Shown here piece by piece: positions 1-36,268 of a DNA stretch of 36,268 bases. The notes under the pieces are model-generated. The model searched no databases. It was not told the DNA's origin and saw only the letters and a list, made by a program, of their open reading frames with translations. A program made the position numbers and the translations under genes. Every line of letters starts with the position of its first letter. The first letter of the stretch is position 1. The stretch is from assembly GCA_026981855.1 (NCBI GenBank), contig JALSIB010000059.1:1-36268 (forward strand). Reading direction: 5' to 3'. Source of the stretch: Methylothermaceae bacterium (GTDB lineage Bacteria; Pseudomonadota; Gammaproteobacteria; Methylococcales; Methylothermaceae).

Positions 1-1
1 C

Positions 2-172
2 TACCTCTATCACATCCCTCAACGAGCCCTGAATCACAAAACGCCCATGCAAACACTACAAAATTGGTATGAGAAAAAACCCGATTCCTTCAAGTTACCA
101 GTAAATAATCTCGCGGGTCTTGACACCAAGTGGAGTCAGGTCGATTTTGAAACGACAAAACGACAATCCTGA
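2..172 (+). CDS. Transposase/integrase, C-terminal fragment (IS481-like), cut by window edge
   Basis: An open frame runs from the window edge to a TGA at 170-172 and encodes 56 residues. The segment NHKTPMQTLQNWYEKKPDSF followed by a GLDT motif resembles the extreme C-terminus of IS481-type DDE integrase-core transposases, where a Pro-rich 'TP..AL..W...KP.LF' tail precedes the stop. The catalytic core would lie upstream, outside the window, so I cannot say whether the element is intact. Base composition is more AT-rich than the rest of the window, in keeping with a mobile element. Family assignment rests on recalled motif similarity only. No terminal inverted repeat could be identified between the stop and position 254. 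Confidence 0.6.
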   Translation, partial: YLYHIPQRALNHKTPMQTLQNWYEKKPDSFKLPVNNLAGLDTKWSQVDFETTKRQS

Positions 173-254
173 GTGGCCTCAAGATTACCGCCCTGGCACT
201 ATTCGGATTTAAAAGGAATTGGATACCTCCACCACCCTATTCAGCCAAAATAGG

Positions 255-671
255 TCAAACATCCAACCATGGATTGATAACCGTCAATCCGGGAATTTCA
301 AAATCCGCTTGGTTGCGTGTCACCAGACGCAATTCATGATGCAACGCGGTCGCCGCCAACAGGCTGTCGATCGCTGGCAAAGTCCGGGCTGCTTGTGCCA
401 GCAAAGTTCCCCAGCGTTCTGCAATGGCATGATCGATAACAAGCAAACGGTCTTCGAACCATTCGGGGAGTTCCTGTTCGAGCCACAAACGGAGTCGCTC
501 TTTTTTTTGGCCCTCGGGAAGCCGCTCCACACCTTTGCGGATTTCTCCCAGGGAGAGCACACTGAGATACAACGTGGAATCCGGCACCTGTTCAAACCAT
601 GACAGCACCGCTAGAGCAGGATTTGCTTTCGCGACTTCGCAGATGACATTGGTGTCCAGAAGATAGCTCAC
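255..671 (-). CDS. vapC: VapC-family PIN-domain toxin
   Basis: This 138-residue protein is a probable ribonuclease toxin of a type II toxin-antitoxin pair. The PIN signature is visible: LLDTNVI with Asp6 at the N-terminus, Glu43 in the SLGEI segment, Asp102 in PAIDSLLAATAL, and Asp123 in the TRNQADF segment near the end. These are the acidic residues expected to bind magnesium. Length is typical for FitB/VapC proteins. It starts with GTG at 669-671, which overlaps the TGA of the upstream antitoxin by 2 bp, so the toxin is translationally coupled to it. No frameshift or missing key residue is seen, so the toxin should be functional. The exact RNA target cannot be told from sequence. Confidence 0.9.
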   Translation of the reverse strand: MSYLLDTNVICEVAKANPALAVLSWFEQVPDSTLYLSVLSLGEIRKGVERLPEGQKKERLRLWLEQELPEWFEDRLLVIDHAIAERWGTLLAQAARTLPAIDSLLAATALHHELRLVTRNQADFEIPGLTVINPWLDV

Positions 672-934
672 AAGTCGATCTCCCTGACCGGGCTTTTGTC
701 CCGCTCGATTTCCAATAGAATATCCCGCAGAGGTGAGCGGCGCATGAATTCCAGGAAAGAGGGTTTCCTGGTAATCAATTTTTCATAGTCAGCGCGGGAC
801 AGAACCACTGCCGCGGACTTTCCGTGAATGGTGATCTCCTGGGGGCCTTCAGTGATCGCCCGCTTGACCAAGACGCTCAAACGGGCCTTGGCGGTTTGCA
901 GTTGCCATTTTTCATGAATTTCCATGATTTCCAT
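668..934 (-). CDS. Phd/YefM-family antitoxin
   Basis: This 88-residue protein is the first gene of the toxin-antitoxin pair. Its N-terminal half (QLQTAKARLSVLVKRA, then EITIHGKSAAVVLSRADYEKL) matches the Phd/YefM DNA-binding fold, in which the antitoxin dimer binds its own promoter. The C-terminal third is charged and would wrap the VapC toxin. Three ATG or ATG-like starts lie close together (934 and 925 on this strand, with another Met a few codons on), and none has a good Shine-Dalgarno, so the exact start is uncertain. Three perfect 9-bp repeats abut the first start codon and are the likely operator. Confidence 0.88.
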   Translation of the reverse strand: MEIMEIHEKWQLQTAKARLSVLVKRAITEGPQEITIHGKSAAVVLSRADYEKLITRKPSFLEFMRRSPLRDILLEIERDKSPVREIDL

Positions 935-960
935 CTAGTCTGTCTAGTCTGTCTAGTCTG
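934..960. repeat. Three tandem 9-bp repeats (TCTAGTCTG), probable toxin-antitoxin operator
   Basis: The unit TCTAGTCTG occurs three times without a gap or mismatch (934-942, 943-951, 952-960). The first copy overlaps the start codon of the antitoxin. Tandem or palindromic sites over the first start codon are usual for autoregulated type II toxin-antitoxin operons. The operator role is inferred; the repeat itself is seen directly. An alternative is a simple microsatellite expansion. Confidence 0.6.
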
Positions 961-1053
961 AATCAAGCGTATAAAAAGCTACCCTTTCTGTCCAGCATCT
1001 TCACACTTATCGCTTCGCCAACGTCACGTTCCGGATGCCCGAGAGTGACTGTC

Positions 1054-1108
1054 AGCGGCCATGGATGGCCGCTCCAGCCCTGAATTCACGGATGAATTTC
1101 CGGGCTGG
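1054..1108. repeat. Two adjacent stem-loops between the toxin-antitoxin pair and nadD
   Basis: AGCGGCCA (1054-1061) pairs with TGGCCGCT (1066-1073) across a TGGA loop. Immediately after, CCAGCCC (1074-1080) pairs with GGGCTGG (1102-1108), and AATTCA (1083-1088) pairs with TGAATT (1093-1098) inside it. The paired hairpins look like a REP or small non-autonomous repeat unit. They sit just past the stop of nadD and could also stop transcription, though no T-run follows on either strand. Nothing else is seen in 961-1146. Confidence 0.55.
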
Positions 1109-1146
1109 CAGGGCAACCTCCAGCACCCCGGACCCCAGGGCCTATC

Positions 1147-1755
1147 TCATACCATCAATTCCAAAACTTCATCCGGCACCAGATAACGCGGGCTTCTGCC
1201 CTCTCTGAGACATTGGCGGATATAAGTTGCCGAGATTTCCAGGCGGATGACTTGTTGAAAGAAGATCCGCCCGGCAGGACGGCGGCGGAGAGGTAGAACT
1301 TCGTCGCTCCTTCGCGCCTCCACCTGGGGCTTCAGGGCGGAAGGCCATTCCGGCCGGTAACCCGGCCGATCCATGACCACCAGATGGGCCAGCTCGAACA
1401 AATCTTGCCAGCGATGCCAGCCCGGCAGTCCCAAAAAGGCATCCAGCCCGACGATCAGGCACAGCGGCTTGTCACCGGCTTCCCGCCTGAGCGAGGCGAG
1501 CGTATCCACCATGTAGGAGGGGCCGGGCCGCGCCAGCTCCCGGGTATCGACCACGAAACCCGGCTCGTCGGCCGTGGCCAGTTTCAGCAACTCGAGCCTT
1601 TTTCCGGCGGAGAAAAAAGGTTTTCGCCGATGAGGGGGGATCCGGCAGGGAACGAACCGGATCTCGTCCAGATCCAGGGCTTCCCTGACTTCCAGGGCGG
1701 TTCTGAGATGACCGTAGTGAACCGGATCGAAAGTACCGCCATAGACGCCGATCAT
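1147..1755 (-). CDS. nadD: Nicotinate-nucleotide adenylyltransferase
   Basis: NadD transfers AMP from ATP to nicotinate mononucleotide, the adenylylation step of NAD synthesis, in the cytoplasm. The nucleotidyltransferase signature GGTFDPVHYGHL lies at the N-terminus, with both catalytic histidines, and the second signature, here ISATYIRQCLREG, lies near the C-terminus as expected. Length (202 residues) is normal. I chose the ATG at 1753-1755, which shares one base with the stop of proA; a GTG one codon earlier (1758) is possible. It is the last gene of the lptE-holA-proA-nadD operon. In many relatives rsfS and rlmH follow nadD; here they do not, and a repeat and a toxin-antitoxin pair come next. 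Confidence 0.95.
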   Translation of the reverse strand: MIGVYGGTFDPVHYGHLRTALEVREALDLDEIRFVPCRIPPHRRKPFFSAGKRLELLKLATADEPGFVVDTRELARPGPSYMVDTLASLRREAGDKPLCLIVGLDAFLGLPGWHRWQDLFELAHLVVMDRPGYRPEWPSALKPQVEARRSDEVLPLRRRPAGRIFFQQVIRLEISATYIRQCLREGRSPRYLVPDEVLELMV

Positions 1756-3017
1756 CACACCCGGATCTGTCCGTCCCCGAGCACCACGAATTTCTGGGTG
1801 GTCAGCCCTTCCAGGCCGACCGGCCCCCGGGCATGGAGTTTGTCGGTGCTGATGCCGATCTCGGCCCCCAGGCCATACTCGAACCCATCGGCGAAACGGG
1901 TCGAGGCGTTGACCATCACCGAACTGGAGTCCACCTCGCGCAGAAAACGGCGGGCACGGGTGTAGTCCTCGGTGACGATGGCGTCGGTGTGGGCGGAACC
2001 GTAGCGGTCGATGTGATCCATCGCTTCGTCGAGTCCCGGCACCACCCGGATGGCCAGAATCGGCGCCAGATACTCGGTGGCCCAGTCCGCTTCGCTGGCC
2101 GGTTCGCAGCTCACGATGGCCCGGGTGCGCTCACAGCCGCGCAGCTCCACGCCCGCTTCCCGGTATTTCTCCGCCAAAGGCGGCAACACTTCGGCAGCAA
2201 TGCCTTCATGCACCAGCAAGGTCTCCATGGCGTTGCAGACCCCGAAACGCTGGGTTTTGGCGTTGAAGGCGATGGCGATGGCCTTGTCCGGATCCGCCCG
2301 GTCGTCGATATAGACATGACAGATGCCATCCAGATGCTTGATCACGGGAATCCTCGACTCGGCGGTGATCCGCTCGATCAGCCCCTTCCCTCCCCTGGGC
2401 ACGATCACGTCCACATAGCTGTCCATCTTCAACAGTTCTCCCACGGCGGCCCGGTCGGTAGTCTCCACCACCTGGACGGCGGAGCGGGGCAGCCCGGCCT
2501 TTTCCAGTCCCGTCCGGATACAGGACGCCAGCACCTGGTTGGAATGAATCGCCTCGCTGCCCCCCCTGAGGATGCAGGCGTTGCCGGCCTTCAGGCACAG
2601 TCCGGCGGCATCCACGGTGACGTTGGGCCGTGATTCGTAGATGATGCCGATCACCCCCAGCGGCACCCGCATTCTTCCCACCTGAATTCCGGAAGGGCGG
2701 TAACCGAGGCCGGTTATCTCCCCGACGGGATCGGCCAGCGCGGCGATCTGACGCAAGCCTTCGGCCATCGAATCGATCCGTGCGTCGGTGAGGGTCAGAC
2801 GGTCCAGCATCGCATCCGACAACCCCCTCTGTCTCCCGGCTTCCAGATCCCGGGCGTTCTCCCGCTGGATCTTCGCGCGGCCCGCCTCGATGGCTTCGGC
2901 CATGGCCAACAGCGCCCGGTTCTTGGCCCCGGCGGTCGCCCGGCTCACTTCCCTCGCCGCTTCACGGGCCTTTCGACCCACCGTCTGCATGTAGTGCTGC
3001 ACGTTTTCTATCGTCAT
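1755..3017 (-). CDS. proA: Gamma-glutamyl phosphate reductase (glutamate-5-semialdehyde dehydrogenase)
   Basis: ProA reduces gamma-glutamyl phosphate with NADPH to glutamate semialdehyde, the second step of proline synthesis. The 420-residue length matches the family. Recognisable blocks include the [20 protein letters not shown] segment, the [12 protein letters not shown] nucleotide-binding region, the VPRGGKGLI loop, and the catalytic cysteine Cys261 in [13 protein letters not shown]. The C-terminal [11 protein letters not shown]-type segment is present as [17 protein letters not shown]. The ATG at 3017 lies 3 bp after the stop of holA, and the gene shares one base with nadD, so the four genes are probably cotranscribed. 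No anomaly seen. Confidence 0.97.
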
Positions 3018-3020
3018 CTG

Positions 3021-4058
3021 TCAATCCGTTTCCAACATCGGTAGCAAATTCTTCTCCCCTGTCGCGATGAACAGGCACAGCGTCCTCAAAGCCCCCCAGG
3101 CATCGCCCCCCGCCTGCCCCTTGATGACGGCATCGATGCGGGCGGCGGTTTCCAGGGCACGGTGCAGCGATCCCCTCCCGAGACGCCCCAAAGCCTGTTC
3201 CAACCCGGCCTTGCGCGACTCCCAGAGGTGACGCCGCCGACAGCTTTCAGCCAGGGAAAGCCCCCGGCCGCGATCGTCCAACAAAGCCAACAACAACCGC
3301 AACTCCCGGGTGACCGCCCATAATACCACGGGCGCCGCCACCCCTTCGGCGGCCAGCCCCGCCACGACGCGATCGGTGCGCCGGACCTGGCCGGCCAGCA
3401 TCGCATCGACCAGATCGAAGACCCCGAAACGGCTGCTGTCGGCCACCGCCTCGGCCAGCCGTGCGGCGTCCACCTCCACCGCCCCGTACAAGACATAGAG
3501 TTTGTCGATCTCCTGGGAGGCCGCAAGGAGGTTGCCTTCGGTCCGAAGCGCCAGCAATTGCAACGCTTCGCGGGTCAGCGAAATACCCCTGGACACGGCC
3601 CGTTGCCGCAACCAGGCGGAAAATTCCCGCCCGTGCATCGACCGGACCTGCACCGCCACACCCGCCTGTTCGAGCGTTCTGAACCAGCGCGCCTTCTGCA
3701 CCGCGGCCGGCGGGTTTTCCAGCACCAGCAACAAGATCGCATCGGCGGGCAAACGTTCGCCATAACGGCTCAAAACCTTCCCGCCCTCGCTTCCCACCTT
3801 GCCCTCGGGTACTCTGACATCCAGCAGGCGGCGACTGGAAAACAAAGGCATGGCGTCGGCTTCGGACTCGATCGAGCGCCAGTCGAACCCCGGCATCACG
3901 CTGTATACCTGACGCTCCCCGAGCCCCGCCCGGCGGCAGGCCCGGCGGATCGAATCGGCGGCCTCGGTCAACTGCAACGGCTCGTCACCAAAGACCAGAT
4001 AGACCGGCGCCAATCCTTTTTTCAACTGGCCGGGAAGCTGAGGGAATCTAATTCTCAT
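3021..4058 (-). CDS. holA: DNA polymerase III subunit delta
   Basis: HolA is the clamp-loader subunit that opens the beta sliding clamp. The 345-residue length and the N-terminal pattern PVYLVFGDEPLQLTEAADSI are characteristic. The middle part with LLALRTEGNLLAASQEIDKL is the conserved helix bundle of the delta AAA+-like fold. The gene starts inside the 3' end of lptE (an 11-bp overlap), so translation is coupled. In gammaproteobacteria holA almost always follows lptE, which supports both assignments. Confidence 0.95.
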   Translation of the reverse strand: MRIRFPQLPGQLKKGLAPVYLVFGDEPLQLTEAADSIRRACRRAGLGERQVYSVMPGFDWRSIESEADAMPLFSSRRLLDVRVPEGKVGSEGGKVLSRYGERLPADAILLLVLENPPAAVQKARWFRTLEQAGVAVQVRSMHGREFSAWLRQRAVSRGISLTREALQLLALRTEGNLLAASQEIDKLYVLYGAVEVDAARLAEAVADSSRFGVFDLVDAMLAGQVRRTDRVVAGLAAEGVAAPVVLWAVTRELRLLLALLDDRGRGLSLAESCRRRHLWESRKAGLEQALGRLGRGSLHRALETAARIDAVIKGQAGGDAWGALRTLCLFIATGEKNLLPMLETD

Positions 4059-4545
4059 CCCGCCTCAACACTTTTTGCAAATGCCGCAGCAGCGTCCGTG
4101 CGGCCTCGCGCCGCATCTCGCGGCGGATCACCGACGCCTCTTCGGATTTCCCGATCACCTGCAACTGGGTATTGAGATAGATCCGCCGCACATTGAGGGT
4201 CCGTAGTGGCGACAGGATCTCCCCCTCCGGGGTGCGGATGTCGTATTGGACCCGGAAGGTGAGTTCGAATTCGATCGCCTTGCCGTTCTGATCGAGCGAA
4301 ACCACCCGCCGTCCCTCGCGGATATCGTGAATGACGATGACGCTGCCGGCGTTTCGCGGATTGGAAACCAGCCTGCCTTCCACCAGATCGAGGAACAATT
4401 GCAGATCCCGGGCGAAAGGCCGGTTGAGATCGATCCCCTGAAGCGCGATCACTTTTTTGTCAGGCGGCAATTCCACCGCACCGCGCAAATGAAACCCGCA
4501 ACCGCTCAAGGACAGCAAGAGAATCAGAATGGGAATCGATGGCAT
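4048..4545 (-). CDS. lptE: LPS-assembly lipoprotein LptE
   Basis: LptE is the outer-membrane lipoprotein that plugs the LptD barrel and helps insert lipopolysaccharide. A short hydrophobic leader ends in a lipobox (LSGC), followed directly by GFHLRGAVELPP, the hallmark N-terminus of mature LptE. Start choice: the ATG at 4543-4545 has a GGAG five bases upstream, giving 165 residues, but its leader lacks positive charges. An in-frame TTG at 4567-4569 would add KKRAGAS, a better n-region, but has almost no Shine-Dalgarno spacing. The usual upstream neighbour leuS is absent; instead the gene is divergent from glyQ across a short promoter region. Confidence 0.92.
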   Translation of the reverse strand: MPSIPILILLLSLSGCGFHLRGAVELPPDKKVIALQGIDLNRPFARDLQLFLDLVEGRLVSNPRNAGSVIVIHDIREGRRVVSLDQNGKAIEFELTFRVQYDIRTPEGEILSPLRTLNVRRIYLNTQLQVIGKSEEASVIRREMRREAARTLLRHLQKVLRRDEN

Positions 4546-4558
4546 CGAGGCTCCGGCA

Positions 4559-4590
4559 CGCTTTTTCAAATCCTAATCGGATATAATACT
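4559..4590. promoter_or_regulatory. Divergent promoter region of glyQ and lptE
   Basis: A perfect -10 hexamer TATAAT lies at 4582-4587 on the plus strand, about 30 bp before the GTG start of glyQ. No good -35 is visible at 16-18 bp. On the minus strand the same segment reads TATTATAT and could serve as the -10 for lptE, which would place the transcript start just ahead of the ATG at 4545. Shared AT-rich core in an otherwise GC-rich region supports promoter function. Confidence 0.55.
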
Positions 4591-4616
4591 TCGCTTTTAA
4601 CCAAGCGACGAGTACC

Positions 4617-5531
4617 GTGGCCGAAACCCATTCCAGCATCGAAACTTTCCAGGATCTGATTCTCGCCTTGCAGAACTTCTGGGCAGGCAAAGGCTGCGCC
4701 CTGTTGCAGCCCATGGACATGGAAGTGGGCGCGGGCACCTTCCATCCGGGCACCTTCCTGCGCGCCATCGGCCCGGAACCCTGGCGCACCGCCTACGTCC
4801 AGCCCTCGCGCCGCCCCACCGACGGCCGTTACGGCGAAAATCCCAACCGGCTGCAACACTACTATCAATTCCAGGTACTGCTCAAACCCTCCCCGCTGGA
4901 GATCCAGGATCTTTACCTGGAATCGCTGCGCCACATCGGCTTCGATCTGCTCGAGCACGACGTGCGCTTCGTCGAGGACAACTGGGAATCCCCCACCCTG
5001 GGTGCCTGGGGGCTGGGATGGGAAGTCTGGCTGGACGGAATGGAAATCACCCAGTTCACTTATTTCCAGCAGGTGGGGGGACTGGACTGCCGGCCGGTTT
5101 CCGGGGAAATCACCTATGGGCTGGAAAGAATCGCCATGGTGTTGCAGAACGCCGAGAGCGTCTACGACCTGATCTGGACACGAAACGACGGCGACGCCAT
5201 CACCTACGGTGACGTGTTCCGCCAGAATGAGGTGGAGATGTCCGCCTACAATTTCGAACTGGCCGACGTGGACTTCCTGTTTCGCAGTTTCGATCACTAC
5301 GCCAGCGAGTGCCGCAGACTGCTCGAACACGAACTTCCCCTGCCCGCTTACGACCAGGTGCTCAAGGCATCCCATACCTTCAACCTGCTCGATGCCCGGC
5401 ACGCCATCTCGGTCACCGAGCGGCAACGCTTCATTCTTCGGGTACGGGAACTGGCCCGCGGCGTCGCCCAATCTTACTACCAACGGCGCGAACAACTCGG
5501 ATTCCCGATGCTGCACAAGGAGGAAAGCTGA
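4617..5531 (+). CDS. glyQ: Glycine--tRNA ligase alpha subunit
   Basis: GlyQ is the catalytic subunit of the bacterial alpha2beta2 glycyl-tRNA synthetase. The 304-residue protein shows the signature [17 protein letters not shown] at the start, the [14 protein letters not shown] block and the class II motif region [20 protein letters not shown], which are nearly invariant in the family. It begins with GTG at 4617; the first residues (MAETHSS) fit the family start. Only a weak Shine-Dalgarno precedes it. Its stop shares one base with the ATG of glyS (TGATG), so the two subunits are coupled. Confidence 0.97.
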
Positions 5532-7603
5532 TGGCCACCCGTGACCTGCTGTTCGAACTGGGCACCGAGGAACTGCCCCCCAGGGCGCTGCACACGCTGA
5601 TGGAGGCGCTGCGGGAGGAAACCGCCGGGCGACTGCGGAAAGCCGGCCTCGAATACGCCTATCTCAATGCCTACGCCACCCCCCGCCGCCTGAGCCTGGT
5701 CGTCCACGAGCTGACGGAATCCCAGCCCGACAGGATCGTGGAACGCCGCGGCCCCGCTCTCAAGGCCGCTTTCGATGCGGACGGCAATCCCACGCCCGCG
5801 GCTTTGGGCTTCGCCAAGAGCTGTGGGGTGACTGTCGATGCGCTTGAGACCCTGAAAAACGCCAAGGGTGAATGGCTGATGTGCCGCCTGCGGCAAAAAG
5901 GCGCCGCAACCGCCGAAATCCTTCCAGGCATCCTGCGCCAGGCGCTCGCCGCCCTCCCCATCCCCAAACGGATGCGATGGGGAGAGGGCGAGGCGGAATT
6001 CGTTCGTCCGGTACACTGGGTGGTGCTGCTGTTCGGAGACGAGGTCATCGATGCGGAGATTCTCGGCGTGCGCGCTTCCAACACCAGCCGCGGCCACCGC
6101 TTCCACTGCCGTCACCCCCTCACCTTCGCCGCCCCGGATCACTATGCCCAGACATTGATGGCCGATGGCAGGGTGATCGTCGATTTCGGAGAAAGACGCA
6201 ACCATGTTCACCAGCAGGCGCTCAAACTGGCGGAGCAGGTCGGTGGACAGGCCCATCTCGAAGACGGTCTGCTGGACGAAGTCACCGCACTGGTGGAATG
6301 GCCGGTGGGGATCGTGGGTACTTACGATGCCAGGTATCTCGATCTTCCCAAGGAAGTGCTGATCACGGTGATGCAGTCCCATCAGAAATACTTCCCCGTC
6401 CTGGACCGGGAAGGTGGGTTGCTGCCCCACTTCATCGCCATTGCCAATCTCGACAGCAGCCGCCCGGAGACGGTGCGCCGCGGCAACGAGCGTGTCATCC
6501 GGCCGCGTCTGGCCGACGCCGAATTCTTCTGGAACCAGGATTTGAAGATCCCCCTCGAGCAGCATCTGGACAAGCTCGGAGGCATCGTCTTTCAGAAGAC
6601 CCTCGGCACCCTGCTCGACAAGACCCGCAGACTGGAAAAACTGGTGGAAACGCTGGCGGATCTGCTCGGCGGTGATCGCACCAAGGCCATCCGCGCCGCC
6701 CGGCTGGCCAAGACCGATCTGGTCACCGACATGGTGGGGGAATTCCCCGAACTGCAGGGCATCATGGGCAGGTACTACGCCCTGGCCCAGGGGGAAGACC
6801 CGGAAGTGGCGTCCGCCCTGGAGGAACAGTACCGCCCCAGGCAGGCGGGCGGCCGGTTACCCGAAACCCGGACGGGTGAGATGCTGGCCCTGGCCGACAA
6901 AACCGACACCCTCATCGGCATCTTCAGCATCGGTCAGGTTCCGACCGGCGCCAAAGACCCTTACGCCCTGCGCCGGGCCGCGCTGGGCATCATCCGCATC
7001 CTGGTGGAAAAGAAACTGGATCTGGATCTGGCGACGCTGCTGAAACAGTCCGCCGGGCTGTACGCCCATCCTTTCGATCACGACGCCGTGGCACGGCAAG
7101 TCTACGACTTCATCCTCGAGCGGCTGCGCGGCTATCTGCTCGACCGCGGCTTCACTCCCCACGAATTCGAGGCAGTGGCCGCCCTGCGGCCGGAAAGCCT
7201 GCTCGATTTCATCCAGCGCATCGAAGCCGTCCACGCCTTCCGCGCCTTGCCGGAAGCCGCCTCCCTCAGCGAAGCCAACAAACGCATCCGCAACATCCTG
7301 CGCAAATCGGGGCAGGACCGCTTCGCCGCCCCCGATGCCGGCCTGTTCCGGGAAGAACAGGAAAAGGCCCTGTTCCAGGCGGTACAAGAGGCCCATGACG
7401 CCATCGAACCCCTGCTTTCCCGACGCGACTACACAGCCGCGTTGAAACGGCTGGCGGGACTGAAGGACACGGTGGACGCTTTCTTCGATCATGTCATGGT
7501 CATGACCGAAGACCCGAACGTTCGCAGCAACCGGCTCAACCTGCTGGCGAAGACCTCCGGCCTGTTCCTTCGAATCGCCGACATCTCGCGGTTACAGGGA
7601 TGA
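5531..7603 (+). CDS. glyS: Glycine--tRNA ligase beta subunit
   Basis: GlyS is the tRNA-binding beta subunit. From the ATG at 5531 the protein has 690 residues, the normal length. It opens with the family signature RDLLFELGTEELPPRAL, and contains PKRMRWGEGEAEFVRPVHW, VMQSHQKYFPV and DLVTDMVGEFPELQGIMG. A strong Shine-Dalgarno AAGGAGG precedes this ATG by about seven bases inside the end of glyQ. The reading frame is open further upstream, but that part overlaps glyQ and has no family similarity, so it is not coding. The stop overlaps the start of the next gene by four bases (ATGA). Confidence 0.97.
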   Translation: MATRDLLFELGTEELPPRALHTLMEALREETAGRLRKAGLEYAYLNAYATPRRLSLVVHELTESQPDRIVERRGPALKAAFDADGNPTPAALGFAKSCGVTVDALETLKNAKGEWLMCRLRQKGAATAEILPGILRQALAALPIPKRMRWGEGEAEFVRPVHWVVLLFGDEVIDAEILGVRASNTSRGHRFHCRHPLTFAAPDHYAQTLMADGRVIVDFGERRNHVHQQALKLAEQVGGQAHLEDGLLDEVTALVEWPVGIVGTYDARYLDLPKEVLITVMQSHQKYFPVLDREGGLLPHFIAIANLDSSRPETVRRGNERVIRPRLADAEFFWNQDLKIPLEQHLDKLGGIVFQKTLGTLLDKTRRLEKLVETLADLLGGDRTKAIRAARLAKTDLVTDMVGEFPELQGIMGRYYALAQGEDPEVASALEEQYRPRQAGGRLPETRTGEMLALADKTDTLIGIFSIGQVPTGAKDPYALRRAALGIIRILVEKKLDLDLATLLKQSAGLYAHPFDHDAVARQVYDFILERLRGYLLDRGFTPHEFEAVAALRPESLLDFIQRIEAVHAFRALPEAASLSEANKRIRNILRKSGQDRFAAPDAGLFREEQEKALFQAVQEAHDAIEPLLSRRDYTAALKRLAGLKDTVDAFFDHVMVMTEDPNVRSNRLNLLAKTSGLFLRIADISRLQG

Positions 7604-8340
7604 ACGCCGGAAAGCTTCCCTCTCCTTTCATCGTTTTCCGCTCGGCCCTGTTCTTCCTGGTCCAGAGCACTATCACCGTGCTGATGACGCCGGTGGTCCT
7701 GGCGGCTTCCCTGCTGCCCCGCTACGACTACCGTTATCGCCTGGCGCGGCTCTGGGCCTGGCTGCTCATCCAGTCGCTGCGGCTCATCTGCGGCATCCGC
7801 CATCAGATCGAGGGTCTGGAAAACATTCCGGAGGGCAACGGAATCGTGGCCAGCAAACACCAGTCCGCCTGGGAAACCCTGATGCTCTACCTGATCTTCC
7901 CCAAGGCCGTCTACGTGCTGAAACGGGAACTGCTCACGATTCCCTTCTTCGGCTGGTGCCTGGGCCGCTACCACCACATCGCCATCGATCGCAGTCAACC
8001 CAGGGCGGCCCTGATGTCCCTGGTCAAACAGGGAGTTCAGAGACTCAGGGAAGGACACTGGATCATCATCTTCCCCGAAGGCACCCGGGTGGCGCCGGGA
8101 GAACGGAAGCGCTATGCGGGCTCGGCCGGCACCCTCGCCCGCAAGGCCGGCGTTCCCGTGGTGCCGGTGGCGCACAACGCCGGCAAACACTGGCCCCGCA
8201 ACGGTTTCATCAAGACCCCGGGCACCATTCGGATGCGGATCGGCCCGCCACTCGAGGGCGGGGAACTAGAAGCGGCGGAAATCAACCGCCGGCTGGAGGA
8301 ATGGATCGAAGCCCGGATGCGGGAGATCGGCCGCCCATGA
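7600..8340 (+). CDS. Lysophospholipid acyltransferase (PlsC-like)
   Basis: This 246-residue membrane enzyme probably transfers an acyl group to 1-acyl-glycerol-3-phosphate or a related lysolipid. An N-terminal hydrophobic segment (roughly residues 15-40) precedes the catalytic domain. The catalytic block reads SKHQSAWET, with His87 and Glu92, that is H-x4-E rather than the standard H-x4-D; this variant is common in a proteobacterial PlsC subgroup. The substrate-binding motif FPEGTR is at 158-163, and VPVVPVAHNAG follows. It overlaps glyS by 4 bp and the next gene by 4 bp. In several relatives gmhB sits between glyS and this gene; here it is missing. Confidence 0.9.
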   Translation: MNAGKLPSPFIVFRSALFFLVQSTITVLMTPVVLAASLLPRYDYRYRLARLWAWLLIQSLRLICGIRHQIEGLENIPEGNGIVASKHQSAWETLMLYLIFPKAVYVLKRELLTIPFFGWCLGRYHHIAIDRSQPRAALMSLVKQGVQRLREGHWIIIFPEGTRVAPGERKRYAGSAGTLARKAGVPVVPVAHNAGKHWPRNGFIKTPGTIRMRIGPPLEGGELEAAEINRRLEEWIEARMREIGRP

Positions 8341-8948
8341 CCCGGATCCAGAAGCAGACCCTTCTCTACATGATCCTCACCGCCATCCTCTTCGTGGGTG
8401 GCTATTTTTTCCTGCGGGCCGCCTACCACCTGTCGGAACCCACCCCCTTCACCCAGGAGATCGTCCTGGTGATTCTCGGCACCCTCGCCACCATCCTGAT
8501 CACGGCCATCCTGCTGAACAAACAGACCGAAGTGGAGCTGACCAAGGAACAGAACATCAAGTTCATCGAACTCAAATCCTCCATCTACCTGGAGCTGCTC
8601 AACTATCTCGAAGAAACCCTGCAACGCCTTGAAATCAGCTCACGCGACATCGTCGAACTCCAGTTCCTCACCCACAAACTGGCCATCTCCGCCAGCCCCG
8701 ATGTGCTCAACAGCTACCGCACCGTGCTCGACATCTTTTCCAGGGCCGTCGGCGACCACCGTTTCGACTACCGGGAACGCACCGACCTGCACCAGGCGCT
8801 TGCCCGCCTGACCGTGGAGATCCGCAGGGATCTGATCGGTGATCTGGACCTGGAAAGCCATTTCAGCGGAGGAGAGATCGAGCGGCAGGTGATGGAGAAC
8901 AATGCCGTCACCTCCGCCACCTACGACCATTATCATCCCGATTCCTGA
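8337..8948 (+). CDS. Two-helix membrane protein of unknown function
   Basis: I do not recognise this 203-residue protein. It has two hydrophobic helices near the N-terminus (about residues 8-30 and 41-61) joined by a short Pro-containing loop, then a soluble, mainly helical, charged domain of about 140 residues containing ELTKEQNIKFIELKSSIYLE and a run that looks coiled-coil forming. No cysteines or catalytic motifs stand out. Start: the ATG at 8337 overlaps the stop of the acyltransferase (ATGA), so the gene ends the glyQ-glyS-plsC transcript. A longer reading frame exists upstream but lies in another frame of the acyltransferase gene and was discarded. Confidence 0.8.
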   Translation: MTRIQKQTLLYMILTAILFVGGYFFLRAAYHLSEPTPFTQEIVLVILGTLATILITAILLNKQTEVELTKEQNIKFIELKSSIYLELLNYLEETLQRLEISSRDIVELQFLTHKLAISASPDVLNSYRTVLDIFSRAVGDHRFDYRERTDLHQALARLTVEIRRDLIGDLDLESHFSGGEIERQVMENNAVTSATYDHYHPDS

Positions 8949-8989
8949 AACGGACGACTCCCCAAGCAAATTCCCGGAGACCCTTCACA

Positions 8990-10273
8990 TCACTCCACCC
9001 ACGTCCGCGCCTGTTTGATCGCCAGCCGTCCCCGGCTGCCGTCATCGGTCTCGGTGATCTTGAATTCCACTTCGATGGCGAAATCGTCACCGCCCCGGTA
9101 GCGTTTCTTGAAATGGTGGTGAATCAGCGTCAGATAATGGCGCAGTTCGTCGGTCTCCTCCGGGGTGAGCACCGGGCCATCGGCCACCGCCTGTCCATAC
9201 ACTTCGGTGATGTTGCTGTGACGGAGAAAGATCGTCTCCCAATCGGTGGCCTGGCTGGACACCGGCAGGCGCACCAGGACGAACTCGTCGGGCACGGGAT
9301 AGACCGTCTCATTCCCGATTTCCACAGGTTCCGGGTTGGTCACGGAAATCTCGCCGTGCTGGGCGTTGACGGTGTAACCTGGCCATTCGGGATTGTAGAG
9401 ATTCTTGCTCACCGCCACCCCATTGGCCTGCTCGTCGCCGTAATTGGGATGTATCAACACCCCCATATAGGTCAGGAAGTGATCGACCCGCCAGAACGCC
9501 CTTTCCTCGAAGGCTTCGAGGGTCCACAGGCTGGCCCAGACTTTTTTGACGCTTTCGATCAACGCCCCCTCGTCCGCCTTGTGGGTGGTGGAGCGGTACA
9601 AGCCGGCGCCGTTGAAGCCGGGCAGATCCTCGTTGTTGGTGCTGGAGCGGCACCGCAGCGATTGCCGGAAAGGCGGCCCTTGCGGCTCCCAGAACCGGCG
9701 GACGGCCTCGACCGCCGCCGTCAGATCCTCGGGCGCCTCCCCTTTCTTGATCCGCTTGCGAAGCGCCTTGAGGCTCTTGGAACGGACCTCTGGATCGTTT
9801 TGGAAACCGGCATCCGCCAACAACGCCCTGGCCTGATCGTAAAACGACAGGCCGGATTCGCCCGGCGCGCACAGGCGCGTCTGCTCCTCGCCGCAACGCG
9901 GCAACGACATGAAGCGGTCGTACAGGGCGAAGGGAAGGGCGTAGCCATCGGGGGCGACGCCCTCGGGCAGGATCTTTCCCAGTTCGGCGACGTTGGCGGC
10001 CTTGACCCCGAACGCGGTCCAGTCGGAAAAACCGATCCGGGACAAAGGCGTGGGCCCGGTCACCGTCAGGTCGCTTGCGGGCGTCAGGGGACGATCCGGA
10101 CGCACCGACTCCAGCCAGGCCTGGGCTTCGGCCCGGGAAACCTCCTCCAGCACAATACCCTCGCCGGTGGCCCGCAGATGAAAACCGGTTCTTTCCTCGT
10201 AGGCCGGCGCCATGATGGCGCCCAAACCCAAATGAACGGCCACACAGCCTGTCAGCAACAATCGCACGCCCAT
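8990..10273 (-). CDS. Exported PEP/pyruvate-binding (PPDK N-terminal type) domain protein
   Basis: The 427-residue protein resembles the ATP-grasp nucleotide-binding half of PEP synthase and pyruvate phosphate dikinase. Visible blocks are GVKAANVAELGKILP near residue 90, RCRSSTNNEDLPGFNGAGLY near 210, ANGVAVSKNLYNP, and a C-terminal DDFAIEVEFKI...LAIKQAR strand. The phosphohistidine and PEP-binding domains of full enzymes are absent. The N-terminus looks like a Sec signal peptide ending in APA before YEE. I chose the ATG at 10273 because GGAAGG lies five bases upstream; an ATG at 10294 adds seven residues. It is divergent from the first cytochrome gene, with which it shares a 270-bp control region. 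Why an ATP-type fold would be exported is unclear. Confidence 0.8.
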   Translation of the reverse strand: MGVRLLLTGCVAVHLGLGAIMAPAYEERTGFHLRATGEGIVLEEVSRAEAQAWLESVRPDRPLTPASDLTVTGPTPLSRIGFSDWTAFGVKAANVAELGKILPEGVAPDGYALPFALYDRFMSLPRCGEEQTRLCAPGESGLSFYDQARALLADAGFQNDPEVRSKSLKALRKRIKKGEAPEDLTAAVEAVRRFWEPQGPPFRQSLRCRSSTNNEDLPGFNGAGLYRSTTHKADEGALIESVKKVWASLWTLEAFEERAFWRVDHFLTYMGVLIHPNYGDEQANGVAVSKNLYNPEWPGYTVNAQHGEISVTNPEPVEIGNETVYPVPDEFVLVRLPVSSQATDWETIFLRHSNITEVYGQAVADGPVLTPEETDELRHYLTLIHHHFKKRYRGGDDFAIEVEFKITETDDGSRGRLAIKQARTWVE

Positions 10274-10382
10274 GACACCCTTCCGGAAATTCATCTTGTC
10301 ACAGGATCAAGCAATTTCCCCGCCAAAGTCCTTTCCCTCCCGATATCAGGCGATTGCACAGCTTCCGGGGCAACCCAGTCAA

Positions 10383-10418
10383 ATCACATGCGTGATATGC
10401 CACACAAGCGCGTGATAT
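10383..10418. promoter_or_regulatory. Candidate regulator site between the PPDK-N gene and the cytochrome cluster
   Basis: GCGTGATAT occurs twice, at 10390-10398 and 10410-10418, exactly 20 bp apart (two helical turns). The first copy also forms a dyad ATCAC-N4-GTGAT (10383-10387 and 10392-10396). The site lies about 150 bp upstream of the octahaem cytochrome gene and 110 bp upstream of the divergent gene, so a single factor could control both. The rest of 10274-10550 holds AT-rich stretches (TTTACA at 10465, TATAAG at 10485, spacing too short for a standard sigma-70 promoter) and nothing else clear. Confidence 0.45.
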
Positions 10419-10550
10419 CGCCTACCAAACTCCGCTGCCATTTACCTTGCCCGGGAATAACACATTTACAATCAATTGGATAAATATAAGGCACGATAAG
10501 TGCTTACAACTTACCCCTGAAGCACACGCAACAGTTTCCGGAGGAGTTTC

Positions 10551-13355
10551 ATGTCATCCATTCGCAACATCCCGATCGCCTTCTTCCTGGCGGCCGGGCT
10601 CATCTCACCTCTTCCCGCCACGGCCAAGGTCAACTGGATCGACAAACCCGTGGAGCATCCGGCGATCCCGCTGCTCGACGAGGACGGCAAGCATGTCCTC
10701 GAGAGCGGCAAGCCCTACAGTCCCCGCAAGAGCTGCGCCGGCTCCGGCTGCCACGACTACGACAAGATCACCAGCGCCTACCACTTCGAGATGGGGCGCG
10801 ACGAGGCCAATGACAAATTCGGCCTGTTCAACGATTTCCTGGGGGCCAAATCCCTGGTCAGCCCCGGCTGGTTCGGCGGCTTCAACTGCATGGGGGGCAG
10901 CATTCCCACCTTTCTCGCCAATAAAAACAACAGCTACAAGGAGATGATCCGCGACTACGGCGCCGCAGGCTTTATCGGCTGCTCCAGCTGCCACGTGGGC
11001 GGCGGCTTCGGGGAGAAGGACCGGGAAGGGATCCGCTACACCGAACGCGACCCCGCCACCATCCCGCCGTGGGACGGAGACTACTACAACCGTGGCAGCG
11101 ACGAGAACAACCAGAAGACCGACAAGAGCGTGGTCGCGAAATGGAACTGGCACAAGAGCGGGCTTCTGGAGGCGGACTGCATGTGGTGCCACATGAGTCC
11201 GGACGGTATCAGCGTGCCGGATGAACGCATGACGGGAAGCCGCGGCATCATGAGCGACTATCGCGGTGCCCGGCGGGAATTCATCAGCGGCGGTTGGTTT
11301 CGCTACGCCGCCAATACCGCCTGGGAATTCCTGCCCACGGTGGACGGCAAAAAACCCCTGACGGTGGAACGTGTCTGGGAGGACGAGGATTACACCCTGA
11401 AAACCGGCGAGGACGGCAACCCGGTCATTCACTGGAACCGGGAGGCCTTCGACGAGAACGGCCGTATCCACGTGAATATGATCCGCTTCCCGGAAAGCGA
11501 GAACTGCATGGCCTGTCACCGCACCAGCAACTCCCGCCGCGGTTTCTACGGCTACGGGGACGACGCCCGGATGGAGCTGGGCGAGGACGGCACCCTGGTC
11601 GAGGACTACAAGGACGACGTTCACAAGGGCGCGGACTTGGCCAAGTACTGGCACGGCGAATCGCGGGTGATGGACAATTGCAACGTCTGCCACAGCCACG
11701 CCTACCTCAAGACCCGGCACGAGAACATCAACCTGGATCAGGATCACAATTTCATGAAGGGAAATTCGGACATGGACATCCGCAACGACCTGGATTTCTC
11801 CGCCGACCTGCGCACCTGCGAATACTGCCATGTGGAAGGCAGAAACCCCGACGGCGAGAAACCCATCATCCCCTCGGGGCAGGAAACCATGCTGGCGGCC
11901 CACCTGGAGCGCTGGAAAAACAGCGGCTACATGACCGGCTACAGTCAGCAGAGCCTGAACCGTGTAGTTCAGACCCATTTCGACGTGCTCAACTGCCAGA
12001 CCTGCCACATCACCGGCAAACAGTCCCGGGGCAAGCCGCTTCAGATCATGTACCGCTACCGGGACGATGTGGACGGCAAGCGCAAGATCATCACCTACAA
12101 TCCGCGGCTGCGTTATCTCTGGATCGATACCGTCACCGGCTGGGCGCTGACCCGTTACGAGCGGGGCCTGGTGGCGAAAAAGCAGCTGGACGAAGAAGGC
12201 AACGAAATCAAGGACGGGCGCAACTTCGTCTTCGACATCTTCGACCCGGAAACCGGCGAAAAACTGCCTGGATCCGTACTCGGGCGGGTTTCCCACGGAT
12301 CGATGCGGCTGGGTGACCCCACCGGCGCCGACGGTTATCGCTCCCTCAAGCGCGCCTACGACAAGCTGATGAAGCTGCGCCACGGGCCCCAGCTGAAGGG
12401 GCGCCAACCGGACGTGAAACTGGTATGGCTCGAATCCAACGAGTACATCATCTCCCACAACGTCCGTCCGGCGGCCGACGCGGTTCCCTGCGGCGACTGT
12501 CACGCGCAAAAGCAAAGCGGCGCCTACAGCTCGCTGCTGAAGACCGACGGCATCCTGGGCCCGGGTCACGTCAAGGAAGTGGCCACCCTGCCGGATCCGA
12601 AACTGGTGGAAGAAGGCGTGGTCGTTTTGGGCATGCCCTACATGCGCATCGACGAGAACGGCACCATCACCGAGAACGAGGAAGACATCCTCTTCACCAC
12701 CCTGGTGGATCCATTCATGACCATCAACGCCGCAACCAGCAGCCGGTTCTTCGGCGGGGCGTTGCAGCGGATGGACGTGGCCACGGCGGCCCGCAAGGCG
12801 CGCCTGGACGCAGGCTTGCTGGAACGGGCGGTGGCCCAGCACGGCGGCGATGCCCACTTCCATGTGCTGATCCCGCGCTACGGTCGTGAAACGCTTCGGA
12901 ACAGCCTGGTGGCGCTGCCCGGCAACACGGTCACCGACGCCCTGGCGCCCAAATGGCGGACCGAACTGCTGCTGTTCCAGCGCTCCCCCCACCTGACGGG
13001 ACTGATCCGGGATCGCGGATTCGGAAATCTGGCCTCCGACGTGGTCAAGACCTCCTTCCTGGACGACCGCAAGCGGCCCATGGAGAATCTCCTCGGCAAC
13101 CGGATGCTGGTGAAACTGCCCTACCAGGGAAGAGCCACCGGCAAGGATGGAATCGAGGTTCTGATCTCGACCGACGGCCGGGAAATCCATCGTATCGATC
13201 CCAACGACGTGCTGCTGTTCGTGCCTTCCGCTGCAGACAGCGATGGCGTCCGCCTGCCGGGATCGACCCTGACCGATCCCGTCTCATCCACGGAAAACGG
13301 CTATGTCCTGTTCCTGACGGATCAGCCGGGCTTCTTCGCGGTAGCCGATCTGTAA
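10551..13355 (+). CDS. Octahaem c-type cytochrome, large
   Basis: This 934-residue exported protein carries eight c-haem motifs: one CX4CH at Cys62 (CAGSGCH) and seven CXXCH at Cys144, 210, 319, 377, 423, 482 and 647. The signal peptide (MSSIRNIPIAFFLAAGL... cut after ATA, residue 25) sends it to the periplasm or beyond. The haems are widely spaced, and about 280 residues after the last one have no haem, so the protein is more than a simple electron carrier and could have a catalytic or surface-binding part. A strong GGAGGAG precedes the ATG. A clear terminator follows, so the gene can be transcribed alone. I do not recognise an enzyme family; tetrathionate-reductase-type octahaem proteins are much shorter. 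Confidence 0.9.
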   Translation: MSSIRNIPIAFFLAAGLISPLPATAKVNWIDKPVEHPAIPLLDEDGKHVLESGKPYSPRKSCAGSGCHDYDKITSAYHFEMGRDEANDKFGLFNDFLGAKSLVSPGWFGGFNCMGGSIPTFLANKNNSYKEMIRDYGAAGFIGCSSCHVGGGFGEKDREGIRYTERDPATIPPWDGDYYNRGSDENNQKTDKSVVAKWNWHKSGLLEADCMWCHMSPDGISVPDERMTGSRGIMSDYRGARREFISGGWFRYAANTAWEFLPTVDGKKPLTVERVWEDEDYTLKTGEDGNPVIHWNREAFDENGRIHVNMIRFPESENCMACHRTSNSRRGFYGYGDDARMELGEDGTLVEDYKDDVHKGADLAKYWHGESRVMDNCNVCHSHAYLKTRHENINLDQDHNFMKGNSDMDIRNDLDFSADLRTCEYCHVEGRNPDGEKPIIPSGQETMLAAHLERWKNSGYMTGYSQQSLNRVVQTHFDVLNCQTCHITGKQSRGKPLQIMYRYRDDVDGKRKIITYNPRLRYLWIDTVTGWALTRYERGLVAKKQLDEEGNEIKDGRNFVFDIFDPETGEKLPGSVLGRVSHGSMRLGDPTGADGYRSLKRAYDKLMKLRHGPQLKGRQPDVKLVWLESNEYIISHNVRPAADAVPCGDCHAQKQSGAYSSLLKTDGILGPGHVKEVATLPDPKLVEEGVVVLGMPYMRIDENGTITENEEDILFTTLVDPFMTINAATSSRFFGGALQRMDVATAARKARLDAGLLERAVAQHGGDAHFHVLIPRYGRETLRNSLVALPGNTVTDALAPKWRTELLLFQRSPHLTGLIRDRGFGNLASDVVKTSFLDDRKRPMENLLGNRMLVKLPYQGRATGKDGIEVLISTDGREIHRIDPNDVLLFVPSAADSDGVRLPGSTLTDPVSSTENGYVLFLTDQPGFFAVADL

Positions 13356-13370
13356 ATCCGGCGACAGCAA

Positions 13371-13406
13371 GGGAGAGGAAAAAACCATTCCTCTCCCGCC
13401 TTTTTT
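13371..13406 (+). terminator. Rho-independent terminator after the octahaem cytochrome
   Basis: GGGAGAGGA (13371-13379) pairs perfectly with TCCTCTCCC (13389-13397), followed within three bases by six T (13401-13406). It lies 16 bp after the stop codon. A second small inverted repeat (TTTTGCAG/CTGCAAAA) overlaps its T-run. Confidence 0.88.
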
Positions 13407-13506
13407 GCAGGATTCTGCAAAAGAAGATCACTATTTTTGCAGTGAGGCTCATGGAAGGGACGGCAGTATGCAGTCGAAACATTGGCATGATTACTGCTTT
13501 ATGTGC

Positions 13507-13519
13507 ATTGTGTCACAAT
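13507..13519. promoter_or_regulatory. Perfect palindrome ATTGTG-T-CACAAT upstream of the monohaem cytochrome
   Basis: The 13-bp sequence ATTGTGTCACAAT is a perfect dyad, lying 82 bp before the start of the following cytochrome gene and followed by a T-run. It could be an operator for a dimeric regulator. A second inverted repeat ATCGGG-N5-CCCGAT is at 13548-13564, between it and the gene. Both are seen directly; the regulatory role is inferred. Confidence 0.4.
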
Positions 13520-13600
13520 TTTTTTAACCGGACCGTACTACACTTCCATCGGGATTTACCCGATTGAAGTCTCGACTCAATGACAAAAGGAGAAATTGCC

Positions 13601-14629
13601 ATGACGATGAAGAAGAAGCTGCTTCCACTCCTGATCGCCAACGTTTTGTGCCTTCCCGCCGTGGTATCGGCCGATGTGGAGATCGTCACTGATCGTGCGG
13701 TGGTGGGAGAAAACGACACCCTGGAAGCCAGATTGCGCTTTCCGGTCGCAGACCAGGGCGACTTGTATGTCGCCGCCAGAATAGGCGGGAAACTCCGTTT
13801 TTATGGCGAAGACGGCAAGTTCCATTCCGATCCGGTTCCATACAAACAGGATGGAACCTTCGACCAGGAAGAAACCATTTTCCGCTTTCCCGGAATGATG
13901 GTGCCGGCCGGCAGATACATTCTCTATGCCGCGATCACCGATGCCGGAGCGGATGTTTACGATACCAGCCGTTGGCACGGCCCGCTTGCGAGACAGCTTT
14001 TCATCGCCAACGAGCCTGATCAGATGAGTGGAGACCATGACGGCGACGGTTGGCCGGATGACGATTCCAATCATGACGGCTTCTCCGATATGGATCATAA
14101 CTACGATGGCTGGCGGGATGACGACGAAAATCGTAACGGCATCCCGGATCAGGATGAGGATGGCGACGGCCAGTCCGGCACTGACTCCCAGGATGGATCC
14201 GGCGGCCAGGATGATGGCGGCAAGAGCAACGACGACAGCGGCAGCAGCAACGACGACAGCGGCAACAGCAACGACGACAGCGGCAACAGCCACGACGACA
14301 GCGGCAACAGCCACGACGACAGCGGCAACAGCAACGACGACAGCGGCAACAGCAACGACGACAGCGGCAACAGCAACGACGACAACGGCAGTACGGGTTC
14401 CGCCGGAGACCCGGCCCAGGGAGAGGCCCTCTACGCGCAAAATTGCTCCGGTTGTCACGGCTCCGATCCGGCAGGCAACCGGAACGGGATTCGGGAAGGC
14501 CGTAATGCCGGCGAAATTCACGAGGCCATCGCCAAGAACAAGGGGGGGATGGGATATCTGGCCGACCAGTTGTCAGCCGGCGACATCGACGCGATTGCCG
14601 CCTATATCCGCGCCCGTACCGGAGGCTGA
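13601..14629 (+). CDS. Exported monohaem cytochrome c with calcium-type repeats and Ser/Asp/Asn stalk
   Basis: The 342-residue protein has, in order: a signal peptide (KKKLLPLLIANVLCLPAVVSA); a beta-rich domain of about 110 residues; a segment of DxDxDG repeats (about residues 145-200) like thrombospondin type 3 calcium sites; eight 7-residue repeats of the form SNDDSGN; and a C-terminal class I cytochrome c domain with CSGCH at Cys282 and a likely axial Met317 in GGMGY. The start at 13601 is chosen for its AAAGGAGA Shine-Dalgarno; an in-frame ATG at 13580 has none. The layout suggests a haem head on a flexible, acidic, calcium-stiffened stalk, perhaps bridging periplasm or cell surface. Confidence 0.88.
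   Translation: MTMKKKLLPLLIANVLCLPAVVSADVEIVTDRAVVGENDTLEARLRFPVADQGDLYVAARIGGKLRFYGEDGKFHSDPVPYKQDGTFDQEETIFRFPGMMVPAGRYILYAAITDAGADVYDTSRWHGPLARQLFIANEPDQMSGDHDGDGWPDDDSNHDGFSDMDHNYDGWRDDDENRNGIPDQDEDGDGQSGTDSQDGSGGQDDGGKSNDDSGSSNDDSGNSNDDSGNSHDDSGNSHDDSGNSNDDSGNSNDDSGNSNDDNGSTGSAGDPAQGEALYAQNCSGCHGSDPAGNRNGIREGRNAGEIHEAIAKNKGGMGYLADQLSAGDIDAIAAYIRARTGG
14225..14392 (+). repeat. Eight in-frame 21-bp tandem repeats encoding SNDDSGN
   Basis: Eight consecutive 21-bp units, each encoding S-[NH]-D-D-[SN]-G-[NS], run from 14225 to 14392. The third, sixth and seventh units are very close to identical at the DNA level. Because the unit is a multiple of three, gain or loss of copies would change only stalk length, not the frame. 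Confidence 0.95.
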
Positions 14630-14681
14630 CGAACGGGCGGCCGTTGATTTGATCTTGCGCCGGGCAGATATTTTGTGAATC

Positions 14682-14701
14682 GGGGCTCCTCCGGGAGCCC
14701 C
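14682..14701 (+). terminator. Perfect 8-bp hairpin ahead of the main cytochrome operon
   Basis: GGGGCTCC (14682-14689) pairs with GGAGCCCC (14694-14701) across a TCCG tetraloop. It lies 53 bp after the monohaem gene and 19 bp before the next start. There is no strong T-run after it, so it may be a weak terminator, an attenuator, or an mRNA-end stabiliser. Confidence 0.5.
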
Positions 14702-14720
14702 ATCCTTATGGGGAGGAAAA

Positions 14721-14948
14721 ATGATCAAGACGATGATGCTCAAAATTTCCCCCTGGCTGGCGGGCATGGGGCTCGCCGGGGGGCAGGTCGGTCTGGCGAC
14801 CCGCTGCACCGTACCCCAGCAGGGCACCTGCGGCGGCTGCGGCAGTTGCGCCGTGGTGGTGGCCTCCCTGGTCACCTGGGCGGTGATGGCGAACAAACAC
14901 CGTGGCGGCGATTTCTACACCGTCACCAGCGGGAAAAAAGACGCCTGA
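14721..14948 (+). CDS. Four-cysteine mini membrane protein, unknown
   Basis: A 75-residue protein with a good GGGGAGGA Shine-Dalgarno. It has two hydrophobic stretches (about residues 7-26 and 44-57) separated by a short segment with four cysteines: Cys29, Cys37, Cys40, Cys43, the last three in TCGGCGSC. The Cys-x2-Cys-x2-Cys spacing with a fourth Cys before it recalls an iron-sulphur or metal site; there is no following His, so it is not a c-haem motif. It comes first in the dense operon, directly before the barrel gene (7-bp gap). I know no family for it. Its position suggests a role in the cytochrome system, which is inference. Confidence 0.75.
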   Translation: MIKTMMLKISPWLAGMGLAGGQVGLATRCTVPQQGTCGGCGSCAVVVASLVTWAVMANKHRGGDFYTVTSGKKDA

Positions 14949-14955
14949 CCCCTCC

Positions 14956-16218
14956 ATGCGCCGCACGCTGGTTTTGACGGGGTGGATGTTGATGACGGGC
15001 GGGGCATGGGGCGCGAACATCAGCGCCTCTCTGGAAACGAAGTTCCAGGTGGACAACCGTTTCAACGCCAGCCCCCGCTTTCTTGGTGAATTATGGGGGG
15101 ATGCCGAAATCCTGTCCACCCAGTCGGACTGGCGCGCCCATTTTTCCTGGGCCGGCCGGCTTTCGAGCCTGAGCGATGACAGTGGCGGCAAGCTTTATCA
15201 GGCTTTCGTGGAGAAACACTGGAAATTTCTCCAGTCCGCCGTCCGGCTGGGACGGTTCCAACGGGCCGACCTGTCCGGTCTCTATTTTCTCGACGGCGGC
15301 CAACTGGACTACCGGATCGGTGACTGGAGAATGCAATGGTACGGCGGCAGGCCGATGCGGGCCGACAACGTTCGCAGCCTGGAAGGCGACTCCGTCCATG
15401 GCGTTCGGCTTGGATACGACCGAACCGTGCACCGGCGGTGGGGCGCCCTGACCTGGGAACGCTACCGGTTCAACGCCGAATATCAGGCGTTCCGCAACAA
15501 CGGACTTTCCCGCAGGCTCCAGGGAGCGGCCTCCCTGCAAGGCCGTATCGGCGACCGGCGATCCTGGGAAAGCACCCTCACGGCCACTTACCGTTTCGAC
15601 CGCGCCCGTTTCGAGGACGTCTGGTTCAGCGGCTTCGTGGATCTCACCGCCACCTTGCGTTTCCGCACCCACTATGAATATTACCGCCCCCGCTCCCCCT
15701 TCCCCTCATTCCGGGAGCGTTTCACCAGCGCCTACGCCCTGGAAGAACAAAGCCTTTTCCGGGCCGAACTGCATCACCGCCCCACCGCCCGGCTGCATTA
15801 TTTCATCGGCGGTCAACGGGCCACCAAGGCGGATGGATTCGATGGTTTCGGTATCCGGGGCGGGGGAGACTACCGCTGGCGCGACAGCACTTTCGCCCTC
15901 ACCTGGGATTATCTGGAAATCGGCGCCGACCGCGCCCACAGCGGTTACGCCCGGATCGTCCAGGCGATCGATTCCCGCCTCGAGATATGGGCCAACGCCG
16001 CCGTCAGACGGGAGGAAAAGCTGCTCTACGGCGTCAACTGGGCGCGTGGGGGCGAAACCGGATTCCGCTTTCTGCTGGACGGCAACTGGGTGATTCTCAC
16101 CAGCCTCTCCTACATCGCCAACAGCCGCCGCAAGGACGATTACGTCGGCGCCGTCCGGGTCATCTATTATCTGGACCGCTTTCAACCCAAGGGGAAGACA
16201 TGCGCCTGGTTGTGCTGA
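14956..16218 (+). CDS. Outer-membrane beta-barrel protein, probable porin of a porin-cytochrome conduit
   Basis: From the ATG at 14956 the protein has 420 residues. A signal peptide (MRRTLVLTGWMLMTGGAWG, then ANISASLET) is followed by strands with alternating hydrophobic and polar residues, many aromatic and Arg residues, and short turns, as in outer-membrane barrels; examples are RFRTHYEYYRPRSPFP and WRDSTFALTWDYLEIG. No haem motif or plug domain is present. It overlaps the heptahaem gene by 19 bp. In porin-cytochrome systems (Mtr, Geobacter Omb) a barrel holds a multihaem protein, so this pairing is suggestive. Sequence similarity to MtrB was not recognised. The last residues do not end in the usual aromatic, which is odd. 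An upstream open frame was rejected because it overlaps the previous gene. Confidence 0.75.
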   Translation: MRRTLVLTGWMLMTGGAWGANISASLETKFQVDNRFNASPRFLGELWGDAEILSTQSDWRAHFSWAGRLSSLSDDSGGKLYQAFVEKHWKFLQSAVRLGRFQRADLSGLYFLDGGQLDYRIGDWRMQWYGGRPMRADNVRSLEGDSVHGVRLGYDRTVHRRWGALTWERYRFNAEYQAFRNNGLSRRLQGAASLQGRIGDRRSWESTLTATYRFDRARFEDVWFSGFVDLTATLRFRTHYEYYRPRSPFPSFRERFTSAYALEEQSLFRAELHHRPTARLHYFIGGQRATKADGFDGFGIRGGGDYRWRDSTFALTWDYLEIGADRAHSGYARIVQAIDSRLEIWANAAVRREEKLLYGVNWARGGETGFRFLLDGNWVILTSLSYIANSRRKDDYVGAVRVIYYLDRFQPKGKTCAWLC

Positions 16219-16790
16219 TGACATTGCTCGCCTGGCTGACCACCGCGGCGACGGCGGAGAAAAAGGACAAAAGCTGGTGGAAAAAACGCGAGGAAAGAAA
16301 ACCGGACATCTATTTCCCCCACAACGTCCACATGGACATCATGAAGCAGGAAGGGGACATGTGCATGCTGTGCCATTCCTATCAACCCACCCGGGAAACC
16401 GACCCGGAAAAACTGCGGGCCATGACGGAAGTGCTCAACGAGCCCCTCAAGGAAGTCTGCCACGACTGTCACGTGGTGGAACGCCGGGCCCCCTGGCGCT
16501 GCAACATCTGCCACCCGGACAAAACCAAGATCTGGCCCTCCGATCACGATTTCGGCTATGTCCAGCACCATGGCGCCACCGCCCGCAAGGACGAAAAGGC
16601 GTGCCGCGAATGCCACCTGGAACTGTCTTTCTGCACCGACTGCCATTTCCGCCGGGAAATTTCCGGCATCGGTTATCACCCCTTGGGCTATGTCACCCTC
16701 CATGGCATGGAGGCTCGCACCATGCCTTCCAACTGCGGCCGCTGCCACAACAACTTCTACTGCGACGAGTGCCACAGGAGGCGGCGATGA
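16200..16790 (+). CDS. Heptahaem periplasmic c-type cytochrome
   Basis: A compact 196-residue protein with a signal peptide (MRLVVLMTLLAWLTTAATA) and seven CXXCH motifs at Cys55, 87, 101, 135, 145, 179 and 188. That is one haem per about 25 residues of mature protein, dense enough for a continuous haem wire. Non-motif histidines between them (e.g. HDFGYVQHHG, HPLGYVTLHG) could supply the second axial ligands. It begins inside the barrel gene and its stop overlaps the next start (ATGA). By position it is the best candidate for the cytochrome that sits in, or docks to, the barrel; decahaem MtrA plays that role in Shewanella. It is smaller than MtrA, so the conduit model is inference. Confidence 0.9.
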   Translation: MRLVVLMTLLAWLTTAATAEKKDKSWWKKREERKPDIYFPHNVHMDIMKQEGDMCMLCHSYQPTRETDPEKLRAMTEVLNEPLKEVCHDCHVVERRAPWRCNICHPDKTKIWPSDHDFGYVQHHGATARKDEKACRECHLELSFCTDCHFRREISGIGYHPLGYVTLHGMEARTMPSNCGRCHNNFYCDECHRRRR

Positions 16791-17746
16791 AACGTGGCAT
16801 TCTCCTCTTCTCCCTGTTGCTGCTCTGCTTCCCGGCGCTGGCGGTCAAGACCGTCGATGTTTCCCTGAAGCGGGGCCAATTGCTGTTGACCAAGCGCCAT
16901 GAAGGCTGGGGGAAGTCCCGCTGCCAGGCCTGTCATGTACTGAACATGATCCACCAGGACGCCCCCCGTATCCGGGGCATCGTCCGCAAAAAAGGCTTCA
17001 AGACCTGTGGCGGCTGCCACGGAGACAACGGAACCGACACCCGGCGCCGTTGCCTGATCTGCCACAACGACCGCGATCTTCCCGCCGCCCCCTGGCAGAC
17101 TGGAATCCATACCCATGATTTCGATCGCCTGGAAGACCGGCCGCTGACGGATGGCGATTGTCTCGCCTGCCATCACGCCTCCGACATGGACGGTGAATGG
17201 GAACTGGACGTGGACCTGACCCGCTTTCCCGATGCCGCCGGCTTTTCCGGGCCCTACCGCCACGAATCCGAATTTTGCCTCACCTGCCACAATCGCACCC
17301 ATCAACAGCCCGGATTCGAAATGCGCGGGCGCGATTACCGTGATCCCCTGATCGCCATCGAAGACGCCTGGCGCCATATCGACATGCACGGCAGGCGGGC
17401 GGGCAGCGGCCGGCGCACCTATGCCGGATTGCGGGAACCTTACCGCTACGGCTCGGTGCTGCGTTGCACCGACTGTCACGCCATGCACGGCACCGACAAC
17501 CCGAAACTGATCCTCGACGACAGCCGCAAGAGCGTCTTTCTGCTGCCCTTCCGGGACCAGGGCATCGGCGTGGAAATATTCGGGATAGGCGACTATTCCC
17601 AGTTGTGCGTCCTCTGCCACCAGATGACGGTTCCGGTGGAAGACGGACTGATCGATACCGGCAACGGCTTGTACGGCGTGCACGAGGTCGGCGCCGACTG
17701 CACTCTGTGCCACACCCACGGGCGGGCGGCCCAGGTCGGCCTGTGA
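16787..17746 (+). CDS. Octahaem periplasmic c-type cytochrome
   Basis: A 319-residue exported protein (signal peptide MKRGILLFSLLLLCFPALA) with eight CXXCH motifs at Cys46, 74, 89, 125, 164, 227, 274 and 305. A perfect AGGAGG lies five bases before the ATG, which overlaps the preceding stop. Spacing of haems is looser in the centre (Cys164-227), where a segment rich in Arg, Gly and Tyr lies. No catalytic motif is recognised. It is probably a soluble or membrane-associated electron carrier of the conduit. Its TGA shares one base with the ATG of the next gene. Confidence 0.9.
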   Translation: MKRGILLFSLLLLCFPALAVKTVDVSLKRGQLLLTKRHEGWGKSRCQACHVLNMIHQDAPRIRGIVRKKGFKTCGGCHGDNGTDTRRRCLICHNDRDLPAAPWQTGIHTHDFDRLEDRPLTDGDCLACHHASDMDGEWELDVDLTRFPDAAGFSGPYRHESEFCLTCHNRTHQQPGFEMRGRDYRDPLIAIEDAWRHIDMHGRRAGSGRRTYAGLREPYRYGSVLRCTDCHAMHGTDNPKLILDDSRKSVFLLPFRDQGIGVEIFGIGDYSQLCVLCHQMTVPVEDGLIDTGNGLYGVHEVGADCTLCHTHGRAAQVGL

Positions 17747-18795
17747 TGCGGGGCAATCGCATGAACCGGTTTCCCCCTCTCCCTCCGGGAGAGGGGCCGC
17801 GGGTGAGGGAGATAAATTCCCGCTTTTGCCGGTTCGGGCCCTCATTCCAACCCCTCTCCCAGAGGGAGAGGGGCTTTAATACTGGACAAAACCAACCTTT
17901 TCCGGCAAGGGGAGGTGGATACGCCGGTTGGCTGATTGTGCTGGCTCTCGCACTGCCCTCATCCTACGCCCGTGAAGACACGCCAAAGCTCCCGCCCCAT
18001 CACCATCTGGTGGAAATCAAGATTCCCGAAACCATGGAAGTGAATCCGCTTTTGCCCCTGAAAACCGGCCGGAAGCTGGAATGCCCGGTCTGCCACGGCA
18101 TCGAGGACATCGACGAAAAGGATTTCGACAAGGTGGACAAACAAGACCCCCGATTCCTGCGCGGCGGCCCTTATCCCGACCTTCAGGCGTTTTGCTTCAA
18201 TTGCCACGACGAGGAAAAGCACCAGCGTCCCAACATCCACGCGATGCTCGACGAACAGGGTGAAATCATCGAGGACCATTGCACCTATTGTCACCAGGAG
18301 AAACCCGACCGGGACAAGGCCCAATCCCTGCAAGAAATCAAGCTGCGGGCGCCGGTGGATACCTTGTGCTGGGGTTGTCACCTGAAAACACCCCATCTCA
18401 ACGCCGCCGAACACCAGGTGGAACCTTCCGACAAGGTCAAGGAACAACGCAAACGCTTTCTCGAAACCCACCCGGAGGTCATCCTGCCGTTGACCGAAGA
18501 CGGCAAGGTCACCTGCATCACCTGTCACACGCCGCACCCGCCGGGCGTGCTGGACGACAAACTGCCCGCCGCCCATCAGGCCACATCGGGCAAGGTCGAT
18601 GAGGGGCCGGTCTATGAAGACAGTCCCTGGGCGGCGACCATCGCCGCCGACAAGCGGGAAAGACTGGAAGCACTGGCCCGCAAATACGGCCGGCCCTTTC
18701 CTTTCCGTTACCGTCAGATTCAGAGAGAAACCCTGCTCCGGCTGCCGGCCAAGGATGGACAACTGTGCCGGGCCTGTCACGCATTCGACGAATAG
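17746..18795 (+). CDS. Hexahaem c-type cytochrome with a REP element read through its leader
   Basis: Six CXXCH motifs lie at Cys113, 150, 179, 208, 257 and 341 of a 349-residue product. The signal-peptide core (WLIVLALALPSSYA, residues 62-75) is preceded by about 60 residues, most of them the translation of a REP element (the run includes PPLPPGEG and LSQRERG). The likely native start is the ATG at 17746, which shares one base with the upstream TGA, the coupling style of its neighbours. No usable in-frame start with a Shine-Dalgarno exists between the REP and the hydrophobic core; a GTG at 17938 lies too far from the AGGGGAGG at 17908. The leader is thus abnormally long, and export may be impaired or the start different from mine. 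Confidence 0.82.
   Translation: MRGNRMNRFPPLPPGEGPRVREINSRFCRFGPSFQPLSQRERGFNTGQNQPFPARGGGYAGWLIVLALALPSSYAREDTPKLPPHHHLVEIKIPETMEVNPLLPLKTGRKLECPVCHGIEDIDEKDFDKVDKQDPRFLRGGPYPDLQAFCFNCHDEEKHQRPNIHAMLDEQGEIIEDHCTYCHQEKPDRDKAQSLQEIKLRAPVDTLCWGCHLKTPHLNAAEHQVEPSDKVKEQRKRFLETHPEVILPLTEDGKVTCITCHTPHPPGVLDDKLPAAHQATSGKVDEGPVYEDSPWAATIAADKRERLEALARKYGRPFPFRYRQIQRETLLRLPAKDGQLCRACHAFDE
17774..17873. repeat. REP/BIME element inside the hexahaem gene leader
   Basis: Two hairpins with identical stems: CCCCTCTCCC (17774-17783) with GGGAGAGGGG (17787-17796), and CCCCTCTCCC (17851-17860) with GGGAGAGGGG (17864-17873), with 3-nt loops TCC and AGA. Between them GGGTGAGGG (17801-17809) pairs with CCCTCATTCC (17839-17848). 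This two-unit inverted layout is a bacterial interspersed mosaic element. It keeps the reading frame open. Confidence 0.92.
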
Positions 18796-18808
18796 AGGAG
18801 GTCACCGC

Positions 18809-19825
18809 ATGAACATACGAGCCATCGAACGCTGGAAAAAAGTCCCCGGCATGCAGAAATACCGCTATGGCATCATCGCCCTCTCCTGCCTGGCCTTTCT
18901 CGGCCCCCTGGCGTTCCTGCCACAACTGGTGGGCAGCAAGGATCTGTGCGGCGAACTGTGCATGCGAAGGTTCTACCTGTATTTTCCCGGCATGACCTGG
19001 GAGGATTTGTGGATGCACGTCTCGGTGGCGTGGATCGGGGTGATCGCCTTTTTCACCATCATCACCGTGACTTTCTTCTTCGGCCGCATCTGGTGCTCCT
19101 TCATCTGCCCGGTGGGCGGCATGGCGGAACTGGGCAGCCGGGCCATCGGCGACCGCTGGAAAATCGAATTCCGCGCCCTGCCCCAGGTGCCGATCCGCTA
19201 TGGTTACCTGGCCGCCTATATGGTGTTGCTGCCGATGCTGGGGGTCAGCGCTTGCACCCTGTGCAATTTTGTCACCGTGCCCCGGTTCGTGGACGCCCTG
19301 TTCGGCGGCGCCACCGGCATCGCCTTTTTGTTTTCGGTGGTGGGACTGACCAATCTGAGCCTGCTGCTGCTCATGGGATTTTTTTCAAGCAAGGGCCGGG
19401 CCTATTGCCAGCTCATGTGTCCCATCGGCGCCCTGGACGCCCTGGTCAACCGCCTCGGCGCCAAGTTCCGCTTCACCTATCATATCCGGGTGGAACGCAG
19501 CCGCTGCACCGGCTGTAACGAATGCGCCAAGGCCTGCATGTGCGGCGCCATCAAGATGGTGGACCGGATCGCCACCGTGGACCAGACTTCCTGCATGTCG
19601 TGCCACGACTGCGTCGATGTCTGCGAATGGCATGCCATCGAGTGGACGCCGGGGCCGCGCAAGAAACAGCCCAAGCGGATCAAGCGCGGCATCGAAATCT
19701 ATCCCGAACCCCAGTGGGAGGCCTTTGCCCCGGCACCCGCCATCAACCGCAGCCGGGTCATCAACGGTCTGATCATCTCCTTCATGATTCTCTTCATCGC
19801 CGCCACCACATGGTTGAAATTCTGA
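18809..19825 (+). CDS. NapH-like polyferredoxin membrane protein
   Basis: A 338-residue inner-membrane protein with about five transmembrane helices (near 20-42, 68-92, 130-152, 165-190 and 315-336). It has two CX3CP motifs at Cys96 (CSFICP) and Cys200 (CQLMCP), and two ferredoxin-type [4Fe-4S] sites at Cys233 (CTGCNECAKAC) and Cys262 (CMSCHDCVDVC). This is the architecture of NapH/NosR/CcoG-type proteins; NapH passes electrons from quinol toward periplasmic cytochromes. AGGAGG precedes the ATG by seven bases. The CMSCH here looks like a haem motif but is the iron-sulphur site. Its end overlaps the flavo-cytochrome fusion gene by 16 bp, suggesting the two products work together. Confidence 0.92.
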   Translation: MNIRAIERWKKVPGMQKYRYGIIALSCLAFLGPLAFLPQLVGSKDLCGELCMRRFYLYFPGMTWEDLWMHVSVAWIGVIAFFTIITVTFFFGRIWCSFICPVGGMAELGSRAIGDRWKIEFRALPQVPIRYGYLAAYMVLLPMLGVSACTLCNFVTVPRFVDALFGGATGIAFLFSVVGLTNLSLLLLMGFFSSKGRAYCQLMCPIGALDALVNRLGAKFRFTYHIRVERSRCTGCNECAKACMCGAIKMVDRIATVDQTSCMSCHDCVDVCEWHAIEWTPGPRKKQPKRIKRGIEIYPEPQWEAFAPAPAINRSRVINGLIISFMILFIAATTWLKF

Positions 19826-22722
19826 AAGCTTTATTGTTTTTCCTGACGCTGTGCCTGGGCCTCCAATCCGCCCAGGCCATGGAACGCCACAGCGACCCGG
19901 ACGGCTGCTTTTCCTGTCACGGCCTGCCGGGGCTGGAATTCATCGACAAGGACGGGGTGCGCCGGGTCGCCACCATTTTGCAAAAGGACTACTACGGCTC
20001 CCTCCACGGCAGCGTTCCCTGCCGGGATTGTCACCGCAAGATCGAGGACTACCCCCACGACCCCAAGAATGGCTATGTGGACTGTTCCCAGTCCTGCCAC
20101 CTGGAGGAGCCCTCCGAAGGCAAGCCTTTCAGCCACAAGGACGTGACCAGGGAATTCAAGAAATCGGTCCACGGCAGCGGCAAGAAAGCAGGGGCCACCG
20201 ACGGCTTTCACGGTGGCAACCGACTGAAGGAAGTGGAACGGGAACAAAATCCCTCCTGCCGCCGCTGTCACTACAACGAACCCTACATCAAGCCCGCCCA
20301 GATGGCCCGGTTCCAGGAGATGTTCCACCATGTGGACAGCGAATGCGGCGTCTGCCATCAGGGGGAAGTGTGGCGCAACCAGTTCGGCGGCCACATCCTG
20401 CGCCGCCTGATCGGCAAGCACTACAGCAAGCAGGACAGCAACGCCATGTGTATCGGCTGTCACGGCGACCGGGAGGCGATGGAAAAGGCCGAAATCGAAG
20501 ATCCGGAAACCGGCGACCTGAAGCCGGTGGAAAAACGCTTCCTGTTCGTGGTGGACAGCTACCAAAAAATGCTGCACGGACGCCTGCTGGCCGTCGATGT
20601 GGAAGACAGCGCTTCCTGCCTGGACTGTCACGCCCCCCTGGGGGAAGGGTACCGCCATGGCATCCAGCGGGATGAAAAGCCCACCTCCCCCACCCACGCG
20701 GACAACCTCCCCGACACCTGCGGCCAGTCCGGCTGTCACGCAGGCTATGCCCACAACACCCTGAGCGAAGGTTTCCTCCTCACCGACGTGCACGACCTCA
20801 ACCAAGTGCAGGTGACGAAACTGCTGGCGGCGGGCATCTCCCTGGACGATCTGCCGCGGCCGGGATGGCGGAACGCGCTGATCCTCCTGGGAAGCGGCTC
20901 GGCGCTTTTCGTTTTGGGGACGCTGCTTTGGTGGCTGCCGGGACGCCGGGAACAGAACCTCCCCATCCTCGGCGGTCTGTTCTTCCAGAAAAAAATGCTG
21001 GAGATGCATCCGCCGCCCCCCGCCTGGCGGAAGTGGCTCGGACAATGGATGGGGAAAACCGAGGGAGCGCCGGAAACCGGCAGCCCCGCCAAATCCGACA
21101 CCCTCACCATCCTGTACGGCTCCCAGACCGGTAACGGCGAGGGCGTCGCCGAAGCGCTGGCGCAGCTGGCCGAATCCTGGCAGCTGCCCTTCAAGCTGGT
21201 GAACATGGCCGAATTCGAGCCCCGGCGGCTGGCGGAAGAAGGGTACCTGTTCATCATCGTCAGCACCCAGGGGGAAGGCGAGCCGCCCCTCACCGCCATG
21301 ACGCTCCACGGCTGGCTCAAGGAGCTGGCGGACAAATCCCACGCTCACCCCCTGTTCCCGGATCTGCACTACGCGGTCTTCGGGCTCGGAGACAGCAGTT
21401 ACCAGTATTTCTGCCAATGCGGCAAGGATTTCGACGCTTTCCTGGAGAAGCTGGGGGCCGAACGGATCCTGCCCCGGGTGGACGCCGACGTGGATTACGA
21501 GGAGCCGGCGCAGTCCTGGATGGCCCAGGTCATCGGCCGTTACACCGAACTCAGCGGCAAGCCCGGTGTTCCCCCACCGCCGAAAAAGAAAAAAACCGCT
21601 GAGGAAGGGTTCGGCAAAAACCGCCCCTATCCCGCCGCGATTCTCCTGAACCGCAATCTCAACCAGGCGGGTTCGGCCAAGGAGACCCACCATCTCGAAA
21701 TCGACCTGGGAGACAGCGGCCTGACCTACGAGCCCGGCGACGTGGCCGGCATCTACCCCCGCAACGCCCCCGCCTACGTGGAAGCGCTGCTTCAGGCCCT
21801 GGACATGGACGGTTACGCCGAAGTGCGCCTCGGCCAGGAGACGATCACCCTGCGAGAAGCCTTCCACAGCCGCCTGGACATCACCACCCTGACCCGTCCG
21901 GTGGTGGAAAAATACGCCCGGCTCTGCGGCGACCCGGAACTCCAGGCGCTGCCGGAAGACGAAAAGCGGCTGAACGACTATCTGTGGGGGCGGCAGATTC
22001 TGGACATGATCGGGGAATATCCCCTGAAAAACGCCGATCCCCAGGCCTTCACCGACTGCCTGCGGCGGATGCCCGCCCGCCTCTATTCCATCGCTTCCAG
22101 CCCCCGGGCCCACCCCGGCCAGCTGCACCTGACGGTGGGGGCGGTCCGTTTCCGGACGCCCGGAGGAAGAACGGCGGAGGGCGTATGCTCCAATTACCTG
22201 GCGCGGATTCGACCCGGCCAGGCGGTGCCCTTGTACCTGCAAACCAACCCCCACTTCCGCCTGCCGAAAGCCCTCGATACCGACATCATCATGGTCGGCC
22301 CCGGTACCGGCATCGCCCCCTTCCGGGCGTTCGTGGAAGAACGGGAAGTCACCGGCGCCGGTGGCAGGAACTGGCTGTTCTTCGGCGACCAGCATCAGGC
22401 CACCGACTTCCTCTACCGGGAGGAATGGGAAGACAAACTGGAGCGCGGCATTCTGACGCGGCTGGATCTGGCGTTTTCCCGCGATCAGGACGAGCGCATC
22501 TACATCCAGCACCGGATGCTGGAAAACGCGGCACAGCTGTACGCCTGGCTGGAAGGCGGCGCCTATTTCTATGTCTGCGGCGATGCTTCGCGGATGGCCA
22601 GGGACGTTCACCAGACCTTGATCGATATCCTCGTTCGGGAGGGCGGTCTCGGCGAGGACGCCGCGGGCGACTATCTCAAAACCCTGGAACAATCGGGACG
22701 CTACCAACGCGATGTTTACTAG
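19810..22722 (+). CDS. Octahaem cytochrome fused through one membrane helix to a CysJ-type NADPH diflavin reductase
   Basis: This 970-residue protein has four parts. Residues 1-23 are a signal peptide. Residues 24-345 hold eight c-haem motifs: CXXCH at Cys33, 71, 150, 179, 214, 270, plus a CX3CH at Cys92 and a CX4CH at Cys304. Residues 355-378 are a single transmembrane helix, followed by positive residues (GRR, KK), so the C-terminus is cytoplasmic. Residues 430-970 form a complete sulphite-reductase-flavoprotein module: FMN flavodoxin (YGSQTGNGEG at 436), FAD site (RLYSIASSP, Tyr759), NADPH site (GPGTGIAPFRAF at 830), YFYVCGDASRMA, and the CysJ-like end RYQRDVY. NADPH electrons could thus be led to periplasmic haems. 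The helix has no His to hold a haem, so the route across the membrane is unclear; the NapH-like neighbour is the likely helper. Confidence 0.93.
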   Translation: MVEILKALLFFLTLCLGLQSAQAMERHSDPDGCFSCHGLPGLEFIDKDGVRRVATILQKDYYGSLHGSVPCRDCHRKIEDYPHDPKNGYVDCSQSCHLEEPSEGKPFSHKDVTREFKKSVHGSGKKAGATDGFHGGNRLKEVEREQNPSCRRCHYNEPYIKPAQMARFQEMFHHVDSECGVCHQGEVWRNQFGGHILRRLIGKHYSKQDSNAMCIGCHGDREAMEKAEIEDPETGDLKPVEKRFLFVVDSYQKMLHGRLLAVDVEDSASCLDCHAPLGEGYRHGIQRDEKPTSPTHADNLPDTCGQSGCHAGYAHNTLSEGFLLTDVHDLNQVQVTKLLAAGISLDDLPRPGWRNALILLGSGSALFVLGTLLWWLPGRREQNLPILGGLFFQKKMLEMHPPPPAWRKWLGQWMGKTEGAPETGSPAKSDTLTILYGSQTGNGEGVAEALAQLAESWQLPFKLVNMAEFEPRRLAEEGYLFIIVSTQGEGEPPLTAMTLHGWLKELADKSHAHPLFPDLHYAVFGLGDSSYQYFCQCGKDFDAFLEKLGAERILPRVDADVDYEEPAQSWMAQVIGRYTELSGKPGVPPPPKKKKTAEEGFGKNRPYPAAILLNRNLNQAGSAKETHHLEIDLGDSGLTYEPGDVAGIYPRNAPAYVEALLQALDMDGYAEVRLGQETITLREAFHSRLDITTLTRPVVEKYARLCGDPELQALPEDEKRLNDYLWGRQILDMIGEYPLKNADPQAFTDCLRRMPARLYSIASSPRAHPGQLHLTVGAVRFRTPGGRTAEGVCSNYLARIRPGQAVPLYLQTNPHFRLPKALDTDIIMVGPGTGIAPFRAFVEEREVTGAGGRNWLFFGDQHQATDFLYREEWEDKLERGILTRLDLAFSRDQDERIYIQHRMLENAAQLYAWLEGGAYFYVCGDASRMARDVHQTLIDILVREGGLGEDAAGDYLKTLEQSGRYQRDVY

Positions 22723-23494
22723 ACTGACTTTTCTGTTCCTGCTGACCTCATCCACCCTGGCATGGGGAGGGCGATCCTGGTTCGAGGGGCGCTACGAATC
22801 CGCCCACCCGACCGCGGAGGCGCGGCAAAAGGCGTTGGATCAGGTCAGGAAACACAAGGACGAAGTGGTGATCCGGGACGACCTGGACCGGAAACTGCCC
22901 ACCTTCCACAAGCGGCTGGAAAAAAAGGTGACCACCGGCGAAACCTTTTGCCAGAACTGCCATCTCCCCCTGCCTCACAGCAAAAAATTGCGCAGCCGGG
23001 CCTTCCTCAACATGCACAGCCGTTACATCGCCTGCGCCACCTGCCATCTTCGGCCGGAGGGGGTGCGTTTCGACTACCGCTGGCTGGATTACGCGTCCTG
23101 GCGCCCGGTCCGGCCCGATCACCCTTTTCGCACAGGACTGGACATCGACAATTCGATCCCGATCGACGGCAATCTGAAAATCGCCCCCTTCTTTTCCGGC
23201 GAACCGGCCATCCCCCCCAAGGACGGCCCCTTCGCCGAAAAAATCCTCCGGCGGTGGCGCGAAGGCACGCCGGCGCAACGGGCCGGGCTGAAAGCCCGCC
23301 TTCACGCTCCGCTGGAAGAAGAAGGGCCGGAATGCGTCGCCTGCCACACCAGCGACCGGCCCATGCTGGATCTGCAGGCGCTGGGGGCGGAGGCGGAGCA
23401 GGTGGATCTCATCCAGTTTCACCGCATACCGAGCTTTTTCAGCCGCTACCGAGGCGACGACGAGAAGCTGAAAATCATCGGCATCCTGCGTTGA
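22712..23494 (+). CDS. Trihaem c-type cytochrome
   Basis: A 260-residue exported protein (signal peptide MFTRLTFLFLLTSSTLAWG) with three CXXCH motifs at Cys80, 108 and 208. Large haem-free stretches before the first and between the second and third motif, rich in charged and aromatic residues, suggest a docking role rather than a bare wire. It overlaps the fusion gene by 11 bp and ends 16 bp before the next gene. No family recognised. It may link the membrane-bound fusion protein to the other periplasmic cytochromes; that is inference from gene order. Confidence 0.86.
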   Translation: MFTRLTFLFLLTSSTLAWGGRSWFEGRYESAHPTAEARQKALDQVRKHKDEVVIRDDLDRKLPTFHKRLEKKVTTGETFCQNCHLPLPHSKKLRSRAFLNMHSRYIACATCHLRPEGVRFDYRWLDYASWRPVRPDHPFRTGLDIDNSIPIDGNLKIAPFFSGEPAIPPKDGPFAEKILRRWREGTPAQRAGLKARLHAPLEEEGPECVACHTSDRPMLDLQALGAEAEQVDLIQFHRIPSFFSRYRGDDEKLKIIGILR

Positions 23495-23510
23495 GGGCGG
23501 TATTTCGGAA

Positions 23511-26168
23511 ATGAAGGCGTTCACGGCCATCCTGCTGTTGCTCCTGGCGTTGCCGGCCCACCCCCTGCCCAGGGTCGTGGAGCGGACGCCCCTGCCCGGA
23601 TCGTTCGATCACCCCACGGCGGTCGCCATCGGACCCGATCGATCCCTGTACCTCCTCGACGCCCGTTCGCGCCTTGTCAAAATACTCCCCGGGGGAACCG
23701 TCCGGGCTCTGGTCACGGAAGGGCTCTCCCGCCCCCTGGATCTGAAATGGGGCGAAAGCGGGCTGTGGGTGACCGATACCGGCCATCATCGTTTGCTGAG
23801 ATTCGACGAAACCGGCAAACTGCTGCAAACCATCGACCTGAAACCACCCCCCTGCCCGGAAGAAACCCCGGATTGCCGCTTCCCGCCGCCGGAACCGGTG
23901 GCGGTGGCGGAGGTGGACCAGATTCTGTTCTGGGCCGACCGCCGCAGCCATCACGTCTGCCGGTTACAGCTGCCGGAAGGCGAACGCCTGGATTGTTTCG
24001 GCGGACGGGGCGAGGAAGGGGGAAAATTCCAGTCTCCGTTTCAAATGGTCATCGACCGGGACAAGTTCCTCCATGTGACGGACATCCTCAATGGCAGGAT
24101 CCAGATTTTCGACAAGGACGGCCGCTTCTTCCGCCAACAGGGCCGCTTCGGCCTCGACAGCGGAGAGCTGTTCCGCCCCAACGGCCTGGCCATCCGGCGC
24201 GACCTGGACCGGCTCTTCGTCAGCGACGGCTATTTCGGCACCCTCACCGTCTTTCAGGACGGCGAGCCCCTGGGGTGGCTCAAGGATCGCCAGGGACGCC
24301 CCATCCACTTCGAAAGCCCCACCGGCCTGGCATATCACGACGGAACGCTGTACGTCGCCGACACCGGCGGCAACCGGATTTGGCGGCTCAAACTGGAGGA
24401 AACCGAATCCGCCGGCGCCGCGGCGGAAAAGAGGCCGCGGGCCACCGTGGACGTTTCGCGGAAAAACTGCCTGCTCTGTCACCTGGAATGGGCGAAGGAA
24501 GGGGGGCCGGCCGTCAAGGAACCGGACGAACAGGGTGTCATGCCCGTGGCTTCCTACCGGATGTGCTACAGCTGCCACAACGGGCCGGTGATGGATTCGC
24601 GGGGCGTCATCGATGCCGGCGGCCAGCACCCGGTCGTCTACGAAGCGGAAAAGGACAAAAAGCGCCACGCCGAACTCTGGCCACGCCGGGAAAAACTGCC
24701 GGACGACCTGTTTCCCCTCACCCGCGACCACCAACTGACCTGCACCAGCTGCCACACCCCGCACGAGGACAGCGAATCCCCCACCCTGTACCCCGGCCAC
24801 GAAAACGCCTGGCTGCGGGTGCCCAACCCCGACGGCAAACTGTGTGAGCGCTGCCACAAATCCAAGGCCGAAACGGCCCGGGAACGGCGGCTCCGGCGGA
24901 AGGGCCGCAATCACCCTCTCGGTTTTCATCTTTCCCCGCCTCCCTACCGGGGCGCGCCCAATCATTCCGCCGACTCCCACCTCCATCACGGGTTGCCGGA
25001 CACGCTGGCCAAAAAGGGCGGCAGCCTGGACCCCGAAGGCCGGATGATCTGCCAGAGCTGTCATCAGATCCACGGCGGCGTCGGCCAAACGCTGCTGCTG
25101 ATGGCCGACGACCGCGGCCAACTGTGCCGCCAGTGCCACAAACGCCAATTCAGCGAAAACAAAAAAGCGGCCCGCCGCAAAGGGATACATCCGGTCAACA
25201 TCGAACCGGACGAAGAGATGGAACGGGACGGGGAAAAGGTCCGGTTCGTCACCTGCACCAGTTGCCACCCGGTCCACGACGGCAAACCCGGCACCCCCAT
25301 GTTGTCGAAACCGGCCCCGGATCTGTGTCACGACTGCCACCGGCGCCAGCACGCCAGGGACAAGGAAGACGCCTTGAAAAAAGGGGTCCACCCGGTCAAT
25401 TTCGACCTGGAAGAACCCGTGACCCTGCACGGCAAAAAGGTCGAACACGTGGATTGCCTGACCTGTCACGCGGTTCACCGGGGCAAGCCCGATACCCCGG
25501 CCCTGGTGGCCGATCATCACGACGGCCAACTCTGCCGCGCTTGCCATGAAGACAACCTGCCGGTACTGGGCAGCGACCACGACCTGCGCATCACCGCCAA
25601 GGACAGCCAGAACGGATTGGAAGAAAGCCCCCGCCAGTCCGGATTGTGCGGCGCCTGCCACACCCTTCACCGGGGCAAGGGAAAGTGGCCTTATTTGTAT
25701 GCGGCCACCCTCGTGGACGATCCTTCCCGCCCCTCCCCGGAAGGAGATCAAACCCCCTTCAAGCGGGATCGGCTCTGCCTCAACTGCCATCAGGACCATC
25801 CCCGGGCGGTGGGCAAGGAAAAATTCATCGAATTTTTCAGCCATCCCTACAAACAGATCGTATTGCGTTCGGATGAAACCCAAATGCCGCTCCTCGGCGA
25901 GGACGAATCCGACCGGCCCACCGGCGCCATCGGCTGCGCCACCTGCCACGACCCCCACGTCTGGCAGCCGGATCACCGCAACCAAAAACAACCACCCCTG
26001 GCCGCCAACCGCGACAACCTGGAAGGCGACCCCCACTCCAGTTTTCTGCGCTTCACCCGCCCGGAAAAGACCTTCTGCCTGGATTGCCATGGCAAGGAAA
26101 CCCGGGTCAAATTTCTCTATTTCCACGACAAGGACAACGCCAGGGGGAAAGTGGATTACCTGGAATGA
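23511..26168 (+). CDS. NHL beta-propeller with a 14-haem cytochrome domain
   Basis: An 885-residue exported protein. After a signal peptide (ending near AHP) come about 290 residues of NHL-type repeats, e.g. HPTAVAIGPDRSLYLLD, SPTGLAYHDGTLYVADTGGNRIW, which form a six-bladed propeller. From Cys320 to Cys856 there are 14 CXXCH motifs, several followed by repeated HPV-like or HTPH-like segments, an internal duplication pattern of cytochrome c family modules. NHL-cytochrome fusions occur near outer-membrane cytochrome clusters in Geobacter-type bacteria. The propeller may bind a surface ligand or another protein. Only a weak GGAA precedes the ATG at 23511, but the 16-bp gap to the previous gene fits operon transcription. 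Last gene of the cytochrome operon. Confidence 0.92.
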   Translation: MKAFTAILLLLLALPAHPLPRVVERTPLPGSFDHPTAVAIGPDRSLYLLDARSRLVKILPGGTVRALVTEGLSRPLDLKWGESGLWVTDTGHHRLLRFDETGKLLQTIDLKPPPCPEETPDCRFPPPEPVAVAEVDQILFWADRRSHHVCRLQLPEGERLDCFGGRGEEGGKFQSPFQMVIDRDKFLHVTDILNGRIQIFDKDGRFFRQQGRFGLDSGELFRPNGLAIRRDLDRLFVSDGYFGTLTVFQDGEPLGWLKDRQGRPIHFESPTGLAYHDGTLYVADTGGNRIWRLKLEETESAGAAAEKRPRATVDVSRKNCLLCHLEWAKEGGPAVKEPDEQGVMPVASYRMCYSCHNGPVMDSRGVIDAGGQHPVVYEAEKDKKRHAELWPRREKLPDDLFPLTRDHQLTCTSCHTPHEDSESPTLYPGHENAWLRVPNPDGKLCERCHKSKAETARERRLRRKGRNHPLGFHLSPPPYRGAPNHSADSHLHHGLPDTLAKKGGSLDPEGRMICQSCHQIHGGVGQTLLLMADDRGQLCRQCHKRQFSENKKAARRKGIHPVNIEPDEEMERDGEKVRFVTCTSCHPVHDGKPGTPMLSKPAPDLCHDCHRRQHARDKEDALKKGVHPVNFDLEEPVTLHGKKVEHVDCLTCHAVHRGKPDTPALVADHHDGQLCRACHEDNLPVLGSDHDLRITAKDSQNGLEESPRQSGLCGACHTLHRGKGKWPYLYAATLVDDPSRPSPEGDQTPFKRDRLCLNCHQDHPRAVGKEKFIEFFSHPYKQIVLRSDETQMPLLGEDESDRPTGAIGCATCHDPHVWQPDHRNQKQPPLAANRDNLEGDPHSSFLRFTRPEKTFCLDCHGKETRVKFLYFHDKDNARGKVDYLE

Positions 26169-26189
26169 ACGTCCGCCCGAGACGGTTGC

Positions 26190-26195
26190 TATAAT
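26190..26195 (+). promoter_or_regulatory. Candidate -10 (TATAAT) of the protease operon
   Basis: A perfect TATAAT sits 28 bp before the start of the next gene, in an AT-rich patch directly after the cytochrome operon. No good -35 is seen at 16-18 bp. It suggests that the two following genes are at least partly transcribed on their own. Confidence 0.5.
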
Positions 26196-26223
26196 CAAAT
26201 TTCCCCAAAAAACAGGACGCCAG

Positions 26224-26856
26224 ATGAATCCAAAACAACCACGCCGGCCATGGCCGTACACAGCCGCCATGGCCATGATGCTCGTCATGCAGCTGTGCGT
26301 TCCCGCCTTCGCCACCGCCATCCGGCAGGTGGGGATGGACGAAATGCTTCGGCGCTCGCAGCTGGTTTTCGAGGGTGTCGTCACCGGAAGGCGGGTTTTG
26401 ACCACCGCCGGCGGACGCCCCTACACCGAGGTCACCTTCCGGATCGTCGACATCATCAAGGGGCGATGGGCGAAAGACAGCATCCGGCTTTCCTTCCTGG
26501 GAGGCGACCTGCCCGGCAAAAGCCTGCGGCTTCGGGACATGGTCTACCCGGAGCTTGGCGAACACGGCGTCTATTTCGTCGAGAGCACGGAAAAACGTCT
26601 GATCAATCCCTTGTACGGCTGGTCGCAAGGCAGGTTCCTGGTGGCCCGGGACGGCAACGGGCATGAAAGGGTCGAGACGGCGGACGGGCAGCAGGTGACG
26701 GCCCTCCACTTCGGGGACGGCAACGATACGGAAAGGCTCAGTCGGGGCGTCGCCAAGGGCGTGAGGGTGAAACGCCAGGCGCTGGGCGGAGAGGCGATGT
26801 TCCTGTCCGACTTCAAGGCGCAGCTGCGCCGGCAAGCGGGGGGGCGGGAACCATGA
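26224..26856 (+). CDS. Secreted protein of unknown function, partner of the matrixin
   Basis: A 210-residue protein with a signal peptide (AAMAMMLVMQLCVPAFA, cut before TAIRQ). The mature part begins with QVGMDEMLRRSQLVFEGVV, followed by beta strands such as YTEVTFRIVDIIKGRW. That pattern (an early 'a-d-vf-G-V' strand then 'f-V...iKG') recalls small secreted proteins seen near metallopeptidases, but I do not know a family name and none is claimed. It has no catalytic motif or haem. AGGA lies eight bases before the ATG. The stop overlaps the matrixin start by four bases (ATGA), so the two are coupled and probably act together, perhaps as an inhibitor, chaperone or substrate. Confidence 0.82.
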   Translation: MNPKQPRRPWPYTAAMAMMLVMQLCVPAFATAIRQVGMDEMLRRSQLVFEGVVTGRRVLTTAGGRPYTEVTFRIVDIIKGRWAKDSIRLSFLGGDLPGKSLRLRDMVYPELGEHGVYFVESTEKRLINPLYGWSQGRFLVARDGNGHERVETADGQQVTALHFGDGNDTERLSRGVAKGVRVKRQALGGEAMFLSDFKAQLRRQAGGREP

Positions 26857-28169
26857 AGGCGCGACTGGCGGCGGCCCTGATACTCGCCATGACCCTTTCC
26901 CCGCCTTCCCCCGTTTCCGCCTACCGCTTTTCCGGCTACAAGTGGCCACGGGCCGAGGCGACCTTCTATTACGACATCATCGATGTCGAGGGAAACGGCC
27001 GCTCACCCGGCGGAATCAGCTGGAACGAGGCTTTCCGGGAAGCCATGGACCGCTGGACCAATCACACCGGCTTCGTTTTCGACGCCATCGAAGGCATCCG
27101 TCCCGACCCCTGCAAGGACGACGAGCGCAACACGGCCGCTTTCCGCCGCGACGATTGCGGCTTCGAGTTCGGCAGCGCCACCTTGGCGGTCACTTACAGC
27201 ATCTTCAGCCGCGGCGTTCTGCAAGAAACCGATATCGTCTTCAACGCCAACGAGGAATGGGACGTGTACGACGGACCGCTGCGGAGGGTCAACGACTTCA
27301 GGCGGGTGGCGGTGCATGAACTGGGGCACGCCATCGGGCTGGATCACGAGGACGGCGTGATATCCATCATGTCGTCCCTGATCGGCGATCTCACGGTTCC
27401 CCAGCGCGATGACATCCTCGGTGTCCAGGCACTTTACGAGGGCGAGATCGACGCCCCCGATCCTTGCGACATCACCCCCCTCCCCCTCAACACCCGGATC
27501 GAAAACCAATTGACCCTTTCCGATGACTGCCGCCGGGCGGACATCGCCACCACAGCGGACGGCAGCGACGACAGCCTGGTGGATCTGTACGAACTGGACA
27601 TGCCGGTCGGCGGACTGCTGGTCGTCCGGATGCGATCGGAGGTGCTCGATGCCTATCTGGAAGTGCGCGATGAAGCCGGCAAGACGGTCATCGCCTACGA
27701 TGACGACAGCGGCGCCGGGGTGAACGCCTTTTTGACCGTGCGGTTGGAAAAAGGACGTTACCGGGTGGTCGCCAATACCGCCTTCCCCTGGGCCGATGAA
27801 GGGGATTACACCCTGGAGGCACTGCTCCAGTTCGAAGGGGAGGCGCCTTCCAGAGTCAACGAAGACAACTCCATCACCCTCGATGCGGTGGAATACGCGG
27901 GCCGTTATTACCGCGCCACCCTGATCCCCTTCACGCCCGCTACCGGGGCTGAGGGAAGGTATTGGCGGCTGGCCGGCGCCAGCCTGCTCTCTCCCCAGCC
28001 GGATGCTCTCATTCCCGGCGCGCTGGTCGCCCCCGACAGCCTGGATCTGATCTTCAATCCCATCCCCGCCCTGGGAAGGCGCTACGACGCCATTTTGCAA
28101 CGATATGACGACCCGGCGTTTCCGCAAGGCTGGATCTGGCGGCTGAAGTCGGCCACTCCCCGCCCCTGA
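26853..28169 (+). CDS. Secreted matrixin-type zinc metalloprotease
   Basis: A 438-residue protein with signal peptide (KARLAAALILAMTLSPPSPVSA). The zinc motif HELGHAIGLDH gives ligands His155, His159 and His165 with catalytic Glu156, followed by an IMSS Met-turn, the pattern of M10 matrixin-like metzincins. The catalytic domain starts at the YRFSGYKWP segment and has no obvious propeptide cysteine switch. After residue 200 a segment with DLYELDMPVGG, RMRSEVLDAYLEVRDEAG and YRVVANT resembles the pre-peptidase C-terminal (PPC) domain of exported bacterial proteases. It is the last plus-strand gene before the convergent glgA; only six bp separate them, and no terminator was seen there. Confidence 0.88.
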   Translation: MKARLAAALILAMTLSPPSPVSAYRFSGYKWPRAEATFYYDIIDVEGNGRSPGGISWNEAFREAMDRWTNHTGFVFDAIEGIRPDPCKDDERNTAAFRRDDCGFEFGSATLAVTYSIFSRGVLQETDIVFNANEEWDVYDGPLRRVNDFRRVAVHELGHAIGLDHEDGVISIMSSLIGDLTVPQRDDILGVQALYEGEIDAPDPCDITPLPLNTRIENQLTLSDDCRRADIATTADGSDDSLVDLYELDMPVGGLLVVRMRSEVLDAYLEVRDEAGKTVIAYDDDSGAGVNAFLTVRLEKGRYRVVANTAFPWADEGDYTLEALLQFEGEAPSRVNEDNSITLDAVEYAGRYYRATLIPFTPATGAEGRYWRLAGASLLSPQPDALIPGALVAPDSLDLIFNPIPALGRRYDAILQRYDDPAFPQGWIWRLKSATPRP

Positions 28170-28175
28170 GACGGA

Positions 28176-30125
28176 TCATTTCTCGCGAATGAAATCGTAG
28201 ATGTTCAAGTAGTCCTGCCCCGGGTGCTTCCACGAATAATCGCACCGCATGGCGTTTTTCATCAACTCGCGGAAATGCTCGGGGAAATCGTAGTAACAAC
28301 GGATCGCCCTGCCCAACGCCGATTCCAGTCCGGAATAATCGTAATCCCTGAACACATAACCGTTTCGCTCGTGCAAGGGACGGTCGGAGAAGTCCTTGTC
28401 GTGAACGGTGTCGGCCAGTCCTCCGACCTGACGCACCACCGGGATGGTCCCATAACGCATGGCGATGAGCTGGGTCAGGCCACAGGGTTCGAAACGGCTG
28501 GGCACCAGGATCATGTCGGCTCCGGCATAGATCAGATGGGACAACTCCTCGTCGAAACCGATCTCCAGATGGCAATCTGGGCTTTCGTTGAGTTCGTGCT
28601 TCAGTCCCCAGAAATATCCGTTGATCTGCTCGTCGGGGCTGGAGCCCAGGAGCACGAACTGGCCATACTGCTGCAGGGTGTAAAAGATCGCGTGACGGAC
28701 CAGCTCCAGCCCTTTCTGGGGATCGAGACGGCCGATGAACGCCACGATCGGCTTTTCGTTGTCGGCCAGCATCAACCGGTGCCGGAGGGCGATCTTGTTG
28801 CGGTATTTGTCGTCCAGATTGTCGAGGCCGTAATTGACGGGGATATGATGATCGATCTCCGGGTTCCAGACGTTGTAGTCGATACCGTTGACCACGCCGC
28901 CGTACTTCTGGTGGTGAATGTGCAGAGTCGGTTCCAGTCCGAACCCCTGGCCCCCGTCCTTGGTTTCGACCGCATAGGTGGGTGACACCGTGGTGACGAA
29001 ATTCGAATAGACGATCCCCCCCTTCATCAGATTGAGCGCATGGGGATTCCAGTTGTCCTGGAGGCGGTCGTAGTGGAAGTAATACTCCGGCCGGTTGAGC
29101 CCCGTGGCGTGCAGCACGTCGGCCCCGACCACCCCCTGGTGCTTGAAGTTGTGAATGGTATAGCAGACCCTGGGATGCGTCATGCCCAGATGCTGGTAGA
29201 TCTCGTAGAGCAACACCGGCACCAGCGCCGTCTGCCAGTCGTGACAGTGGATGACGTCGGGGTGCCTGCCCGCCTTGAACAGAAACTCCATGGCCGCCCG
29301 GCAGAAGAAGGCGAAACGCATGGTGTCGTCGTTGAAGCCATAGACGCACCCCCGGTTGAAAAAATTGTCCTGGGAGTGGGGCTCGATGAAATAGCATTTC
29401 CGTCCGTGGACATGACCGAAATAGACGGTGCAGTGAATGGCGCCCCCATACCACGGCACCCACAAATCCTCGTAGGCCGCAGCCAGATCCCAAATGTGGT
29501 CATAACGCAGACAATCATATTTGGGGAGGATGATTTCCACATGATTGCCGCGCAACTCCAGTTCGTTGCTCAAACCGAAGACGACATCCGCCAACCCCCC
29601 CACCTTGGCGACGGGCGCAAGCTCGGGGCTGATCTGGACGATATACATGGGGGGGGTGGCGGGCATCCAATGATTGACGGAGGATTCGGCTTCCGGCTCG
29701 GGTTGGGCCGGAGGTGGTGAGGGTTCCGGCGCAGGCGGGGGCTGTTGGCCGGATGCCGCCGCCGCTTCGGACTCCGGTGGCACTTCTCCAGCTTCAGCCT
29801 TGGCGCCCTCCCCTTCCGGCACGGCTTCTTCCGCCCCCGTTTGATCCGGTGCGATTTTTTCCTCTTCTGCCGCAGCCTCAAGCCGGCGCTTGGACTCTCC
29901 CTCTTCCTCCACCGCAGCGGCCGAAAGGGGTGTTTTTTCTTCCACGGGCTCCGGCGCCTTCCCCTGGGGTTCCCTCTCCTGTCCCGCCTCCGCTGTCTTC
30001 TCCAGCTCCACGGGCCTGGATGTGGATGATTTCCTTACCGGCTTTTTGCTCCCGGAAGCCGTGGTTTTCCGCCTGCTCCGCTTCCGGGGTTGGCTTCCTT
30101 CACTGGGGGATTTCTTTCTTGTCAT
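28176..30125 (-). CDS. glgA: Glycogen/starch synthase with a long charged N-terminal extension
   Basis: The GT5 glycogen synthase module starts at about Met160 (YIVQISPELAPVAKVGGLADVV) and spans about 490 residues, normal for GlgA. It contains HCHDWQTALVP, the NGIDYNVWNPE segment, IGRLDPQKG, VPSRFEPCGLTQL and RYGTIPVVRQVGGLADTV. It transfers glucose from ADP- or UDP-glucose to alpha-glucan. The first 155 residues are low-complexity: a basic start (KK, RKRSRRK) then Glu/Ala/Pro-rich repeats (EEE, PPPAPEPSPPPAQP). No Shine-Dalgarno is seen before Met160, so the extension is probably translated. It may be a flexible linker or binding tail. The GH13 enzyme is encoded just upstream on the same strand. 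Confidence 0.92.
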   Translation of the reverse strand: MTRKKSPSEGSQPRKRSRRKTTASGSKKPVRKSSTSRPVELEKTAEAGQEREPQGKAPEPVEEKTPLSAAAVEEEGESKRRLEAAAEEEKIAPDQTGAEEAVPEGEGAKAEAGEVPPESEAAAASGQQPPPAPEPSPPPAQPEPEAESSVNHWMPATPPMYIVQISPELAPVAKVGGLADVVFGLSNELELRGNHVEIILPKYDCLRYDHIWDLAAAYEDLWVPWYGGAIHCTVYFGHVHGRKCYFIEPHSQDNFFNRGCVYGFNDDTMRFAFFCRAAMEFLFKAGRHPDVIHCHDWQTALVPVLLYEIYQHLGMTHPRVCYTIHNFKHQGVVGADVLHATGLNRPEYYFHYDRLQDNWNPHALNLMKGGIVYSNFVTTVSPTYAVETKDGGQGFGLEPTLHIHHQKYGGVVNGIDYNVWNPEIDHHIPVNYGLDNLDDKYRNKIALRHRLMLADNEKPIVAFIGRLDPQKGLELVRHAIFYTLQQYGQFVLLGSSPDEQINGYFWGLKHELNESPDCHLEIGFDEELSHLIYAGADMILVPSRFEPCGLTQLIAMRYGTIPVVRQVGGLADTVHDKDFSDRPLHERNGYVFRDYDYSGLESALGRAIRCYYDFPEHFRELMKNAMRCDYSWKHPGQDYLNIYDFIREK

Positions 30126-30270
30126 AACGCATACCAGATTTCGATCATGTTGTAGGAAACACCGCCCTTCCCGTATCAGCCCGGTGGATGCCTTCTCATT
30201 CCGGCCTTCTCTGGAGAGGGCTTCAGTTTAAGTCATCCGACCGGGCAAGAAAATCCTGGAAGGGTGGATT

Positions 30271-31542
30271 TCACCCGCCGTCAGCCCGGGTCACCAATAT
30301 CCTTCCCATTCCCGGCGCCAGATCGAACTGGAACGGTGTCGGCAGATAGTCCAGCGGCCATTCCGGAGAAACGTCCCGGAGCGGGGAGCTTTGGACGTAG
30401 CGATACAGATCCTCCAGATAAAAGTGCTCCGGATGCCGGACATTTTTGTTGAGAATCAACAAGGCTTCCTGATTGGTCCGGGTGCTGCCCTTCCACAGCA
30501 TCATAATGGCGGGGTTGGGATGATCCAGCAGCAACGTCGCGCTTTCTTCCCGAAAGACGGGATACCTGCTTTTGATCCGGTTGAGGTGGCGGATGAAATC
30601 GCACAGATCAACCTTGGGCTGCTCCCAGTCCGAGGGGGTGGTGGCCACCACGTGTAACGGTTTCTCGAAACCGAATTCAAATCCCATGGGCATCATCACA
30701 CCCGCCGAAAACAATGCCGAAAACAGGTATCGCTGCTTCATCGCATCGATATTCCCCTGGGTCTCGGCATACAGCCTGGGGGTATCGTGGCTCTCGGGAA
30801 AGCTGATGGACGGGGCGGTCTCCCGGGTCAGATCGTATTGTTCCAACAGCCACGGACTGGAGAAATCCCACCACTTGGAACTGTTGAAGATATAGTCGAA
30901 ACCGGCGCTGGCGGTCTCCCTGGTCAGATCGGGGCTGCACCCCAGCGTTTCGGCCACGAACACCACTTCGGGATGATCCTGCCTGACCTCGCCGATCAAT
31001 CGTTGCCAGAACCGGGACGGGATCTGATAGGCCGCATCGCAGCGAAAGCCCTTGAAGCCCAGTCCGATCAGGTGATCCACCACCTTGCGGCAGTATTGAT
31101 ACAGGCCTTCCGGGTCGGAACCATGGCGATGGTCGAACAGGGCGAGATCGCGCCAGACCACCTTTCGGCCATCTTCCAGGCAATGGGGATGCGCCACCTT
31201 TCCGCCTTCGTGGACGAACCATTCGGGATGTTTTTTCAGCAGCGGCGAATCATAGGCGCAATGGTTGATCACCAGATCCTGCATCATCCGCAGACCCAGT
31301 TTTTCCGCCCGGGCGACCATCTTTCGCACCTGGGCGTTGCCCGAGGCGGTGACTGTGCGATCGATCAGTGCCGGGTTGATCCTGAAGTAATCCCGGATGG
31401 AATACAGGCTCCCGGACTTGCCCGGTTTCTGGATGGGATTGACGAAGATCCAGTCGAAACCCAGGTCGGCCGCTCGTTCGAGATGAGGCCCCCACTGGGT
31501 GACAGGGCCTGCCAACAAGGGAAATAAATTGTAGATTCGCAT
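30271..31542 (-). CDS. GH13 alpha-amylase-family glycosidase
   Basis: A 423-residue cytoplasmic enzyme (no signal peptide) of the GH13 family. It begins with IYNLFPLLAGPVTQW; the GH13 blocks are DLVINHC, then GFRCDAAYQIP with the Asp nucleophile, FVAETLG with the Glu acid/base, and FPESHDTPRL with the third Asp. The ATG at 31542 has AAGGAAA about six bases upstream. The frame is open further upstream, but that part overlaps rsmE and is not coding. The nearness to glgA suggests work on the same alpha-glucan, as a hydrolase or transferase. The exact specificity (amylase, maltosyltransferase, other) cannot be told from sequence. Confidence 0.9.
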   Translation of the reverse strand: MRIYNLFPLLAGPVTQWGPHLERAADLGFDWIFVNPIQKPGKSGSLYSIRDYFRINPALIDRTVTASGNAQVRKMVARAEKLGLRMMQDLVINHCAYDSPLLKKHPEWFVHEGGKVAHPHCLEDGRKVVWRDLALFDHRHGSDPEGLYQYCRKVVDHLIGLGFKGFRCDAAYQIPSRFWQRLIGEVRQDHPEVVFVAETLGCSPDLTRETASAGFDYIFNSSKWWDFSSPWLLEQYDLTRETAPSISFPESHDTPRLYAETQGNIDAMKQRYLFSALFSAGVMMPMGFEFGFEKPLHVVATTPSDWEQPKVDLCDFIRHLNRIKSRYPVFREESATLLLDHPNPAIMMLWKGSTRTNQEALLILNKNVRHPEHFYLEDLYRYVQSSPLRDVSPEWPLDYLPTPFQFDLAPGMGRILVTRADGG

Positions 31543-31601
31543 CGGGTTTCCTTGGAAAGTTGCAATGACGGCGAAGAAAGGCGAGATGCGGGCGCATCCC
31601 T

Positions 31602-32321
31602 TCAGAAATCCCCCCATAGAGACTGGGCAACGCTCAATGCGGCGGCGACCGCGGTTTCCACCCTCAAAATCCGGGGGCCCAACCGCCAACCGACAAAACC
31701 CTGCGACCTGGCCTGCTGGATTTCCTCCTCGCTCAAGCCCCCTTCCGGCCCCACGAGCAGGGTCAGCCCGGCATCGGGTCTCGGCGGATCCGGCCGGGGG
31801 TTTCCTTCCGGGTCGAGTATCAACCCGCCGGAGCGGGATCTTACCCAGGCACCCAGAGGTTGGGGCGAATGGATCCGGGGGAGACGGTTGCGTCCACATT
31901 GCTCGCAGGCGGCAATGGCGATTTTACACCAGTGGCGCCGTTTGTGCTCTCGCCGGTCGCCCGCCAGGCGGACATTGGCGAACCGGGTTTCGAGGGGAAA
32001 GATGGCATGCACGCCCAATTCCACGGCCTTTTGCACTGCCCAGTCCATGCGCTCCCCCTTGGCGATTCCAAGACCGAGTTCGACTTTCAATGGCGATTCG
32101 GTGTCCCTGTCCCGCCTGTCGCCAATCCCGACCACCACTTCCCGCCTGGAGACGGTCAGCAAGTGCGCCTCGTATTCCCCGCCCTCGCCGTTGAAAACGG
32201 TCAAGCGGGCCCCGGAACGCAGGCGCAACACACCGCGCAGATAATGGGCCCGTTCATCTTCCAGCACCACTCTCCGTCCCGTCGCCAGGGTATCGGCCAG
32301 ATAAACACGGGGAACACGCAT
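31602..32321 (-). CDS. rsmE: 16S rRNA (uracil1498-N3)-methyltransferase
   Basis: RsmE methylates U1498 in 16S rRNA with S-adenosylmethionine. The 239-residue protein starts with RVPRVYLADTL and HYLRGVLRLRSGA, the RNA-binding PUA-like N-domain. The SPOUT-fold knot shows in TLLVGPEGGLSEEEI and LGPRILRVETA near the C-terminus. Length is typical. It lies 57 bp after the YcgL gene and 59 bp before the GH13 gene, all on the same strand; no terminator is seen between them. Confidence 0.95.
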   Translation of the reverse strand: MRVPRVYLADTLATGRRVVLEDERAHYLRGVLRLRSGARLTVFNGEGGEYEAHLLTVSRREVVVGIGDRRDRDTESPLKVELGLGIAKGERMDWAVQKAVELGVHAIFPLETRFANVRLAGDRREHKRRHWCKIAIAACEQCGRNRLPRIHSPQPLGAWVRSRSGGLILDPEGNPRPDPPRPDAGLTLLVGPEGGLSEEEIQQARSQGFVGWRLGPRILRVETAVAAALSVAQSLWGDF

Positions 32322-32378
32322 CTCAAACCATTCCCGGCAGCCAGCCCTTTCCAGCCGGGCACGGCGCGGCAGGCTTCT

Positions 32379-32633
32379 TCAAAGGCCGGAGGAATCCCGA
32401 TTCCGGCCAGGCGGCAACTGGAGATAGAACCCTTTCTTTTCCAGGGCCTCGATGACGGTAGCGGAATCCGCCCGGGCCAATCTGCGACCGGGGGTCAGAT
32501 CCAACTCGAACACGAACACCGGATTGACGAACCAGGGCATCAGTTCGGAAGGCACCGGGGAAAAGTCGTTCCGCTCCCGAAGATACACATAGGTTTCCGC
32601 CCTTTTGCGGGAACGGTAAATATAGCATTTCAT
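32379..32633 (-). CDS. YcgL-domain protein
   Basis: An 84-residue protein with the YcgL signature: MKCYIYRSRKRAETYVYL at the start, then VPSELMPWFVNPVFVFELDL, LARADSATVIEALEKKGFYLQLPP. This family is widespread in gammaproteobacteria and has no firm biochemical role. The ATG at 32631-32633 overlaps the stop of metF by four bases (ATGA). A longer frame exists but lies in a different reading of metF and was rejected. Confidence 0.88.
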   Translation of the reverse strand: MKCYIYRSRKRAETYVYLRERNDFSPVPSELMPWFVNPVFVFELDLTPGRRLARADSATVIEALEKKGFYLQLPPGRNRDSSGL

Positions 32634-33487
32634 CCGCCCGTCAACCCCAGGTTGCGGCAAATGGTCAAAGTGGGCTCCGCCCGGTTCATGGTATAGAAAT
32701 GGAGTCCCGTCACCCCGCCCCGGATCAGGGTTTGACACAATCCGGTGATCACTTCGACCCCAAAGGCGCGGATGGATTCGAGATCGTCGCCGTAAGACTC
32801 GAGACGTTTGCGCATCCAGCGGGGAATCTCGGCGCCACACATGTCGGAGAAACGGGCCAGCTGGGAATAGTTGGTGATCGGCATGATGCCCGGCACCACC
32901 GGTATGGTGATGCCTTCGCGGCGGCAGTCCTCGAGAAAATAGAAGTAGGCGTCGGCGTTGTAGAAATACTGGGTGATGGCGCCACTGGCGCCCGCTTCCA
33001 CCTTGCGCTTGAAGTTTCGCAGATCCACGGGATAGCTGGGCGCCTGGGGATGGGTTTCGGGATAAGCCGCCACTTCGATGTGAAACGTCCGGCCGCTCTG
33101 CTCACGAATGAAGGCCACCAATTCGTTGGCGTAGTGGAAGTCCCCGTCGGCCCGCATACCGGAAGGCAAGTCCCCTCTCAAGGCGACGATGCGACGGATA
33201 CCGTGCTGGCGGAAGCTTTCCAGAATCTGGCGGATCTCCCCCTCGGTCGAACCGATGCAAGACAGATGAGGCGCGGCTTCGATGCCCGTTTCGCGCTGAA
33301 TCTCCAGCACCGTTTCGAAAGTCTTGTCGCGGGTGGTGCCGCCGGCCCCATAGGTGACGGAAAAATAGGCGGGCCCGAGGTCGGCCAGGGCGCGATAGGT
33401 CTCACGCAGCTGGGCCGCGATCTTTTCGGAACGGGGAGGGAAAAATTCGAAACTGAGATTCAGGGAACGATCCATCATGATTTCCAT
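32630..33487 (-). CDS. metF: Methylenetetrahydrofolate reductase
   Basis: MetF reduces 5,10-methylene-THF to 5-methyl-THF, the methyl donor for methionine. The 285-residue protein shows the FAD TIM-barrel blocks: LSFEFFPPRSEK near the N-terminus, FSVTYGAGGTTRDKT, RRIVALRGDLPSG, QYFYNADAYFYF, and GLHFYTMNRAEPTL at the end. Three ATGs lie within five codons (33487, 33478, 33475); the first is used here and the difference is small. It follows ahcY after 61 bp, and with metK-ahcY forms a SAM-cycle cluster. Confidence 0.96.
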   Translation of the reverse strand: MEIMMDRSLNLSFEFFPPRSEKIAAQLRETYRALADLGPAYFSVTYGAGGTTRDKTFETVLEIQRETGIEAAPHLSCIGSTEGEIRQILESFRQHGIRRIVALRGDLPSGMRADGDFHYANELVAFIREQSGRTFHIEVAAYPETHPQAPSYPVDLRNFKRKVEAGASGAITQYFYNADAYFYFLEDCRREGITIPVVPGIMPITNYSQLARFSDMCGAEIPRWMRKRLESYGDDLESIRAFGVEVITGLCQTLIRGGVTGLHFYTMNRAEPTLTICRNLGLTGG

Positions 33488-33548
33488 CTTTCACCGCAAA
33501 GCCGGGGCACGGGAAAAGCTCCCCGCGCCCGGTCCACGGGCGATCCAT

Positions 33549-34859
33549 TCAATAGCGGTAATAATCCGGTTTGTAGGGCCCCTCCACCGGCACACCGATG
33601 TAGGCAGCCTGGGCTTCGGTCAGCCGGGTGAGTTTGGCCCCCAGCTTGTTCAGATGCAAGCGCGCCACTTTCTCGTCGAGGTGTTTGGGCAACACATAGA
33701 CTTTGTTCTCGTATTTGCCGTGTTGGGTCCAAAGCTCGATCTGAGCCAGCACCTGGTTGCAGAACGAATTGGACATCACGAAACTGGGGTGGCCGGTGGC
33801 GCATCCGAGGTTGACCAGCCGTCCTTCGGCCAGCAGGATGATTTTCTTGCCGTCCGGGAAGGTGATATGGTCCACTTGGGGCTTGATGTTGTCCCACTCG
33901 TACTGGCGCAGGGAAGCGACATCGATTTCGTTGTCGAAGTGACCGATGTTGCAAACGATCGCATTGTTTTTCATCGCCGCCATGTGATCATGGCCGATGA
34001 CATGATAGTTGCCGGTCGCGGTGACGAAGATGTCGGCCAGCGGCGCCGCCTCCTCCATGGTCACCACCCGGTAACCTTCCATGGCCGCCTGGAGCGCGCA
34101 GATGGGATCGATCTCGGTCACCCACACGGTCGCGCCCTGCCCCCGCAGCGACTGGGCACAGCCCTTGCCGACATCTCCATATCCCAGCACCACCGCGATC
34201 TTGCCGGCGATCATCACATCGGTGGCACGCTTGATGCCGTCCAGTAACGACTCGCGGCAGCCGTACAGATTGTCGAACTTGGACTTGGTCACCGAATCGT
34301 TGACGTTGAACGCCGGACACTTCAACGTGCCTTCTTTCATCATTTCATAGAGACGATGCACACCGGTGGTGGTTTCCTCGGACACCCCCCTGACTTCCGC
34401 CAGCAGCTCCGGATACTTGTCGTGCATCACCTGGGTGAGATCCCCTCCGTCGTCGAGCAACATGTTGGGACGCCAGCCATCGGGGCCGAAAATGGTCTGA
34501 TCGACACACCACCAGTATTCTTCCTCGCTTTCCCCTTTCCAGGCGAAGACCGGAATTCCCGAGGCGGCGATGGCCGCCGCGGCATGATCCTGGGTGGAGA
34601 AGATATTGCAGGAGGACCAGCGCACTTCCGCCCCCAGGGCGGTGAGGGTTTCGATCAACACCGCAGTCTGGATGGTCATGTGGAGACAGCCTGCGATGCG
34701 GGCTCCCTTGAGGGGCTGTTGGTCACCGTATTCCTCGCGCAGAGAGACCAGGCCGGGCATTTCCGTCTCGGCGATCTGGATTTCCTTGCGGCCCCAGTCG
34801 GCGAGGGAAATGTCCGCCACTTTGTAATCGGGTTGCAGATTGGTAACGGGTTGGGTCAT
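33549..34859 (-). CDS. ahcY: Adenosylhomocysteinase
   Basis: AhcY splits S-adenosylhomocysteine into adenosine and homocysteine, using bound NAD. The 436-residue protein begins [22 protein letters not shown]. Recognisable blocks are the [25 protein letters not shown] region, the [21 protein letters not shown]-binding site, and [11 protein letters not shown]. It ends KPDYYRY as usual. I chose the ATG at 34859, which has AGGA eight bases upstream; another ATG two codons earlier (34865) has AGGA too close. The frame is open further upstream with no family similarity. It follows metK after 25 bp. Confidence 0.97.
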
Positions 34860-34884
34860 GGTCATATTCCTGTTGAGTGTTGGT

Positions 34885-36057
34885 TCATGTACGCGGCGGC
34901 AGCCCTGCGGAATCCCGCAGAAGATCGGCCTTGTCGGTGCGCTCCCAGGTGAATTCGGGCTCGCTGCGGCCAAAATGGCCATAAGCTGCGGTATTTTTGT
35001 AGATGGGGCGCAGCAGGTTCAACTCCTCGATCAACCCCCGGGGCCGCAGATCGAAATGCTCACGGACGATCTCCACCATGCGGGATTCGGCGATCCTGCC
35101 GGTGCCGAAGGTTTCGATGGTGATGGAGGTCGGTTCGGCGACCCCGATGGCGTAGGAGACTTGAATCTCGCAGCGGTCGGCCAGCCCCGCCGCCACGATA
35201 TTCTTGGCCACGTAACGGCCCATATAGGCGGCGGAACGGTCGACCTTGGAGGGATCCTTGCCGCTGAAGCAGCCTCCCCCATGCCTGGCCATGCCGCCAT
35301 AGGTATCGACGATGATCTTGCGCCCGGTCAGGCCGCAGTCCCCCACAGGCCCACCGATCACGAACTGCCCGGTGGGATTGATGAAGAACTGGGTGTCGGC
35401 ATGAATCCATTCGCGGGGAATCACCTTGAGGATGATCTCGTCCAATACCGCTTCCTGGATGGCCGACTGGGGAATGTCCGGCGCATGCTGGGTCGACAGC
35501 ACCACCGCATCCACCGCCACCGGCCGGCCTTCCTCGTAACGGAAGGTGACCTGGCTCTTGGCGTCGGGGCGCAGCCACGGCAGAACCTTGGTCTTGCGCA
35601 TCTTGGACTGGCGTTTGACCAACTCATGGGCATAATAGATCGGCGCCGGCATCAACACGTCGGTTTCGTTGCAGGCGAACCCGAACATCAGTCCCTGGTC
35701 CCCGGCCCCCTGCTCCTTCTGCTCCGATTCGTCCACACCCATGGCGATATCGGGCGACTGTTTGCCGATGGCCGACAGCACCGCGCAGCTCTGCCAGTCG
35801 AAGCCGATGGCCGGGTCGTCATAGCCGATGTCCCGCACCACCTCCCTGACCAGTTGCTCGGTATCCACCCAGGCTTCGGTTGTGATTTCCCCTGCCAACA
35901 GCACCATACCCGTCTTCACCAGGGTTTCGCAGGCCACCCTGGAATTCGGATCCTGGGCCAGCAAGGCATCCAGCATCGCGTCCGAGATTTGATCGGCGAT
36001 TTTGTCGGGATGGCCTTCTGAAACCGATTCGGAAGTGAAAATGAAATCTTTGCTCAC
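34885..36057 (-). CDS. metK: S-adenosylmethionine synthetase
   Basis: MetK makes S-adenosylmethionine from methionine and [24 protein letters not shown] opens the family domain, and [16 protein letters not shown] and [22 protein letters not shown] are the ATP/phosphate-binding blocks; length from the GTG at 36057 is 390 residues, normal. An in-frame ATG at 36105, with AAAGGAA twelve bases upstream, would add 16 residues (start [13 protein letters not shown]) not seen in the family, so I prefer the GTG with a GGGG about ten bases upstream. It heads the metK-ahcY-metF cluster. In 36106-36268 I see no convincing promoter, riboswitch or gene. Confidence 0.94.
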
Positions 36058-36268
36058 TGATCGAGAACCCCAAATACCATAGTTAAAAATATATGTTTCG
36101 GCCATCTGCGGCCAAATTCCTTTAATTCTAACCCAAATCTACCCTAGTGTCTCCCCAATTTTCCCAAGCGGTCAGCGCAAGGCATTGATATACGGATAAA
36201 AAGGGGTTCAAAACGAGAGGATCGGGGTTCCTGATCGGGTAAAATGTGTATAGCAATAACCCATTGAA

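What the first reader, a model, noticed from the sequence alone, without database searches (positions are those of the whole stretch)
19810..22722. Inner-membrane NADPH diflavin reductase fused to a periplasmic octahaem cytochrome
One polypeptide joins a signal peptide, eight c-haems, one membrane helix and a complete CysJ-type FMN/FAD/NADPH module with its RYQRDVY end. Positive residues after the helix put the flavin part in the cytosol. I know of no well-studied enzyme with this build. It would tie the NADPH pool directly to periplasmic haems, bypassing the quinone pool. The helix has no histidine, so a haem cannot carry the electron across; this gap calls for a partner.
Basis: partly seen in the sequence, partly recalled or inferred. 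Interest (0 to 1): 0.93.

Follow-up and report, generated by a model that had tools for sequence, protein, structure and literature searches.

The report
NADPH-fed octahaem wire in methanotrophs
A methane-eating bacterium carries one protein that joins an NADPH-using flavin enzyme inside the cell to a chain of eight haems outside the inner membrane, probably together with an iron-sulphur partner, which would give metabolism a direct line for pushing electrons out of the cell.

Summary
Window 19810-22722 encodes 970 residues: signal peptide, eight c-haem sites (six CXXCH, one CX3CH, one CX4CH), one His-free membrane helix and a complete CysJ-type FMN/FAD/NADPH module. It is no assembly error: 13 distinct genomes have the fusion (Methylothermaceae, Methylococcus including M. 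capsulatus Texas, other Methylococcaceae MAGs, one Nitrosomonas MAG). It lies in a conserved gene cluster with an outer-membrane barrel-like protein and six more multihaem cytochromes. By gene order and haem count this is the known copper-repressed cytochrome operon of M. capsulatus Bath, a strain with measured extracellular electron transfer. The octahaem part without CysJ is more widespread. None of 11 fusion genomes tested has a CysI partner, so sulphite assimilation is unlikely. Best model: NADPH, flavins, NapH-like Fe-S centres, octahaem, outer-membrane conduit. Electron path, direction and quinone bypass are untested; structure predictions were too weak to help. New variant of a known kind.

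The parts
10551..13355 (+). Large (934 aa) multihaem cytochrome, 7 CXXCH; first gene of the conserved cluster; its likely Methylococcus counterparts (by gene order, inferred) are MCA0424/MCA0426, detected at the cell surface
   Evidence: surface detection in PMC4831470
13580..14629 (+). Protein with acidic NDDSGNS-type repeats and a C-terminal monohaem cytochrome c domain; among the loci compared a homologue was found only in L030
14902..16218 (+). Outer-membrane beta-barrel-like protein (start uncertain, 14956 possible); no Pfam or NCBIfam match; conserved place in the cluster
   Evidence: [quoted passage not shown]
16200..16790 (+). Multihaem cytochrome, 7 CXXCH
16787..17746 (+). Multihaem cytochrome, 8 CXXCH
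17746..18795 (+). Multihaem cytochrome, 6 CXXCH (start uncertain)
18809..19825 (+). NapH-like membrane Fe-S protein (338 aa, five predicted helices), proposed partner; overlaps the octahaem gene by 16 bases
18947..18961 (+). CGELC, predicted periplasmic cysteine pair 1 of the NapH-like protein (Cys46/Cys50, counted without the initiator Met)
19094..19108 (+). First CX3CP motif (Cys95/Cys99), predicted cytosolic side
19253..19264 (+). CTLC, predicted periplasmic cysteine pair 2 (Cys148/Cys151)
19406..19420 (+). Second CX3CP motif (Cys199/Cys203), predicted cytosolic side
19505..19624 (+). Two-[4Fe-4S] ferredoxin domain of the NapH-like protein, predicted cytosolic
19810..22722 (+). The fusion: octahaem cytochrome c - membrane helix - CysJ-type NADPH diflavin reductase (970 aa)
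19810..19878 (+). Signal peptide (residues 1-23), read by eye from the sequence
19906..20739 (+). Octahaem stretch, first to last haem motif (residues 33-310)
20863..20934 (+). Single membrane helix without His (about residues 352-375)
20959..21006 (+). Juxtamembrane motif ILGGxxFqxxM; a loose form of it found in 60 of 65 rows, with and without CysJ
21109..21513 (+). FMN-binding flavodoxin domain (PF00258)
21613..22197 (+). FAD-binding domain (PF00667)
22291..22611 (+). NADPH-binding domain (PF00175)
22712..23494 (+). Trihaem cytochrome
23511..26168 (+). NHL beta-propeller plus 14-haem cytochrome

Best explanation
The protein is the NADPH entry point of an electron-export machine. NADPH reduces FAD and then FMN in the cytosolic CysJ-type module. 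The FMN domain, on a linker of some 50-60 residues, passes single electrons to the ferredoxin domain of the NapH-like membrane protein encoded just upstream. Paired cysteines on the inner and outer faces of that protein (two CX3CP motifs inside; Cys46/50 and Cys148/151 outside) carry them across the membrane, probably as Fe-S centres, to the octahaem domain, which is held at the membrane by its own helix and by the NapH-like protein. From there they go through the periplasmic multihaem proteins and the outer-membrane conduit to extracellular acceptors such as Fe(III), and possibly Cu(II), under copper or oxygen limitation. Shown here: sequence, conservation, fusion, gene order, absence of a CysI partner. 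Inferred: topology, electron order, Fe-S nature of the extra cysteines, outward direction, acceptor.
For: Complete FMN/FAD/NADPH module, aligned end to end with E. coli CysJ, in 13 distinct genomes (one, G102, cut inside CysJ by its contig end). The 12 complete fused CysJ domains form one side of a branch, 99/98, in a 41-row tree, consistent with one origin. CysI (TIGR02041) is missing from 11 of 11 fusion genomes tested (best 63 bits against a cut-off of 757). The NapH-like gene is found in 97 of 98 loci (not in L124); in 24 of 98 (duplicates included) NapH and octahaem are one ORF, whose junction helix takes the place of the signal peptide. 16 Cys invariant in 39 of 39 rows, and in 92 of 92 of a set with duplicates; E. 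coli NapH has 12 of them and lacks the four outer ones. Octahaem: 24 of 24 motif Cys/His and eight further His (66, 83, 109, 121, 195, 256, 283, 328) invariant in 65 of 65 rows, as for eight bis-His haems. Conserved cluster with barrel and multihaem genes. In M. capsulatus Bath the cluster rises under copper limitation, and cells reduce ferrihydrite and electrodes with formate, more when copper-starved.
Against: No biochemistry. The octahaem-NapH pair occurs without CysJ in the stretch held in 78 of 98 loci (54 as separate genes, 24 as one ORF; duplicates included), so CysJ cannot be its only possible donor. NapH homologues are described as quinol dehydrogenases, and at most eight Fe atoms were found in NosR, which the authors of PMC5928378 take to favour disulphides over a cluster at CX3CP (passages). 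Both AlphaFold models are weak (pLDDT 61.8 and 68.3; under 50 around both outer Cys pairs and much of the ferredoxin domain), so no cysteine or haem distances could be checked. MCA0431 as the Bath counterpart is inferred from gene order and haem count; the Bath sequence was not read. The one gene deleted in Bath, MCA0421, lies outside this operon and its loss lowers the current only partly. The Bath authors lean to uptake of reducing power rather than export. In G096/L064 the trihaem and NHL genes were not found within the stretch held.
Confidence: 0.57

Rival explanations
1. The NapH-like/octahaem pair is a quinol:cytochrome oxidoreductase, as NapH modules are elsewhere, and the CysJ domain is an added input or output: NADPH electrons enter or equilibrate with the quinone pool through the NapH-like protein rather than bypass it.
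For: [quoted passage not shown] Most homologous loci have no CysJ in the stretch held, so another donor, plausibly quinol, must exist there.
Against: The protein scores 68 and 58.6 bits against NapH models with cut-offs of 213 and 234 and has four extra invariant outer cysteines, so quinol oxidation by it is not established. It does not by itself explain why a complete NADPH module was fused and kept.
Confidence: 0.25
2. The direction is inward: electrons from extracellular donors reach NADP+ and supply NADPH, for example for methane oxidation under copper limitation.
For: Tanaka et al. 2018 propose that reducing power is short under copper limitation and that outer-membrane cytochromes let cells acquire it. 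Diflavin reductases are in principle reversible (recalled).
Against: Uphill in potential to about -320 mV (established value) and against the membrane potential, with no coupling subunit recognised in the operon; the measured currents and Fe(III) reduction are outward.
Confidence: 0.06
3. A membrane-tethered CysJ that serves a cytosolic acceptor such as sulphite reductase, the haem part being a mere anchor.
For: The domain is closest to CysJ among the NCBIfam models (TIGR01931, 648 bits).
Against: No CysI in 11 of 11 fusion genomes tested; their best matches to the CysI model, proteins in frames of about 550-608 aa with NIR_SIR domains, score only 42-63 bits; the CysJ match starts at profile position 55, without the N-terminal part; the fusion lies in a cytochrome operon.
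Confidence: 0.04
4. Assembly or sequencing error that joins two genes.
For: The window lies in a 60-contig draft assembly.
Against: Same join in 13 distinct genomes, four of them (G003, G021, G041, G048) single-contig assemblies given as 100% complete; continuous codon composition.
Confidence: 0.01

Closest known systems
E. coli sulphite reductase flavoprotein CysJ (TIGR01931; PDB 6efv)
   Same: Whole FMN-FAD-NADPH module aligned end to end, same C-terminal DVY
   Different: Fused behind a membrane helix and an octahaem domain; lacks the first 54 profile positions; below the curated cut-off (648 vs 668); no CysI in the 11 fusion genomes tested
NapH / NosR / RdhC membrane module (CX3CP proteins)
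   Same: Two CX3CP motifs, four membrane helices, and (as in NapH) a two-[4Fe-4S] domain
   Different: Fifth helix; four extra invariant cysteines predicted on the periplasmic side; fused to or beside an octahaem protein; far below NapH cut-offs
Methylococcus capsulatus Bath copper-repressed cytochrome operon starting at MCA0424
   Same: By gene order and haem count the same operon (eight multihaem genes, barrel; 58 CxxCH reported)
   Different: The paper lists MCA0431 as a multihaem cytochrome; none of the passages or sections read describes an NADPH module joined to it or the NapH-like partner's cysteines
Porin-cytochrome conduits (MtrCAB) with quinol-linked inner-membrane cytochromes (CymA, CbcL, ImcH)
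   Same: Works like them: inner-membrane cytochrome feeding periplasmic haems and an outer-membrane conduit; the haem part has a marginal match to an MtrC/MtrF domain (PF22113, 30.6 bits, cut-off 30)
   Different: The input is an NADPH flavoprotein, not a quinol site; no NapC/NirT domain in the fusion protein; the barrel has no Pfam match
Eukaryotic NADPH ferric reductases / NOX (recalled)
   Same: Works like them: cytosolic NADPH-FAD module drives electrons across a membrane to haems and outside acceptors
   Different: Those cross the membrane on two b-haems held by His in the helices (recalled); here the helix has no His and a separate Fe-S protein is proposed

Membership tests
CysJ (assimilatory sulphite reductase flavoprotein) | FMN, FAD and NADPH domains in one chain | tested here: met
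   PF00258, PF00667, PF00175 all over cut-off
CysJ (assimilatory sulphite reductase flavoprotein) | Score above the curated equivalog cut-off (TIGR01931, 668.15) | tested here: not met
   648.4 bits, 650.1 in the genome scan
CysJ (assimilatory sulphite reductase flavoprotein) | CysI partner encoded in the genome | tested here: not met
   0 of 11 fusion genomes over the cut-off; best 63 bits of 757. Two further fusion genomes (G102, the L066 MAG) were not searched
NapH | Two CX3CP motifs and two [4Fe-4S] ferredoxin motifs | tested here: met
   All 12 cysteines align with E. coli NapH
NapH | Score above curated NapH cut-offs | tested here: not met
   68 of 213 (TIGR02163) and 58.6 of 234 (NF007013)
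NapH | Quinol oxidation | not testable with these tools
   Needs biochemistry
Porin-cytochrome extracellular electron conduit | Outer-membrane barrel with periplasmic and extracellular multihaem cytochromes in one cluster | tested here: inconclusive
   Gene content fits and is conserved, but the barrel protein has no Pfam or NCBIfam match
NapC/NirT-type quinol-oxidising cytochromes (CymA) | Cytochrom_NNT domain in the membrane cytochrome | tested here: not met
   Not among the six Pfam matches of the fusion protein; the neighbouring six-haem protein has a sub-threshold match (21.6 bits, cut-off 24.1)
NOX/FRE-type NADPH reductases | Transmembrane b-haems with His in the helices | tested here: not met
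   No His in the helix of the window protein; none in 62 of 65 rows
HAO-like octahaem cytochromes | Shared octahaem fold | tested here: inconclusive
   VIA-align Z 5.4 to HAO, rmsd 4.9 over 202 residues, best of 20 chains, on a model of pLDDT 68
HAO-like octahaem cytochromes | One catalytic haem with an open site | tested here: inconclusive
   Eight invariant non-motif His suggest all eight haems are six-coordinate, but pairing was not modelled

The most novel reading that the evidence does not exclude
A transmembrane electron wire made of Fe-S centres in a NapH-like protein links cytosolic NADPH straight to c-haems and, through an outer-membrane conduit, to the outside of the cell, without quinone, haem b or proton pumping: a bacterial counterpart of NADPH ferric reductases that reaches beyond the outer membrane.
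Probability: 0.42. Interest if true: 0.87.

Novelty: new variant of a known kind. Interest (0 to 1): 0.72.

Why it matters
The bacterial extracellular electron-transfer entry proteins named in the passages seen (CymA, CbcL, ImcH) work on the quinone pool. A direct NADPH input would couple carbon metabolism, where formaldehyde and formate oxidation yield NAD(P)H (established), to outside metal or electrode reduction, and would fit the finding that M. capsulatus reduces Fe(III) with formate yet does not grow on it. It names a gene pair, in a model methanotroph for which a deletion method has been published, for the open question of how electrons enter this pathway. The NapH-like protein with its extra outer cysteines would also be a test case for how NapH, NosR and RdhC modules carry electrons across membranes.

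Tried and rejected
Sequencing error: rejected by 13 distinct genomes with the same join. Sulphite assimilation: set aside, no CysI in the 11 fusion genomes tested; G102 and the L066 MAG were not in that search. C-terminal fusions of other kinds: long open frames of 661-791 aa in class-level hits first looked like other reductase fusions; they proved to be NapH-octahaem in one frame. Other CysJ fusions: in the phylum sample 24 listed CysJ frames besides the window's exceed 1000 aa; I fetched 15 of these 24 and three shorter ones, and none of the 18 has a CXXCH; by eye they looked like P450 or nitrate-reductase fusions (naming recalled, no family search). The other nine, and a 1443-aa frame in G093, were not examined.

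Structures: AlphaFold models of the NapH-like protein (39 rows, pLDDT 61.8) and the octahaem part (65 rows, pLDDT 68.3) were too weak to test cysteine or haem distances, and coordinates are not readable in the box. Foldseek against the PDB gave nothing at E 0.001 or better for either. Profile search of the PDB gave nothing at E 0.01 for the octahaem part; for the NapH-like protein the 44 matches fall on its ferredoxin region. VIA-align on 20 chains gave HAO at Z 5.4, below the level I would trust.

The Methylobacter anode cluster of PMC13322032 (passages only) was considered as the same system and set aside: it is described there as a four-gene MtrA/MtrB-type cluster. The Nitrosomonas MAG locus L066 may be misbinned or horizontally acquired; its flanks (a formaldehyde-type dehydrogenase, a phosphatase and a transposase-like frame, named by eye) do not decide it. 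The region upstream of the cluster was only looked at; no Fur box was tested for.

The CysJ tree used 12 of the 13 (L063 is cut at its contig end). The octahaem tree used seven fused rows; there the fused group needs two changes of label and is one clade in 39% of bootstrap trees, because unfused L067 falls among them.


Full report
Observation. The open frame 19810-22722 encodes 970 residues. After a signal peptide come eight haem-attachment sites, six CXXCH, one CX3CH and one CX4CH, then one hydrophobic helix without histidine, a motif ILGGLFFQKKM, a linker, and FMN, FAD and NADPH domains all over their Pfam cut-offs. The C-terminal 545 residues align with E. coli CysJ over nearly their whole length (6efv, E 1.8e-135). 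GC at third positions is 0.81, 0.79 and 0.82 in the haem, linker and flavin parts.

Is it a real gene? Searching 301 genomes of the order with the first 425 residues gave matches in 56 of 301, some of them weak paralogues. Twelve of these, the window's own included, carry the CysJ part in the same frame: G000, G005, G018, G030, G038, G003, G017, G021, G041, G048, G096 and G102 (the last cut by its contig end). A scan of named genome contigs gave 72 loci; six of 72 are fused: two Methylothermaceae MAGs, two Methylococcaceae MAGs, Methylococcus capsulatus Texas and a Nitrosomonas MAG; a few others (L124, L128, L129, L131) are too short to tell. The window's genus contains a Methylothermaceae MAG (G030/L061) 88% identical over the haem part, so the host is most likely a Methylothermaceae methanotroph. 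In the class sample 17 of 369 genomes match at E 1e-10; of the five closest outside the order, four are complete and lack CysJ (L051-L054) and one is cut (L055).

The ancestral form probably has no CysJ. In most loci the octahaem protein ends soon after the helix with a lysine-rich tail. A loose form of the juxtamembrane motif is present in 60 of 65 rows, with or without CysJ, so it seems older than the fusion. In a 41-row tree the 12 fused CysJ domains form one side of a branch (99/98). In the 65-row octahaem tree the seven fused rows and one unfused one (L067) form a supported set (99/95), and the fused rows alone are one clade in 39% of bootstrap trees. A single gain of CysJ is the simplest reading, with a later loss or an early branch for L067.

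The cluster. The gene stands in a conserved run: large heptahaem cytochrome, barrel-like protein, cytochromes with 7, 8 and 6 CXXCH, NapH-like protein, octahaem(-CysJ), trihaem cytochrome, NHL propeller with 14 haems; in the window an extra repeat/monohaem protein lies second. In G096/L064 the last two were not found in the stretch held. From the barrel to the NHL gene five of seven junctions overlap and the other two have gaps of 13 and 16 bases, which suggests one transcript; the first two genes are set off by 242 bases and by roughly 270-330 bases, depending on the start of the barrel gene. The cytochrome genes of the window carry 52 CXXCH motifs (53 counted less one in the ferredoxin motif of the NapH-like protein).

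The partner. The NapH-like gene is found in 97 of the 98 loci examined (not in L124), and NapH and octahaem form a single ORF in 24 of 98 (duplicates included), in MAGs labelled Chromatiales, Gammaproteobacteria, Beggiatoa/Thioploca-type, Sedimenticola and, once, Acidobacteriota; there the last helix of the NapH part leads straight into the first haem motif, in the place of the signal peptide. Sixteen cysteines are invariant in 39 of 39 rows and in 92 of 92 of a larger set with duplicates. Twelve align with E. coli NapH: two CX3CP motifs and two ferredoxin motifs. Four do not: Cys46/Cys50 and Cys148/Cys151 (numbers without the initiator Met), in loops that hydropathy and charge place on the periplasmic side. 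Whether these hold Fe-S centres is unproven; for the related NosR the iron content argued against clusters at CX3CP (passage).

The haem part. In 65 rows all 24 motif Cys/His are invariant, and so are eight further histidines (66, 83, 109, 121, 195, 256, 283, 328); His174 is kept in 64 of 65. Site 8 is CXXCH instead of CX4CH in four Beggiatoa/Thioploca-type rows. This fits eight bis-His, electron-carrying haems with no catalytic site, though pairing was not modelled.

What it is not. Among 15 genomes searched for CysI, the 11 with the fusion have only weak matches (at most 63 bits, cut-off 757), as has G012 without it; G008 and G011 have CysI over the cut-off (864 and 800 bits) and G026 just under it (749). 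The fused CysJ therefore has no recognisable sulphite-reductase partner in those 11. It also lacks the first 54 positions of the CysJ profile.

Known biology of the operon. In Methylococcus capsulatus Bath, Larsen and Karlsen (PMC4831470; passages and the whole Discussion section seen) describe a putative operon of eleven genes from MCA0424 on, with eight multihaem cytochromes and 58 CxxCH motifs. Its listed cytochromes rise 2.3- to 8.6-fold in sMMO-producing, copper-limited cells (MCA0431 4.3-fold), MCA0424 and MCA0426 are found in the surface fraction, and MCA0427 is a barrel; [quoted passage not shown] The M. capsulatus Texas locus has complete frames with 7, 7, 8, 6, 6, 3 and 14 motifs (51) plus a second large-cytochrome frame cut by the locus edge with 4, which agrees with 58 if that one has 7. 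MCA0431 is therefore, by order and count, the likely counterpart of the fusion; this is inference. Ward et al. [quoted passage not shown] Tanaka et al. 2018 (PMC6281684, parts 1-3 of 4) show that Bath reduces ferrihydrite and an anode with formate, more strongly when copper-starved, and that deleting MCA0421 (just outside this operon) lowers the current from 118 to 86 nA per square cm. They call the physiological meaning unclear and propose redox homeostasis, leaning to uptake of reducing power when copper is short; the parts read name no inner-membrane entry point.

Mechanism. The best reading is NADPH, FAD, FMN, ferredoxin domain of the NapH-like protein, its inner and outer cysteine sites, octahaem, periplasmic cytochromes, outer-membrane conduit. 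Shown: domains, conservation, fusion events, neighbourhood, no CysI in 11 genomes. Inferred: sidedness, order, nature of the cysteine sites, direction. Outward flow is downhill from NADPH (-320 mV, established) and with the membrane potential, conserves no energy by itself, and fits the absence of growth on Fe(III). The main rival keeps the quinone pool in the path, because NapH modules are described as quinol dehydrogenases and because most relatives have no CysJ.

Novelty. Literature searches for multihaem with CysJ, sulphite reductase flavoprotein, flavodoxin and NADPH, and for six MCA locus tags, showed no paper that describes this fusion (listings only, capped at 20 of 36 and 10 of 66, and passages where stated; open-licence papers only). 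Searches on NapH and on outer-membrane cytochromes likewise showed none in their listings. NapH followed by an octahaem protein has a precedent in one ANME-2c genome (PMC9012536, passages). I rate it a new variant of a known kind: an extracellular electron-transfer operon, already known in outline, whose inner-membrane module has an NADPH input that I found described nowhere in these searches.

Noticed in passing
L203:13285-15477 (own genome, contig C43:135284-137476) and L203:3339-13204: A second CysJ fusion: a molybdopterin-dinucleotide-binding domain (PF01568, 36 bits, cut-off 26.8) joined to a full CysJ module (730 aa), divergent from what look by eye like two formylmethanofuran hydrolase-type (fhc/fwd) gene sets, the nearer with a cysteine-bearing FwdB-like protein. 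It may be an NADP-linked, redox-active formylmethanofuran dehydrogenase in a methanotroph; in the tree its CysJ domain lies next to the octahaem fusion's.
   Followed up: partly
L072, L077, L084, L101, L118-L123 and others: In MAGs labelled Chromatiales, Gammaproteobacteria, Beggiatoa/Thioploca-type, Sedimenticola and one Acidobacteriota the NapH-like and octahaem proteins are a single polypeptide.
   Followed up: yes
L066: The whole cluster with the CysJ fusion in a contig binned as Nitrosomonas (GC 0.49): horizontal transfer or misbinning.
   Followed up: partly
L056-L060: Distant octahaem paralogues (about 28-34% identical, 7 CXXCH plus one CX3CH) that end in a basic tail at about 370 residues; whether they have the membrane helix was not tested; no NapH-like gene in the short loci held.
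   Followed up: no
window 13580-14629: Acidic NDDSGNS-repeat linker in front of a monohaem cytochrome c domain; among the loci compared a homologue turned up only in L030. Perhaps a flexible surface tether.
   Followed up: no
window 26853-28169: Matrixin-type metallopeptidase (PF00413) downstream of the cytochrome cluster, one unassigned frame away.
   Followed up: no
window 8990-10294 (minus strand): Protein with a signal-peptide-like start (by eye) and a pyruvate phosphate dikinase AMP/ATP-binding domain (PF01326), divergent from the cytochrome cluster; odd for an exported protein.
   Followed up: no
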